Shown here one piece after another: positions 1 through 48,952 of a stretch of DNA of 48,952 bases. The stretch lies in NCBI GenBank assembly GCA_900316255.1, contig ONCI01000006.1, forward strand, positions 1-48,952, in the 5' to 3' direction. Both the position numbers and the translations under genes were made by a program. Within the stretch, counting starts at the first letter, position 1, and each line of letters starts with the position of its first letter. The notes below the pieces were generated by a model, which saw nothing but the letters and a program-made list of their open reading frames with translations, searched no databases and was not told where the DNA came from. This DNA comes from an uncultured Eubacteriales bacterium (GTDB lineage Bacteria; Bacillota; Clostridia; Oscillospirales; Oscillospiraceae).

Positions 1-191
1 GACTCAAACACACGGGGGCCGTTCTGATCCTCCGCGAAGTTCAGCTCAATATAGTTTTCAAAAAGCTGCTGCCCGACGTGGCGGATGATAAAGGTCTTGC
101 CGATCTGCCGCGCGCCGTCGATGATCAGCACTTTGTTGGAGTCTGACTTCAAGTAGCTTTCAATATACGGCTGGATCTTCCGAACTAACAT
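1..191 (-). CDS. ATP-binding protein (AAA-type, DUF4143-associated family), N-terminal part only
   Basis: The reading frame starts at the ATG at 191 and runs off the left edge after 63 codons. The visible part is a short amphipathic N-terminus followed by a Walker A loop (GARQIGKT, about residues 26-33) directly after the strand KVLIID. This arrangement is typical of the AAA_14/DUF4143 ATPases that are common and often multicopy in gut Firmicutes. The function of those proteins is poorly understood. The Walker B and C-terminal domains lie outside the window, so the subfamily is inferred from the N-terminus only. Confidence 0.75.
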   Translation of the reverse strand, partial: MLVRKIQPYIESYLKSDSNKVLIIDGARQIGKTFIIRHVGQQLFENYIELNFAEDQNGPRVFE

Positions 192-318
192 AGCGCACCT
201 CCGCACTTTTCAAGAGAATCAACGCCCAGAGTTATCACACAATTCAATATGCTGACCGCAACATGAATCACACATTTCAATATTTATTATACTCAGAAAA
301 CCGCACAAAGCAATAGAA

Positions 319-360
319 GAAAAGAAAAATGCCGCCTCAACCAATGATGGCTGGGGCGGC
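319..360 (-). terminator. Rho-independent terminator after the DUF2442-HTH gene
   Basis: On the minus strand a GCCGCC/GGCGGC stem (331-336 and 355-360) with an extended, partly mismatched inner stem is followed by the T-rich tract ATTTTTCTTTTC (330 down to 319). It lies 19 bases beyond the stop codon of the DUF2442-HTH gene and is positioned to end that transcript. Confidence 0.7.
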
Positions 361-378
361 TCAAAGATTTGGAAACGG

Positions 379-843
379 TTATTGCCAGTTCCTTTTCAGC
401 ACTTCGCTCTTCAGAAAGAGTGTATTCTTTTCCGAAGACTTGATGGGATGCAGTTTCCCGGTTTTTACGAGCTCGTTGATATATTGCCTTGAGCAATTCA
501 GAATCTCAGCGGCCTCGGCGGCGTTGATGATCCTCTCGGAGGCAAAGGCGCGGAAGTCTTCGGCTTCCAGCGGAATGATCATTCCCATCTTATAGAGCTC
601 TGCGTCTGAGATCGCCAGGTTCTCATCCCACTGGATCCCATAGCCGCCGGGCTGAATTTGGATACGGGAAAAATAATCTGGACGGTTTTTGAGAATGGAA
701 AACTGCGGTATTGCGTCAATATACGCACGCAGATCACACTTCCGGATCATGCCGTCCCGGAAGAAAACTAGGATGCTATTCCCCTGAAGAGGGACGACAT
801 CCTCGATTTTCTGCTGGAAGCGGCGAATGACGTTCTTTGGCAA
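379..843 (-). CDS. DUF2442 domain protein with C-terminal helix-turn-helix
   Basis: The predicted protein is 154 residues long. Residues about 10-85 resemble the DUF2442 fold (VVPLQGNSILVFFRDG, then a CDLRAYI strand). Residues about 95-154 form an excisionase/MerR-like winged helix (INAAEAAEILNCSRQYINEL). DUF2442 genes are often paired with toxin-like or kinase-like partners, so a DNA-binding antitoxin or autoregulator role is plausible but inferred. The start is uncertain. The best in-frame start is a TTG at 843 with no well-placed ribosome site, and an in-frame stop lies near 913. The upstream coding frame has been joined to a gene remnant (768-956), so the native 5' end may have been lost. 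Confidence 0.65.
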   Translation of the reverse strand: MPKNVIRRFQQKIEDVVPLQGNSILVFFRDGMIRKCDLRAYIDAIPQFSILKNRPDYFSRIQIQPGGYGIQWDENLAISDAELYKMGMIIPLEAEDFRAFASERIINAAEAAEILNCSRQYINELVKTGKLHPIKSSEKNTLFLKSEVLKRNWQ

Positions 844-956
844 GGAGTTTCGGAAGTCGCCTTCAGAAATGATCCTGCTGGTCCGGAAGAGTGACGGATC
901 TTGCTCCAGTTAAGATATGTCAGATCCTGCTTTTTATGTATGATTGCAGTTTTCAT
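768..956 (-). pseudogene. Truncated gene remnant (possibly HipA-like) overlapping the DUF2442 gene
   Basis: A good ribosome site (GAGGTG, 7 bases before the ATG at 956) starts a short 62-residue frame. Only about its first 35 residues look like real protein (LTYLNWSKIRHSSGPAGSFL). After SFLKAT the frame runs into DNA that codes for the DUF2442 protein in another frame and soon stops. The conserved-looking start resembles the N-terminus of a kinase-like family I associate with HipA relatives in Clostridia; that assignment is from memory and weak. The pattern suggests that a deletion fused the 5' end of one gene to the neighbouring DUF2442 gene. Confidence 0.4.
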
Positions 957-983
957 CCGGATCACCTCACTTGACAGTATTTT

Positions 984-1019
984 GCCCATTCTACTTGACA
1001 TATGTCAAGTAGAATGGGC
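984..1019. promoter_or_regulatory. Perfect 36-bp palindrome, probable operator
   Basis: Every base from 984 to 1019 pairs with its mirror position (half-site GCCCATTCTACTTGACAT), with no spacer. It lies just upstream of the start at 956 and contains TTGACA on both strands, so it overlaps a possible -35 region. It also lies 65 bases past the stop of the DUF262 gene, but no T-run follows, which makes a terminator unlikely. A dimeric repressor site controlling the 956-to-379 unit is the simplest reading. Confidence 0.6.
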
Positions 1020-1083
1020 GCCTCTGCATAATGTTGGATTTCGAATGGAATATAAAAAAGTAGCAATGGGGTAGTCTGTTTGC

Positions 1084-3432
1084 TCATTGCAGCTTGTAAC
1101 CGAAGTGCTGCCGAACTTTCTTGTGAGTCGTCTGATCGTTGAGCATGTATGCGACAAGAGGAACGGAGGTCATCCCTTTTTCCCAATATCCATCAGCGGG
1201 GTTTTCAACATAGCTCTTCCAAGCTATACGAATAAAAATCTCCTGATCGGGCTTCAAGGCAGTTTTATATTCAGGTTTAATCCATTGAGCGTCAGAGATA
1301 GGAACTTCAATCCCATTTTCAATTACGGTGAAATCATCCATGGGAACAGCTGCTGCGGTGCAGACACCGATTCCAACAAAACCAGCGCCAGCTATATGAC
1401 AGTAAACTACGTCGCCCTCTTGAATATTCCTGAGGTATTTTCCAGAGCCTCCAATACTCGCTGACAGGAAACCATATTTCAGTGCATCAGGCCAGCTTTT
1501 ATCGAAATATTCAACAGTGAATTCCTGCGCCTTATCACACTTAATGAATTCTTTGTCGATCTCATCATCCCAGCCGCCAGCGATTTCTTTGATGTCATTC
1601 GGATCCCAGATATCAACTGCCATCTGCAGGTAAGAATTTGCGCGATCTTTGATACTTTCCTTCGTGAACCGAGGGATAGCTTTCAATCCGTATTGCGATG
1701 CAACTGATAAGAATTTCGGATTGTTGTGATAAGCTGTGTCATTCAAAGACTGAGCGAGCACATTATCTCCGATATATTTGCCGACTTTCTCTTGATACTT
1801 TATTGCCTGATAGCTACGGTTTTTATCTCGAGTTAAGATGATTAAGTTGCCGATCATCTGACGGCACGCCTGAAATTCATCGGCATTTTCAAAATCATTT
1901 TGATAGCTTTCATAGTCATCAGGAAGAATATGCTCTATGTCGTAGGTGTTCCCTTTGCGTTTCCGGTCAACATATATATCAAACTGCGAGGGATTTCCCA
2001 TCTTGACATTCACATAAGAAGTGAATCGAGCAAGTAAATGCAGCATATATCGCCCAGAGAATTGGTTCAAGCTGAACTTTGTAATGCTATCTATGCTTAC
2101 GTCCATCCTGCGCAAAGCTCTTACGAGAACCATACCAACTGTACGGCAGTCTTGATTGCGGATTTCCCGCATAACGCGGAATAACAGATATTTGTTTGTA
2201 TTCCAATTGACTTTTTTGAAATTGAAGATACGGGTTGAGGCAAAGATGTCAACGAATTTCGATATCATCTGGATTTTGCGCTTGATGTCTTCCTCTGAAT
2301 CATCATTGCTTACTGCAGAAAGAATCATGGTGATCTGATAGTTCAGATCGCGGTTGGCATTGTAGAAGACCTCCTCATAACCAGGGGTGAAATGTAAGCC
2401 ATATTCTTTCAGCTTTAGGTAGAGTTTCGTTGCTCGGGTCATCTCTGTCATTATCAGAGCCTTATAATCACTGGATTTGATAAGCCCCATCTTTGTTTTG
2501 GCATTACTTCGTACCCAAGTATGGAATTTCTCACCAAGCAGTTCAAAGTCTTCATCGTTTGCACCGCGTTTTCCTTCACGGAGTGTTTGGGCATATTTCG
2601 CGCGGAGCCATGTTGAGATGAATTCAACGTCCTCTGTGTTGACTACGCCGCTGGAATCATATGAGGAAGCGCTCTTTATTTGATTGATGTTGTCTTGCCA
2701 GCGATGATTGACCAAAGCTCTTTCAGAGTCAACGATTTGTTGCATCACATAAGCTTTCATCATTTCTGCGCTGTTGAGACTCAGACCACGATCATTCATC
2801 GTCAGGAAAATTGTATGCGCTTCATCCTCAGAAGGAGTATCAATTTCCAGAAGGAGAACTTTTTCCTTCAGCCAATAAATAAAAAACTCCAGAGCCTCAC
2901 CCTTCAATTCGTCAGGGAAAAGATCCTCAATATCCTTATAACGATCCATCATATTCTGGGCGCTCTCATTGTCAGGCTGATAGGATGCGTCGTTGGAAAG
3001 CAATGCCTCTAGGCAAAGGTGGCGATCATCAACATCAATGTTGAAACTCTTTTTACCGTAGTGATCATCATAGATCATGTCTTCGAACTTGACGGTTCTG
3101 TATCCGAGCTTGGCTTGTTCGGCCTGAAGATTATTCAGGTAAATCAATAACAGGGACAGAGATGTCAGCCGCTGTTGCCCATCAATGATTTTATTGGGAG
3201 CGCTGCCTGTGCAGATGATGCAACCCATGTAGTAGTATCCATAGCGTTCCACTTCTTCAGGAGTATCGTGTTCATTCGGATCGTAGAATTCCTCAAAAGT
3301 ATCCTGAAAATCGGATATCATCTGCTCAATCTGTTTTCTGCCCCAACGATATTCCCGTTGAAAAACATCAACTGTAAAGCGTCTATGAGAAAGAATTTTG
3401 GTAAGCGAATCTGTTTTGTCAATTTTATTCAT
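1084..3432 (-). CDS. DUF262/HNH (GmrSD-like) restriction-type protein with C-terminal PUA/EVE-like domain
   Basis: The predicted protein is 782 residues long. Residues about 1-220 are a DUF262 ParB-like nucleotide-binding domain with the signature IIDGQQRLTSL near residues 82-92. Residues about 490-570 carry a DUF1524 HNH-type nuclease motif (DIEHILP, then GNLIILT). Residues about 640-782 (YGFLSAS, then GDVVYCHIAGAGFVGIG) look like a PUA/EVE-type fold. This layout matches single-chain GmrSD/type IV enzymes, which use NTP and cut DNA carrying modified bases; the C-terminal domain may read the modification (inference). The start ATG has AGGAG 11 bases upstream. A GIY-YIG gene is divergently transcribed next to it, suggesting a small defence locus. 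Confidence 0.85.
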   Translation of the reverse strand: MNKIDKTDSLTKILSHRRFTVDVFQREYRWGRKQIEQMISDFQDTFEEFYDPNEHDTPEEVERYGYYYMGCIICTGSAPNKIIDGQQRLTSLSLLLIYLNNLQAEQAKLGYRTVKFEDMIYDDHYGKKSFNIDVDDRHLCLEALLSNDASYQPDNESAQNMMDRYKDIEDLFPDELKGEALEFFIYWLKEKVLLLEIDTPSEDEAHTIFLTMNDRGLSLNSAEMMKAYVMQQIVDSERALVNHRWQDNINQIKSASSYDSSGVVNTEDVEFISTWLRAKYAQTLREGKRGANDEDFELLGEKFHTWVRSNAKTKMGLIKSSDYKALIMTEMTRATKLYLKLKEYGLHFTPGYEEVFYNANRDLNYQITMILSAVSNDDSEEDIKRKIQMISKFVDIFASTRIFNFKKVNWNTNKYLLFRVMREIRNQDCRTVGMVLVRALRRMDVSIDSITKFSLNQFSGRYMLHLLARFTSYVNVKMGNPSQFDIYVDRKRKGNTYDIEHILPDDYESYQNDFENADEFQACRQMIGNLIILTRDKNRSYQAIKYQEKVGKYIGDNVLAQSLNDTAYHNNPKFLSVASQYGLKAIPRFTKESIKDRANSYLQMAVDIWDPNDIKEIAGGWDDEIDKEFIKCDKAQEFTVEYFDKSWPDALKYGFLSASIGGSGKYLRNIQEGDVVYCHIAGAGFVGIGVCTAAAVPMDDFTVIENGIEVPISDAQWIKPEYKTALKPDQEIFIRIAWKSYVENPADGYWEKGMTSVPLVAYMLNDQTTHKKVRQHFGYKLQ

Positions 3433-3579
3433 GATGATGTCAACTCCTGAATATAATTGCCTTCTCCGATCTGCTGCATGGATATTGCATGATCAGTATA
3501 CAATGGTACTACTGAAAAGTCAAAGTGTTGCAGGCTATATGCAATGTGAACCCAAAGTGTGGATAGAAGTTGATTTCTC

Positions 3580-3608
3580 TTGTAACAAGGTGCTTGAACT
3601 GATATAAT
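3580..3608 (+). promoter_or_regulatory. Sigma-70-type promoter of the GIY-YIG gene
   Basis: TTGTAA at 3580-3585 and a perfect TATAAT at 3603-3608 are separated by 17 bases. They lie 57 bases before the GIY-YIG start, whose ribosome site AGAGGA lies before the ATG at 3665. Confidence 0.6.
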
Positions 3609-3664
3609 CAGGGATGCTTCGTTGGCGGAGCTGGTGAAACGATCATTAGAAAAGAGGAAAAAAC

Positions 3665-4078
3665 ATGATCGAAGCCCGGATAGCAGCTGCAAAAATAATA
3701 GCGGAAAGATTGCTCAACAGCAAGAAGTATAGTTTTTGCGATTTGAAGCCATCTGATTTGCAGGTTGGCCTGGCAGTCATCTATGCGATCTTCGATAAAG
3801 ACTCAGGTGAAACATTATATGTCGGAAGAACAAAGAATCTACGCCAGAGATTGTACACGAACCATTTGATGGGGCCAAAGTCTAACGCACGTCTCAAAAA
3901 GTATCTTACAGAGGACTTAAATGTCCCGGAAATCCAGACGATGGAACAGGCAAAGTCTTTTCTGCGTGAACAGTGCTATTTCCAATATATTCCTGAGCCG
4001 GATATGCGTAGTCGGGGTCAGATTGAGGGCTTACTTGGGTATCTGCTGGACGTACGCTATATCCATGAGGAACACTGA
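3665..4078 (+). CDS. GIY-YIG nuclease family protein
   Basis: The predicted protein is 137 residues long. The GIY-YIG core is seen as VIYAIFDKDSG followed by TLYVGRTKNLRQRL (about residues 38-66). The tyrosines, glycine and arginine of the fold are in place, as is a late glutamate (QIEGLLGYLL) that could be the metal ligand. The small size indicates a stand-alone domain. Such proteins act in DNA repair, homing or restriction. The gene is divergent from the DUF262/HNH gene and has its own promoter and terminator, so it may be an accessory nuclease of that locus or an unrelated neighbour. Confidence 0.8.
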   Translation: MIEARIAAAKIIAERLLNSKKYSFCDLKPSDLQVGLAVIYAIFDKDSGETLYVGRTKNLRQRLYTNHLMGPKSNARLKKYLTEDLNVPEIQTMEQAKSFLREQCYFQYIPEPDMRSRGQIEGLLGYLLDVRYIHEEH

Positions 4079-4139
4079 CGAAGCCCACTTATCTGTCGGA
4101 TGCATTCTTTCCTGAAACAGCGTAATGTGAAGTTTCAAG

Positions 4140-4181
4140 AATCCTCCAAATGAAGTCTATCGACAACATCTGGAGGATTTT
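4140..4181 (+). terminator. Terminator-like hairpin after the GIY-YIG gene
   Basis: AATCCTCCA (4140-4148) pairs with TGGAGGATT (4171-4179) and is followed by TTTT. The loop is long (22 bases), so efficiency is uncertain. The rest of 4079-4253 shows no gene. Confidence 0.5.
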
Positions 4182-4253
4182 AACTATTATTAAAGCAGTT
4201 TTCGTGCTGCGCTACTATTTCGCCGCATAATCCTTTTGGGTGGTCACGACCCT

Positions 4254-4433
4254 TCAGCAGCTTTCGCCCATCTTCTCCGCCAGGTCGCGGAGGCTTTTGC
4301 TGTACTGCGCCTTGGAGATGGCGCCGCGCTCTACGAAGAGATCCAGCGTGTGCTTCTGGGTGAGAAAAAGCTGATGATTCTTCTGCTTGTAATTGAGCGA
4401 ATCCCAGAAGGGGTTTTCAATCGTTACATCCAT
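4254..4433 (-). CDS. Small conserved mobile-element protein downstream of the relaxase
   Basis: This is a 59-residue protein (MDVTIENPFWDSLNYKQKN at the N-terminus) with no recognised catalytic motif. It is rich in Gln, Lys and Leu and probably helical. AGGAGG lies 8 bases before the ATG at 4433 but only 2 bases before an earlier ATG at 4439, so 4433 is chosen. It is the last gene of the relaxase operon. Similar small proteins are common beside Clostridial relaxases, but no function is known to me. Confidence 0.6.
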   Translation of the reverse strand: MDVTIENPFWDSLNYKQKNHQLFLTQKHTLDLFVERGAISKAQYSKSLRDLAEKMGESC

Positions 4434-4470
4434 GATCATATCCTCCTTGCCGCGCTCTTCCGCGGCTTTT

Positions 4471-6045
4471 TTATTTTATCCGATCGGCAGGGGAGTGCTC
4501 GGGCGAGAGCTTGACGCCAAGCATGGTCTCCACATTGGAGGCCACGGTTTGCAGCTCCCGCAGCTTTGAGCGGGCAAAGGAATAGTCTGCGTACTGCTCG
4601 TTTTTCTGCTGAAGGAGAGCGGTCTTTCGTGCCTTCAGATCCTTCAGCGAGGGGATGGATTTCTCCCCGGTGAGCTCGCGGATCTGCTTTCTTGCGGCCT
4701 CGTACAGGGCCAGACTACCGGAGTGAGCCTCCCGAAAATCCTGCTTGTTCCAGGCCTTCAGATAGGCAGAATAGGTGTTCTTGTTGGCAAGATACTGACC
4801 CACATTTCGGATCAAGAGATTGGTGCCGTCCAGCGATTTTTCGGTGGCCTTCAGCGCGGCGTGCTTTTCGTGGAGATCGGCTCTGGTATCGGTGAGAATT
4901 GCACGCAGATCCTCCTCGGTGCCAAGCTGATTTTCCTGAAGGAAGGCAAGGGTTTTAGACATCTCCTTCAAGTTGCTGATCTTGACCTTTCGGGCGTAAT
5001 TGGGATTCTCGCAGGCCTTCACCAGCGTCTGCAGGTCCGCGATGAGTCGGATTGAAGGATCCGCCTTTATTGCGCTGTGAGCGGGCTTCGAAGCGGCACT
5101 TTCTGCGGTCCTGGCCTTGTATTCCAGGCTGCGAAAATAGCTGAGAAGAAAGCCCCTGTCAAAGTCCGTTCCCAGTCGTCTTGCGCGGATGGGACGCTCC
5201 CGGTCCGGAAGCAGATAGCTGAAACGCCCGCGGCTTTCCAGAAGCGTGATGCCGTAGTTTTCCAAGAGCTTTTCCCGGAATTCCTCCAGGCTTTTGCTGT
5301 CATCCAAAGTGGACGAAATCTGCCTGCGCAGGGTGCCAAGAAACGTCTCAAATTTGGATTCGTTGGGGTTCGCTTGGGCGGCTGCAGCCTCATCCAAATC
5401 GTGCTGCCCGCGGCGCTGCGCCCAGTACTCTTTGTCGGTGATGCAGACCTTGGCAGGGTTCAGCAGATCCACCTGATAGAGACCCTCCCGCTGGCAGAGG
5501 TCCATGACCTGCTGCTTGAAAAAGGCCATGAAAGCATCGGAGGCGTTGTGCTTATACCCCGCCGGAAGAAGGCTCTGCTTTTCCGGGAAGAGAAGGTCAA
5601 TCGCTGCCTCTTTTCGGACGCTGTTGATCACGATATGCACGTGGATATTTCCCGCACCGTTGTGACCATCCGGGTGCGTGCAGACAATGGCCTGATGACC
5701 CGGGAAAGCGCGCTGCGTGAGCTCCAGCCCAAAGGCCTGCGCCCTCTCGCAGCTGAGACCGTTTTCCTCCCGGTCCCGGGGATCAAAGCTCACAATATAG
5801 TGGTGCGCCTTGATCTCGGCAGGGGAGGCGTTCTTCCCGAAGGAGGCGTTTGTTTGCATGCACTCCATGCCGAAGGATTCCGGGCTGCAGAGGACGCCGT
5901 CCATAAGGAAGAAGTCCCGCAGAATCAGCTCGCCGTTTTCGTCCAGGATGGGCTTGTTCGTATACTCGTCATGCCGGTATTTCAGATAGCGCACGGCATC
6001 GGAATACCAGTTGTTTTTGACCTTGATGTGTTTAACCGTTGCCAT
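4471..6045 (-). CDS. Relaxase / mobilization nuclease (MobA/VirD2-like, MOBP type)
   Basis: The protein is 524 residues long from the ATG at 6045. Residues about 80-145 carry the relaxase signature: HHYIVSFDPRD, then the HxH metal-binding motif (GNIHVHIVIN, about 133-142) after HPDGHNGAG. A tyrosine-containing N-terminal stretch (NNWYSDAVRYLKYR) is a candidate for the nicking tyrosine. The C-terminal half is long and helical, with coiled-coil character. Relaxases nick oriT and pilot the DNA strand during conjugative mobilization. The start overlaps the MobC stop by 14 bases, showing translational coupling. No type IV secretion genes are seen nearby, so the element would need a helper. Confidence 0.9.
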   Translation of the reverse strand: MATVKHIKVKNNWYSDAVRYLKYRHDEYTNKPILDENGELILRDFFLMDGVLCSPESFGMECMQTNASFGKNASPAEIKAHHYIVSFDPRDREENGLSCERAQAFGLELTQRAFPGHQAIVCTHPDGHNGAGNIHVHIVINSVRKEAAIDLLFPEKQSLLPAGYKHNASDAFMAFFKQQVMDLCQREGLYQVDLLNPAKVCITDKEYWAQRRGQHDLDEAAAAQANPNESKFETFLGTLRRQISSTLDDSKSLEEFREKLLENYGITLLESRGRFSYLLPDRERPIRARRLGTDFDRGFLLSYFRSLEYKARTAESAASKPAHSAIKADPSIRLIADLQTLVKACENPNYARKVKISNLKEMSKTLAFLQENQLGTEEDLRAILTDTRADLHEKHAALKATEKSLDGTNLLIRNVGQYLANKNTYSAYLKAWNKQDFREAHSGSLALYEAARKQIRELTGEKSIPSLKDLKARKTALLQQKNEQYADYSFARSKLRELQTVASNVETMLGVKLSPEHSPADRIK

Positions 6046-6409
6046 ATTCTTTTTCCACTGCCCGGTCCAAACGGCCGCAGGAATCCTGCAGCATATGAAG
6101 CGTTTCCTGCAGCTCTTTCGCAAGGGAATTCGTCATGAGGCCGTTCTCGTTGAAGTACCGGGCGATCTGATTCAGGTTGCCGCCCAGCTTGTTGATTTGC
6201 TGGAGCTCGGAGACGATGGCATCCACGTTATGGATCAGGACCGGCTGCTGCCGGATCTGCTGATTCGCGGCGAGACTGCGCCAGTACGCGGACTGAGAGA
6301 GACCGGCCTTCTTCGCCTCGGTCGATGCGACATGATAGAGCTCCTCCGAGATCCAGAAGCCCACAAAGCGTCCTTTGGTCGGGGTATCAAGTTTTTTTGG
6401 TCGTGCCAT
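6032..6409 (-). CDS. mobC: MobC-family relaxosome accessory protein
   Basis: The protein is 125 residues long from the ATG at 6409, which has AAGGAG 6 bases upstream; a longer frame to 6451 lacks such a site. It shows a ribbon-helix-helix-like N-terminus (GRFVGFWISEELYHVASTEA) and the MobC-type C-terminal motif NKLGGNLNQIARYFNENG. MobC proteins bind oriT and help the relaxase open the nick site. It lies directly upstream of and overlaps the relaxase gene, as is usual. Confidence 0.85.
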   Translation of the reverse strand: MARPKKLDTPTKGRFVGFWISEELYHVASTEAKKAGLSQSAYWRSLAANQQIRQQPVLIHNVDAIVSELQQINKLGGNLNQIARYFNENGLMTNSLAKELQETLHMLQDSCGRLDRAVEKEYGNG

Positions 6410-6444
6410 GGCAAGCTCCTTTTCACGCGCAAGCGGGAAAAACT

Positions 6445-6551
6445 GTCTCATGAAAATGAGACCGATGGGAACCGGGTCTGAACGAGGGATTGGGGAGCGG
6501 AATCCCCAACAAGAGGATGGAAAGGAAAAACATGAAAATGGGTTTTCCTTT
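6445..6551. other. Three tandem hairpins upstream of mobC, candidate oriT region
   Basis: Three inverted repeats follow one another: GTCTCAT-GAAA-ATGAGAC (6445-6462), TTGGGG-N8-CCCCAA (6490-6509) and AAAGGAAAA-N13-TTTTCCTTT (6521-6551). They lie in the gap before mobC and the relaxase, where MOBP-type origins of transfer usually lie. The assignment rests on position and structure only; no known nic sequence was recognised. Confidence 0.4.
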
Positions 6552-6590
6552 AAACATCAGAATCTTGCTCTGAGAAAGTTGCCCCTAAAC

Positions 6591-6902
6591 TCAGGGAAAC
6601 TGCAGAACCTCGTAGCCCCGGTATTTCTTAAATACGTTGTAGATCGTCATGAACTCCATGATGGTGATGGCGTGACCGCCGATGACACCCGCATAAGCCA
6701 CACCAGGCCTTCCCCGGCCATATACCTTGCTGTCAATGTTGACCCAAACCCATGGGCAATCCCAGAAGCCATATTTACACTGAAAGCCTTCATTCCGAAG
6801 AAACTCAATAAATTCAGAGTTCTGATGCCCGAGATCTTCTCCGCTTACAAGAAAGCATTCCCGGGTGTACCCCAGTTGAAGAGAACGTGTTGTGTTTTCC
6901 AT
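6591..6902 (-). CDS. Conserved mobile-element protein of unknown function
   Basis: The protein is 103 residues long from the ATG at 6902, with GAGGA about 8 bases upstream. It starts MENTTRSLQLGYTRECF and contains a Trp-rich stretch (YGFWDCPWVWVNIDSK). No transmembrane segment or catalytic motif is evident. It lies one base after the stop of the 48-residue membrane protein and is part of the regulator-to-mobilization gene string. I recognise the general pattern from Clostridial integrative elements but know no function. Confidence 0.6.
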   Translation of the reverse strand: MENTTRSLQLGYTRECFLVSGEDLGHQNSEFIEFLRNEGFQCKYGFWDCPWVWVNIDSKVYGRGRPGVAYAGVIGGHAITIMEFMTIYNVFKKYRGYEVLQFP

Positions 6903-6903
6903 G

Positions 6904-7050
6904 TCAGTCGTCCTCGTCAATGGCGTCGACGATCTCCAGCTCGTCAATCAAGGTGAGAGGATCGTCCTCCCGCGGAGCAGAGGAGGGAGCCCTTTTCGCG
7001 GCAATCAGAAGAGCGAAAACCAGGAGCACAACAGCAATGCCGATACTCAT
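6904..7050 (-). CDS. Small single-pass membrane protein (48 residues)
   Basis: This short frame begins at the ATG at 7050 and stops at 6904. Residues about 3-18 are strongly hydrophobic (IGIAVVLLVFALLIAA), followed by KR. An acidic cytoplasmic tail (many Asp and Glu, ending DAIDEDD) follows. GAAGG precedes the start. It sits one base after the XRE regulator stop and one base before the next start, which argues for a real, translationally coupled gene. Function unknown. Confidence 0.6.
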   Translation of the reverse strand: MSIGIAVVLLVFALLIAAKRAPSSAPREDDPLTLIDELEIVDAIDEDD

Positions 7051-7051
7051 A

Positions 7052-7336
7052 TCATACCCTTCTTTCTGAGCCGGCAGTGTTCCAATGCTGCCCTACCCGT
7101 TTTGCATTCGTCCAGAGCTGGTCAAGCTCCGCCCAATCCTCATCACTCATGAAAAACTCATAGAGCGGCATGTGAAGTGCATCACATACGATTTGAATGG
7201 TATCGATCCGAAGCTGATTGTCCCGCCTCTTTGCATTTGAAAATGCTGCTCGTGTGAGCCCGGTCATCTGGCACAGTGCAGCCAAGGTCAGACCGCGGTC
7301 GACCAGAATGTCGTTCAGCTTATCCATTGTATTCAT
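7052..7336 (-). CDS. XRE-family helix-turn-helix regulator
   Basis: The protein is 94 residues long. A Cro/C1-type helix-turn-helix occupies residues about 8-65 (LTLAALCQMTGLTRAAFSNA, then YEFF), and a short hydrophilic tail follows. AGGAGG lies 8 bases before the ATG at 7336. It is the first gene of the string that continues into the mobilization genes and probably controls it. The 17-bp sequence at 7379-7395, repeated at 11616-11632, lies just upstream and could be part of its control region. Confidence 0.8.
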   Translation of the reverse strand: MNTMDKLNDILVDRGLTLAALCQMTGLTRAAFSNAKRRDNQLRIDTIQIVCDALHMPLYEFFMSDEDWAELDQLWTNAKRVGQHWNTAGSERRV

Positions 7337-7378
7337 GGTGAGAACCTCCTTCCAAATTGCACCTAAACCCTGAATACC

Positions 7379-7395
7379 TGACCTTCACTTTTGCA
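7379..7395. repeat. 17-bp direct repeat, left copy
   Basis: TGACCTTCACTTTTGCA here is identical to 11616-11632, in the same orientation. The two copies flank the adhE cassette and mark homologous mobile-element junctions. Confidence 0.7.
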
Positions 7396-7499
7396 TCTTC
7401 TTCTTTGGCAAAAAGTATTATCTCATAAAAGGTGTCCCAAATAACGGACTTGGTATTTTCTGGGAGCATCGTTAAATGAAAAAGTAAATGTTGAAGAAA

Positions 7500-7556
7500 C
7501 GTCTCCACGCGCAGCCCGTTAACTCTCAAAAGCGATAGGGCGAGATCACAATGAAC
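7500..7556 (-). pseudogene. C-terminal remnant of a LexA-like repressor gene
   Basis: Read on the minus strand this segment gives VISPYRF followed by a stop and then ELTG-like codons. This matches the end of the LexA-like protein encoded at 11689-12504 (VVSPYRFFEIAGRV). The DNA at 7525-7551 and 11713-11741 is nearly identical, apart from a 2-base deletion in the A-run and a few substitutions. Only about 15 codons remain. The piece lies upstream of the XRE gene, in the same order as the intact copy relative to the shared 17-bp repeat. Confidence 0.55.
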
Positions 7557-7771
7557 GCCGACCGGGCGTACCCGTCAGGTGCTTCGCTTTCTGTTCAAGC
7601 TTTCGGAGGACCGGGAAAAAACAGCGTTTCAGCAGGCTCTCCACAAAGGCGTCTCCGTCGTCCCGAAAATAGAAAAGCGCGCTATCGTGAAAACGACGGT
7701 TTCCTGCCGTTTTCAGCGTGATGCAGCCCGATATTTTCGGACACAATGACAATTGATGTATGCACAAAAAT

Positions 7772-7789
7772 GTGTTAATCTTTTGACGA
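7772..7789. promoter_or_regulatory. Rex-like redox operator upstream of adhE
   Basis: GTGTTAA-TCTT-TTGACGA resembles the Rex consensus TTGTTAA-N4-TTAACAA, matching about 11 of 14 defined bases. Rex controls adhE in many Firmicutes according to the NADH/NAD ratio. The site lies 23 bases before the adhE start. The match is imperfect, so this is a suggestion. Confidence 0.35.
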
Positions 7790-7811
7790 TCCCGAAAAGG
7801 AGTTGATGATT

Positions 7812-10460
7812 ATGAAGAAAGAATATCCCAATGTTGACACCCTGGAAGCGCTTGAGAAGGAGATTGCACGGGTCAAGGCCGCGCAGGCTGTCTACGCCTC
7901 CTATACACAGGAGCAGGTGGACAGGATTTTCCTTGCCGCAGCGACTGCCGCGAACAAGGCCAGGATCCCGCTGGCGAAGGCCGCGGTCGCCGAGACCGGC
8001 ATGGGCATCGTGGAGGATAAGGTCATCAAAAACCACTTTGCCTCTGAGTATGTGTATAATGCCTATCGCAACACCAAAACCTGCGGTGTCATCGAGGAGG
8101 ACAAGGCCTACGGTGTGAAGAAGATCGCCGAGCCACTGGGCCTCGTATGCGCCATCATCCCCACGACGAACCCCACTTCCACCGCTATTTTCAAAACGCT
8201 GCTGGCGCTGAAAACCCGCAACGGCATCATCATCAGCCCCCACCACCGCGCCAAGAGCAGCACCGTAGAGGCCGCCAAGGTCGTGCTGGAAGCTGCGGTC
8301 GCGGCTGGTGCTCCTGAGGACATCATCGGCTGGATCAGCGCCCCGTCCCGTGAGATGACCCGTCTTCTCATGAAGGAGTCGGACATCATCCTGGCCACCG
8401 GCGGGCCCAGCATGGTCAACGCCGCCTATTCCTCCGGCACCCCGGCTCTCGGCGTCGGAGCGGGCAACGTCCCCGCAATCATCGACGACTCGGCGGATAT
8501 CCTGCTGGCAGTCAACTCCGTCATCCACTCCAAGACCTTTGATAATGGCATGATCTGCGCCTCGGAGCAGTCGGTCATCGTGCACGAGCGCATTTACGAC
8601 GAAGTGCGCAGGGAATTTGCAAGGCGCGGCTGCTTCTTCCTCTACGGGGAGGCGCTGGATAAAGTGCGGAAAACCGTCATCATCAACGGCGCGGTCAACG
8701 CCGGCATCGTGGGCCAGTCCGCTGCCAGGATCGCGGCTCTCGCCGGGGTCCTGGTCCCCGAGGGCACCAAGATCCTCATCGGCGAGGTGGAATCCACCGA
8801 CAAGTCCGAGGAGTTTGCCCACGAAAAGCTTTCCCCCGTCCTCGCCATGTATCGGGCCAAAGATTTTGCCGACGCGGTGGACAAGGCGGAGGCTCTCGTG
8901 GAGGGCGGCGGCCTGGGCCACACCGCCTCCATCTATCTCAATACCGCCACGCAGCAGGACAAGCTCGAAACCTTCCAGGCCCGGATGAAGACCTGCCGCA
9001 TCGTAGTCAACACGCCCTCCTCCCACGGCGGCATCGGCGATCTCTATAACTTTGCCCTCGCGCCGTCGCTGACGCTGGGCTGCGGCTCCTGGGGCGGCAA
9101 CTCGGTGTCGGAGAACGTGGGCGTCAAGCATCTGCTGAATATCAAAACCGTGGTGGAAAGAAGGGAAAACATGCTCTGGTTCCGTGCGCCGGAAAAGATC
9201 TACATCAAGAAGGGCTGCCTGCCCGTTGCCCTCAAGGAGCTGGGCGAGATGGGCAAAAAGCGCGCCTTCGTCGTGACCGGCCCGCACCTGCACAAGACCG
9301 GGGCGGCCGAGCCGATCTTCAGGAAGCTGGAGGAATTGGGCATCGAACATAGCTGCTTCTTTGACGTGCCCAACGACCCGACCCTCGCCTGCGCCAGAGA
9401 GGGCGCCAAGCGCATGGCGACCTTCAAGCCCGACGTGATCATCGCCCTGGGCGGCGGCTCGCCCATGGATGCGGCCAAGATCATGTGGGTCCTCTATGAG
9501 CATCCCGAGGTCGACTTTGCCGACATGGCGATGCGCTTCTCCGATATCCGCAAGCGCATCTACAAGTTCCCGAAGATGGGCGAAAAGGCCTACTTCATCT
9601 GCATCCCCACCTCCGCCGGAACCGGAAGCGAGGCGACTCCCTTTGCCGTGATCACCGATGAGACCACCGGCATCAAGTACCCGCTGGCGGACTATGAGCT
9701 CATGCCCAACATGGCGATCGTGGATGTGGATTACCACATGACTGCCCCCAAGGGTCTGACCGCCTCCTCCGGCATCGACGCGGTGTCTCACGCGCTGGAG
9801 GCCATCGCCTCCGTCATGGCTACCGACTACACCGACGGCCTTGCTCTGCAGGCCCTCAAGAATCTGTTCACCTGGCTGCCCAAGGCCTATGAAGACGGCA
9901 GCAACGTGCAGGCCCGTGAGAAAGTCGCCAATGCCGCCACCATGGCGGGCATGGCCTTCGCCAACGCTTTTCTCGGCGTGATGCACTCCATGGCCCACAA
10001 GCTGGGCGCCTTCCACCACGTGGCACACGGCCTCGCCAACGCTCTCATGATGGATGAGGTGCTGCGCTTCAACGCCGCGGAGGCTCCCACCAAAATGGGC
10101 ACCTTCCCCCAGTACGATCACCCGCACACTCTGGAGCGCTACGCCATGGTGGCGGATGCTCTGGGCTGCGGCGGAAGCACGGACAGCGAGAAGCTGGAGG
10201 CCCTGATCCGGAAGATCGACGAGCTGAAAGCGTCCATCGGTATTAAACCCACCATCCGCGATTACGTGCCGGATGAGGAGGCCTTCCTCACCACGCTGGA
10301 CGAGATGGTGGAGCAGGCCTTCGACGATCAGTGCACCGGCGCAAACCCCCGCTATCCGCTTATGCGCGAGATCAAGCAGATGTATCTGGACGCCTACTAC
10401 GGCAGGCAGTTTGAAGAGACCGCCAAACCCGACGTCAAACAGCTTGAAGGGAGAGAATGA
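7812..10460 (+). CDS. adhE: Bifunctional acetaldehyde-CoA/alcohol dehydrogenase
   Basis: The protein is 882 residues long, full length for AdhE. Residues about 1-440 are the CoA-acylating aldehyde dehydrogenase, with the catalytic cysteine near residue 248 (NGMICASEQS). Residues about 455-870 are the iron-dependent alcohol dehydrogenase, with the nucleotide loop GGGSPMDAAK near 545 and metal-binding histidines in HSMAHKLGAFHH near 724-737. It reduces acetyl-CoA to ethanol with two NADH in fermentation and forms spirosomes. The ATG at 7812 is chosen because AAGGAG lies 9 bases upstream; two earlier in-frame starts sit too close to that site. The kinase-like gene follows almost directly. Confidence 0.95.
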   Translation: MKKEYPNVDTLEALEKEIARVKAAQAVYASYTQEQVDRIFLAAATAANKARIPLAKAAVAETGMGIVEDKVIKNHFASEYVYNAYRNTKTCGVIEEDKAYGVKKIAEPLGLVCAIIPTTNPTSTAIFKTLLALKTRNGIIISPHHRAKSSTVEAAKVVLEAAVAAGAPEDIIGWISAPSREMTRLLMKESDIILATGGPSMVNAAYSSGTPALGVGAGNVPAIIDDSADILLAVNSVIHSKTFDNGMICASEQSVIVHERIYDEVRREFARRGCFFLYGEALDKVRKTVIINGAVNAGIVGQSAARIAALAGVLVPEGTKILIGEVESTDKSEEFAHEKLSPVLAMYRAKDFADAVDKAEALVEGGGLGHTASIYLNTATQQDKLETFQARMKTCRIVVNTPSSHGGIGDLYNFALAPSLTLGCGSWGGNSVSENVGVKHLLNIKTVVERRENMLWFRAPEKIYIKKGCLPVALKELGEMGKKRAFVVTGPHLHKTGAAEPIFRKLEELGIEHSCFFDVPNDPTLACAREGAKRMATFKPDVIIALGGGSPMDAAKIMWVLYEHPEVDFADMAMRFSDIRKRIYKFPKMGEKAYFICIPTSAGTGSEATPFAVITDETTGIKYPLADYELMPNMAIVDVDYHMTAPKGLTASSGIDAVSHALEAIASVMATDYTDGLALQALKNLFTWLPKAYEDGSNVQAREKVANAATMAGMAFANAFLGVMHSMAHKLGAFHHVAHGLANALMMDEVLRFNAAEAPTKMGTFPQYDHPHTLERYAMVADALGCGGSTDSEKLEALIRKIDELKASIGIKPTIRDYVPDEEAFLTTLDEMVEQAFDDQCTGANPRYPLMREIKQMYLDAYYGRQFEETAKPDVKQLEGRE

Positions 10461-10462
10461 GC

Positions 10463-11209
10463 ATGAATTTGGACAATATCATTGCCGAACGCAAGAACAA
10501 AACCATCTACCGCGACGGGGATAAGTGCGTTAAGGTTTTCAACAGCAGCTTCGCCAAGGCCGACATCCTCAACGAGGCGCTCAACCAGGCGCGTGTGGAG
10601 GACTGCGGTCTGAACGTGCCGAAGATCCTGGAGGTCACCACGGTGGACGGCAAGTGGGCCATCGTCTCCGAGTTCATCGAGGGCAAGACCCTCTCCCACC
10701 TCATGCGAGACGATCCGGACAACACGGAGAAGTATCTTGAAATGATGGTAAACACCCAGCTTCTGATCCACACGAAGAAGTGCCCGCTGCTCTCCCGCCT
10801 CAAAGACAAGATGAACCGCAAGATCCTCATGGCCGATCTCGACCCTGTGACCCGCTATGAGCTGCTGATCCGTTTGGAGGGTCTGCCCACCCATGACAAG
10901 CTCTGCCACGGTGACCTCTGCCCCTCCAACATCATCCTCACCCCCTCGGGCGAGCTGTATATCATCGACTGGGCCCACGCCACCCAGGGCAACGCCTCCG
11001 CCGACGCGGCGCGCAGCTTTCTGACCTTCCATCTGCGCGGCGAGGCGGAAAATGCCGAGCGCTATCTTGACCTCTTCTGCGAGGGCAGCAACATCGAAAA
11101 GGACTATGTCCAGAAGTGGATGCCCATCGTTGCAGCGTCCCAGTCCATCAAGGGCAAGCTGGAGGAACGGGACTTCCTCCTCCGCTGGGCAAACGTAGTG
11201 GAATACTGA
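10463..11209 (+). CDS. Aminoglycoside-phosphotransferase-like kinase (APH/choline kinase fold)
   Basis: The protein is 248 residues long. Kinase-fold motifs are clear: an N-terminal lobe with KVFNSSFAKAD, the catalytic loop HGDLCPSNIIL (about 152-162) and the metal-binding IIDWAHA. The family phosphorylates small molecules or proteins; the substrate here is unknown. The ATG at 10463 is preferred (GGGAG about 9 bases upstream); an ATG at 10457 would overlap the adhE stop. The tight linkage suggests co-transcription with adhE, perhaps for regulation or metabolite repair (inference). Confidence 0.8.
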   Translation: MNLDNIIAERKNKTIYRDGDKCVKVFNSSFAKADILNEALNQARVEDCGLNVPKILEVTTVDGKWAIVSEFIEGKTLSHLMRDDPDNTEKYLEMMVNTQLLIHTKKCPLLSRLKDKMNRKILMADLDPVTRYELLIRLEGLPTHDKLCHGDLCPSNIILTPSGELYIIDWAHATQGNASADAARSFLTFHLRGEAENAERYLDLFCEGSNIEKDYVQKWMPIVAASQSIKGKLEERDFLLRWANVVEY

Positions 11210-11252
11210 TCTCCATGGGGCCGAGTGTATCGGCTTCCCCTGCTGGAAAATA

Positions 11253-11285
11253 CGCGGCGAAGACAATCTTCGCCGCGGTTTTTTC
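11253..11285 (+). terminator. Strong Rho-independent terminator of the adhE-kinase operon
   Basis: CGCGGCGAAGA (11253-11263) pairs with TCTTCGCCGCG (11267-11277) around a 3-base loop. A G and then TTTTTT (11279-11284) follow. The group II intron fragment begins 4 bases further on. Confidence 0.9.
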
Positions 11286-11288
11286 TGC

Positions 11289-11615
11289 GTGCGCCCGGCA
11301 TGGGCGACAACTTGGTGGCGAAAGTCCACTACGGACTCGGCAGCAGGAACCGTTAGCCAAAGGCAAGGGTGTCCATCGCGAGAGGGAATCAGAAGGAAGC
11401 CGGATTGCGGAGGTTGAAAGGTCCGCCGCAGGGCAAACTCTCAGGCCAACGGACAGAAACCACATACAAGGCTGGCTTGGGGCGGACGACCCTGCGCAAC
11501 AAGGGAAAGTCCAATGCTACCCGAACCCCATACAGTAGATGTGGTGGTCATGAGAGGAAGGTTGTCGCTCTTACCCGGGGAGATCTGCAAGATACGCTCT
11601 GAAAGGAGTAAAAAG
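11289..11615 (+). mobile_element. 5' fragment of a bacterial group II intron
   Basis: The segment begins with the group II 5' consensus GTGCG (GTGCGCCCGGCATGGG). It continues with domain I-like sequence, including CGTTAGCCAAAGGCAAGGG, GTCCATCGCGAG and CTTACCCGGGGAGATCTG. No reverse transcriptase/maturase frame and no domain V hairpin follow, so the intron is truncated within or before domain IV and cannot splice. The right end is approximate. It lies immediately behind a terminator stem and T-run, the kind of site favoured by some bacterial group II introns (notably class C). I do not assign a class. Confidence 0.7.
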
Positions 11616-11632
11616 TGACCTTCACTTTTGCA
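11616..11632. repeat. 17-bp direct repeat, right copy
   Basis: Identical to 7379-7395. Here it also forms a hairpin with the preceding bases (AAAAGTGA-CCT-TCACTTTT). Both copies lie downstream of a LexA-like C-terminus on the minus strand, at broadly similar distances. Confidence 0.7.
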
Positions 11633-11688
11633 ATCTAGGGGATATGTGCTTTCAGCTTAGCAGAGGCGCTGTACCATAAACAGGACTT

Positions 11689-12504
11689 TCAACGAAGCAC
11701 GCGGCCGGCGATCTCAAAAAAGCGATAGGGAGAGACCACAATTGGCTCATATTTTGCCTTGTTATAGGAGTTCAGGACCGGCTGATTGTGGAGGCAGTGA
11801 TTGCTGTCGGTGAACACCTCGCGAAGGGATTCCTCCGGCTCCTGTTCGCTGTAGGCCTTGATATAGCCTTGACCGTCGTAAATGAAGATGCCCACTTCAC
11901 CGATCCGAAGGGTATCAGTCCGCTGCACCCAGACGAGCTGATCCTGGGTAAAGATCGGCTCCATGCTGTCGCCGTTTACATGGACGCCGAAATCGGCCCC
12001 GGCGGGGACCATGCTTTTGGGAACCTGCACCATCTCAAAGTTGCCTTCATCCAGAAAGGCGCCGGGACCGGCGGAGGCGGACAGGTAACTCACCGGCATC
12101 TCAACCAGCTCATCTTCCATGTGCTTGGGAGCGGGGGAGTAACGGCCAGAGGCGATCAGGTCCTCTTTGTAGTCCTCCAGCTTTCTCAGTCCGACTGGGT
12201 CCAACTCCGGCGCAAGGGGAGAGGAGGTGAACAGAGAGATGGAATCGATTCCGAAAATCTTGGCCAGGGCAATCAGATGGTATGCACTTGGTGTGGCGCT
12301 GCCCTTTTCCCACTTCCAAAGAGCAGTGCGGCTGATGTCAATGCCATGTAGAGACAGCTCATCACAAAGTGAAGCCTGGCTCATTTTTCGCTGCTTGCGC
12401 AGATCGGCGATGCGTTCACCGATCACATTGTTGGCATACTCGGAAGGAGCATTATATAGAGGCCGATTCAAATGAATGATAGGAGCTTTGTTTTTTCTGG
12501 GCAT
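11689..12504 (-). CDS. LexA/ImmR-like repressor (XRE HTH plus S24 peptidase)
   Basis: The protein is 271 residues long from the ATG at 12504 (GGAGGG 7 bases upstream; a longer frame to 12534 would start inside the -10 region). An XRE helix-turn-helix spans about residues 28-90 (MSQASLCDELSLHG, then ALWKWEKG). A peptidase S24/LexA domain spans about 140-270: a SASAGPGAF stretch suits an Ala-Gly self-cleavage site, GDSMEPIF carries the catalytic serine, and GQGYIKAY supplies the lysine. Such repressors silence mobile-element genes until DNA damage or proteolysis. The divergent ImmA-like protease gene is the likely antirepressor. Confidence 0.85.
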   Translation of the reverse strand: MPRKNKAPIIHLNRPLYNAPSEYANNVIGERIADLRKQRKMSQASLCDELSLHGIDISRTALWKWEKGSATPSAYHLIALAKIFGIDSISLFTSSPLAPELDPVGLRKLEDYKEDLIASGRYSPAPKHMEDELVEMPVSYLSASAGPGAFLDEGNFEMVQVPKSMVPAGADFGVHVNGDSMEPIFTQDQLVWVQRTDTLRIGEVGIFIYDGQGYIKAYSEQEPEESLREVFTDSNHCLHNQPVLNSYNKAKYEPIVVSPYRFFEIAGRVLR

Positions 12505-12534
12505 GTTAGTTCCCTCCTGTTTGCAGTTGATCAC

Positions 12535-12563
12535 ATTATAGAAGATAGGAAGAATGCTGTCAA
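12535..12563 (-). promoter_or_regulatory. Consensus sigma-70 promoter of the LexA-like gene
   Basis: On the minus strand TTGACA (12563-12558), a 17-base spacer and TATAAT (12540-12535) form a perfect consensus promoter. It lies 31 bases before the start codon at 12504. Confidence 0.85.
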
Positions 12564-12597
12564 GAGAAAAAGAAACCTGAGGTTAACAAACGTTTAC

Positions 12598-12626
12598 TTG
12601 ACAACAACCACAAGTTACAATATAAT
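12598..12626 (+). promoter_or_regulatory. Consensus sigma-70 promoter of the ImmA-like gene
   Basis: TTGACA (12598-12603), 17 bases, TATAAT (12621-12626). It is divergent from the equally perfect promoter at 12535-12563. The 34 bases between the two -35 boxes contain GGTTAACAAACGTTTA with the palindrome AAACGTTT, a candidate operator for the LexA-like repressor. Confidence 0.85.
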
Positions 12627-12721
12627 TACAAACGCCGACAAACAGTGACCGCATGAAGATCGGGACGATTCGGATGTACACAGGTCGGAAGGACAAACGA
12701 TCACGTACGGGATGGAGGGAG

Positions 12722-13441
12722 ATGAGCAAAGTGTCCAGGTATCTTTCCTATGCTCAATTGGATACGATTGCGGGTCGGGTGGTTCGCGCGTACCGGAAGC
12801 TTCCGGAGGTGCAGGCGGCAAGGGTAGTCCATTCTGTCGACCCACAGTTGCTTCTGACGAAGCTGCTGGGCCTGTCCGTTGCGTTTCGGCATATCTCCCG
12901 GGACGGAGAGACCCTGGGGATGACAAGCTACGAGGAACTGGAGATTGAGATCTTCGATAAGGAGGAAGAATTCTTCTCCTTTGACGGAAAGACGGTGCTC
13001 ATCGAGAAGAATCTGCTGTCTGAGAACCAGACCGGCAGACGAAACTTCACCATCATGCACGAGGGCTGCCACCATGTTCTCAGAATGCTGTATCCGAGAG
13101 ATTATGCCGCGGGAGCAAACGCCAGGCGGGTTCTCCGGTATCGGTGCACAGGAGAGGGCTGGTCACGGGAGGAGTGGCAGGTCGACAGACTGACTTCCTC
13201 CATTTTGATGCCCCGGGAGTTGGTTGAACAGGCCATGATCCGAGTGGGGCAGAGAGGGAGAATCAAGTGGCTCTGCCCCGACAGCGAGGCCTATGGGCGC
13301 TTTTGCGGGATGAGTGAGCTGCTGGGCGTTTCCAAACAGGCACTTTGTATCCGGATGATGGGGATGGGCCTCATAGAGGAGGCTGAGCTCTATCGCCCGT
13401 ATGGAGTAGATGTACTTGCAGGAGATGATTTTGATGGATGA
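12722..13441 (+). CDS. immA: ImmA/IrrE-family metallopeptidase
   Basis: The protein is about 239 residues long. The zinc-protease motif HEGCHH (HExxH, in TIMHEGCHHVLRML) sits near residue 118 and a downstream acidic stretch follows (EEWQVDRLTSSILMPRELV), as in ImmA/IrrE enzymes. ImmA of ICEBs1 cleaves its cognate repressor to induce transfer; here the divergent LexA-like repressor is the natural partner (inference). The start is uncertain. GGAGGG ends only 2 bases before the ATG at 12722, and GTG at 12731 or ATG at 12653 are alternatives. The strong promoter at 12598 drives it. Confidence 0.8.
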   Translation: MSKVSRYLSYAQLDTIAGRVVRAYRKLPEVQAARVVHSVDPQLLLTKLLGLSVAFRHISRDGETLGMTSYEELEIEIFDKEEEFFSFDGKTVLIEKNLLSENQTGRRNFTIMHEGCHHVLRMLYPRDYAAGANARRVLRYRCTGEGWSREEWQVDRLTSSILMPRELVEQAMIRVGQRGRIKWLCPDSEAYGRFCGMSELLGVSKQALCIRMMGMGLIEEAELYRPYGVDVLAGDDFDG

Positions 13442-13682
13442 AAGAAACACCATAACGGAAGAAAGGAATGCTGTGAGAATGGAAAGAAAAATGCCCAATG
13501 AGATGCGGGTAGTGAAACGATGCCCGTACTGCGGAAAGCGCCTGTTCGATAAGATTACGACGGGGTCTGGCGTGGTGGAAACCAAATGCCCTCAGTGCAA
13601 GAACGTCGTGCGATTCGATTTAGCCTTTCGACGTGCTCGCCGGGGTTCCTCATATGTACCCAAGATGACCATCAACTTCTAA
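13434..13682 (+). CDS. Com-like zinc-ribbon protein
   Basis: The protein is 82 residues long from the ATG at 13434 (AGGAG 9 bases upstream), overlapping the ImmA-like stop. A four-cysteine zinc ribbon is clear: CPYCGKRLF, then CPQCKNVV and a phenylalanine-rich end (RFDLAF). This resembles phage Mu Com, a small nucleic-acid-binding translational regulator, but the function here is not known. It is the last gene before a strong terminator, in the same transcript as the protease. Confidence 0.7.
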   Translation: MDERNTITEERNAVRMERKMPNEMRVVKRCPYCGKRLFDKITTGSGVVETKCPQCKNVVRFDLAFRRARRGSSYVPKMTINF

Positions 13683-13744
13683 ATCCAAAACCGAAGTACC
13701 GAGCAGCGGGACCGCGGCCATAACGGCCAAACGAGTCACCAAAT

Positions 13745-13803
13745 AGCCGGACATCGGGGCTAAGGGATCATAGTATCCCTTAGTTCCGGTGTCCGGCTTT
13801 TTC
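13745..13803 (+). terminator. Strong nested-stem terminator
   Basis: AGCCGGACA (13745-13753) pairs with TGTCCGGCT (13790-13798). An inner CTAAGGGAT/ATCCCTTAG stem and a TTTTT run complete a long terminator that closes the ImmA-Com operon. Confidence 0.9.
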
Positions 13804-14108
13804 TATTCTCCCGGCAAGCAGCACCTGACGGGGACTAAAACGATATATCGAGCCTGGTGCGCAATGGGCGAAGGGTATTTCCATAAGGATCATGCAGAGA
13901 AGAGCTCTGAGATCTGGCCTTGGAAAATGCCTTGGTTTGTTGTGCTCTTTTCGGCCTGAAAACAGCTCTGCAGACAGAGCCTCCCCTTCGACCGCACAGG
14001 CGGGAAGGGGACAGCATGCGCTGCAAGTGGGCCTGTTATCTGGCGAAATACCCCTGATCTCCCAAGTTTTGCTTTCCAAAAAAAACAAAACGAAAAGGAG
14101 ATCAGAAT
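13804..14108 (+). other. Gene-free leader before the sigma-like gene
   Basis: No convincing gene is seen in these 305 bases. Two hairpins occur: GCTCTG-CAGA-CAGAGC (13964-13979) and CCCCTTC...GAAGGGG with inner CCG/CGG pairs (about 13983-14011). AAGGAG precedes the next start. The hairpins may form a 5' leader for the sigma-like gene. Confidence 0.4.
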
Positions 14109-14672
14109 ATGAAAACATTTTATATCAGAGATATAGAGGGAACGATCCCGTCCTGTGACGGGAAGGTCATGTACCGGGAAATCCGGGGGAAGGAGATCCT
14201 GACCTTCTTCCGCGAGGAAGAAAACAGGCGCCGCTGCTTCGTACGTGGCAGCGACTGTGAGGATGCACAGGAGTGTTGGTTTGAGGTGGACGCTGCGCTG
14301 ATGCCGATGGCGGAGAGGGCCAAGAGGCGGGAACGTTACCTGCGTGAGGAGCGGGAGCGGGCATCTCTTCAAATCCTTTCGCTGGAGGAGCTCTGCAGTG
14401 GGACGGAGGCGGATCCGATCACGCTGGAGGACACTCTTACCTCAGACGATCCCGGCCCAGAGGAGCAGATACTCCTCGCTGCAGAGAAAACAGCGGTATG
14501 GGATGCTCTGCAAACGCTAGACGCGGAAGCACAGAGTTTGATCCATGCGCTGTTCCTGCAGGACGAGCCCATGACCCTGCGGGGATACGCAGCTCTGTGT
14601 GGGCTGCCGTTTCCTACGGTGCAATCCCGAAAGAATGCTGCTTTGAAAAGATTGAAAGCACTGCTCGGGTGA
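14109..14672 (+). CDS. Sigma-70 region-4-like regulator
   Basis: The protein is 187 residues long with AAGGAG 8 bases before the ATG. Residues about 125-187 resemble sigma region 4: ALQTLDAEAQSLIHALFL, then GYAALCGLPFPTVQSRKNAA as the helix-turn-helix. The N-terminal half is charged and lacks a clear region 2. Such short sigma-like proteins are frequent in Clostridial integrative elements, where they probably control element genes. It could instead be a non-sigma activator using the same fold. Confidence 0.7.
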   Translation: MKTFYIRDIEGTIPSCDGKVMYREIRGKEILTFFREEENRRRCFVRGSDCEDAQECWFEVDAALMPMAERAKRRERYLREERERASLQILSLEELCSGTEADPITLEDTLTSDDPGPEEQILLAAEKTAVWDALQTLDAEAQSLIHALFLQDEPMTLRGYAALCGLPFPTVQSRKNAALKRLKALLG

Positions 14673-14749
14673 GCGTGGACAATCAGTACGAGGCGATTGG
14701 TTTAAAGAGTGAAGGCAGGTCATTAGTAATTGACGAACGATAAATCTCT

Positions 14750-14778
14750 TTGACAACACTGAGGAAGGAAGATATACT
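14750..14778 (+). promoter_or_regulatory. Strong promoter of the structured RNA / AAA+ operon
   Basis: TTGACA (14750-14755), 17 bases, TATACT (14773-14778). Predicted transcription starts near 14785, almost exactly at the first base pair of the hairpin at 14783-14849. Confidence 0.8.
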
Positions 14779-14782
14779 AAAT

Positions 14783-14855
14783 AAGAGGATTGTGTAAGTC
14801 AGTAGGAGCGTATTCCGAGTGGCTGGTCTTTAGGACGACCAATCCTCTTTTCTTT
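14783..14855 (+). ncRNA. Candidate small structured RNA or attenuator
   Basis: A closing stem AAGAGGATTG (14783-14792) / CAATCCTCTT (14840-14849) encloses about 47 bases and is followed by a T-rich tail (TTTTCTTTT), so transcription from the promoter at 14750 would make an RNA of about 70-75 bases. Inside, GGA-GCGTAT-TCC and GTCAG/CTGGT can pair. TGGTC/GACCA (14824-14841 region) competes with the closing stem, which would suit an attenuator. It matches no RNA family I recognise. The AAA+ gene starts about 50 bases downstream. Confidence 0.5.
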
Positions 14856-14902
14856 TGATTTAGCATACAGAAGATGTAATGCAGAAAGGACACAAATAGG
14901 CC

Positions 14903-15664
14903 ATGGAATTCTGCGAGAACCGTTTCCTTCTATTTAGAGGTGTGAACAGCTCAAATGAAAGCACGCTTGACACCTTCGTTGGCCAGACAGAATCCGTTTC
15001 TTTATTGAAAATAGCCTGTGACGCTGCTAAGGCAAGGAAAGCACCCTTGGATCACATTCTCCTTACAGGGAAAACAGGGCTTGGGAAAACTATGCTTGCA
15101 CGGGCTATCGCAAATGAGATGAACAGGGATGTATATTGGATTTCTCCAGATGCGCTATCGTCTTCGGGGGATCTGGTATCTGTTCTGACAGATCTATCTA
15201 ATGGAGACATTGTCGTTGTTGATGATATTCATCGAATGAAGAAGAGAGATTTAGAAAATCTCGTTCCGGCTTTGAGCGAGGGCAGCATGGATATTGTGTT
15301 AGGAAAAGGTCCATCTGCAAATAAGATTCATCTCGAGCTTCCTTTCTTTACCGTGATTGGTACAACGTATAGAGATGATAGTCTGGATAACAGGCTGAAG
15401 GATTGCTTTGAGATCCGGATCCGATTACATGACTATTCCTTTGAAGAACTGGCAGTGATTGCAGAGCAGTATGCGCCGAAGCTTGGAATACGGATAGACA
15501 GGGAAGGCGCACTAAAGATCGGTGCTGTCTCGGGAGGGACTCCTCGCGAGACGATTAGAATTCTGAAGAGAGTTCGAGACTTTGCAACTGTAAAACAGAT
15601 CGAGAAGGTCCCAGTGGAACTGATAGAATCGATTCTGGATATGATGGGAAATACAGAAATGTAA
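14903..15664 (+). CDS. RuvB-like AAA+ ATPase lacking the winged-helix domain
   Basis: The protein is 253 residues long; RuvB is usually about 330-350. Walker A is TGKTGLGKT (about 55-63) and Walker B VVVDDIHR (104-111). The segment that follows (DIVLGKGPSANKIHLELPFF) matches the RuvB-specific region DIVIGxGPxA. An arginine-finger-like DNRLKDCFEIR also matches. The C-terminal DNA-binding winged helix of true RuvB is missing, and no ruvA neighbour is seen, so branch migration is unlikely. It may remodel a protein or nucleic-acid complex of the element. It is followed by a Sel1-repeat gene that is probably co-transcribed. Confidence 0.75.
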   Translation: MEFCENRFLLFRGVNSSNESTLDTFVGQTESVSLLKIACDAAKARKAPLDHILLTGKTGLGKTMLARAIANEMNRDVYWISPDALSSSGDLVSVLTDLSNGDIVVVDDIHRMKKRDLENLVPALSEGSMDIVLGKGPSANKIHLELPFFTVIGTTYRDDSLDNRLKDCFEIRIRLHDYSFEELAVIAEQYAPKLGIRIDREGALKIGAVSGGTPRETIRILKRVRDFATVKQIEKVPVELIESILDMMGNTEM

Positions 15665-15712
15665 TTGAGGATAATTGCTTTCAAAAGACTAAGCATATAA
15701 AGGGGGATACGT

Positions 15713-16771
15713 ATGATCGATGACGTGATAAAAAAGGAAACAGAGAAAATATCCAGAGTTGTAAGAGCGCATGAAGATGCTAAGAAAGCTGCGGCGGATA
15801 GCGATTACAAAACGGCATATGAATCCCTCATTAGCGCTATTATGCCAATAGAGGCAATAGACCAATACAATTGGGGGGTGATATATTATAACGGGCATGG
15901 AGTAGAGAAGGACTACAAAAAAGCATTCGAGTGGTTTAAAAGAGCGTCGGATAAAGGATACACCAATGCAACGAGGATTGTAGGACGGATGTATTATAAT
16001 GGCGAATATGTAGAGAAGGATTATGAGAAGGCTTTTCAGTATACGATGAGGGCTGTTGAGGAAGGCGACAATTATGCAATGACCATGCTAGGAAGCATGT
16101 ATCTATACGGAGAAGGTGTTGAGAAAAACAGTGAGCGTGCAGTTCAGTGGTTTGAACAAGCTGCAGAAAAAGGCAACACTCAAGCAATGGTCTCACTAGG
16201 AAGCATGTATCTTGATGGAGAAGGCGTTGACAAAAACTGTGAACGCGCAGTTCAGTGGCTTGAAAAAGCCGCAGAAAAAGGCGACAAAAGAAGTAAGGCT
16301 TGGCTTGGTCAGGAGTATTATAGGGGGACTACACTCCCGAGATCTTATGAAAAAGCCTGGAGATGGCTTATGGGGTTTAATGCAAATTGGATTGCAAAAA
16401 GTCTCTGCGATAAAGAGAAGGATATCTTTCGTCAAGCAAATTGCCTTCTCGGAATGATGTATTTGCATGGAAAGGGAACAGAACGAGACGGTGAAAGTGC
16501 TGAGGAGTGCTTGAGATACGCGGCTGAAAATGGGGATGAGGAAGCACAGTTTTGGCTCGGGTTTCAATATGTGCGTGGACTTGGGGTGGATATCGATATC
16601 CAGGAAGGCGACAAATGGCTGAAGGAAGCAGCGAAAAACAGCTTTGAAGACGCTGTAAAGCTCCAGAAGGCGACACAGAAGCGAGAGATCCTGGATGCAA
16701 TCTGGGCGAAAGCCAAAGAAGAAGCCGAACAGGACAGAAGGGAGCACGCAATGGCGCAGAATGAAAAGTGA
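15713..16771 (+). CDS. Sel1-like repeat (TPR-type) protein
   Basis: The protein is 352 residues long and built of about seven Sel1-like repeats, seen as repeated units such as LGSMYLYGEGVEKNSERAVQ and AAEKGN at about 36-residue spacing. No signal peptide is visible, so it is probably cytoplasmic. Adjacent repeats at 16087-16165 and 16192-16273 are nearly identical in DNA, a sign of recent internal duplication. Sel1 proteins act as scaffolds. Linkage to the RuvB-like ATPase suggests it binds that protein or its substrate (inference). Ribosome site: AAGGGGGA. Confidence 0.85.
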   Translation: MIDDVIKKETEKISRVVRAHEDAKKAAADSDYKTAYESLISAIMPIEAIDQYNWGVIYYNGHGVEKDYKKAFEWFKRASDKGYTNATRIVGRMYYNGEYVEKDYEKAFQYTMRAVEEGDNYAMTMLGSMYLYGEGVEKNSERAVQWFEQAAEKGNTQAMVSLGSMYLDGEGVDKNCERAVQWLEKAAEKGDKRSKAWLGQEYYRGTTLPRSYEKAWRWLMGFNANWIAKSLCDKEKDIFRQANCLLGMMYLHGKGTERDGESAEECLRYAAENGDEEAQFWLGFQYVRGLGVDIDIQEGDKWLKEAAKNSFEDAVKLQKATQKREILDAIWAKAKEEAEQDRREHAMAQNEK

Positions 16772-16780
16772 GCTCACATA

Positions 16781-16822
16781 ACAGAGCAGCCAACGGGAGA
16801 GAAATTCCGTTGGCTGCTCTGT
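16781..16822. terminator. Bidirectional terminator hairpin
   Basis: ACAGAGCAGCCAACGG (16781-16796) pairs perfectly with CCGTTGGCTGCTCTGT (16807-16822). It separates the converging Sel1 and HIRAN genes and could stop transcription from both sides. Confidence 0.75.
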
Positions 16823-16844
16823 CTATAAGGACTTGCGCGATCGC

Positions 16845-17282
16845 TCAGTCGCGCAGAAAGACCTTGATCACGATCCGATAGTAGTCGCCGACGATCTCTT
16901 TATGGCGGACGGTGCCGTAAAGATCCTTGCCCGCGTCCATGAGCCGCGCGAATATCTTGTTCCGGTCCCGGGGAATGTAGCCTAACTTCCTCCCCAGGGC
17001 AAGCGCATCCTGGGAGATCTCGCCCTCCTCGGGCAGCGCGTCGATGCGGATGGCGTACTCGTCATAGGGGTTCTCCGGCTCCCGCACCAGACGGACCCGT
17101 TCGCCCTCCTGGAGCGTTTCGTAGAGCGCGGCAATGTTTTTCACATAGTTGGTGCCGACCACGTCGGTCCCCAGCAGAAAGATGTCCCGCTCAAAGGGCA
17201 GGGGAAGGGTCAGCTCTGCGCCGTCTGCGTGCAGGGCGGCGACCAGCTCTTCCTCGGCCTGCTTCAAAATGAGTTCGTTCAT
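16845..17282 (-). CDS. HIRAN domain protein
   Basis: The protein is 145 residues long, and residues about 35-145 form a HIRAN domain (LLGTDVVGTNY, LVREPENPYDEYAIRI, then KLGYIPRDRNKIFARL). HIRAN domains bind DNA ends or stalled-fork 3' ends in eukaryotic helicases such as HLTF; stand-alone bacterial copies are usually uncharacterised. Its start overlaps the stop of the J-domain gene by 4 bases (ATGA), so the two are translationally coupled and probably act together. Confidence 0.8.
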   Translation of the reverse strand: MNELILKQAEEELVAALHADGAELTLPLPFERDIFLLGTDVVGTNYVKNIAALYETLQEGERVRLVREPENPYDEYAIRIDALPEEGEISQDALALGRKLGYIPRDRNKIFARLMDAGKDLYGTVRHKEIVGDYYRIVIKVFLRD

Positions 17283-18631
17283 GTCTTGCCCTCCAGGTCA
17301 GCGACTTCCCGGCGGTAGCGCTCCGCCTGCTGACGAAGCAGGAACAGCGCCTGCTCCAGCCGCTTCTTCTCCGCAGCCAAGAGCTCGGGATCTTCCAGCA
17401 GCTTCTTCTTGGTGTAGGGGAAGCGGGTCTTGATATGCCGGATCTCATATCGCAGACTGAAGACCAGGTCGAGAAGCCGCTGCTTTTCCTCCCGCAGCGC
17501 CTGCAGCGGATCCTGACCGGGCTCCGGTTCTGTGTCGGCGCACATCCCGTCGATCTCCTCCAGCGTCTTCAGATCGCCGTCCTTATAGGCCTGGATCGCC
17601 CGCTTGAACAGGGTACGGGTGGCCTCGTCCTGCTCCGGATGCAGATCCGGGTGCATGGCTTTCACGATCCGGCGGTAGAGACGCTTGAGCCGATCCTCCT
17701 CACTGAGGATCTTATCTTCTGCCTCTGCCTCCTCGCTGGGGATCTCATCTTCCACGTTCTCCTGCCCCTGAGGATCAGACGCTTTTTCGCCTGTTTTTGT
17801 TTCTGCAAGGGAAGTGCTTTTGCCGGCCCTTTTGGGACGCTGGGCCTCCGCCTCCTTCGCGTGGCGGGTGAATTCCTCATAGACCTTCTGGTACTCCTCC
17901 AGGTCCTTGCGGAGCTTCTGCTCCACCTTTTCGACATCCGGCTTTTCATCCCGATTCCGGGCGGCGCGCAGATATTCAGCCCGGCGGCGAAAGTAGTTTA
18001 CCAGGCCGTCTGCCCGGAAGACCTCGGCCTCCAGACTGCCGAGCTCCCGGTAATAGCGGGCCTCCAGCTCCCGGCAGATGACGTGCACCAGCTCGTCCCG
18101 TTCCTGCACCAGGTCGGCCAGGAGCTCCCGCAGGGCGCGGATCTGGGCGCGCAGCCGCGTCTCCTCGTCCTCTTCGGTGGTAGGCGTAAAGAGCACCAGA
18201 TTTTGGGCTTCTGCCTGCGCGGGGGCTTTCTGGCCCACGGGGACAAGGGAAGCCGGTGCGGGCGCCTCAGGCTCAGGCGGCAGCGCTGCGCAGCTCGCAA
18301 GCGTTTCGCAGTGCTTCCGGATGGCGGCAAGCTCCGCACGGATGGCGTCGGGCAGCTCCCAGGCCTGGATATCCAGCGCATGCAGGGCGATCTGCCGCAG
18401 CGCGGAGGCGGCCTCCCGCTGCAAAAGCTGCTCCTCCCGGGGGAGGGACAGGGACTCCAGCTCATCTGAGCTGATGAGAGCCGTCAGGGCTAGCTCTGAG
18501 GCGGCGTAGCAGAGCATGGTGAGCTTTCCAGGCTGAGACAGGGCGGAGGAAGCAGCCTGCTCCTCCAGCTCCCGGCTGCGGCGCAGAACAAAGGCGATAT
18601 TCTGTTGGAGACGTTCCGATAGCTGCAGCAT
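17279..18631 (-). CDS. J-domain-like protein with long coiled-coil regions
   Basis: The protein is 450 residues long with GGAGG 5-6 bases before the ATG. Residues about 305-350 form a DnaJ-type J domain (LKRLYRRIVKAMHPDLHPEQ) with the HPD tripeptide near residue 325, which in the family stimulates Hsp70 ATPase. Long charged helices lie on both sides (about 165-270 and 375-450), and a low-complexity acidic linker precedes the J domain. No signal peptide or membrane segment is seen. The layout suggests a targeting co-chaperone rather than general DnaJ, and the coupled HIRAN gene hints at a DNA-related client (inference). Confidence 0.75.
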   Translation of the reverse strand: MLQLSERLQQNIAFVLRRSRELEEQAASSALSQPGKLTMLCYAASELALTALISSDELESLSLPREEQLLQREAASALRQIALHALDIQAWELPDAIRAELAAIRKHCETLASCAALPPEPEAPAPASLVPVGQKAPAQAEAQNLVLFTPTTEEDEETRLRAQIRALRELLADLVQERDELVHVICRELEARYYRELGSLEAEVFRADGLVNYFRRRAEYLRAARNRDEKPDVEKVEQKLRKDLEEYQKVYEEFTRHAKEAEAQRPKRAGKSTSLAETKTGEKASDPQGQENVEDEIPSEEAEAEDKILSEEDRLKRLYRRIVKAMHPDLHPEQDEATRTLFKRAIQAYKDGDLKTLEEIDGMCADTEPEPGQDPLQALREEKQRLLDLVFSLRYEIRHIKTRFPYTKKKLLEDPELLAAEKKRLEQALFLLRQQAERYRREVADLEGKT

Positions 18632-18700
18632 CCCGGCCTCCGATCAAAGGAAAGGGTGATTGATCATAGTTTACAATATCTGGCTTCGATCTGCAAGACT

Positions 18701-18735
18701 AAAAGAGCGCCGACCGGGGAGGTCCCGGCCGGCGC
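18701..18735 (-). terminator. Terminator of the 127-residue gene
   Basis: On the minus strand a 12-pair GC-rich stem (18735-18724 with 18718-18707) is followed by TCTTTT. It lies just past the stop at 18741. Confidence 0.75.
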
Positions 18736-18740
18736 CTTGC

Positions 18741-19124
18741 TTATTCTTCGGGAGATCGGAAGGCCGGGGGATAGTCCCAGCGGATCCCCAGGCAGGTCCC
18801 TACGCCTTCCTCCGGTTCCCACTGAGCGTCTTCATCGGTACAGACTCCAATTCGGACCGCGTGGGGGAGAATCTCCGCCAGAATCCGGTTCTCCTCGCTG
18901 TGCTCCGCTCCCTTGGCGAAGTACACTTTCACCTCAACGTTTCCGCTATCCCCCATGGGATCGACACCGCAGCCAAAGATACGGCCTTCCTCCACTAAGG
19001 GATCCAGTTTTTTGCAATCCTCCAGGATCTGCCGAAAGAGCCCTTCGTCGAAGATCAGTTCCGGATTGTTTTTATGAAACGACTCTATAATGACTTTCGC
19101 CAGATTCCAAACCGTAAGTATCAT
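18741..19124 (-). CDS. Hypothetical protein, possibly controlled with the AraC-type gene
   Basis: The protein is 127 residues long with a strong ribosome site (GGGAGG) before the ATG at 19124. It is acidic and soluble, with a helical N-terminus (VIIESFHKNNPELIF) and beta-strand-like middle (GNVEVKVYFAKG). I do not recognise a family. The promoter region shares an inverted-repeat box with the AraC-type regulator gene upstream, at nearly the same distance from the start codon, so it is a likely target of that regulator. Confidence 0.6.
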   Translation of the reverse strand: MILTVWNLAKVIIESFHKNNPELIFDEGLFRQILEDCKKLDPLVEEGRIFGCGVDPMGDSGNVEVKVYFAKGAEHSEENRILAEILPHAVRIGVCTDEDAQWEPEEGVGTCLGIRWDYPPAFRSPEE

Positions 19125-19181
19125 ATCGTTCCCTCCCTGTTTGAATGTGGCAGAATCTTAACACAGGGAGGGCAGACTGTC

Positions 19182-19209
19182 TTGTCCGCGGCAGCGCAAA
19201 AACGGACAA
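19182..19209. promoter_or_regulatory. Inverted-repeat box TTGTCC-N16-GGACAA (copy 1)
   Basis: It sits 57 bases upstream of the 19124 start. Downstream on the minus strand, a weak -35 (AAGACA) abuts the box and a TAAGAT -10 follows at 17 bases. The same box and the same weak -35/-10 pair occur before the AraC-type gene (20497-20524), consistent with activation by an adjacent-binding regulator. Confidence 0.55.
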
Positions 19210-19238
19210 AAGAAACGAGGCAATATTGAAGCCTCGTT

Positions 19239-20441
19239 TCACAGTTCGTCAAAAGGATCGTCCCAGAGTTCCTCGGGGATCTCTTCGAGCAGATTGCCCG
19301 GCAGTGGGTCGTCATCCTGGGCCAGTTCCCGGTCAAGCCTTCCGCCGTGCCAGCTGGTGTAGGATTCCCGCATGCGCCGGTCCACCTCGTCATAGTAGGC
19401 CTGCAGTTCCCGAATCCGGGGATCCAGAGAAGCCAGCAGATCTTTGGCCTCCTCCTCGGTGAGAGGCGCGTCGGGATCCTCCTGCCCGCCCGGCAGCCAG
19501 CGCAGCAGCTTCCAGACCAGCGTTTCCCATTCCTCCGGATCGAAAAGGCCGCCTGTCTTGCGCCGGTAGACCCGCCACAGCGTGACGTAGTCGTGGAAGG
19601 GGAGCTGCCAGGTCTCGGAATAGGTGGCAAGCATCTCCGGGCCACAGTCCAGCAGCTCCTCCTGGCTTGCATCGTGGTAGGCGTGGAAATACTGGATGGT
19701 CTCCAGCCGGATCCCCAGGCGGAAAAACATCTCCTGCACAAAGGAATCGTCCGCATACTCCTTGAGCAGCTTAGGCTGGGTGGTCAGTGCCTCGTCGTCG
19801 GGATCCTCCTGCTCGGGGAAGGGGAGAATGTAATCCCGAAGAGAGTCCAGATATCGGAAGCAGTCCTCCAGGCTGCGGCCGCTGCGCTGAGAGAGGGAAA
19901 AGGCATATTCGCTCATGGGGCGGCTCAGCTCGTAAAAGGCCTCCAGCTCCATGGCGCGGGCAGCCCGGTCCAGCTGGGACTTGGGAATGCCGAAGCGAAT
20001 CTCTTCCATATCTGCCGCGGAGGGCTCGGGCTCTTCGGAGGGAGCTCTGCCTCTGCGGGAGAGCGCATCCCAGGTCAGGGGGCCCTCCAGCAGAGAGCGG
20101 TCGCTGCGGCGTCTCGCCTCGCCGGGGGTCAGGCCGAAGCGGGCCTTGAAGGCCTTGGTGTAGCCGGGCTGATCCTGGTATCCCGCAATGGCGAGAGCGG
20201 TCTCAATGTCCCTGCGGCCCGGCCCAAGGAGGTAGCCGCAGGAGGCCATGAGCTTTCGCTCGCTGATGTATCCCCGAAGCGTACGGCCTGTCAGGTACTT
20301 GAAGACTGCGATCATGTCCCGCACGGCAAAGCCGCTGTCCCGGGCGACCAGCTCCGCCAGCTCCTGCGGATCCAGGTCGGGATCTGAGGCGTGTTCCTCA
20401 ATGGCGCGGATCGTCCGGTCATATCTTTCTCTCACATTCAT
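19239..20441 (-). CDS. AraC-type regulator with N-terminal HTH and large unknown C-terminal domain
   Basis: The protein is 400 residues long from the ATG at 20441 (GGAGG about 12 bases upstream; the longer frame to 20597 runs through the promoter). Residues about 1-112 are a complete AraC/XylS double helix-turn-helix (LAELVARDSGFAVRDMIAVF, then ALAIAGYQDQPGYTKAF and RFGLTPGEARR). Most AraC proteins carry this domain at the C-terminus. The remaining about 290 residues are acidic and helical with no recognised fold, and may sense a ligand or partner. It probably regulates itself and the 127-residue gene through the TTGTCC box. Confidence 0.7.
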   Translation of the reverse strand: MNVRERYDRTIRAIEEHASDPDLDPQELAELVARDSGFAVRDMIAVFKYLTGRTLRGYISERKLMASCGYLLGPGRRDIETALAIAGYQDQPGYTKAFKARFGLTPGEARRRSDRSLLEGPLTWDALSRRGRAPSEEPEPSAADMEEIRFGIPKSQLDRAARAMELEAFYELSRPMSEYAFSLSQRSGRSLEDCFRYLDSLRDYILPFPEQEDPDDEALTTQPKLLKEYADDSFVQEMFFRLGIRLETIQYFHAYHDASQEELLDCGPEMLATYSETWQLPFHDYVTLWRVYRRKTGGLFDPEEWETLVWKLLRWLPGGQEDPDAPLTEEEAKDLLASLDPRIRELQAYYDEVDRRMRESYTSWHGGRLDRELAQDDDPLPGNLLEEIPEELWDDPFDEL

Positions 20442-20496
20442 TTCGGTCAGGCACCTCCATTCGACACCGATCATAGCACAGGAGCACCCATCAGTC

Positions 20497-20524
20497 TTGT
20501 CCGTGACGGCGCAGTTTTGAACAA
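20497..20524. promoter_or_regulatory. Inverted-repeat box TTGTCC-N16-GAACAA (copy 2)
   Basis: It sits 55 bases upstream of the AraC-type start and matches the box at 19182-19209, including flanks (GTC before, AAAAG after). On the minus strand a weak AAGACT -35 and TATGAT -10 follow. Confidence 0.55.
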
Positions 20525-20528
20525 AAGT

Positions 20529-20557
20529 ATTATAGCGAAAAGCGCTGACAAGTTCAA
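20529..20557 (-). promoter_or_regulatory. Upstream sigma-70 promoter of the AraC-type gene
   Basis: On the minus strand TTGAAC (20557-20552), 17 bases and a perfect TATAAT (20534-20529). Transcription would start inside the TTGTCC box, so a regulator bound there could also block it. Confidence 0.6.
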
Positions 20558-20610
20558 CCGAGCATTGAGCAGAGAAACGCATAAACAGCGAGTTCATTCG
20601 CAGTTAAATG

Positions 20611-20639
20611 AAAAAGGGGCACAGCCGGTCGGCTGCGCC
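20611..20639 (-). terminator. Terminator of the metal-transport operon
   Basis: On the minus strand GGCGCAGCC (20639-20631) pairs with GGCTGTGCC (20626-20618) and a TTTTT run follows (20615-20611). It lies about 110 bases past the last gene (TPR protein). Confidence 0.75.
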
Positions 20640-20747
20640 ATCATTGGCATGATATAACAATCAGTTGCCAGATGAAGTCTGCTTGGACTGTAATGACAAG
20701 CTTTGGGGGCTGTTACGGTCAGGTGGGCTATGCTTGCGTGGAAATTG

Positions 20748-21518
20748 TCAGTTTCCGCGATGGCAGTCGTTCCAGGCGGCGATGTAGGCGTAGCTGATCC
20801 AGAAGCTATCACGGGGAAGAATACTGTGCAGAAGCGATTCAGCGGCGTCCTCCTCGCCGGAGGAGCGGAGCCACAGGGCGCTTCCATAGGCCAGCATGGC
20901 GTATTCCAGATCGCTCTCCTCCCGCTGCAGGAGCATTTCCATTTCAGACCAGGGAAGGTTTCCCGAGAGCAGAGCCATCACGTGTTCATAGGCGGTATGG
21001 TGGCCAACAGCCATGCCGGGACGGTAGTGCCGCAGCAGCTTGGGATCGCTTCCGCAGCGCAGAGCGCTCATGCTGTGCCAGAACATGGCGGCGATGCCCA
21101 TCTCCTCATCCACCAGGGAAAAGCAGCGATCCTCCTCCGCCATGGCGGCGGCATAGTCGCCGCTGAGATAGCGGGCGATGCCCAGCCGGTAGGAGAGGTC
21201 TGCCTCGTCTCCGCCAAGCTCCCGGCATTTGAGGAGATCCGCAATGGCCCTCTCTGGCTGCAGGGTGTTGAGAAAACGGGGTGCACGCTGCCGATAGGCA
21301 AGGGCGTTCTCCGGTTCGAGAGTCAGAATGCGGTCGTAAACCCGCAGCGCGTCCCGATAACGCAGCTGGAAGTTCAGGGCCTTGGCCAGGGCAAAAAGTT
21401 CCTCCACAGTTTCGGCTCCGCGCAGAGCTGCGACCTCGGGAGAGTCGGGGATGGCGCAGGGAGCGGAGCCAAGCTGGCTCTCCGGCCCCGCGTGAAGATC
21501 GGCAAAGTATTGTCCCAT
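20748..21518 (-). CDS. Tetratricopeptide-repeat protein at the end of the ABC operon
   Basis: The protein is 256 residues long with GAGGA about 7 bases before the ATG. Residues about 40-150 show TPR-like helices (ALRVYDRILTLEPENALAY, RLGIARYLSGDYAAAMA). There is no signal peptide or membrane segment, so it is cytoplasmic. It lies only 9 bases behind the permease gene and shares its terminator. Its role is unknown; assembly or regulation of the transporter is possible. Confidence 0.75.
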   Translation of the reverse strand: MGQYFADLHAGPESQLGSAPCAIPDSPEVAALRGAETVEELFALAKALNFQLRYRDALRVYDRILTLEPENALAYRQRAPRFLNTLQPERAIADLLKCRELGGDEADLSYRLGIARYLSGDYAAAMAEEDRCFSLVDEEMGIAAMFWHSMSALRCGSDPKLLRHYRPGMAVGHHTAYEHVMALLSGNLPWSEMEMLLQREESDLEYAMLAYGSALWLRSSGEEDAAESLLHSILPRDSFWISYAYIAAWNDCHRGN

Positions 21519-21527
21519 AGCAGTTCC

Positions 21528-22337
21528 TCAATTCTGAATGGCTTCCCGCCGGGCTTCGAAATACAGGCTGATGAAGTAAAAGGACAGGCTAAGCCCCATG
21601 ATGCACACGCCCGGCATCAGCAGATAGGGGTAGGCCTGGCGCATGAAGGCGCCGCGCTTGTAGGCAAAGTTGATCATGGTGCCCCAGGTGGGGTGATAGA
21701 GATCGCCAAAGCCCAGAAAGCTCAGGGTGGACTCCATCATGATGCAGCTGTTGACACCCAGCAGAAAGCGGGAGATCAGCACCTCATAGAGGTTTGGCAG
21801 AATGTGGCGCAGGACGATGTGAAAGCGGGAATAGCCCTGGATGATGCAGTTTTCCACAAAGGGCTGGCTGTTCAGGTGGATGACCTGGGCCCGGACGTTC
21901 CGGGCGGTGCCCACCCAGCTGAAGGCGGCGATGAGGAAAATCAAATGCCACTGGGAGGTCCCCAGAAAGGCGGAGAGCACGATGAGCGTGATGAGCCGGG
22001 GCAGCAGCACGAAGACGTTGATGAGACCGTTGAAGAGACCGCCGAGGAGCCCTTTTCGGGTGGAGAGGGCGCCGATGGCGGCTCCCAGGAGCAGCGTGAG
22101 TACACTGCTCATCACCCCGATGAACAGGGTGTCCCGGGTGCCGTATACGATCTCGGTGTAAATGTCATAGCCCAGGGAGTTGGTGCCCAGCAGATGCTCC
22201 GCGGAGGGCTTGAGCCAGGGCCGGGCCATGTCCTTGAGGCCGTAGGAGGTGAACCAATCAGGCTGCAGCGCCGCGGCCAGAAACAGCAGGAACAGCCCAA
22301 GGCCGAGCAAAAGCGGCAGGATCCTTTGTTTACGCAA
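21528..22337 (-). CDS. ABC importer permease, nickel/oligopeptide type (NikC/DppC-like)
   Basis: The protein is 269 residues long. The first hydrophobic segment (LPLLLGLGLFLLFLAAAL) is followed by a periplasmic-side loop with HLLGTNSLGYDIYTEIVYG, the hallmark of DppC/NikC subunits. About five more membrane segments and an EAA-like cytoplasmic loop (GYSRFHIVLRHILPNLYEVL) follow. The start is TTG at 22337, overlapping the stop of the partner permease by 8 bases, with a GGGGAAG site before it. It pairs with the 22330-23310 product to form the membrane channel. Confidence 0.88.
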   Translation of the reverse strand: MRKQRILPLLLGLGLFLLFLAAALQPDWFTSYGLKDMARPWLKPSAEHLLGTNSLGYDIYTEIVYGTRDTLFIGVMSSVLTLLLGAAIGALSTRKGLLGGLFNGLINVFVLLPRLITLIVLSAFLGTSQWHLIFLIAAFSWVGTARNVRAQVIHLNSQPFVENCIIQGYSRFHIVLRHILPNLYEVLISRFLLGVNSCIMMESTLSFLGFGDLYHPTWGTMINFAYKRGAFMRQAYPYLLMPGVCIMGLSLSFYFISLYFEARREAIQN

Positions 22338-23310
22338 GCTCTTCCCCCCATCTGACCTTTGGGTCGATCAGGATGCAGAGCAGATCACTTGCCACGATGG
22401 AGATTACCATGATCCCGGTGGTGACAAACAGGATCCCCTGCATCAGCGGATAATCCAGGGTGTAGACAGCGTCGGTCAGGAGCTTGCCCATGCCATTCAC
22501 GGAAAAGATGTTTTCGATGACAAGCGATCCGCCCACGCAGAGACTCACGCTCATGCCCACCATGGTGATGAAGGGCTGGGCGATGTTTTTCAGAATGTAG
22601 CAATATTGGATCTTCCAATCAGAAAGGCCCCGCTGCCGGGCATAGAGTACGTATTTTTCCTCTGCCGCCTTGCGCACGGTATTTCGCATCAGCAGATAGC
22701 GGGAGGGGACCGCACCCAATGTCAGTGTGAGCATCGGAAGGAACAGGTGCCGCAGCCGGTCGGCCCAAAAGCCGGGGACTCCCGGCTCCAGGCCGGCAGA
22801 GCTGAGACCGGTATAGGGAAAGATCCGGTGCTGAAAGCAGAGCAGGATGATCAGCACCAGGGCGATGAGAAAGCTGGGTACCGTGTTCAGCACGATCAGC
22901 GCAGAGGTGGAGAGCCGGTCCCTCAGGGAGTTCTTTCGGTAGCCGCAGTGAAGGCCCCAGACAAGGCCGATGCCCGTGGAGAGGACTACCGCCGGCAAGG
23001 TGATCTGCAGGGTGGAGCCGATGCGCTCCCGGATCAGAGCGGAGACAACGGCTTCTTTCTTGAAGGAATAGCCCAGACTGCCGTCGAGGAGCGAGCGGAG
23101 ATAGTACCAGAACTGCTTCGGCAGGCTCTCGTTCAGGTGCAGGGCGGAGGCATAGCGCTCATACTGGGCAGCGGTCATGTCCTCCTCGGCAAAGCCGGAG
23201 AGATAGGCGATGGGGTCTCCCGGGAGCAGCCGGGGCAGGATGAAATTCAGCACAAGCACAATGAGGAAGCACACCAGTGCCGTGACAATGCTGTTCCGGT
23301 ACTTTTTCAT
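22330..23310 (-). CDS. ABC importer permease, nickel/oligopeptide type (NikB/DppB-like)
   Basis: The protein is 326 residues long from the ATG at 23310 (GGGAG 6 bases upstream). It has an N-terminal membrane segment followed by FILPRLLPGDPIAYLSG, typical of DppB/NikB. Further membrane segments and the EAA loop (RQRGLSDWKIQYCYILKNIA) follow, and it ends in LIDPKVRW. It forms the heterodimeric channel with the overlapping downstream permease. Confidence 0.88.
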   Translation of the reverse strand: MKKYRNSIVTALVCFLIVLVLNFILPRLLPGDPIAYLSGFAEEDMTAAQYERYASALHLNESLPKQFWYYLRSLLDGSLGYSFKKEAVVSALIRERIGSTLQITLPAVVLSTGIGLVWGLHCGYRKNSLRDRLSTSALIVLNTVPSFLIALVLIILLCFQHRIFPYTGLSSAGLEPGVPGFWADRLRHLFLPMLTLTLGAVPSRYLLMRNTVRKAAEEKYVLYARQRGLSDWKIQYCYILKNIAQPFITMVGMSVSLCVGGSLVIENIFSVNGMGKLLTDAVYTLDYPLMQGILFVTTGIMVISIVASDLLCILIDPKVRWGEELA

Positions 23311-23339
23311 GGTGTGCTCCCTCATTTCCTGTGCGATTT

Positions 23340-23355
23340 GCGAAGCGTGCTTCGC
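23340..23355. repeat. Intercistronic hairpin between binding protein and permease genes
   Basis: GCGAAGC-GT-GCTTCGC lies 7 bases after the binding-protein stop and 30 before the permease start, with no T-run. It may protect the upstream message and help keep binding protein in excess over the permeases, a common arrangement in ABC operons. Confidence 0.45.
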
Positions 23356-23361
23356 GATCGT

Positions 23362-25101
23362 TTACTTCTCGGTGATGCTCAGCCAGTTGTTCACATTATT
23401 CAGGCCGAAGGCGCCGTCGATGACGATGTTTTCAAAGCGGGAGGAGATGCCGAAGGTCATGCTGTCCCAATAGAGGGCGACGATGGGGTTGTGCGCGGCA
23501 TAGAAGTCCTGCATCTGGCCGGCGGCCTCGATGTACTCGTCCAGGGTCACGGCAGCGGCCATGGCGGAGAGGATGGACTGGAACTCTTCATCATAGACCT
23601 GGGCTCCGCCCTGCACTGCGTGACGGCCGTCCACATAGATGGTGGCAAGACCGTTGCCCATGCCCATACCGGCGGCAGTGTAGCCGTAGAGGGCGGCTTC
23701 CATGGTAATGTTGTTTTCGGAGAACTTGTTGCTGGTCTTGGCGTTGTAGGAATCGCTGTCCAGCGGATCCAGCTCCACGCCGATGCCGAAGGCCTCCAGC
23801 TGGTTTTTGATGAGCTCGGCACAGCTGACCTGGTTGTTGCGGTCGGAGCGGTAGGTCAGGGTGAAGGAGAAGACCTTCCCGTCGGCATCGGCAAACTTGC
23901 CATCGGCGTTCTTGGTGTAGCCGGCGGCAGTCATGAACTCCTCAGCCCTGGCAAGGTCGGTGGCGAGAGGAGCGGTGTCCTTGAACCCCAGGGTGGAGCT
24001 GGGAACGAAGCCCGCGTTGGGGATGTCCGCCGCGGCGCTGCCCACGTAGTCGCGGAACTGCTCGTAATCCAGGGCGTTCACAACGGCCTTGCGGAGGTTC
24101 TCATCGGCGAAGGGGCCATTGGCGTTGTTGAAGGCCAGCACGGCGGGCGCGTTGGTGGCGTTGATGCTCAGAAGCTGCACGGCGTCGGTCTCAGCCAGGA
24201 CTTCCTGGTAGGTGCCGGGTACGCCGGTGGAGTAGACCCAGGTCATATCGATGTCGCCGTTCTGGAGGGCCAGGAACATGGTGTCGTCGTTGTCAAAGAG
24301 CTGGTAGACCAGGCGATCCACATGAGGCTGCTGGGGGAAGTAGGGGTTGGGAACAAAGCTGATGGTGCCGGCATCCTTGTTGAAGGACTCGAACATGTAG
24401 GGGCCGCAGCCCACGCGCAGCTCTTCCTCACTGAGCTCTTCCTTACCCTCCCAGAGGTGCTTGGGGCAGACCCGGAAGGAGGTCATGTTGCCAAGCTCCC
24501 GCACATTGGCGGAGGCCAGGGTCAGGGAAATGCTGCGGCCGTCCTCGGAGAGCTCGTAGCCCGCGTACTTGGCGGCGGTGGTCTTGCCCTCGCTGTCGGT
24601 CTGGTCGATCAGGTTGGCGCCGCCCTTGGCATCCTCATACTGCAGGGTAAAGAGGATATCCTCGGCGGTCACGTCTTCGCCGTCATCCCACTTCATGCCC
24701 TCCTGGATGGTGTAGGTCCATGTGATGGAGTCTTCGGTGGCAAAGCTTGCCAGCAGGGGGTGGAAGTTGCCGTCGGTGCTCTGGCAGACCAGGGGCATCT
24801 GGGTGGTGCCGCTGGAGAGCATGTCGTAGGCATATTCGCCGTTGGTGGCAGTCTCAATGGCGGCAGTGGTGCCAATTGTGATCTGCGCGATGGTGCTGCT
24901 CTCCGGAGCGGGAGCTTCTTCCGCTGCAGGGGCTTCTTCTGCGGATGCCTCCGCGGCGGGAGCCTCTTCCGCGGGAGCCTCCGCGGCGGGGGCTTCGACA
25001 TGTTCCGCCGGCGCGCTTGCGGGAGCTTCCGCGGCCTGACCGCAGGCACAGAGCGCAAACAGCATGCACAGTGCGAGAAGCAAAGCAAGGATCTTTTTCA
25101 T
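23362..25101 (-). CDS. Lipoprotein substrate-binding protein of the ABC importer (SBP family 5)
   Basis: The protein is 579 residues long. A lipoprotein signal peptide (KKILALLLALCMLFALCAC) has a lipobox cysteine near residue 20. A Pro/Ala/Glu-rich linker of about 45 residues follows, then an SBP_bac_5 domain (WTYTIQEGMKWDDGEDVTAEDILF, split here only as motif: KWDDGEDVTAEDILF). The family binds peptides, nickel, nickel-ligand complexes or heme. The linked CsoR/RcnR-type repressor suggests a metal or metal chelate. AAGGAG lies 8 bases before the ATG, and the start overlaps the upstream ATPase stop by 4 bases. Confidence 0.9.
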   Translation of the reverse strand: MKKILALLLALCMLFALCACGQAAEAPASAPAEHVEAPAAEAPAEEAPAAEASAEEAPAAEEAPAPESSTIAQITIGTTAAIETATNGEYAYDMLSSGTTQMPLVCQSTDGNFHPLLASFATEDSITWTYTIQEGMKWDDGEDVTAEDILFTLQYEDAKGGANLIDQTDSEGKTTAAKYAGYELSEDGRSISLTLASANVRELGNMTSFRVCPKHLWEGKEELSEEELRVGCGPYMFESFNKDAGTISFVPNPYFPQQPHVDRLVYQLFDNDDTMFLALQNGDIDMTWVYSTGVPGTYQEVLAETDAVQLLSINATNAPAVLAFNNANGPFADENLRKAVVNALDYEQFRDYVGSAAADIPNAGFVPSSTLGFKDTAPLATDLARAEEFMTAAGYTKNADGKFADADGKVFSFTLTYRSDRNNQVSCAELIKNQLEAFGIGVELDPLDSDSYNAKTSNKFSENNITMEAALYGYTAAGMGMGNGLATIYVDGRHAVQGGAQVYDEEFQSILSAMAAAVTLDEYIEAAGQMQDFYAAHNPIVALYWDSMTFGISSRFENIVIDGAFGLNNVNNWLSITEK

Positions 25102-25775
25102 GTGTCTTTCTCCTTTAATGTTTGATTATCAAATAAATATATTTGATCACAAAGAGTGTCCACAAGGGCTTTGTCATGGCTGATGAGCAGCACGGACCCC
25201 TTGCTTTTTGCCATCACCTTCCTGACCAGGGCGATAACATTGGCCTGGGTGGAGACGTCCAGCATGGAGGTGGCCTCATCCAGAATGAGCAGCCTGGGCC
25301 GGAAGAGCAGACAGTGGGCAATGGCGATGCGCTGGGCCTCGCCTCCGGAGATCTGCCGGGGCAGATGGGCCAGAATATCAGTGTCCAAGCCCACCTCTTC
25401 CAGCAGCGTCTCGATGAGCGCCTGCTCCTCCGCTTTGGTTTTGACAAAGCCGTGATAGCGGATCAGCTCCCGGAATCCGTCCAGCAGCTTCTGCGTGGGA
25501 TCCAGAGAGGAATAGGGCTGCTGGTATACCATCTGGATGGCAAGCCCCCGCCTGCGGTCATAGGGCTGATTTGCGGAGACCAGCAGTTCTCCGTCCAGCA
25601 GGATCTCTCCCGCGTCCGGCTTCATTACACCGCAAAGGAGCTTGGCCAGGGTGGACTTTCCGATGCCGCTGGGACCGTACACGCCCACGATCTGCCCGTC
25701 GGGGACGGAAAAGCTCGCATGCTCGAAGATGAGCTTGCTGCCGAAGGCTTTATTCAGGTCCCGTCCTTCAATCAC
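25098..25775 (-). CDS. ABC importer ATPase 2 (NikE/DppF-like)
   Basis: The protein is about 225 residues long. Walker A is GPSGIGKST, the signature ISGGEAQR and Walker B LLILDEAT, then a His-loop (LLISHDKALV). The GTG at 25775 overlaps the stop of ATPase 1 by 8 bases and is chosen because the longer upstream frame only reads through ATPase 1 out of frame. The C-terminal oligopeptide-transporter extension is absent, as in NikE-type subunits. Confidence 0.85.
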   Translation of the reverse strand: MIEGRDLNKAFGSKLIFEHASFSVPDGQIVGVYGPSGIGKSTLAKLLCGVMKPDAGEILLDGELLVSANQPYDRRRGLAIQMVYQQPYSSLDPTQKLLDGFRELIRYHGFVKTKAEEQALIETLLEEVGLDTDILAHLPRQISGGEAQRIAIAHCLLFRPRLLILDEATSMLDVSTQANVIALVRKVMAKSKGSVLLISHDKALVDTLCDQIYLFDNQTLKEKDT

Positions 25776-26685
25776 GACGCACACACCACCATTCTGTTTC
25801 CCCCTCGGTCTGCCGGGGCGGCTCGGCCAGGCAGGCGTCGGAGGCATGGGCGCAGCGCCGATAGAAGGGGCAGGGACCTTGAGCTGCCCGCAGCGGAGGG
25901 GAGGGCTGCATCCCGTTTTCAACCAGGGCGGCCAGCAGGGCCCTGGTGTAGGGATGGCGCGGACCGCGCAGTACCCGGGCGGCAGGGCCGCTCTCCACGG
26001 CTTTGCCGCCGCAGAGCACCTGGATCCGGTCGCAGAGGGAGGCAACGGCAATGTCGTGGGTGATGATGATCTTCCCCGCCTCGGGGAAAACCTGATCCAG
26101 CAGCCGGAAAAACTGCTTCGTCGCCGCCTCGTCCAGACCGTTGGTGGGCTCGTCCGCAATGAGTAGCCTTGCCCGGGAGCAGGCGGCCAGGGCAATGGTC
26201 ACCCGCTGGGCCATGCCCCCGGAAAGCTGGAAGGGGTATTTCGGCAGGATCTCCTCCGGCTGAGGGAAGCCAACCGCCCGCAGAGCCTCCAGCGCTCTGC
26301 CGCTGCACTCCCGCCTGGGGACGCCCAGCTTTTGCAGACTGTCGTTCAGATGCTTTTGAACCGTCCGGGAGGGGTTGAGAAACTCCAGCCCGTTTTGCGG
26401 AATGTAGACGATCTCGGTGCCGAGAAGGCGGCGGATGCCCCTTCCCGCAGGCAGCTCCTCTCCGCAAAAGCGGAGAGCTCCGCCCGACATATACACATTT
26501 TCCGGCAAAAGGCGCAGGATGGAGAGGGCTGTCATGGTTTTCCCGGAGCCGGTCTCTCCGATCAAAGCCAGGAGCCGGGCGGCCGGGAGCCGGATACGTA
26601 CATTTTGCACCAGGGCCTTTTCACCCCGGTCCAGCCGGGCGGTGATCCGCCCGCTGTCATAGTCCAGAATCAGCTTTTCGTCCAT
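25768..26685 (-). CDS. ABC importer ATPase 1 (NikD/DppD-like)
   Basis: The protein is 305 residues long. Walker A is GETGSGKTM, the signature LSGGMAQR and Walker B LLIADEPTNGLD. The C-terminal end carries the cysteine-rich oligopeptide-ABC motif (CPFYRRCAHASDACL) that can hold an iron-sulfur cluster in some relatives. The start at 26685 overlaps the methyltransferase stop by 16 bases and has a weak ribosome site, so translation is probably coupled. Confidence 0.88.
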   Translation of the reverse strand: MDEKLILDYDSGRITARLDRGEKALVQNVRIRLPAARLLALIGETGSGKTMTALSILRLLPENVYMSGGALRFCGEELPAGRGIRRLLGTEIVYIPQNGLEFLNPSRTVQKHLNDSLQKLGVPRRECSGRALEALRAVGFPQPEEILPKYPFQLSGGMAQRVTIALAACSRARLLIADEPTNGLDEAATKQFFRLLDQVFPEAGKIIITHDIAVASLCDRIQVLCGGKAVESGPAARVLRGPRHPYTRALLAALVENGMQPSPPLRAAQGPCPFYRRCAHASDACLAEPPRQTEGETEWWCVRRD

Positions 26686-27503
26686 GTGAGCATCGCCAAG
26701 TTTATGTGACTTTCCTCATGCAGCAGACCCTCCGGAGCATTGCGGTCCAGGTAGTCCTCCAGGAACGGGATAGACCGTTCCTGCTCTATCCCGAAAAGCT
26801 TGAAGTAGATGGGGTATTGCGCCAGGACCCGTTCCCGGGAGATCGGATACTCCCGGTGGACCGTGTGGCAGCGAACCTCGGGCTGACGACCCATCAGGTA
26901 CAGAACGTTATAATAGTGAATGGCCTCGGTGACCATTCCGCCCTGGGGCTTAACGCCAAGCTCCGTCATCATGGCCTTGCGGTGCTTGTCGTAAGAACCG
27001 CGGGTCACGGTCACCAGGCAGCAGAGCCGCGTGGAGAGGCTCTCCATGCGCCGAAGCTCCTCAACATTACAGATAGCGGGGCACATGGCGCTGTAGCAGA
27101 CATCAAAGCGCTCCGCGGGCGCATATTCCTCCCAGGGCATCCGGATCGTTTCGATGTTTTCAAGGCCCAGATCCTTTGCCCGACGGCAAAGGACCCGGAG
27201 GCTGTCCCCGCTCAGTTCCAGCGCGGTGACCCTGCGGCAGTAGGAGGCAAAGCGGAGCGTGTCTCCGCCCATGCCCGCACCGATATCCAGAAGTGCGTCC
27301 TCCCGGCGGACCAGGCCCTCCCGGATCAGAAGGGAGGGGAAGCTGCCGTCCTCTTCGGGAAGCGTGTAGGGCTCCTCCGGGAGGGCAGCAGCCAGATAGG
27401 CATAGTAGGGGAGCCAGCGCTGCGCCCGAGCGATGCGCTCTGCAGCGTCCCCGTGCCTGCCTGCCTCTTCCCAAAGCCGGGCACATTCATCCAAGCTGTA
27501 CAT
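26670..27503 (-). CDS. Class I SAM-dependent methyltransferase in the metal ABC operon
   Basis: The protein is 277 residues long from the ATG at 27503 (GGGAG 6 bases upstream). Residues about 75-90 hold the SAM-binding motif LLDIGAGMGGDTLRFA, followed by an acidic motif II (VTALELSG). A cysteine pair in SAMCPAICNVEEL could line the active site. The substrate is unknown. Its place between the metal repressor and the importer genes, overlapping ATPase 1, suggests that it modifies a metal-binding ligand or processes the imported compound (inference). Confidence 0.8.
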   Translation of the reverse strand: MYSLDECARLWEEAGRHGDAAERIARAQRWLPYYAYLAAALPEEPYTLPEEDGSFPSLLIREGLVRREDALLDIGAGMGGDTLRFASYCRRVTALELSGDSLRVLCRRAKDLGLENIETIRMPWEEYAPAERFDVCYSAMCPAICNVEELRRMESLSTRLCCLVTVTRGSYDKHRKAMMTELGVKPQGGMVTEAIHYYNVLYLMGRQPEVRCHTVHREYPISRERVLAQYPIYFKLFGIEQERSIPFLEDYLDRNAPEGLLHEESHINLAMLTWTKS

Positions 27504-27550
27504 GATCGTCTCCCGTGAAAAAGCCGCGGCAACAGCGCCGCGGCGCAGAA

Positions 27551-27835
27551 TCATTTTTTAGCGGACCGCAGCATCACCTGACGAAACTGTTCCAACTCTT
27601 CCGGCTCACCGCTCCTTTGGTAGTCCTCGGCAAACTGCACGGCGTACTGAGCCAGCAAATGGGCATGAATACTGTCCACCTGCCCGCGGGCAACAGCCAG
27701 CTGGGAGAGCAGATCCGTGCAGTCTGCGCCGGATTCCGCCATGGTCTTGACCAGCTTCACATGGCCGATAGCCCGTGAAAGGCGGTTGACCACATAGCGG
27801 GAATCATATTTGCTTTGCAAATCTGTCTTTTTCAC
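27551..27835 (-). CDS. CsoR/RcnR/FrmR-family metal-responsive repressor
   Basis: The protein is 94 residues long from the GTG at 27835; a longer frame to 27949 has no ribosome site and adds GC-rich low-quality sequence. It is the all-helical DUF156 fold (VVNRLSRAIGHVKLVKTM, then GADCTDLLSQLAVARGQVD). The conserved helix-2 Cys39 is present. The usual ligand positions 25 and 29 residues further on (His and Cys/His in CsoR and RcnR) are Tyr64 and Phe68. His57 and His59 (IHAHLL) and His25 are possible substitutes. It is the first gene of the operon and probably represses it. Confidence 0.8.
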   Translation of the reverse strand: MKKTDLQSKYDSRYVVNRLSRAIGHVKLVKTMAESGADCTDLLSQLAVARGQVDSIHAHLLAQYAVQFAEDYQRSGEPEELEQFRQVMLRSAKK

Positions 27836-27855
27836 GTTCCGAGTTCCCGCTTTCC

Positions 27856-27871
27856 AGAATACCTGTATTCT
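27856..27871. promoter_or_regulatory. Palindrome overlapping the operon promoter (candidate repressor site)
   Basis: AGAATAC-CT-GTATTCT is a perfect inverted repeat 20 bases before the repressor start. It overlaps a minus-strand -10 (TAGAAT, 27873-27868), which has TTGCGG 17 bases upstream as a -35. A CsoR-type repressor bound here would block the promoter. Confidence 0.5.
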
Positions 27872-27895
27872 ATTCTTGCCCCGGAGCCGCCGCAA

Positions 27896-27945
27896 CCCGG
27901 GTGGGGGGATATGACCTCCACGCCGAGCACATCCCCCTCCCCGGG
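27896..27945. repeat. G-tract inverted repeat upstream of the metal repressor
   Basis: CCCGGGTGGGGGGAT (27896-27910) and ATCCCCCTCCCCGGG (27931-27945) are inverted copies with two mismatches and a 20-base gap. CsoR and RcnR operators contain G-tracts, so this is a second candidate site. Confidence 0.4.
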
Positions 27946-28093
27946 TCATTTTGAACAGATTGCCGAAAAATGAGAGAAAAACAAGAAAGAAAAAGCTTGG
28001 AGCAGAGGGAAAACGCGAAACTTGGCAGAGGAGCGGATGGAATCTTTGTACAAGATGTCAAAGAAACCCATATGGGGGATATGAGGGGAACAG

Positions 28094-28413
28094 AAAAAAC
28101 GATCCCCCCAGGGGGCTTTCGGCGAGGACCGTTTTTTGCTATGCTTTGGGCAGATCAGATGCAAGTGCGGCAGACGGGATCCCCTCAATCCCGGTGCAAG
28201 GCTGCCGCACACCTCTCTCAAGAATGCCCCTCCGATCCGGTCAATCGGAGGGGCATATCCTTTCATGGACACAAGAACGCCGATCGGGAATTAAACCCGG
28301 TCGGCGTTTCTCTGTTTGTTTCAGGATTGTGCAACCGACAATCAACTTCTTTACCCGAACGGGTGCAAACGGGGCTTAGGCCTGGTCTGCTATACCCGTC
28401 CGGGAGTTTTTTT
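28094..28413 (+). other. Array of five strong hairpins in a gene-free region
   Basis: Five inverted repeats follow one another. They are AAAAAACG/CGTTTTTT (28094-28137), GTGCGGCAG/CTGCCGCAC (28165-28210) and ATGCCCCTCCGAT/ATCGGAGGGGCAT (28224-28256, perfect). AACGCCGATCGGG/CCCGGTCGGCGTT (28276-28308) follows, and last CCCGAACGGGT/ACCCGTCCGGG (28354-28404) with a T7 run. The first and last look like terminators. No coding frame here has a credible start and codon use. One or more small RNAs, or a remnant of one, could lie here. Confidence 0.45.
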
Positions 28414-28619
28414 ATGCGTTTTTTGGGAACGACAATTATTTGAAAAAAACTTTCGCCGGACCTCATACAAATCGAAAAAAATTGCCCAATAGAGTAGTGA
28501 GTGGGATATACATCCTGCCTCGTGCTCTTTGACAAGTGAATAGCGCATCTCAGTTACCTTCCATTCAGATGGAGCGACGCCGGCTGCCGCCATGACCTCT
28601 TCGGAGCGAGCGATCAACA

Positions 28620-28930
28620 GCGCAGGGAACGGCCCGTGTGGAGCGGGCCGATCGCAGTGAAGTCTGAATGCAACAATGATACTCTCGCCCAGCCACAGCC
28701 CGGCTCTGCCGGATCACGCAATGGGGGCGACCCGGCGAGGCCCGCGGGGAGGCAATGACCTGTGACACACGATCCACGTGTGGGCTGAGATGTACCCGCC
28801 AACCTGGGGAGCATGGGGCAAATAGGGTTGGAAACTCCCTGCTGAAGGGAAACCTTCAGCGCAAAAACTATGTGGCCGAGACCCATCAGGGTCCCGGCCA
28901 TATCCTTTTGTGCTGAGGCACAGGAAAGGG
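28620..28930 (+). other. Structured gene-free leader before the zinc-ribbon gene
   Basis: Hairpins include GGCCCG/CGGGCC (28631-28649), CACACG/CGTGTG (28766-28782) and GCTGAAGG-GAAA-CCTTCAGC with a GNRA loop (28841-28860). The last is a terminator-like GGCCGAGACCC-ATCA-GGGTCCCGGCC (28874-28899) followed by a weak T-run. This last stem ends 40 bases before the next start codon. A regulatory leader or a DNA transfer/replication site of the element are both possible. No gene is seen in either strand. Confidence 0.4.
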
Positions 28931-28938
28931 GACGAGAT

Positions 28939-29199
28939 ATGAATACATATGAACACAGCAAGATCCAGCGCAGCAATACCGTGCCGAGACAGGTCCGCCG
29001 GTCCAGAAAGCCGATGGAGCTCTGCCTCTGCTCTCAGTGCGCTTCCTACTTCGGCAATTCGCCCGACTACTATCTTCTGCGGCAGGATCCCTGCCAGGTG
29101 GTGAAGGAGACCTGCACCTTCTGCAATACCCGGACAGGCTATGATTACTGGGTCATCTCCACGGTGCCCTACAAGAGGAAGGAGGTGCGGCGCACATGA
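28939..29199 (+). CDS. Small zinc-ribbon-like mobile-element protein
   Basis: The protein is 86 residues long with AAAGGGGAC before the ATG at 28939. It has a basic N-terminus, then a probable zinc-binding set CLCSQC and CTFC, then TGYDYWVI. Its 4-base overlap with the next gene shows that they form an operon. The family is frequent in Clostridial integrative elements; no function is known to me. Confidence 0.65.
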   Translation: MNTYEHSKIQRSNTVPRQVRRSRKPMELCLCSQCASYFGNSPDYYLLRQDPCQVVKETCTFCNTRTGYDYWVISTVPYKRKEVRRT

Positions 29200-29390
29200 A
29201 GGAACTCGACAGAGCTGTTGCGATGCTAAACTTCGTCGAGAGGGTTTTGATGGTACAGGAAGAGTCTAGACTGAATTTATTGGGCGGCCACGATCTGCTG
29301 CGTCCGGTTATACCGCAACTCATTCAGCTTAGTATCGAATCCATTATGCAGGCCGATATTTATATACAAAGTCAAGATGAGGAAAAATAA
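29196..29390 (+). CDS. Small hypothetical protein
   Basis: The protein is 64 residues long with AGGAGG 10 bases before the ATG; it overlaps the preceding stop (ATGA). It is predicted helical (AVAMLNFVERVLMVQEESRL) with no cysteine motif or membrane segment. The overlap and ribosome site support a real gene in the integrase module. Function unknown. Confidence 0.5.
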   Translation: MKELDRAVAMLNFVERVLMVQEESRLNLLGGHDLLRPVIPQLIQLSIESIMQADIYIQSQDEEK

Positions 29391-29609
29391 AGAACTCCCA
29401 CGGCTCGGCACACACGCTGAAATCGCCAGCGATCGGCCTAAGGTGCATAGCACCCGCTTATCGGGGAGTCCAGATAGAAGTTTAACAGCAATTCCCAAAA
29501 GAAGCAGGGGAAAGTGCAACAATCCGTCAGCATCAATGCTGAACCAGTGGACTAGTCCGGGGTCACGCTGGTTAATGAGATCACTGATAAAAGAAAAAGG
29601 AGAATGATA

Positions 29610-29879
29610 ATGAACAGAAAAAGCGTGAAAGAGGAAAGACTCTCCGATAGCAAGCCACAAGGAGGCTCGGAACGCGGGAAGGAACAGGAACTAAATGACT
29701 TTTCTAAGCTGCCCATGACCTTGACGGCGGAGCAGATAGCATCGATCCTGAGTATTTCCCGCACGGCGGCGTATAAGCTGATGCACACCAAGGGTTTTCC
29801 CACGATCAAATTCGGGTATCGGATGGTGGTGCACCGGGATCGCTTCCTGAATTGGATCGACGTACATATGGGAGCCTGA
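29610..29879 (+). CDS. xis: Excisionase-like helix-turn-helix protein
   Basis: The protein is 89 residues long from the ATG at 29610 (AAGGAG 7 bases upstream). Residues about 38-89 are a MerR-like excisionase fold: LTAEQIASILSISRTAAYKL, then GFPTIKFGYRMVVHRDRFLN. Excisionases bend DNA at att sites and direct the integrase toward excision. It is 216 bases upstream of the integrase gene, in the same direction. Confidence 0.8.
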   Translation: MNRKSVKEERLSDSKPQGGSERGKEQELNDFSKLPMTLTAEQIASILSISRTAAYKLMHTKGFPTIKFGYRMVVHRDRFLNWIDVHMGA

Positions 29880-29968
29880 GAGAGGAGAGACACTGCCGGA
29901 AAAAACGCTGAAAACACGGACCTTGACTCACGCTTCCGGCAGATAGCGCCTTAATTCGTGCACACAAT

Positions 29969-30017
29969 TGTGAATCATAGACTCATTTCGGCACGAAATT
30001 CTGTGAAAGATAGACTC
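29969..30017 (+). repeat. Pair of 16-bp direct repeats between xis and int
   Basis: TGTGAATCATAGACTC (29969-29984) and TGTGAAAGATAGACTC (30002-30017) differ at two bases and are 33 bp apart, about three DNA turns. Same-face spacing next to xis and int suits protein binding sites that control int. Confidence 0.5.
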
Positions 30018-30095
30018 TTCAATTATCAGCACGCCGGCGGTATACTGGAAGTGCACAACGAAATGCTTTACCGGCGTACAAGAGAGGAGGATCAA

Positions 30096-31289
30096 TTGTC
30101 CAAGGGGAGAAGATCAAACGGCGAGGGGACCCTTCGCCTTCGTGCCGACGGCCGTTGGGAATGCACGCTCATGGATGGGTATGACAACGACGGCAGGCGC
30201 GTACTCAAGAGCTTCTACGGAAAGTCACAAAAGCAGGTAAAGGAAAAATTAAAAAGATATCTGGCAGACAAAGAGGCCGGGATCGACACGGCGGGCGGAG
30301 AGACGCCCTTCAGCGATTGGGCGGATTTCTGGTTTGAGGGACATAAGGACAACATCGCACCCACCACCCAGGAGAATTACAGGTACACCCTGCGCATCCT
30401 CACGGGATACTTCGGGCGGCGGCACCTGAACAGCATCAAGCCCTACGACATCGAGGCGTTCATGCGAAAGCTGAGAAACGACGGGCGTTCGGATTCCTAC
30501 CTTGCCAAGTGCAAGGCACTGATGTTTCAGATCATGAACAAGGCAGAAGGGAACGACCTGATCCGGAAGAACCCCGTCCGCTTTGCCGAAAAGCTGCGGA
30601 GGCTGCCCCATAAAAAAGGAAAGGACTCCTTCACGGCGGAAGAAGTCCAGAAAATGTTTGATGAGCTGCCGGAAAACAGGATCGGCTGGTGCATAAGGCT
30701 GATGCTGGGCACCGGGATGCGGACCCAGGAGCTTCTGGCCCTGGAGCCGAGGCACATTGCGGAGGACGGTTCCCTGATCCAGATCCGCCAGGCCATCAAC
30801 ATGGACAAGGGAAAGGCGAAGATCGGAACTCCCAAGTCCGAGGACAGCTACCGGGATGTTCCGGTACCGGAGAACGTGCGCTACTGCGCCAGACTTCTGC
30901 GGGACGGCGCCGGTACCTATATCTGGGAGGGAAAAGTGCCCGGAACGCCCGTGAACCCGTCCACCTTCCGGCACAACTACACCAAGGCGCTTCAGAGCCT
31001 GGAGACCGTCAGGGTCCTTTCGCCCCACAGCTGCCGCCACACCTATGTGAGCCAGATGCAGGCTCTGGGCGTGGACCTGGACACCATCAAGAGCATGGTG
31101 GGACACGCGGATATCGACATGACCCAGCACTATCTCCACGTGCAGCAGCCGATTCGGCAGGACGCCATCGACCGCTTTGCCAAGGCCTTCGGCGGGAAAA
31201 ATCCGGAAACGGAGCCGCCCGAGCCGCCTGAGAGCGGAAAAAATATTGCGCTGCCCATTGCCTTTTCCGCCTACAATGTGGGCGGCTGA
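30096..31289 (+). CDS. int: Tyrosine recombinase / integrase
   Basis: The protein is 397 residues long from a TTG at 30096, chosen because AGGAGG lies 5 bases upstream; an ATG at 30063 has no such site. An AP2-like arm-binding domain (RWECTLMDGYDNDGRRV) and a SAM-like core-binding domain (about 60-165) precede the catalytic domain. Catalytic residues seen are Arg in GTGMRTQELLAL, HSCRHTY (HxxR), GH in MVGHADIDM and Tyr in TQHYLHV. It probably integrates the element at the 3' end of tRNA-Ala, since a fragment of that gene lies 209 bases downstream. Confidence 0.92.
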   Translation: MSKGRRSNGEGTLRLRADGRWECTLMDGYDNDGRRVLKSFYGKSQKQVKEKLKRYLADKEAGIDTAGGETPFSDWADFWFEGHKDNIAPTTQENYRYTLRILTGYFGRRHLNSIKPYDIEAFMRKLRNDGRSDSYLAKCKALMFQIMNKAEGNDLIRKNPVRFAEKLRRLPHKKGKDSFTAEEVQKMFDELPENRIGWCIRLMLGTGMRTQELLALEPRHIAEDGSLIQIRQAINMDKGKAKIGTPKSEDSYRDVPVPENVRYCARLLRDGAGTYIWEGKVPGTPVNPSTFRHNYTKALQSLETVRVLSPHSCRHTYVSQMQALGVDLDTIKSMVGHADIDMTQHYLHVQQPIRQDAIDRFAKAFGGKNPETEPPEPPESGKNIALPIAFSAYNVGG

Positions 31290-31358
31290 GGCCGTGAAAC
31301 AGCGGAAGTGTGGGTCAAATCGTACCGCCAGCGGTATGCGTCCCAAGGTGTAAAATGC

Positions 31359-31382
31359 AATTCTGGTCAGAATTCTGGTCAG
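31359..31382 (+). repeat. Tandem 12-bp direct repeat
   Basis: AATTCTGGTCAG occurs twice with no gap, between the integrase stop and the tRNA fragment. The position suits integrase arm-type sites. Confidence 0.55.
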
Positions 31383-31440
31383 AAAAAACTTCCGCAAACC
31401 TGAATTATTCCGGGGTCAGAATCGGGAACTTTTAAAACGA

Positions 31441-31476
31441 AAAAGTCCCGAAATCTTGCGATTTCAGGACTTTTTC
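31441..31476. terminator. Bidirectional terminator after int
   Basis: AAAAAGTCCCGAAATC and GATTTCAGGACTTTTT pair around TTGC with one bulge; A- and T-runs on the two sides allow termination in both directions. Confidence 0.75.
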
Positions 31477-31497
31477 GGTACTTCACATCCCGTGTGA

Positions 31498-31542
31498 TGG
31501 TGGAGATAAGCGGGATCGAACCGCTGACCTCTTGAATGCCAT
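31498..31542 (-). other. Attachment site: 3' fragment of tRNA-Ala(GGC)
   Basis: The minus strand reads ATGGCATTCAAG, then AGGTC, the T-arm AGCGG-TTCGATC-CCGCT and the acceptor end TATCTCCACCA. This is the last 45 bases of a tRNA from the anticodon loop (anticodon GGC, Ala) to an encoded CCA. U70, the alanine identity partner of G3, is present. The 5' half is missing, so it is an att core duplicated by site-specific integration and not a working tRNA. Confidence 0.8.
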
Positions 31543-31772
31543 TTATTGAGAGGGGCTCACAAGCGGTCATTTCTGGCTCCATCGCGCGACATGAATACAC
31601 ACGAATTTTCCAGCAAAATCAAGGGTTTCAAGGTCGTCGTACCATGAAACCCAACAATGACAATAACCTGCCGATTTTTTGAAAAATCGGATATTTGTTA
31701 GATGGGTGTTAGAAAGCCTGCTGTTGCAAAAGAAAATGAACGGAATTTATGAGATCAGTTTTGGAGGAAAAT

Positions 31773-32153
31773 ATGAATACAAACAGGTCTTTTTTCGAGC
31801 GTAACGGCGGCACCTACATACAGGTCGGAGATTACCTTCTCCCCAACCTGACAATTGACGAATCTGAGCAACAGCCCATCGGCAAATACGGGAGGATGCG
31901 GAAACGATATTTGAAGGAACACCGGTCAGTGTTGTATACCAATCTCCTAACGACCGGCAAGTTGAATCAGCACCTGGCCGAGATCGAACGAAGCTGTGAG
32001 GAGCAATTGGAACACATCATCCAGCAAATGACAAAGCAAGAGGGCGTGACCGAAGTACTCAAGGCTACCGACCAGATGGCATGGGTTGCTCGAATGAATA
32101 GCATCCGGAACCGGGCGGAAGAGATCGTACTGAGTGAGATCGTCTACCGCTGA
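31773..32153 (+). CDS. tnpV: TnpV-family transposon-encoded protein
   Basis: The protein is 126 residues long from the ATG at 31773 (GGAGG 5 bases upstream; an earlier in-frame ATG at 31749 lacks a site). It matches the TnpV pattern: YIQVGDYLLPNLTI, QQPIGKYGRMRKRYLKEH, then KATDQMAWVARMNSIRNRAE. TnpV is known from Tn4451-like elements; its role is unclear. It marks a second mobile-element piece to the right of the tRNA fragment. Confidence 0.8.
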   Translation: MNTNRSFFERNGGTYIQVGDYLLPNLTIDESEQQPIGKYGRMRKRYLKEHRSVLYTNLLTTGKLNQHLAEIERSCEEQLEHIIQQMTKQEGVTEVLKATDQMAWVARMNSIRNRAEEIVLSEIVYR

Positions 32154-32165
32154 GGAGGTGCCGAA

Positions 32166-32447
32166 ATGCTGATACTGGAAGATCTTTACCTCGGTGATGT
32201 TCGTCCCAGCGAGCGCAGTTTCAAGCGAAACACCCAGTATGCGAAGGCGCTGGATGACCTTGTGAAAGCCGGGGATGCGCTGACCGACACGCTCACCGAA
32301 AAGCAGAAAGAATTGTTCGAGGACTACATGACTGCCCAGCGGGAGGTCAACGTGCTGACCGATTGCGAGACTTTTATCTATGCCTTTCGCCTGGCTGCCA
32401 AGATCATGACCGACGTTCTGATAGATGGACAAATGAGAGAAATCTAG
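32166..32447 (+). CDS. Small conserved helical protein (DUF6809-like)
   Basis: The protein is 93 residues long with GAGGAGG before the ATG, 12 bases after tnpV. It is almost wholly helical (LDDLVKAGDALTDTLTEKQK, then FIYAFRLAAKIMTDVL). I recognise it as resembling the DUF6809 group found beside TnpV in gut Firmicutes elements; the assignment is from memory. Function unknown. Confidence 0.6.
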   Translation: MLILEDLYLGDVRPSERSFKRNTQYAKALDDLVKAGDALTDTLTEKQKELFEDYMTAQREVNVLTDCETFIYAFRLAAKIMTDVLIDGQMREI

Positions 32448-32455
32448 AGATATAA

Positions 32456-32488
32456 AAGCGCCATCACTCAAACACGGTGATGGCGCTT
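32456..32488. terminator. Hairpin between converging genes
   Basis: AAGCGCCATCAC (32456-32467) and GTGATGGCGCTT (32477-32488) pair perfectly. It separates the DUF6809-like gene from the converging ABC exporter gene. Confidence 0.6.
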
Positions 32489-32497
32489 CGATTACTC

Positions 32498-34240
32498 TCA
32501 AATGCTCCAGCCGGCGCTGGCCGTCTGCAGTTCGGTCATATGGCGGAAGATGCCGCCGTCCTTTCGCAGGAGTTCTTCAGGGCGGCCTTCCTCGGCGACC
32601 TTGCCCTCTGCCAGCACGACGATGTGATCTGCCGCCTCCACGGTGCGCATCCGGTGGGCGATGACCAGAACCGTCTTCCCTTGCAGTAGACGGGACAGAG
32701 CGCCCTGAACCTTTGTCTCGTTCTCCACATCCAGGGATGCGGTTGCCTCATCCAGCAGGACGATCGGTGCGTTTTTCAGCAGCGCACGGGCAATGGAGAT
32801 CCGCTGCCGCTCACCTCCGGAGAGTTTTGCACCGTTTTCGCCGATGGGCGTATCGTAGCCCCGGGGCAGCTTGCTGACGAACTCCTCGCAGTTGGCCGCC
32901 CTGGCCGCGCGGATCACCTCTTCGTCCGTCGCGCCATGACGGCCCAGGCGGATATTCTCCATCACCGTGTCGTCAAACAGCACCACGTCCTGGAATACCA
33001 TGGCGTAGTCTGTGAGCAGCACCTCGGGATCGATGGTGGCAATATCCACGCCGCCCACTTCGATGCTGCCCTGGTCGATGTCCCAGAGCCGGGCCGCGAG
33101 CCGGGCGCAGGTGCTTTTGCCGGAGCCGGAAGGACCGACCAGCGCGGTCACTTCTCCTTCCTTCGCGGTGAAGCTCACGCCGTCCAGCACCTGCTTGTCG
33201 TCATACGCAAAACCTACGTTATTGAATACGATGTCATGCCCATGCGGCGCAAAGTGCTCCGCGCCCTCGGCGGTTTTTGCGTCCTGGATCTCCATGAGGC
33301 GGTTGGCGGAGACCTGAGAGACGAACATCTCCGCGATCAGCGCCAGTGCCTGATCGAAGGGGGCGTAGACGCGGGTGATGACCAGCAGGAACATGAAGAG
33401 GGTCATGAAGTCGATCTGTCCGGAGAGGATCATCGTCGTGCCGGTGAGGATCGTGGTCGCCACGCCCAGACGCATGATGACGCTGGCCGCGTTCACGAAA
33501 ATGCCGGTGGAGAGCTCGCCGCGGATCATGGTCGCCTCATGATGATCGATCTTGTCGCCCAGTTCCTTCAGGAAGCGATCCTCCTGGTTGGTGGCCCGCA
33601 CTTCCCGGATGTTCTCCAGCGTTTCCTGAATGCCGTCGGAGACCTGGATCCCGGCGGCCTTGGTGATCTCGGAATTGCGCTTGGCAAGCTTCCGGCTTCC
33701 AAAGAGCAATGCAAAGGCCACGGGTACGCCCCAGAGGCAGGCCAGCGCCAGCTTCCAGTTATACGCAAAGAGCATCACAGCGATGATGGCCGTGGAGACA
33801 TAAGAGCCGTAGAGATAGCCCAGGCAATGGGACCAGACGTGCTCCAGCCGGTTCACGTCGCCCATGATGGTCTCCGTCAGATCCGCCAGATCACGTTTGC
33901 CGAAGTAGCCCAGCGGCAGCTTGCGCAGGCGCTCGGCCAGGCTGATACGGACGTTTTTTACCTCGCCGTACACCAGACCGTAGGTGGCCTTATACTGCTG
34001 CAGATGTGTAAGAAATGAGAGCACGACAAAGGCCAGCACCAAAAGCAGGATCGGCAGCGCCCTGGGGAGCTCCGCGCCGGCAGTCAGCGTGTCCATGTAG
34101 CGGGACATCATCAGAAACAGGATGCCCATACCGCCCATGACCACCAGGTTCACGATCACGGTCCAGAGAGTGCCCTGTTTGACGTTCTTGACCCCCTGCT
34201 CTGAAAGGGCGTATTTGTGCTGAAAATCTTTTCCGAACAT
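32498..34240 (-). CDS. ABC exporter-type transporter, fused permease/ATPase (subunit 2)
   Basis: The protein is 580 residues long from the ATG at 34240 (AAGGAGG 9 bases upstream). Six membrane segments lie in about residues 25-320, followed by an ATPase with Walker A GPSGSGKST, signature LSGGERQR and Walker B IVLLDEATASLD. It is the second half of a heterodimer with the gene ending one base upstream. Type IV exporter-fold pairs include drug and lipid exporters, and also IrtAB-like siderophore importers. The substrate is not evident. The neighbouring metal-related operon makes a metal ligand a possibility. Confidence 0.88.
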   Translation of the reverse strand: MFGKDFQHKYALSEQGVKNVKQGTLWTVIVNLVVMGGMGILFLMMSRYMDTLTAGAELPRALPILLLVLAFVVLSFLTHLQQYKATYGLVYGEVKNVRISLAERLRKLPLGYFGKRDLADLTETIMGDVNRLEHVWSHCLGYLYGSYVSTAIIAVMLFAYNWKLALACLWGVPVAFALLFGSRKLAKRNSEITKAAGIQVSDGIQETLENIREVRATNQEDRFLKELGDKIDHHEATMIRGELSTGIFVNAASVIMRLGVATTILTGTTMILSGQIDFMTLFMFLLVITRVYAPFDQALALIAEMFVSQVSANRLMEIQDAKTAEGAEHFAPHGHDIVFNNVGFAYDDKQVLDGVSFTAKEGEVTALVGPSGSGKSTCARLAARLWDIDQGSIEVGGVDIATIDPEVLLTDYAMVFQDVVLFDDTVMENIRLGRHGATDEEVIRAARAANCEEFVSKLPRGYDTPIGENGAKLSGGERQRISIARALLKNAPIVLLDEATASLDVENETKVQGALSRLLQGKTVLVIAHRMRTVEAADHIVVLAEGKVAEEGRPEELLRKDGGIFRHMTELQTASAGWSI

Positions 34241-34241
34241 A

Positions 34242-36044
34242 TTACTGCACCTCCTTTTCCGCGGAGATCTTCCACTGAACGGCCTGATTGTAATCCGCCC
34301 ACATCCGGGCATAAAGGCCGCCCGCCTTAACCAGTTCCTCATGCGTTCCCTGTTCCGAAACCTTACCGGAATCCAGAACGATGATCTTGTCCGCGCCCAC
34401 GACCGTGGACAGGCGGTGGGCGATCATGATGACGGTGCGGTCCTTTGTCAGCGCGGCAAAGGCCTTCTGAATCATGGCCTCGTTCTCGGGGTCGGCAAAG
34501 GCCGTGGCCTCATCCAGCACCACGATGGGCGCGTCCTTCAAAATGGCCCGGGCCAGCGCCACGCGCTGCTGCTCGCCGCCGGAGAGATAGGTGCCCTCGG
34601 TGCCGATCACCGTGTCCATCCCCTGGGGGAGCTTTTCGAGGATATCGTCACACTGAGCCGCCGACAGCGCCCGCTGCACCTCTTCCTTTGTTGCCTCCGG
34701 GCGGGCGGCGCGCACGTTCTCCAGGATGCTGGCCTTGAAGAGGCGGTTGTTCTGGAACACAAAGGCCACCTGATCCATCAGCACATGGGGGTCGGTTTCG
34801 CGCACATCCACGTCGCCGACCTCCACCGTGCCGGAGCTCACATCCCAGAAGCGGGGAATGAGACTGGCCGCGGTGGTCTTGCCGCCGCCGGAGGGACCGA
34901 CCAGGGCAACCGTCTGCCCCGGCTCGACCCGGAAAGAAACGTGATCAAGCGCTGGCAGCGCGGCCCCCTCATAGGTAAAGCTCACATCCTTAAATGCCAC
35001 GCTGTTGTCCTTCGGTGTCTGCGGATGGTCCGTGATCGGAAGCGTGGGAGCGCTCATGACCTGGTTGATGCGCCCCAGGGCGGTGCTGGCCAGCATCATG
35101 CCGCTGGCCGCAAACATGATCTTGGCCAGGGCCGTGGAAATGATGGCGGAGAAGACCGCATAGAAGGCGAAGTTCGTCACGAAAGCCGCGAAATTGCCGG
35201 ACTTCAAAGCTCCCGGTGCGATCAGCAGCGCCGCGGGAACGAGGAAGATGAACGCGCCCTCGGTGAAGGTCAGGTTCACCGCCTGGGGCACCTTGCAGAC
35301 GTCCGCCTGATAGTGCTCGGCCTTGGCGCTGTAATCCTCGATGGCCTGCTTGAAGGCCTTGAAGGAATACACGGTCTGCTGGAAGACCTTCACCACGGGG
35401 ATGCCGCGCACATACTCAGTGCCCGCCTTGCTCATCGTGTCCTGGGCCGCCTGGTATTCGGCCATGAGTCCGGCGTTTTTCCCGCCCATCATAGTGGCCA
35501 TGGCGGCAACGGAGACTGCGGCCGCGAGCAGGCAGGCCGCGCCCATGCGCCAGTCGTACACAAACATCAGCACCAGCATGGCAAGGAACATGGCAACCGT
35601 GCCGACGATGTCCGCCAGATTGTGGGCCAGCAGCGTCTCGGTCTCGGAGGCCGCGCCGTCCAGTCGGTTGCGCAGCAGGCCGGAGGCGTTGGAGTCGAAG
35701 AAGCCCAGCGGCGCCTTCATCAGGTGTGCCATGCCGGCCTTGCGGATATTGGAGGCCGTACGAAAGGCCGCCAGGTGCGTGCACATCAGTGCGGCGAAAT
35801 ACACCAGGATCCCCGCAAAGGAGAAGGCAAAGGCCATCCAACCGTAGCGGGCGATGCCGGTCGCCTGCGTCCAGTTTGGCGCTACGGCAATGAGATCCCG
35901 CGCCACCAGCCAGATGCATATGTAGGGAAGCATGCCCAGCACCATGGCGACGGCGGAGAGGCCCAGGCCTAAAAAGGTCAGGCCCTTATGGCTGCCCGCG
36001 TATCCCAGCAGAACAGCCAGATCGCTTTGTTTCTTTTCTTTCAT
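34242..36044 (-). CDS. ABC exporter-type transporter, fused permease/ATPase (subunit 1)
   Basis: The protein is 600 residues long. Six membrane segments lie in about residues 20-315. The ATPase has Walker A GPSGGGKTT, signature LSGGEQQR and Walker B IVVLDEATAFAD. After the Walker B, Ala-Phe-Ala-Asp-Pro replaces the usual Ser-x-Leu-Asp found in the partner, as seen in IrtA/IrtB-like and some heterodimeric exporters. The stop is followed by a T and the ATG of subunit 2. A GTTAG-N6-CTAAC repeat lies 30 bases upstream of the start. Confidence 0.88.
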   Translation of the reverse strand: MKEKKQSDLAVLLGYAGSHKGLTFLGLGLSAVAMVLGMLPYICIWLVARDLIAVAPNWTQATGIARYGWMAFAFSFAGILVYFAALMCTHLAAFRTASNIRKAGMAHLMKAPLGFFDSNASGLLRNRLDGAASETETLLAHNLADIVGTVAMFLAMLVLMFVYDWRMGAACLLAAAVSVAAMATMMGGKNAGLMAEYQAAQDTMSKAGTEYVRGIPVVKVFQQTVYSFKAFKQAIEDYSAKAEHYQADVCKVPQAVNLTFTEGAFIFLVPAALLIAPGALKSGNFAAFVTNFAFYAVFSAIISTALAKIMFAASGMMLASTALGRINQVMSAPTLPITDHPQTPKDNSVAFKDVSFTYEGAALPALDHVSFRVEPGQTVALVGPSGGGKTTAASLIPRFWDVSSGTVEVGDVDVRETDPHVLMDQVAFVFQNNRLFKASILENVRAARPEATKEEVQRALSAAQCDDILEKLPQGMDTVIGTEGTYLSGGEQQRVALARAILKDAPIVVLDEATAFADPENEAMIQKAFAALTKDRTVIMIAHRLSTVVGADKIIVLDSGKVSEQGTHEELVKAGGLYARMWADYNQAVQWKISAEKEVQ

Positions 36045-36073
36045 TTTCTTTCCTTCTTTCCTCCTTGCCTTTG

Positions 36074-36089
36074 GTTAGATATTGCTAAC
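36074..36089. promoter_or_regulatory. Inverted repeat GTTAG-ATATTG-CTAAC upstream of the ABC pair
   Basis: This 16-bp inverted repeat lies in the leader of subunit 1, 30 bases before its start. TTAG/CTAA half-sites resemble those of DtxR/IdeR-type metal regulators, but with different spacing. A specific operator is likely; the regulator is not in the window. Confidence 0.45.
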
Positions 36090-36166
36090 TGATGGTCTGA
36101 AACACTGCCCCACTTTCGTGAGGCAAGTCGGTCATTGGCGTTTATTGTGTTATACTAGTTTCCCGT

Positions 36167-36304
36167 GAAAAGCAGACAAAGTCTGCTTTTCATAGCGCGT
36201 CAGCGCGTCGGAAACTGTATGAGACGTCATCTGTGCTTTCGCACAGATGGGCGACGTGTTGAACGGCGCCTTTTCAATAAAAAGTGTCTGCTTTTTATTG
36301 AAAA
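36167..36304. repeat. Cluster of three perfect hairpins inside a gene remnant
   Basis: GAAAAGCAGAC-AAA-GTCTGCTTTTC (36167-36191), ATCTGTGC-TTTC-GCACAGAT (36229-36248, extended by outer ACGTC/GACGT pairs) and TTTTCAATAAAAAG-TGTCTG-CTTTTTATTGAAAA (36271-36304) are all perfect. The two outer ones share an AAAAGCAGACA / TGTCTGCTTTT motif in inverted orientation, giving terminal inverted repeats of a roughly 125-bp unit. This looks like a miniature mobile element or a structured RNA. Confidence 0.5.
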
Positions 36305-36323
36305 ACAGTATTACTCCTCCTTT

Positions 36324-36419
36324 TCCGCGAAGATCGTCGGTAAAACCGTTGTGGGAAGTGAACACGTAGCGGATCCTGCCGAGGTCGAGCTTATTCCGCA
36401 GTGCCTTCAGAGACTCCAT
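36324..36419 (-). pseudogene. C-terminal fragment of a metallo-beta-lactamase-fold gene
   Basis: About 32 codons (RIRYVFTSHNGFTDDL) match the end of MBL-fold hydrolases and resemble the end of the MBL protein at the right edge of this window (VITGHTGWTDDL). The fragment overlaps the 61-residue gene at its 5' end and is cut off at the hairpin cluster. It has no catalytic core. Confidence 0.6.
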
Positions 36420-36592
36420 GTGAGGATCTGCGCCATGTGCTTATAGTTGCCCTTGTCGCAATAGGCCTTTTCCTTTTCAATGAGCTCCCGCATTCGGGCG
36501 TAGACGTCCTCCCGGATCTCTGCCGGGAGGCTCGGGAAATAGTTCTGATAACGGCTGATCGCCACCAGCTGTTTCGGTTCATAGTTCTTCAT
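36407..36592 (-). CDS. Small hypothetical protein, last complete gene of the large operon
   Basis: The protein is 61 residues long from the ATG at 36592, overlapping the upstream stop (ATGA). It is helical and charged (EIREDVYARMRELIEKEKAY). Its last residues run into the MBL fragment, so the natural C-terminus may have been replaced. Function unknown. Confidence 0.5.
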   Translation of the reverse strand: MKNYEPKQLVAISRYQNYFPSLPAEIREDVYARMRELIEKEKAYCDKGNYKHMAQILTWSL

Positions 36593-37224
36593 TTTGCATT
36601 CTTTACCCGGTCTCCAACGACCCAGTAGTCGCAAATGCTGTCTCCGTTTGCGATCGTGTGTTCCCGGAAAAGCTTCCCGTGCTGCAGGCGGAACATGACC
36701 TCATCCGTGGAACAGAGGGCTGGCATGAGTTCCGCAATGCCTTCCCGCCGGCAGAATTCGCAGATCGGGCAGCGTGTAAAGTAGTAAAAGCTTCCGTCCT
36801 GGTGCCGGGACTCATCAAAGCAAACGTTCCAGTTGACCGGATAGTCTTTACCGTGCTTTTCAAACCAGGCCTCGTACTTCTTCATATCCCGGTACCATTT
36901 CTTCGGCTGCCTGTTCAGGTCGGTCATGCCGAACACGGTCCGGAGGAACTTCGATTCCAGTACGTCCGTCATGACAAGCGCCATTTCCTCCGGCGTGATC
37001 TCCCGGCCGCTCCCCAGCCAGGCCGCGGCAAAAACATAGGCAAAGTACGCGTTCATGGCCATGGGATTGCCGGGACCGAGCTCGTCCGCCCGGGACAGAA
37101 GTCTTTTGTATTCCTTTTTCCCTTCCCGGATCGACCGATCCGCCAGAGCGGTGTCAAATCTTGTCCGGATGCTCTTCTTGATCATCGGCGCAAACAGCGA
37201 CCAGTAGATTCCAACGTATTTCAC
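36589..37224 (-). CDS. ATC-hydrolase-family protein (paralog 1)
   Basis: The protein is about 211 residues long. The C-terminal part matches the L-2-amino-thiazoline-4-carboxylic acid (ATC) hydrolase family (PF14196): YYFTRCPICEFCRREG, then CSTDEVMF and TIANGDSICDYW. The cysteines in CPICEFC and the later Cys may form a catalytic or metal-binding site. The founding enzyme opens a thiazoline ring in cysteine metabolism, but most family members are untested. The GTG at 37224 is preferred (GGAG 10 bases upstream); a GTG at 37263 is possible. Two paralogs lie in the same operon. Confidence 0.7.
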   Translation of the reverse strand: MKYVGIYWSLFAPMIKKSIRTRFDTALADRSIREGKKEYKRLLSRADELGPGNPMAMNAYFAYVFAAAWLGSGREITPEEMALVMTDVLESKFLRTVFGMTDLNRQPKKWYRDMKKYEAWFEKHGKDYPVNWNVCFDESRHQDGSFYYFTRCPICEFCRREGIAELMPALCSTDEVMFRLQHGKLFREHTIANGDSICDYWVVGDRVKNAK

Positions 37225-37287
37225 AGCTTTTCTGCTCCGTTCTATTTCTTTACACTGACCCACAGGCCGTTTTCCTTCGTTTTCAGC

Positions 37288-38088
37288 TCATACTCTGCAG
37301 CGATCGGATACTGTCTCCCATCCTGCCGCAAGTTCCATAAACTCGTCGATCGCCTGCAGCACCGGCGCGGTGTACTTTTCCCCGCCGAAGAGCCACTGCT
37401 CATGCTGCATATTAAACTCGCGGATCTCCGGATCCCGGAAATACTTTTTATATCGCTTCAGATACTTTTCACCCATTTTGTTGGCATAGATGAAATGGAT
37501 CTTCGTGCCCTCCACATGGATATCGTCCCTGAGCCAGGTGAGAAGGTCCGTGTAGTATTCGTTTTTGATGGACTCCGGGCTGAATTTGGAAAAGCAGCCC
37601 ATAAAGCGGTCCGCCGCCTCGTCGTCCATTTCGAAAATGCTCTTGAGTTTTTCCCTGGTTTTTATCCTCTTTTTCTCATTTTTGGTAAAGCTGGTCAGCA
37701 GCGGGACCACCAGCTTTGACTGCAGCCAGGCGCTGGCCTTTCCGCTCTGATCCAGATCCGGGCTGCCGAAGATGGCGTGGTCGACATGGACGTTCTCCCG
37801 CTGGATCAGCTGTCCGACGAAGCTGCTGCCCAAAGAGGAGCCGATCGCCCCGTCAATCTTTCCGTTATAGTTTTCTTTGATGTATTCTTCTATCTTCTCC
37901 GTAACCGTGATCATATCGGGAAAAATGGCGTCGCTTCCGTCAAATCCGTCGTAATTGACGCAGATCAGGTGGTATTTCTCGCCCAGGCGGTCCAGTACCG
38001 CAGCGAAGTTCGTCTGATAGTCGCAGGCCGTCCCCGGCAGCAGCATCAGTGTCTTCCCGGACGGGTTTCCCATTTCAACAAATTGCAT
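37288..38088 (-). CDS. Alpha/beta hydrolase (paralog 1)
   Basis: The protein is 266 residues long with AAGGAGG 9 bases before the ATG. The oxyanion-hole region is LLPGTACDY and the nucleophile elbow GSSLGSS (about residues 83-89); a late His (MQHEQWLFGG) is the candidate catalytic base. There is no signal peptide. It is paralogous to the 39309-40103 product (shared VNYDGF/LAYDGF and IEEYIKENYNGK/IEDYIIENYSGK). Ester, thioester or amide substrates are possible. Confidence 0.8.
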   Translation of the reverse strand: MQFVEMGNPSGKTLMLLPGTACDYQTNFAAVLDRLGEKYHLICVNYDGFDGSDAIFPDMITVTEKIEEYIKENYNGKIDGAIGSSLGSSFVGQLIQRENVHVDHAIFGSPDLDQSGKASAWLQSKLVVPLLTSFTKNEKKRIKTREKLKSIFEMDDEAADRFMGCFSKFSPESIKNEYYTDLLTWLRDDIHVEGTKIHFIYANKMGEKYLKRYKKYFRDPEIREFNMQHEQWLFGGEKYTAPVLQAIDEFMELAAGWETVSDRCRV

Positions 38089-38101
38089 CGATACGCCCTC
38101 C

Positions 38102-38596
38102 TTATTTCAGGATCACGGCCATAATCCCGGCGAGAACAGCCGCGATGAATGCCATTCCCACGGTTCCCATGATCCATTTCTGTTTCTTGTCCTTTGTTGT
38201 GATATACGGCCGTAAGTCCTCCGTGCCCGGGATGATCCAGGCCTTGGTATGGCCGACCCAATAATCATCGATCAGAAAGCGGTCGATCAGATTCATGACG
38301 GACAGGATCACAAAGCCCTGCCAGAAGCCGGGCCAAAAGCCCCGAGCACCGTTTATCACGTAAACGCAAATCAGCACGTAGATCAGATACCCCGGAAGGC
38401 AGAGGCTGCGGAAAAGCACGCTCCGCTTCCGGATCTCTTCCGCTGTCGTCAGTCCCAGCGCAACGACACGTTCCTGCACCTTTTTGTCATACAGATGCAC
38501 CATGCCGACGGCGCCGTTTCGGATACCGATCGCGCAGATCAGGTACAGCAGGAAGCCCAGACCAAGACCTTCCAAGATAAGCTTAAGCGCAATCAT
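38102..38596 (-). CDS. Small membrane protein (four-helix family, paralog A)
   Basis: The protein is 164 residues long with about four membrane segments (LILEGLGLGFLLYLICAIGI; LCLPGYLIYVLICVYVI; FWQGFVILSVMNLIDRFL; GTVGMAFIAAVLAGIMAVIL). A conserved acidic-aromatic stretch between helices 3 and 4 (DRFLIDDYWVGHTKAW) matches DTCFLDWVLF and DMIFFDWFLL in two other membrane proteins of the operon. It starts on the last base of the upstream stop (TGATG). Function unknown. Confidence 0.7.
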   Translation of the reverse strand: MIALKLILEGLGLGFLLYLICAIGIRNGAVGMVHLYDKKVQERVVALGLTTAEEIRKRSVLFRSLCLPGYLIYVLICVYVINGARGFWPGFWQGFVILSVMNLIDRFLIDDYWVGHTKAWIIPGTEDLRPYITTKDKKQKWIMGTVGMAFIAAVLAGIMAVILK

Positions 38597-39312
38597 CAGT
38601 CGGCCTCCCTTTCGTCATTCTTGATCGCCCGGATCCCCCCGAGGAACATCACGATCCAGCCAAGACTCTCGAAGCCCGACGCGAAGCCGTTGAAGGGCAG
38701 CGGAAGGATCAATTCCAGCAGAAACCCGATTCCGGCGATCAGCATCGGGGCTGCCAGCACCCAGCGCTTTTTCAGCGGCAGCACGCCCTTCCAAATGACG
38801 GCGATCCAGCCGACGGTGGTAGCGAACTCCAACACGACAAAACTGACCCAATATGGGACAGCCTGCACCAGATAAGCCCGATTCCAGGCCGCAACCGCGC
38901 GCTCCTTATCCCCTCCCACCGCCTCGAAGAGGACATTGTAGGTATGGATCAGCGTTCCGCAGGCCAGATGGAAATACACAAAAACCATGCAGCCCCAGTA
39001 AAGGCCGACAAGAAACAGCTTCAGGAAACGCTGGCCCCATTTGTCACCGCAGCGGGCCAGCTTCTCATTCAGATACCGCACAAAAGCCAGAGCGGCGATC
39101 ATGTACAGCGCGGTACCGATCAGCCCGCCGATATGGGACAGGGCGATCCGCCAGTCCGCGATCGTGAGCCAGCCGGAGGAGATCATGAAGGAGACAGCCG
39201 TGCTGTTCTTCGGCTCAAGGCCCATGCAATAGTCGCCGATGATGCACGGGATCATGGCCGGGATGATCCACAGCATCCGCTTTGTGATCTTCTCCCGTTC
39301 CTGAGATGTCAT
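38596..39312 (-). CDS. Multi-pass membrane protein (DUF6796-like)
   Basis: The protein is 238 residues long with six to seven membrane segments. It has conserved-looking motifs GDYCMG near the N-terminus and SSGWLTIADWRIALSHIGG after the first helix, a pattern I associate from memory with DUF6796. GGAGG precedes the ATG; the start overlaps the hydrolase-2 stop (ATGA). No transporter or enzyme motif is evident. Confidence 0.65.
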   Translation of the reverse strand: MTSQEREKITKRMLWIIPAMIPCIIGDYCMGLEPKNSTAVSFMISSGWLTIADWRIALSHIGGLIGTALYMIAALAFVRYLNEKLARCGDKWGQRFLKLFLVGLYWGCMVFVYFHLACGTLIHTYNVLFEAVGGDKERAVAAWNRAYLVQAVPYWVSFVVLEFATTVGWIAVIWKGVLPLKKRWVLAAPMLIAGIGFLLELILPLPFNGFASGFESLGWIVMFLGGIRAIKNDEREAD

Positions 39313-40103
39313 GCTTGTTCCTCCTTCTGTCTGGAGTACCGGTGAACCGCTTCCACCTCTTGGATGAAGCGCTCCGTGTTCTCGCCCACCAGGCCGCCGT
39401 GGCCCATGTCTTCAAAGATCTTACAGGTGAAGGGATAGCCCTCCGCCTTCAGTTTTTCCAGATTGGCGGACAGCTTTTTGTCCACCGTCCCCTTGACTCC
39501 GTACCAGATGTGCATATCCGTGCGGGCAAAGACGCTGTAATCCGTTTTCTTGCCGATCAGGCACTTGTCCTGATTCTTCCAGCTCTGCCAGCTGGCTTTC
39601 GTGTAGAGGATCCTGTCAGCCTCCTCTATGCTGCGGCCCGTGATCTTTGCCAGAAAGCGCTTGCGCAGCTTGCCCGCCCGGCCCATAACGACAAAGAAGG
39701 TCCCGGTAAAGAAGAACAGATAGAGCTCTTTCAGGGCTTCGTTTTTGATATCCGGGTAGTCCCGCAGGGACATGCCGTCGGCAATGGTCGTGGTGATCTG
39801 AAGACGGTCGTCTTCCAGCACCTGCATCAGCGTCCGGCAGCCGTAGGAGAGGCCGTAGAGGATATCCACCTTGCCGCTGTAGTTTTCGATGATGTAGTCC
39901 TCAATGCACCCTGCCTCATAGGCCACGGAGCGAAACTCCGTCTCCGGCTCGGAGGGATTGAAGCCGTCGTAGGCAAGCAACACAACGTGATATTTTTCCG
40001 CGATCTTCTTTGCGGTGGGAAGAACGCCGAGATAGCTGGTCCCGCCGCCGTGGAGAAGCACCATCAATTCTGCGTTTTCCTGCCCAAATTCAAAGTATTT
40101 CAT
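39309..40103 (-). CDS. Alpha/beta hydrolase (paralog 2)
   Basis: The protein is 264 residues long. The oxyanion-hole motif is LLHGGGTSY, the nucleophile elbow YGLSYGCR (about residues 83-90) and the catalytic histidine is likely DMGHGG. Soluble, no signal peptide. It is a diverged paralog of the 37288-38088 product. It overlaps the downstream membrane-protein gene, so the hydrolase and the membrane protein are made together. Confidence 0.82.
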   Translation of the reverse strand: MKYFEFGQENAELMVLLHGGGTSYLGVLPTAKKIAEKYHVVLLAYDGFNPSEPETEFRSVAYEAGCIEDYIIENYSGKVDILYGLSYGCRTLMQVLEDDRLQITTTIADGMSLRDYPDIKNEALKELYLFFFTGTFFVVMGRAGKLRKRFLAKITGRSIEEADRILYTKASWQSWKNQDKCLIGKKTDYSVFARTDMHIWYGVKGTVDKKLSANLEKLKAEGYPFTCKIFEDMGHGGLVGENTERFIQEVEAVHRYSRQKEEQA

Positions 40104-40127
40104 CTGCAGATAAACCTCTTCCGGTTC

Positions 40128-40634
40128 TCACCGAATCAAAGTCACGAGCCAGCCCACCAGAACGGCGGGGATCAGCGCGAAGATGATGCCGGGAAACAGC
40201 ATTCCCTTCGCGTGAAACCACTTCTGATGATAGGCCTTGTCCATATGCTCGGTGTCTTCCAGCCGGAACCTGGGCAGATTGGCGAACAGCACCCAATCGA
40301 GGAAACAGGTGTCATAGACGCCGATCCATGCCATCAGGCCAAAGGTCAGACAAAAGCCCTGCCGGAAGGTATTTGCTCCCGCAACGAGGGCGCAGACCAG
40401 CAGGATGCAGGTGAAGAGCAGCACGCCGAAGCCTTTCGTCAGGATCACGTTTTTGGACTTGTAGCTCACGTCGATGCGCTCGTGCGTTTTGAAGTATTCC
40501 TCCTGGATATCGGGCGGATAGTTGTGAATCGCCGCGGGACTGTGCTTCCTGTCTCCGCGGGACGCAAGGAAAACGATGGCTGTAAAGAGAGCCGCAAAGA
40601 CGGCCATTTCGATCAGGATGACCCAGATGCTCAT
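40128..40634 (-). CDS. Small membrane protein (four-helix family, paralog B)
   Basis: The protein is 168 residues long with GGAGG before the ATG. About four membrane segments; a cytoplasmic-looking loop after helix 1 (DRKHSPAAIHNYPPDIQEEY), and the family stretch GVYDTCFLDWVLFANLP before the last helix. It belongs with the products at 38102 and 40665. Function unknown. Confidence 0.7.
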   Translation of the reverse strand: MSIWVILIEMAVFAALFTAIVFLASRGDRKHSPAAIHNYPPDIQEEYFKTHERIDVSYKSKNVILTKGFGVLLFTCILLVCALVAGANTFRQGFCLTFGLMAWIGVYDTCFLDWVLFANLPRFRLEDTEHMDKAYHQKWFHAKGMLFPGIIFALIPAVLVGWLVTLIR

Positions 40635-40664
40635 ATTCGTACCTCCATGTAAATGCTATGATCC

Positions 40665-41162
40665 TCAGAACAGGGTGCAGATCCACGCCGCCAGCGCGGA
40701 CACCGCGGGAAAGATTACCAACAGCTTCAGCAGCTGGCTTTTGATGTTGAAGCCGTACTTTCTGCCGTCGTACACGGACGCCACCTCGGGGTAGTAATAC
40801 TGGAAGAACCGGAAACGGCACAGCAAAAACCAGTCAAAGAAAATCATGTCGTAGGCTTTGTAGATCGTAAAGATCAATACAAAGCGCAGGAAGAACTGTA
40901 AAAAAGAAAAGCCGCTCCGAAAACCGTCCCAGATGGAGATCACTCCTACGCCCAATATCATCAAAACACTGAGTACTATCAGCACCCAGCCCATGGCCCG
41001 GGCGCCGAAGAACAATTCCTCGATTCTGGGCTTCAAGACCTCCTGCGCCTCTTTCGGAGCTGAGGAGAAAAACCTCGTATCCTGAACAAAGGTCACCGCC
41101 GAGATGAGCAGGATCGTGATTGCTGCGCAGAATACGAGCGCCAAAAAAACCGTTAAGAGCAT
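40665..41162 (-). CDS. Small membrane protein (four-helix family, paralog C)
   Basis: The protein is 165 residues long with AGGAGG before the ATG. Four membrane segments, an internal charged loop (SSAPKEAQEVLKPRIEELFF) and the family stretch KAYDMIFFDWFLLCRF. It is adjacent to paralog B, suggesting that the two form a complex. Function unknown. Confidence 0.7.
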   Translation of the reverse strand: MLLTVFLALVFCAAITILLISAVTFVQDTRFFSSAPKEAQEVLKPRIEELFFGARAMGWVLIVLSVLMILGVGVISIWDGFRSGFSFLQFFLRFVLIFTIYKAYDMIFFDWFLLCRFRFFQYYYPEVASVYDGRKYGFNIKSQLLKLLVIFPAVSALAAWICTLF

Positions 41163-41183
41163 ATTGTTCTCCTCCTGATTCTT

Positions 41184-41203
41184 AAAAAGGCTGTCTGCTT
41201 TTT
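41184..41203. repeat. Intercistronic hairpin with the TGTCTGCTTTTTATT motif
   Basis: AAAAAG-N8-CTTTTT overlaps the stop codon of ATC paralog 2. Its TGTCTGCTTTTTATT also occurs in the hairpin at 36271-36304, pointing to a dispersed small repeat in this operon. Confidence 0.45.
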
Positions 41204-41873
41204 ATTTCGCGTCCGGGCCGGGCGTGAAGCCCAGCTCCTCGGCTCTGGCCCGGCTCATCAGATGGAAGTTGCATTCGTCGTCGCCCCAGCCCAGGGTCTT
41301 TGTCCGATCCAGCACGGCGCCCTGCATCTCAAAGGTATAATAATCCATCATGCAAAGGTACTTTGTGATCTCTCCGCAGTGCTCCTGCTTCGTGAGCTTG
41401 CAGATGCCGCACTGTTTGTGGGTGATGTAGTATTCTTCCTTTCCCGGCACGGTTTTAAAGTAGTAAAACCAGTTCATCGGGTATTCCTCGATATGCTCCC
41501 GCGACCACTTGGCCTGCCGGGTGCGGTTTGCGATCTCTTTTTCCGTAAAGGCGCTCTTGCCCTGCTTGGCCTTCACCATCAGCGGACAGTAGGCCAGCGC
41601 GTGAACCAGACCTTTCAGCGTCTCCTCATCCATCCGGCCCTCCGCCTCTTTGTAGAGTGCGATCGCAAAGGCCCCGCAGTACATGGTCAGCACGAACATA
41701 TTGTCCTTCATGCTGCCGATGCCCGGCGTCCGTTCCACAATGGCCCGGTACTCCTTCAGCACACGCTTTTGATAGGAGACCATATCCAGTCCCGGGATCG
41801 CTTCTTCCAAATAGGCAAAGGCCGTTTTGGCGAAGGCGAGCTTGATAAAGCCGCCCAGGATTCCATATTTCAT
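41202..41873 (-). CDS. ATC-hydrolase-family protein (paralog 2)
   Basis: The protein is 223 residues long with GGAGG before the ATG; the start overlaps the P-type ATPase stop (ATGA). The family core is YYITHKQCGICKLTKQEHC, then YLCMMDYYTFEMQGAVLDRT. CGICKL parallels CPICEF and CGICTL of the other two paralogs. A mostly helical N-terminal half precedes it. ATC hydrolase activity is not established for this branch; a cysteine-based enzyme or metal binder are both possible. Confidence 0.7.
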   Translation of the reverse strand: MKYGILGGFIKLAFAKTAFAYLEEAIPGLDMVSYQKRVLKEYRAIVERTPGIGSMKDNMFVLTMYCGAFAIALYKEAEGRMDEETLKGLVHALAYCPLMVKAKQGKSAFTEKEIANRTRQAKWSREHIEEYPMNWFYYFKTVPGKEEYYITHKQCGICKLTKQEHCGEITKYLCMMDYYTFEMQGAVLDRTKTLGWGDDECNFHLMSRARAEELGFTPGPDAK

Positions 41874-43908
41874 GTTACTCCTCCCTCCGGCAGCAGCGGC
41901 GTCATGCAGTCCATGCTCAGAAGCAAAGTCGAGCTGTTGTGCAGCAGGGCCGAGGTGGCAGGCTGCAGCACGCCGAATGCCCCCAGGGCGATCAGCGCGC
42001 CGTTGAAGCCCATGACAAAGCGGTAATTCCGGTCGATGCGTCCCATGAGCTTTTGGGAGAGCTCCCGCAGCAGCACCAGTTCCCGCAGATCTTCCGCCGC
42101 GATGGTGATGTCCGCCACTTCCCGGGCGATGCTGGCCCCGCTGCCGATGGCGACGCCCACGTCCGCCAGCGACAGGGCGGGCGCGTCGTTGATGCCGTCG
42201 CCGATCATGACGACCTTGCGTCCCGCCTCCTGTTCGGCACGGATAAAGGCCGCCTTGTCCTCGGGCAGCACCTCGGCGCGCCAGGCGTCAATGTTCAGCT
42301 TCTCCGCAATGGCGGCCGCCGCAGAGCGGTTGTCCCCGGTGAGCATGACGACCTTCCGGATCCCGGCCTCGTGGAGAAGCTTTACGATCTCCTTTGCTTC
42401 CGGGCGCAGCGGGTCATAGATGCCGATGGCCGCGGAGAGCCGCCCGCCGATGGCCAGATACAGCCAGGAGCAATCCGGCTCCAGGGCGTCAAACGCCGTC
42501 TGGTCCTCCGGCAGGATCTGCGCGCCCTCATCTTCAAAGACGAAGTGGCGGCTGCCGATGACGGCCCGCTCGCCGCCGATCCTAGTGGCGATGCCGTGGG
42601 CCACCACGTATTCCACTTCGCTGTGCATCTCCCGGTGGTCCAGCCCCCGCTCCCGGGCGGCGCGCACCACGGCGTTTGCCACAGAGTGGGGGAAGTGCTC
42701 CTCCAGGCAGGCGGCCACGCGCAGCATTTCCCGCTCATCTTGTCCCCGGAAGGGTACGACCTTCCGCACCGTGGGGCAGGCGTTGGTGAGGGTGCCGGTC
42801 TTGTCAAAGATCACGGTGTCCGCGCGGCTCAAAATCTCCATGTACTTGCCGCCCTTGACCGTGATCTTGTGGCGGCCGGCCTCCCGCATGGCAGAGAGGA
42901 CGCTCAGGGGCATGGAGAGCTTCAGGGCGCAGGAGAAGTCCACCATCAGCACCGAGACGGCCCGCGCGGTGTTGCCGGTCAGCAGCCATGTGAGCGCGCT
43001 GCCGCCCAGGCACCAGGGCACCAGCCTGTCCGCCAGGCGGTAGGCCCGGTCCTCGGTGCCGGATTTCAGGCGTTCGGACTCCTCGATCATGCGCACGATG
43101 CGATCATAACGGTTTTCGCCCGCGGAGTGGGTTACGCGCAGGACGCAGCTGCCCTCCTCCACCACGCTGCCCGCATAGACGGCGGCACCGGGACGCTTTG
43201 CCACTGGGACGGATTCTCCCGTGAGCGACGCCTGGTTGAGCATCACGTCCCCCTGCTCTAGGATGCCGTCCAGCGGCAGGACATGGCCAGTGTGGACGAT
43301 GATCCGGTCTCCGGCCTGAACCTGAGACAGCGGGACGAGCACCTGGGTACCGTCCTCCGTCAAAAGCCAGACCTTGTCCACCTGCAGGGACATGCTTTTG
43401 GCCAGATCGTCCACGGATTTCTTGTGGGTCCAGTCGTCCAGAGTCTCGCCCAGGGAGAGCAGGAAGCGCACGGAACCCGCGGTGGAGAAATCCCCGGTCA
43501 GGAGCGAGGCGCCGATGGCCACGCCGTCGAGCACCTCCACGGTAAGCCTGCCCCGCAACAGAGTTTTGGCGGCCAGCCAGATGCGCGGGATGGCGTTGAC
43601 GGTGTTGATCACCCGGCGGATCGGCAGGGGCAGAAAGAGCTTTTTTCCATAGTGCCGCAACACCTGGAAGACCAGCTTTTCTTTGTACTCCCGATTGATC
43701 TCGCGGCTGTGGGGGCTGAGTACATGCGCCTCTTCTTCGGCTTCCTCGTAGGAAAAGCGGGATAGGGCGCTGTACAGCGCACCTGATCCACGCCGGGCAG
43801 GGCCAGGATCCAGGCCTCCAACAGGTCGGCATCATGCATGCTCATGGAGCGCTGCACCGCCCGCAGACGGACGCGCCCCCGGCTTTCATGCAGAATCTGG
43901 AATCTCAT
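41870..43908 (-). pseudogene. Heavy-metal P1B-type ATPase, N-terminal domain split off by a frame disruption
   Basis: The catalytic core is one open frame of about 597 residues (43663-41870): actuator TGES, phosphorylation DKTGT, hinge GDGINDAP and a transmembrane SCALKLSMP where CPC/SPC motifs usually sit. The N-terminal HMA-like domain (RGRVRLR, then MHDADLLEAW) starts at the ATG at 43908 but is in another frame. After DQV (about 43780) the reading must shift to continue as ALYSALSRFSYEEAEEEAHV. About 20 residues expected between these parts are missing, so an internal deletion rather than a 1-base error is likely. The core might still be made from an internal start such as the TTG at 43663. 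Confidence 0.75.
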
Positions 43909-44165
43909 GCTTTCGCAGTATCTTCGATGTACTTTTCCTCTTCGGTGGCTCGCGCCTCGTTGATCGCTTTGGCGTCGGCCAGGATATCTGAACAGCCCTC
44001 CTGCACGGCTTCCACGTCCCGCATCACCTGGTCGCGGCAGCGCAGCACGGCGGCGGTAGCGTGGGTATAGACCTTGCGGGCATCCTTGCTGCCCAGAAGC
44101 TTGAAGCCGGCGGAGCCAAACAGCGTGCCGCCCACAAACAGTGCGATTTTTCCGGTAGTAGTCAT
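43905..44165 (-). CDS. DUF6110-like small membrane-anchored protein
   Basis: The protein is 86 residues long with AGGAGG before the ATG. A single hydrophobic segment near the N-terminus (IALFVGGTLFGSAGFKLLG) is followed by SKDARKVYTHATAAVLR and a charged helical tail. This matches the DUF6110 pattern usually found next to heavy-metal P-type ATPases. It overlaps the ATPase gene start (ATGA). It may be an accessory subunit. Confidence 0.75.
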   Translation of the reverse strand: MTTTGKIALFVGGTLFGSAGFKLLGSKDARKVYTHATAAVLRCRDQVMRDVEAVQEGCSDILADAKAINEARATEEEKYIEDTAKA

Positions 44166-44208
44166 ATCTTTTTTCCTCCTATGTTTGCCCGGCGTCTGCC
44201 GGGTTTTT

Positions 44209-44838
44209 TTACTTCTTCCTGTATCCGCAGTCGCAGTACGGCCCGCCGCTTGCCAGGGTGTACTGCCGTACGAATTCCGATACGCCGCCCGCCTCGCTCA
44301 TGGTGTAGTCCAGATGGCACATGGCGGGGGTCAGTTCAAACAGACCCAGTTCCTTCATCAGCGTGCAGATGCCGCATTTGGTAAAGCGGCCCTCATAGCC
44401 GCTGCCGTCCGGATAGGGCAGATAGTCCATGTTCCAGGAATAGGGGTTGCGGTCTGCGGCACGCAGCGCGGCGGTATCCTTCATGCCCTGAAGATCCGCG
44501 TCCGTAAACTTGCGCTTGGCGCTCATCCGGCAGAACCACCGGGTGGGCGCAGTCATCATGGCCTGCGCGTAAAACACGGTGGCATCCTCCACTTTCGGCC
44601 GCCGCTCCATACTCAGCAGAAAGGCGCAGAACAGGGCACAGTTGACGATATTCATCTGGAAGCGGTCGCCCTTTTCAAATGCCGGGAGCTTTTCGATAAT
44701 CTCCCGGTACTTCGGTTCTGCCTTTTCCGTGATCTCCTTTGCTTCTCGCGGGGTGTAGCCCAGTACGGAGACCAGGTGTTCCCGGAACGACCTCCGATAC
44801 AACAGCCACATGCCCAGCGGCATTCCCATGTACTTCAT
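44209..44838 (-). CDS. ATC-hydrolase-family protein (paralog 3)
   Basis: The protein is 209 residues long. The family core is GRFTKCGICTLMKELG, then AMCHLDYTMSEAGG and GGPYCDCGYRKK at the C-terminus. Cysteines in CGIC, MCHLD and YCDCG could form a catalytic or metal site. Its start overlaps the stop of the LCM-type methyltransferase (ATGA), so it may act on the methylated product or on the same substrate (inference). Confidence 0.7.
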   Translation of the reverse strand: MKYMGMPLGMWLLYRRSFREHLVSVLGYTPREAKEITEKAEPKYREIIEKLPAFEKGDRFQMNIVNCALFCAFLLSMERRPKVEDATVFYAQAMMTAPTRWFCRMSAKRKFTDADLQGMKDTAALRAADRNPYSWNMDYLPYPDGSGYEGRFTKCGICTLMKELGLFELTPAMCHLDYTMSEAGGVSEFVRQYTLASGGPYCDCGYRKK

Positions 44839-45677
44839 TCTTTACCCTCTCCGAATGTGATCTTCACGATCACCATCTTGACCAGGCTGTCGCAGAAACG
44901 GATCATCAGCTTATGAAAGGCGTTCATCTTAGGGTAGATGTCCCGGTAGCCGCGCATATAGCTTTTCGTCGAGACATCTGCGAACTGTTTGCTCCAAAGC
45001 TTCAGGATCACGGGCTCGTCCAGGGAGAAGAGCGCGTTGACGTCCCGGATCCCGGCCCCCTTGAGCCAGGTTTTGGTCATCATCTTCGCGCCGCGCCGGT
45101 TGCAGCAGTCAAAGACCAGCACCGCGCCGGGAAAGCGCTCCGCCATCGCTCGAAACAGCGCCTTGACCGCCTCTGTCTCAAAGTAGTAGAACACGCCGGA
45201 GGCGAAGAACACCGCGCCCCCGCTCGCGTCGATCCGGTCCATCCAGCCGTGGTCATTCAGGTCGATGCCGATGTTTTCTTCCCGCTCGCCTGCGGGCAAC
45301 AGCTCGTCTCTTACGGCGATCACATCCGGCATGTCAAGGTTATAGCCCCGGCACCGGCCGTTATCCACCTGAGAAAAGGTGTCGTCCAGCCCGCAGCCCA
45401 GGTTGACCACTGCCGCTTTGGGGTGGGCTTTCAGATAATCCCGCACCTCCCACATGAGGTCATACTGCCGCTGAGCCACCTCCAGCGCGCCGAAGAGTCC
45501 CGCCTGGGACTCCATGAGTTTCCGCTTTTCGGAGAAGTCATAGTCCAGCATGGCGCAGATGCGCTTCGCCGACGGATCGGAAAACAGCTCCGGGTAATGC
45601 TCGGAGCAGATGAGCCGCCCGAAGAGCGGGATGATGAGGGTCTCCTGAACGGAGTTCTTTTCAATGTGATATTTCAA
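44835..45677 (-). CDS. LCM/PPM-type SAM-dependent methyltransferase
   Basis: The protein is 280 residues long from a TTG at 45677, chosen because GGAGG lies 8 bases upstream; longer frames lack a site. The motif VVNLGCGLDDTFSQVDNG (about 87-104) is typical of the leucine-carboxyl-methyltransferase family (PF04072), whose members O-methylate small molecules and carboxylates. No signal peptide. It is the first of the ATC-linked genes in the operon. Confidence 0.8.
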   Translation of the reverse strand: MKYHIEKNSVQETLIIPLFGRLICSEHYPELFSDPSAKRICAMLDYDFSEKRKLMESQAGLFGALEVAQRQYDLMWEVRDYLKAHPKAAVVNLGCGLDDTFSQVDNGRCRGYNLDMPDVIAVRDELLPAGEREENIGIDLNDHGWMDRIDASGGAVFFASGVFYYFETEAVKALFRAMAERFPGAVLVFDCCNRRGAKMMTKTWLKGAGIRDVNALFSLDEPVILKLWSKQFADVSTKSYMRGYRDIYPKMNAFHKLMIRFCDSLVKMVIVKITFGEGKE

Positions 45678-45690
45678 GCTTTTCTCCTCC

Positions 45691-46473
45691 TTAGCCCAGC
45701 GCCACATCCAGAGCCATCATCAGGCTGAAGCCGAAAGCGAAGGCAATGACGCCGATATTGGAATGTTCTCCCGCAGACATCTCCGGGATCAGCTCCTCCA
45801 CGACCACATACAGCATGGCCCCGGCGGCAAAAGAGAGCAGATAGGGCATGGCGGGCACGATCAGCCCCACCAGGAGCACCGTCAGCGAGCCGAAGATCGG
45901 CTCCACCGCGCCGGACAGGAGACCAAGCCAGAAGGATTTACCCTTGCTCTTACCCTCGGCATACAGCGGCATGGAGATGATCGCGCCCTCCGGGAAGTTC
46001 TGGATCGCGATGCCGAGAGTCAGGGCCAGCGCCCCGCCCGCACTGATCATCCCGGAGCCGGAGAGAAGCCCCGCGTACACGACGCCCACCGCCATTCCCT
46101 CCGGGATGTTGTGGAGCGTCACCGCCAGGACCATCATGGTGATCCGGGCCAGATGGCTCTTCGGCCCCTCCGTCTGATTCCCGGCGCGGTGCAGATGCGG
46201 GATGACGTGGTCCAGCAGCATGAACGCAATGCCGATCCAGAAGCCGAGGAAAGCCGGAAGAAAGGCCAGACAGCCCTTGGAGGCCGACTGTTCGATAGCC
46301 GGTACGATCAGGCTCCAGATGGACGCCGCCACCATGACGCCTGCCGCGAAACCGTTCAGCATCCGCTGAACACTGAGCTTCAGATCTTTTCGGAGGAAGA
46401 ACACGCAGGCTGCTCCGGCCGAGGTGCCGATAAAGGGAATCAGAAGTCCGAACAGTACGGTGCTTATTTCCAT
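45691..46473 (-). CDS. ZIP-family metal transporter
   Basis: The protein is 260 residues long from the ATG at 46473 (GAAGGG upstream; the longer frame to 46770 reads through the HMA gene). It has eight membrane segments. The ZIP metal-site motifs are in helix IV, TLHNIPEGMAVG (about 119-130), and helix V, QNFPEGAIISMPL (158-170); a short His-containing loop (HVIPHLHRA) precedes them. ZIP proteins import zinc, iron or manganese into the cytoplasm. The metal here is not determined. Confidence 0.9.
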   Translation of the reverse strand: MEISTVLFGLLIPFIGTSAGAACVFFLRKDLKLSVQRMLNGFAAGVMVAASIWSLIVPAIEQSASKGCLAFLPAFLGFWIGIAFMLLDHVIPHLHRAGNQTEGPKSHLARITMMVLAVTLHNIPEGMAVGVVYAGLLSGSGMISAGGALALTLGIAIQNFPEGAIISMPLYAEGKSKGKSFWLGLLSGAVEPIFGSLTVLLVGLIVPAMPYLLSFAAGAMLYVVVEELIPEMSAGEHSNIGVIAFAFGFSLMMALDVALG

Positions 46474-46718
46474 CCGAACCAGCCCTTCCGTTCTGCTTCG
46501 GCGCTCTCCACCGACAGGCAGGTATAGCCGGTCGCGCCAATGGCAGCCTTCAGGGCCGCTGCGTCTATCGGATCTTCCGTCAGAAAAGATGCCTTGCCAT
46601 ATCCATGAGAGGCACTCACCTTCTTCGCAGCCGGGACGGCCTTTCGGATCGTGTCGCAGATATGAGCCTCGCACATGCCGCACATCATGCCGTCGATTTT
46701 CAGCACTGTCTTGATCAT
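46464..46718 (-). CDS. Heavy-metal-associated (HMA) domain protein
   Basis: The protein is 84 residues long (ATG at 46718; a GTG at 46733 is an alternative). It is a single ferredoxin-like HMA domain with the metal-binding loop GMMCGMCEAH (GMxCxxC) and IDAAALKAAIGATGYTC at the end, then a short tail rich in Trp and Lys. It is a small metallochaperone-like protein for Cu, Zn or a similar ion. It overlaps the ZIP gene by 10 bases. Confidence 0.85.
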   Translation of the reverse strand: MIKTVLKIDGMMCGMCEAHICDTIRKAVPAAKKVSASHGYGKASFLTEDPIDAAALKAAIGATGYTCLSVESAEAERKGWFGWK

Positions 46719-46729
46719 TTTCTTTCTTC

Positions 46730-47527
46730 TCACTTTCTCCCTGCCAGCAGGGTTGATCCGCCGAGACCAAGGAAGACTGCCTCCCTGCGTCCCATGAATC
46801 GCCCGTCCGTGGTGTCGATCAGGCGCACATCCTCATAGCCCGCGTCCTTCAGCTTTCGAACGAAGGCGTCCATGTCGCCGTAGCGCGCTTTGCTCATCAA
46901 GTCATGGATGGCAAAGGTGCCGCCCCTTTTCAGCACCCGCAGGGTCTCCATCAGCAGCTTCTGCTTGTCCTGCCCGGCGATGTTATGGTACACATAGTTG
47001 CTCGTCACGGTGTCAAAGCTCTCGTCGGGGAAAGGCAGATGCACGGCGTTGCCCTCTTCAAAGCGTGCGTTGCTCACGCCCTCGGCCGCGGCGTTTTCCT
47101 CGCAGCGCTTCTTTGTGAAGACCGCTTTGTACGCGCCGCTCCAGATATCGCAGCCGACCATCTGCGCCTTGGGATTGCGCTTGGCGCAGGCGATGGTCAG
47201 CGCACCGCTGCCGCAGCCCACGTCCAGCCCCGTGCCGCCGTCGGGAAGCGTCACGAAGTCCGCCGTCCCGTCGATGATGGTCTTTGCCAGCTTGCGCTTT
47301 CCGTTGTAGTCAAAGGTCCGGTGCAGGGCGCCCATCCAGGCGGTGTAAAACAGCAGCACCGGGGTAGCTGCGCCGAAGGCAGCGGCGGCGATCTGCCGCG
47401 GTCTGCCCTTCAAAATGCGATCCGCTGCGCCAAAGAGGGCGAACAGGCCCGCGGAAACGGCCGCCGCCGCGCCGAGACCGATCACCATGCTCGTCGGCAC
47501 CCAGTTTTTATAGTCCGGTTTTTTCAT
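46730..47527 (-). CDS. Membrane-anchored class I SAM methyltransferase
   Basis: The protein is 265 residues long from the ATG at 47527 (AGGGG 7 bases upstream). Two N-terminal hydrophobic segments (MVIGLGAAAAVSAGLFALFG; AAAFGAATPVLLFYTAW) are followed by a class I methyltransferase: TGLDVGCGSGALTIAC, then VGCDIWSG and AVHLPFPDESFDTVTSN. The membrane anchor suggests a lipid or membrane-bound substrate (inference). It lies 16 bases downstream of a second methyltransferase gene. Confidence 0.82.
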   Translation of the reverse strand: MKKPDYKNWVPTSMVIGLGAAAAVSAGLFALFGAADRILKGRPRQIAAAAFGAATPVLLFYTAWMGALHRTFDYNGKRKLAKTIIDGTADFVTLPDGGTGLDVGCGSGALTIACAKRNPKAQMVGCDIWSGAYKAVFTKKRCEENAAAEGVSNARFEEGNAVHLPFPDESFDTVTSNYVYHNIAGQDKQKLLMETLRVLKRGGTFAIHDLMSKARYGDMDAFVRKLKDAGYEDVRLIDTTDGRFMGRREAVFLGLGGSTLLAGRK

Positions 47528-47543
47528 ACACTTTCCCCTTATA

Positions 47544-48224
47544 TCATTTGACACAGCGGAAGCAGCCGATGCCTTCCACTCTCGTCACGTTCACCTCGCT
47601 GTACATCCCGGCAAGGCGATTTCTCAGACTTGTCTCCGTCTCATAGGGCGGCGTGAAAAAACCCTTGGGCTGGTAGAGATGGCGGATGAACCAGTCGGTC
47701 CGTTTGCAGCCGCCCTGCACATAAAAGCAGCCGCAGAAGGTCCCGCCGCGCTTCAGCACGCGGAAGGTCTCCCGGTACGCCGCTTCCTTGTCCGGGAAGG
47801 CGTGAAAGCCGTTGAGGGACAGCACGATGTCAAAGCTCTCGTCGGGGAAGGGCAGCGCGCCCACGTCCCCCTGCACGAAACGCACATTCCCGATTCCCAC
47901 CTTTTGTGCACGCTTCTGCGCCGCCGCCATCATATCGGGCGAGTAGTCCAGGCAGGTGATTTCCGCCCCGGGCAGCTCCCGGTATACCGGCATGGTCAGC
48001 ACGCCGGTGCCCACCGGCACCTCCAGCAGCTTTCCGGAAAAATCCTCCGGCACGCCGGAGAGGACGCGCTCAAGGTAGCGCAGGTTTTTCTCTCCGTCCA
48101 TGTTCCACACGATCCGGCAGATGGCTTTGCCCGGCAGCGTGGAATAAGTCATCATCCCGTCATAAAAGGAGGATACCCCTCCGGTCAGCTTATAGGCGTT
48201 TTGAATCTGTTCTTTTCGTGTCAT
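47544..48224 (-). CDS. UbiE-like class I SAM methyltransferase
   Basis: The protein is 226 residues long with GGAG before the ATG; its start overlaps the MBL stop (ATGA). Motif I is LLEVPVGTGVLTMPVY (Pro and Val replace the usual Gly-Cys/Gly), motif II ITCLDYSP and motif post-I ALPFPDESFDIVLS. The atypical motif I is seen in some Clostridial members that I recall. The substrate is unknown. Confidence 0.8.
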   Translation of the reverse strand: MTRKEQIQNAYKLTGGVSSFYDGMMTYSTLPGKAICRIVWNMDGEKNLRYLERVLSGVPEDFSGKLLEVPVGTGVLTMPVYRELPGAEITCLDYSPDMMAAAQKRAQKVGIGNVRFVQGDVGALPFPDESFDIVLSLNGFHAFPDKEAAYRETFRVLKRGGTFCGCFYVQGGCKRTDWFIRHLYQPKGFFTPPYETETSLRNRLAGMYSEVNVTRVEGIGCFRCVK

Positions 48225-48952
48225 ATTGCTCCGCCCCCGCTCTGTTTCTTTTTGGAAAGCGGCACGTTCCGCGCCCCTTCTTCCGTGTCGTCTGCTTCCT
48301 CATAGCCGTCGTAAGGGGCCTCCGGATCGGGATAGCGTCTGGTAAAGGGCTTGCAGATCTCCGCACGATGGGCAAAGGCGAAGTCGAGATCGTCCGTCCA
48401 GCCGGTGTGCCCGGTGATTACAGCGATCCGGCCCTTCCGCGCGCGGATGTTCCGCTCCAGCCGTTCCAGGGAACGGACCGCCAGCTTGTTGTCTTCCGCC
48501 AGGGTGCTGATAAAGCTGTAACCGCCGTCCGCGCCGAACCAGATCGTGTCCCCGGTAAAGAGGTATTCGTCATCGACGAGATAGACCATGTGTCCCCAGG
48601 TATGGCCGGGGACGAGGATGCACTCGATCTTGATGTCGCCGATGTGAAAAACCTCGCCGTCGCGCAGGAGCACCTTTCGGTTGTCCATCTTGACCATCGG
48701 CAGCTTGTACAGGCCGTGGATGACCTTTCGCCGCGTTTCGCCGGTCAGATAGCGGTTTTCGATTTCACCGATGTAGACCGTGGCGTTTTGAAACAGCCGC
48801 TCGCTGTCCTCCTCCAGTGCGCCGACGTGGTCGGTGTCCTGGTGGGTAATCAAAATGTGATCAATGCTCGCCGGGTCAATGTCCAGCCACCGCATCTTCT
48901 CCTGCAGCCGGGCATAGTTGTAGCCCGCGTCGATCATGATGGTGACGCCGTT
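48221..48952 (-). CDS. Metallo-beta-lactamase-fold protein (N-terminus outside the window)
   Basis: The frame continues past the right edge; 243 residues are visible. The metal motif reads THQDTDHVG, with Asp where the second His of HxHxDH usually sits. Later ligands are GHTWGHMVYL, the bridging Asp in LFTGDTIWFG and the final His in VITGHTGWTDDL. The C-terminal tail is acidic then basic and unrelated to the fold. It is the most upstream gene of the operon seen here. Glyoxalase-II-like or other hydrolase activity is possible. Confidence 0.82.
   Translation of the reverse strand, partial: NGVTIMIDAGYNYARLQEKMRWLDIDPASIDHILITHQDTDHVGALEEDSERLFQNATVYIGEIENRYLTGETRRKVIHGLYKLPMVKMDNRKVLLRDGEVFHIGDIKIECILVPGHTWGHMVYLVDDEYLFTGDTIWFGADGGYSFISTLAEDNKLAVRSLERLERNIRARKGRIAVITGHTGWTDDLDFAFAHRAEICKPFTRRYPDPEAPYDGYEEADDTEEGARNVPLSKKKQSGGGAI

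Follow-up and report, generated by a model that had tools for sequence, protein, structure and literature searches.

What brings a metal transporter, a P1B-type ATPase, three methyltransferases and three ATC-family proteins together in one stretch of a Clostridia genome, and is there a metal that ties them to each other? The window analysed here is the whole stretch of 48,952 nucleotides from an uncultured Eubacteriales bacterium (contig ONCI01000006.1), in which the initial annotation had described about 18 packed minus-strand genes followed by an ABC pair. The open reading frame listing and a Pfam scan of 20 window proteins, the ABC pair among them, bear this out: 18 minus-strand genes form one run from 48952 to 36407, the 17 junctions between them measure -17 to +43 bp with the chosen start codons, and 362 bp separates the run from the ABC pair downstream. 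The gene content named there (ZIP, HMA, DUF6110, P1B-ATPase, three methyltransferases, three ATC proteins and MBL) also agrees with Pfam, with the HMA match below its cut-off. The features are listed below; the LCM-family methyltransferase was the marker for finding relatives.

48221..48952, minus strand, MBL-fold metallo-hydrolase, 5′ end cut (PF00753, 4e-15; 99-bp overlap with contig C21)
47544..48224, minus strand, MT1, class I SAM methyltransferase (PF13649/PF08241; family in 32/80 LCM loci)
46730..47527, minus strand, MT2, class I SAM methyltransferase with a hydrophobic N-terminal stretch (PF08241; family in 29/80 LCM loci)
46464..46718, minus strand, HMA-type metal-binding protein, CxxC (PF00403, 23.2 bits, below the 24.8 cut-off; both Cys in 35/35 aligned)
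45691..46473, minus strand, ZIP metal transporter (PF02535, 7e-16)
44835..45707, minus strand, LCM-family methyltransferase (PF04072, 2.5e-10; in 38/200 family genomes)
44209..44838, minus strand, ATC1, ATC-family protein (PF14196, 2e-22; AlphaFold model pLDDT 92.6)
43905..44165, minus strand, DUF6110 protein, putatively FezA-like (PF19605, 5e-29)
41870..43908, minus strand, P1B-type ATPase, putatively FezB-like (N-terminal ORF 43609-43908, main ORF 41870-43663; PF00122/PF00702 on the main ORF)
41202..41873, minus strand, ATC2, ATC-family protein (PF14196, 8e-21)
40665..41162, minus strand, MEMa, small membrane protein, D-x4-D (profile comparison and alignment)
40128..40634, minus strand, MEMb, small membrane protein, paralog of MEMc (hhalign probability 99.5)
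39309..40103, minus strand, ABH1, alpha/beta hydrolase (PF12697, Abhydrolase_6, 4.6e-5, 24.6 bits, just under the 26.3 cut-off)
38596..39312, minus strand, DUF6796 membrane protein (PF20599, 1e-33)
38102..38596, minus strand, MEMc, small membrane protein (model pLDDT 91.8)
37288..38088, minus strand, ABH2, alpha/beta hydrolase, paralog of ABH1 (hhalign probability 99.2 to ABH1)
36589..37263, minus strand, ATC3, ATC-family protein (PF14196, 1e-24)
36407..36592, minus strand, 61-aa protein (tblastn matches in two relatives, L056 and L060)
36074..36089, unstranded, predicted operator palindrome GTTAGATATTGCTAAC (lies 29 bp ahead of ABC1; the source genome has four such perfect sites)
34242..36044, minus strand, ABC1 half-transporter, YbtP/IrtA-like (top half-size PDB match YbtP 6p6i_A, 306 bits)
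32498..34240, minus strand, ABC2 half-transporter, YbtQ-like (top half-size PDB match YbtQ 6p6i_B, 277 bits; exporter TM288, 262)

The MBL gene, first of the run, is truncated at its 5′ end by the end of the 48,952-base contig. Contig C21 shares 99 bp with the window's end, the MBL reading frame goes on there, and C21 contributes two methyltransferases and two hydrolases; given this overlap, the run is longer than the window shows. The three small membrane proteins, ABH2 and the last small ORF had no Pfam matches, and ABH2 was assigned as an alpha/beta hydrolase because its profile matches ABH1. The structure model of MEMc gave no PDB match with an E-value under 2.5 and no convincing fold match. 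An 89-aa ORF at 36150-36419 had no homologs among the fetched loci. All three ATC proteins pass the curated PF14196 cut-off; ATC1 shares 21% identity with each of ATC2 and ATC3, and by sequence comparison the three are old paralogs. The family has a conserved cysteine cluster, C155, C174 and C202, invariant in 27 sequences. Arsenic or mercury methylation, raised by NCBIfam matches of MT2 and the HMA protein, was set aside with scores far below the cut-offs, and for MT2 UbiE scores as well as arsenite methyltransferase does. Close to the 5′ end, the P1B-ATPase gene carries a frameshift: 55 bases are missing there relative to three relatives (L035, L041 and L078). Its product has HN in TM6 and no CPC in TM4, the features of the P1B6 type, to which we take FezB to belong. 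These criteria, and the pairing of a DUF6110 protein with a P1B6-type ATPase, are given in the available text of PMC9374683, and the DUF6110 and P1B-ATPase genes appear similar to FezAB, the ferrosome pair.

This gene set also occurs outside the source genome, though its order is reshuffled elsewhere. The outcome named by the initial annotation as fatal to the single-system idea, a gene order limited to this one genome, therefore does not apply. Among 80 LCM loci, at least five of which lie on the same contigs as loci used to build the family models, 71 hold at least one of the 16 other window families (ABC excluded from the count), 42 hold at least three and 28 at least five; two of 20 control loci have a single window family (P1B) and none has more. 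Nine LCM loci, some of them short contigs, are without any other window family. Gene order and content vary widely from locus to locus, with the arrangement ATC1-HMA-ZIP-LCM-MT1 retained in 9/80 and, allowing for absence of ZIP, in 17/80. Across 200 genomes, all of one bacterial family and compared by statistics that ignore shared ancestry, LCM (38 genomes) and ATC (42) occur together in 17, a significant but modest co-occurrence, and LCM and DUF6110 genes occur together in 20, lying at most 10 kb apart in eight of these (0.35 expected). Other ORFs that recur near the 80 LCM genes (components in at least four loci) were judged by eye to be mostly shadow frames, with a few real extra genes, each in at most eight loci. 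The islands also take in flavodoxin and DUF3793 genes. In shuffled form the cluster is widespread among rumen and gut bacteria.

A scan with the DtxR consensus, allowing up to five mismatches, gave 45 matches in 1.79 Mb against 19 in shuffled sequence and none in 0.40 Mb of control, and led to the motif GTTAG-N6-CTAAC. Fur, MntR and Zur consensus sites were rejected as candidates, with 6 (Fur19), 2 and 2 matches in 1.79 Mb, 2, 0 and 0 in the 0.40-Mb control, and 1, 6 and 4 in shuffled sequence. The shuffled controls preserved single-base content only, and the better control is the spacer test: in the 80 relatives the motif has 94 sites at spacer 6 and at most six at any other spacer from 0 to 12. 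Of the 94, 82 lie just upstream of a gene from 43 modelled families (mean of 21 for random positions). The palindrome also stands ahead of DUF3793 and flavodoxin genes. Genomes with an LCM gene average 7.5 sites and those without 3.0, whereas the reversed pattern averages 0.8 and 1.0. No palindrome, even in relaxed form, was found in 22/80 LCM loci, some of them short contigs. The 2.71-Mb source genome contains four perfect sites, all of them ahead of genes from this set, and none of the reversed pattern: one precedes ABC1, one a methyltransferase on C21, and the two on contig C5 precede a DtxR gene remnant and a second methyltransferase, which belongs to the family of the one on C21. A cultured relative, Lachnospira pectinoschiza M83 (L138), has an LCM gene, matched from 10001, and a perfect site at 9689.

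The same palindrome stands at iron genes. Among the matches listed, 18 dtxR/feoB loci were chosen by gene adjacency, and 16 of them have a perfect site between feoB and the divergent dtxR, nine of these in genomes where no LCM gene was detected. In all, the 18 loci hold 33 perfect sites, and 17 have one somewhere. Four of the genomes (G041, G104, G125 and G079) had previously shown sites; among the remaining 14, a perfect intergenic site is present in 12. In locus L252 two perfect sites fall outside the interval, which itself contains near-matches only, and L255 has no perfect site anywhere. Among feoB loci taken by score alone, 4/30 have a site, and DtxR genes inside LCM and ATC loci have one upstream in 7/18 cases. 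The regulator copy at L041 is 126 aa long and carries the iron-dependent repressor domains PF02742 and PF01325; the source genome has two full DtxR homologs, 43% and 44% identical to it, with no perfect sites in their fetched flanks, one of them at a contig start. A DtxR homolog lies at C27:14584-14943. The Cys-type metal motif DACxxEH occurs in all 20 regulators compared (the 18 dtxR/feoB loci and the two source-genome homologs), and the available text of PMC3672683 links the cysteine of this motif to Fe(II) response. We name the metal as iron because the operator is shared with the dtxR/feoB loci; the DtxR remnant and the site in a cultured relative were weighed as favouring iron, against the two of 18 loci without an intergenic site. 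The iron link of the cluster is well supported, and its sites make membership of an iron-responsive DtxR regulon the most likely reading.

With the chances about even, we propose that the run is an iron-starvation operon that imports, processes and stores ligand-bound iron. Iron scarcity would cause a DtxR-family repressor to leave the GTTAG-N6-CTAAC operators and allow transcription of the operon, presumably as a single transcript, and of the ABC pair. The YbtPQ-like pair would bring in iron bound to a small ligand, and the ATC proteins, alpha/beta hydrolases and methyltransferases, whose chemistry is given here as a presumed role, may alter or open the ligand so that iron is freed, perhaps assisted by the small membrane proteins. 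ZIP and the HMA protein would act as metal-ion carriers, with storage or movement of iron perhaps falling to the DUF6110/P1B-ATPase pair. Of this picture, the gene content, its recurrence between genomes and the palindrome with its position at feoB are observed, and the repressor's identity, the single transcript, the import direction and the processing of the ligand are inferred. A thiazoline-type ligand is hinted at by the PF14196 family name, which is no substrate evidence, and was not adopted. More tentatively, and on balance doubtfully, the cluster could represent an undescribed pathway, widespread in Clostridia of the rumen and gut, for acquiring iron. In it, a foreign siderophore or a plant or host chelate would enter through the YbtPQ-like pair and give up its iron in the cell on being dismantled or methylated by a shuffling toolkit (ATC-family and LCM-type proteins, hydrolases and a new small membrane family) under a new DtxR-type operator with six bases between its half-sites.

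The initial annotation had proposed a single metal-linked system, perhaps for a small metallophore or a modified lipid, followed by an exporter-type ABC pair. The metal link stands, with iron as the metal through the shared operator, and so does the pair of ABC half-transporters; none of the results point to a modified lipid. Synthesis and secretion of a small metallophore by a non-NRPS route, in which methyltransferases, ATC proteins and hydrolases would build and tailor the product and the ABC pair would export it, we consider unlikely: it would fit the iron operator and the several methyltransferases and hydrolases whose combination varies by genome, as in biosynthetic clusters, but the 20 window proteins include no NRPS, siderophore synthetase or ligase, and no scaffold-forming enzyme was seen by eye among the ORFs that recur near the 80 LCM genes. 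The transporters also lie nearer an importer. In a comparison with half-size PDB chains, YbtPQ, a siderophore importer of exporter fold, comes out nearest to the ABC pair with a modest lead: YbtP ranks first and IrtA second for ABC1, while for ABC2 the exporter TM288 is just 15 bits behind YbtQ and IrtB (232 bits) falls below several exporters. Full-length P-glycoproteins outscore YbtPQ in total because their two halves add up. From these rankings we infer import as the direction of transport.

It is distinctly unlikely, in our view, that the genes share nothing beyond their regulator, as an iron-starvation island of unrelated functions, such as membrane or cofactor remodelling to spare iron, with no common pathway. 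The wide differences in order and content between loci, and the flavodoxin and DUF3793 genes in the same islands, would suit such a collection; the five-gene order kept in 9/80 loci (17/80 with ZIP optional) and the adjoining old paralogs from the same families speak against it. We regard as improbable a tetrapyrrole ligand such as haem, bound by ATC proteins, imported by the ABC pair and dismantled by the enzymes. H-NOX domains are the best matches of the ATC1 model, weak ones at TM 0.35-0.43 with no E-value below 0.001, and the available parts of two sources liken PF14196 to HNOB and V4R domains (PMC5847659) and assign to the tolyporphin cluster a protein, tolI, that bears the name of this hydrolase (PMC8401325). 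Against haem, no histidine is kept in at least 85% of the ATC1 (47) or ATC2 (14) sequences, and ATC3 (8) keeps one. We consider it very improbable that the palindrome serves some other regulator, a TetR-type island protein, and is linked to iron indirectly. In favour of this, 4 of the 82 gene-proximal sites adjoin TetR-type c5 genes; against it, among the matches listed, 16 of 18 dtxR/feoB loci carry the site between the genes, nine in genomes with no LCM gene detected.

On the preferred reading, an iron-starvation operon, PF14196, the LCM-type methyltransferases, DUF6796 and the D-x4-D membrane proteins, four families that recur in rumen and gut Clostridia, gain a candidate function in the response to iron starvation. 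For this bacterial family (matches are Oscillospiraceae or Ruminococcaceae) the palindrome offers a predicted iron operator, through which iron regulons of mostly uncultured bacteria may be read from their genomes.

Comparison with known systems places the cluster nearest to several iron loci at once. As in the DtxR/IdeR regulon, there is a DtxR-family repressor with a Cys-type (iron) rather than Glu-type (manganese) site, feoB is among the predicted targets, and the half-site GTTAG/CTAAC is shared with TTAGGTTAG(G/C)CTAACCTAA, as given in the available part of PMC1382209. Unlike that regulon, the regulator is short, the predicted targets take in the ATC/LCM island, and the spacer is six bases where the canonical 19-bp DtxR box has a one-base centre, spacer 1 giving no matches in the 80 loci. 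The transporter recalls the exporter-fold siderophore importers YbtPQ and IrtAB in its two half-size ABC proteins with a predicted iron operator ahead; IrtA differs in being an 859-aa chain, matched from residue 299, whereas ABC1 (600 aa) has no N-terminal extension of that kind. With the ferrosome genes fezA and fezB of Clostridioides difficile and Desulfovibrio, as described in the available parts of PMC12574912 and PMC10979944, the cluster shares a small DUF6110 protein beside a P1B6-type ATPase and, as predicted here, iron control. In C. difficile, however, the fez genes are Fur-repressed where the pair here would be under a DtxR operator, and in the source genome the pair sits among methyltransferases and ATC proteins in one long run and its ATPase gene is frameshifted rather than intact. 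The Streptococcus equi equibactin locus eqbA-N, in the available text of PMC3672683, has NRPS genes, found nowhere among the 20 window proteins. Shared with it are a DtxR-like regulator (EqbA there), ABC genes (there iron-import eqbHIJ and the fused permease-ATPase pair EqbK and EqbL, here the ABC pair) and an alpha/beta hydrolase, EqbN in that locus and the ABH proteins in this one.

The source genome amounts to 2.71 Mb in 136 contigs, and the window is the whole of contig C54. ORF and Pfam analysis recovered the gene families listed in the initial annotation, and its figure of about 18 tightly packed minus-strand genes was borne out, with 18 genes running from the right end of the window to position 36407 at junctions of –17 to +43 bp. 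Two ABC half-transporter genes follow after a 362-bp gap, which holds inverted repeats and an 89-aa ORF (36150-36419) with no homolog among the fetched loci. Just past the ABC pair, the opposite strand (29604-31289) encodes an HTH_17 protein and a phage-type tyrosine integrase (PF00589, 3.5e-21); given these neighbours, the island may have been mobile in the past.

The first gene of the run, MBL, is truncated by the end of C54. Contig C21 of the same genome overlaps this end by 99 bp, carries on the gene, and upstream of it adds two class I methyltransferases, a BAAT_C-type hydrolase and an Abhydrolase_3 protein. This join is supported by locus L078 of another genome (RUG467), which has the following unbroken order on a single contig: c24, c26, c11 and c6 (families modelled beyond the window, c6 being a methyltransferase), MBL, the SAM methyltransferases MT1 and MT2, the LCM-family methyltransferase (LCM), the PF14196 protein ATC1, DUF6110, P1B and ATC2, with only HMA and ZIP missing. 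The end of contig C5 carries another c6-family methyltransferase gene, split over two frames, directly preceded by a DtxR-family C-terminal remnant (DACRVEH; L196:3091-3243), which has two operator sites on its one side and this methyltransferase gene on the other. From this remnant, the island seems once to have had its own regulator. It is plausible that C5 adjoins C21 in the genome; an overlap between the two was looked for and not found.

The initial annotation had proposed seeking the gene set in other genomes. LCM, ATC and DUF6110 genes are present in 38, 42 and 44, respectively, of 200 genomes of the bacterial family. A scan of named genomes gave at least 593 stretches, 571 of them encoding a relative, from which the best 80 LCM loci (1.10 Mb) were retained for family counts; all but one (Lachnospira pectinoschiza M83) are titled MAG or uncultured, and many come from rumen or gut samples. 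Controls were 20 loci (0.40 Mb) drawn from six genomes carrying the LCM gene. These contained no window families other than P1B (2) and ABC (1 and 6), and, among non-window families, c24 and the TetR-type c5 once each. The set does recur: the LCM gene is accompanied by one or more further window families in 71 of the 80 LCM loci and by none in nine (ABC excluded), with gene order shuffled from genome to genome. The order ATC1-HMA-ZIP-LCM-MT1 is conserved in 9/80 loci, or 17/80 when an absent ZIP is allowed.

Table. Window families in the 80 LCM loci (MEM, small membrane proteins; ABH, alpha/beta hydrolases)
ATC1, 38/80
MT1, 32/80
MT2, 29/80
HMA, 28/80
MBL, 25/80
ZIP, 23/80
MEMc, 19/80
DUF6796, 19/80
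ABH2, 17/80
MEMa, 17/80
P1B, 15/80
ATC2, 10/80
DUF6110, 10/80
MEMb, 6/80
ATC3, 4/80
ABH1, 3/80
ABC proteins (two half-transporters), 25/80 and 29/80

Scanning with known regulator motifs led to half-sites of the DtxR box, and the motif is the palindrome GTTAG-N6-CTAAC. When spacers of 0 to 12 were compared in the 80 LCM loci, spacer 6 gave 94 matches and any other gave 0 to 6. At least one perfect (exact) site was found in 50/80 LCM loci versus 1/20 controls. Measured from the first start codon of the nearby modelled-family gene, 82 of the 94 sites fall at –40 to 300 bp, against a mean of 21 and a maximum of 33 for random positions in the same loci (200 trials). Across the 200 genomes there are 778 sites versus 199 matches to the reversed pattern, a control motif; mean sites per genome are 7.50 with the LCM gene versus 3.04 without, and mean reversed-pattern matches 0.84 versus 1.03. 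The source genome (96% complete) has no reversed-pattern match and four perfect sites.

Perfect sites in the source genome
Site 1, 29 bp upstream of ABC1
Site 2, on C21, upstream of a methyltransferase of the run
Sites 3 and 4, on C5, upstream of the DtxR remnant and methyltransferase

Sites adjoin feoB, DtxR-family genes and DUF3793/flavodoxin genes; in Faecalibacterium duncaniae, a flavodoxin gene increases alongside feoAABC (PMC10781979, excerpt). As a check independent of the LCM gene, we took from the matches listed 18 loci where a DtxR homolog is divergent to an adjacent feoB. A perfect site occurs within the fetched 1.7 to 2.6 kb in 17/18 (37 sites in total), and none of the other spacers between 0 and 11 gives more than one match. 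The site lies between the two genes in 16/18 loci (33 sites in 14.1 kb), comprising 7/7 genomes with the LCM gene and 9/11 without, and in 12/14 when four genomes whose sites were already known here are excluded. All 18 feoB-linked regulators, and both homologs in the source genome, have the motif DACxxEH; a cysteine at that position is associated with responding to Fe(II) and not to Mn(II) (PMC3672683, excerpt). On the other side, a site is upstream of just 7/18 DtxR genes within LCM and ATC loci, and present in just 4/30 feoB loci chosen by score alone, so the link applies to those feoB genes that are linked to dtxR. We consider it highly probable that iron controls the cluster via this predicted DtxR-type operator. 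FeoB genes with two nearby operator sites were also seen in or adjoining three LCM islands (L087, L100, L126).

DUF6110 proteins are usually encoded alongside P1B6 ATPases (PMC9374683, excerpt), and C. difficile ferrosomes require FezA and FezB, both repressed by Fur (PMC12574912, excerpt). In the window ATPase, TM6 carries the HN motif and TM4 is without CPC. We take FezB to be a P1B6 ATPase and FezA to be the DUF6110 counterpart. The ATPase gene (41870-43908, minus strand) misses 55 bases near its 5′ end that are present in L035, L041 and L078, which throws the N-terminal domain out of frame; the gap may be an assembly fault. LCM-family matches of any identity co-occur with DUF6110 in 20 of the 200 genomes, the genes lying within 10 kb in 8 (expected 0.35) and within 20 kb in 13.

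The paralogs within the window diverged long ago. ATC2 and ATC3 each share 21% identity with ATC1, and two aspartates are invariant across MEMa, MEMb and MEMc (34 aligned sequences). In profile comparison, MEMc pairs with MEMa and MEMb at probabilities of 97.1 and 99.5, the direct MEMa-MEMb match is weak (37), and ABH1 is related to ABH2. ATC proteins share six invariant residues, three of them cysteines (27 sequences). A structure model of ATC1 (pLDDT 92.6) has weak matches to the H-NOX, Bet3 and DmpR folds, in agreement with the published similarity of PF14196 to HNOB and V4R domains (PMC5847659, excerpt). In an F. prausnitzii co-expression study, one table row gives an ATC-containing gene group the numbers 7 and 14 (PMC9674144, excerpt), which we read as 7 of 14 group members in one co-expression module.

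The literature search for the motif with iron and DtxR returned just Corynebacterium DtxR work, and that for DtxR with feoB in Clostridia no match, though a wider search did return papers; we found no description of such a cluster in the literature searched, which mostly excludes subscription journals. There is about an even chance that the cluster serves to acquire and handle ligand-bound iron. That its enzymes process the ligand is a more tentative idea, which we hold to be rather unlikely.

Elsewhere, c22-family membrane proteins accompany exporter-type ABC pairs and AraC- or TetR-type regulators at L064, L074 (whose copy is PF09605 Trep_Strep), L129 and L214, with operator sites at L064, L129 and L214; the four resemble additional iron-ligand transport loci. 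A putative lipoprotein with no Pfam family match lies between an AraC regulator and an ABC pair in L048 (15691-16407), and likewise in L046; the L048 protein might serve the transporter as a metal-binding partner. The ABC pair of the window, described in the initial annotation as exporter-type, is indeed present, but its nearest half-size chains belong to an importer. Of the half-size PDB chains, the best match to ABC1 is YbtP (306 bits; IrtA 293, MsbA 258) and the best match to ABC2 is YbtQ (277 bits; exporter TM288 262, MsbA 251, IrtB 232); double-length P-glycoproteins top the total score because the scores of their two halves sum. YbtPQ and IrtAB are exporter-fold importers (PMC10967856, excerpt), and with YbtP and YbtQ as its top half-size matches, the pair is, by a modest margin, most like the importer YbtPQ.
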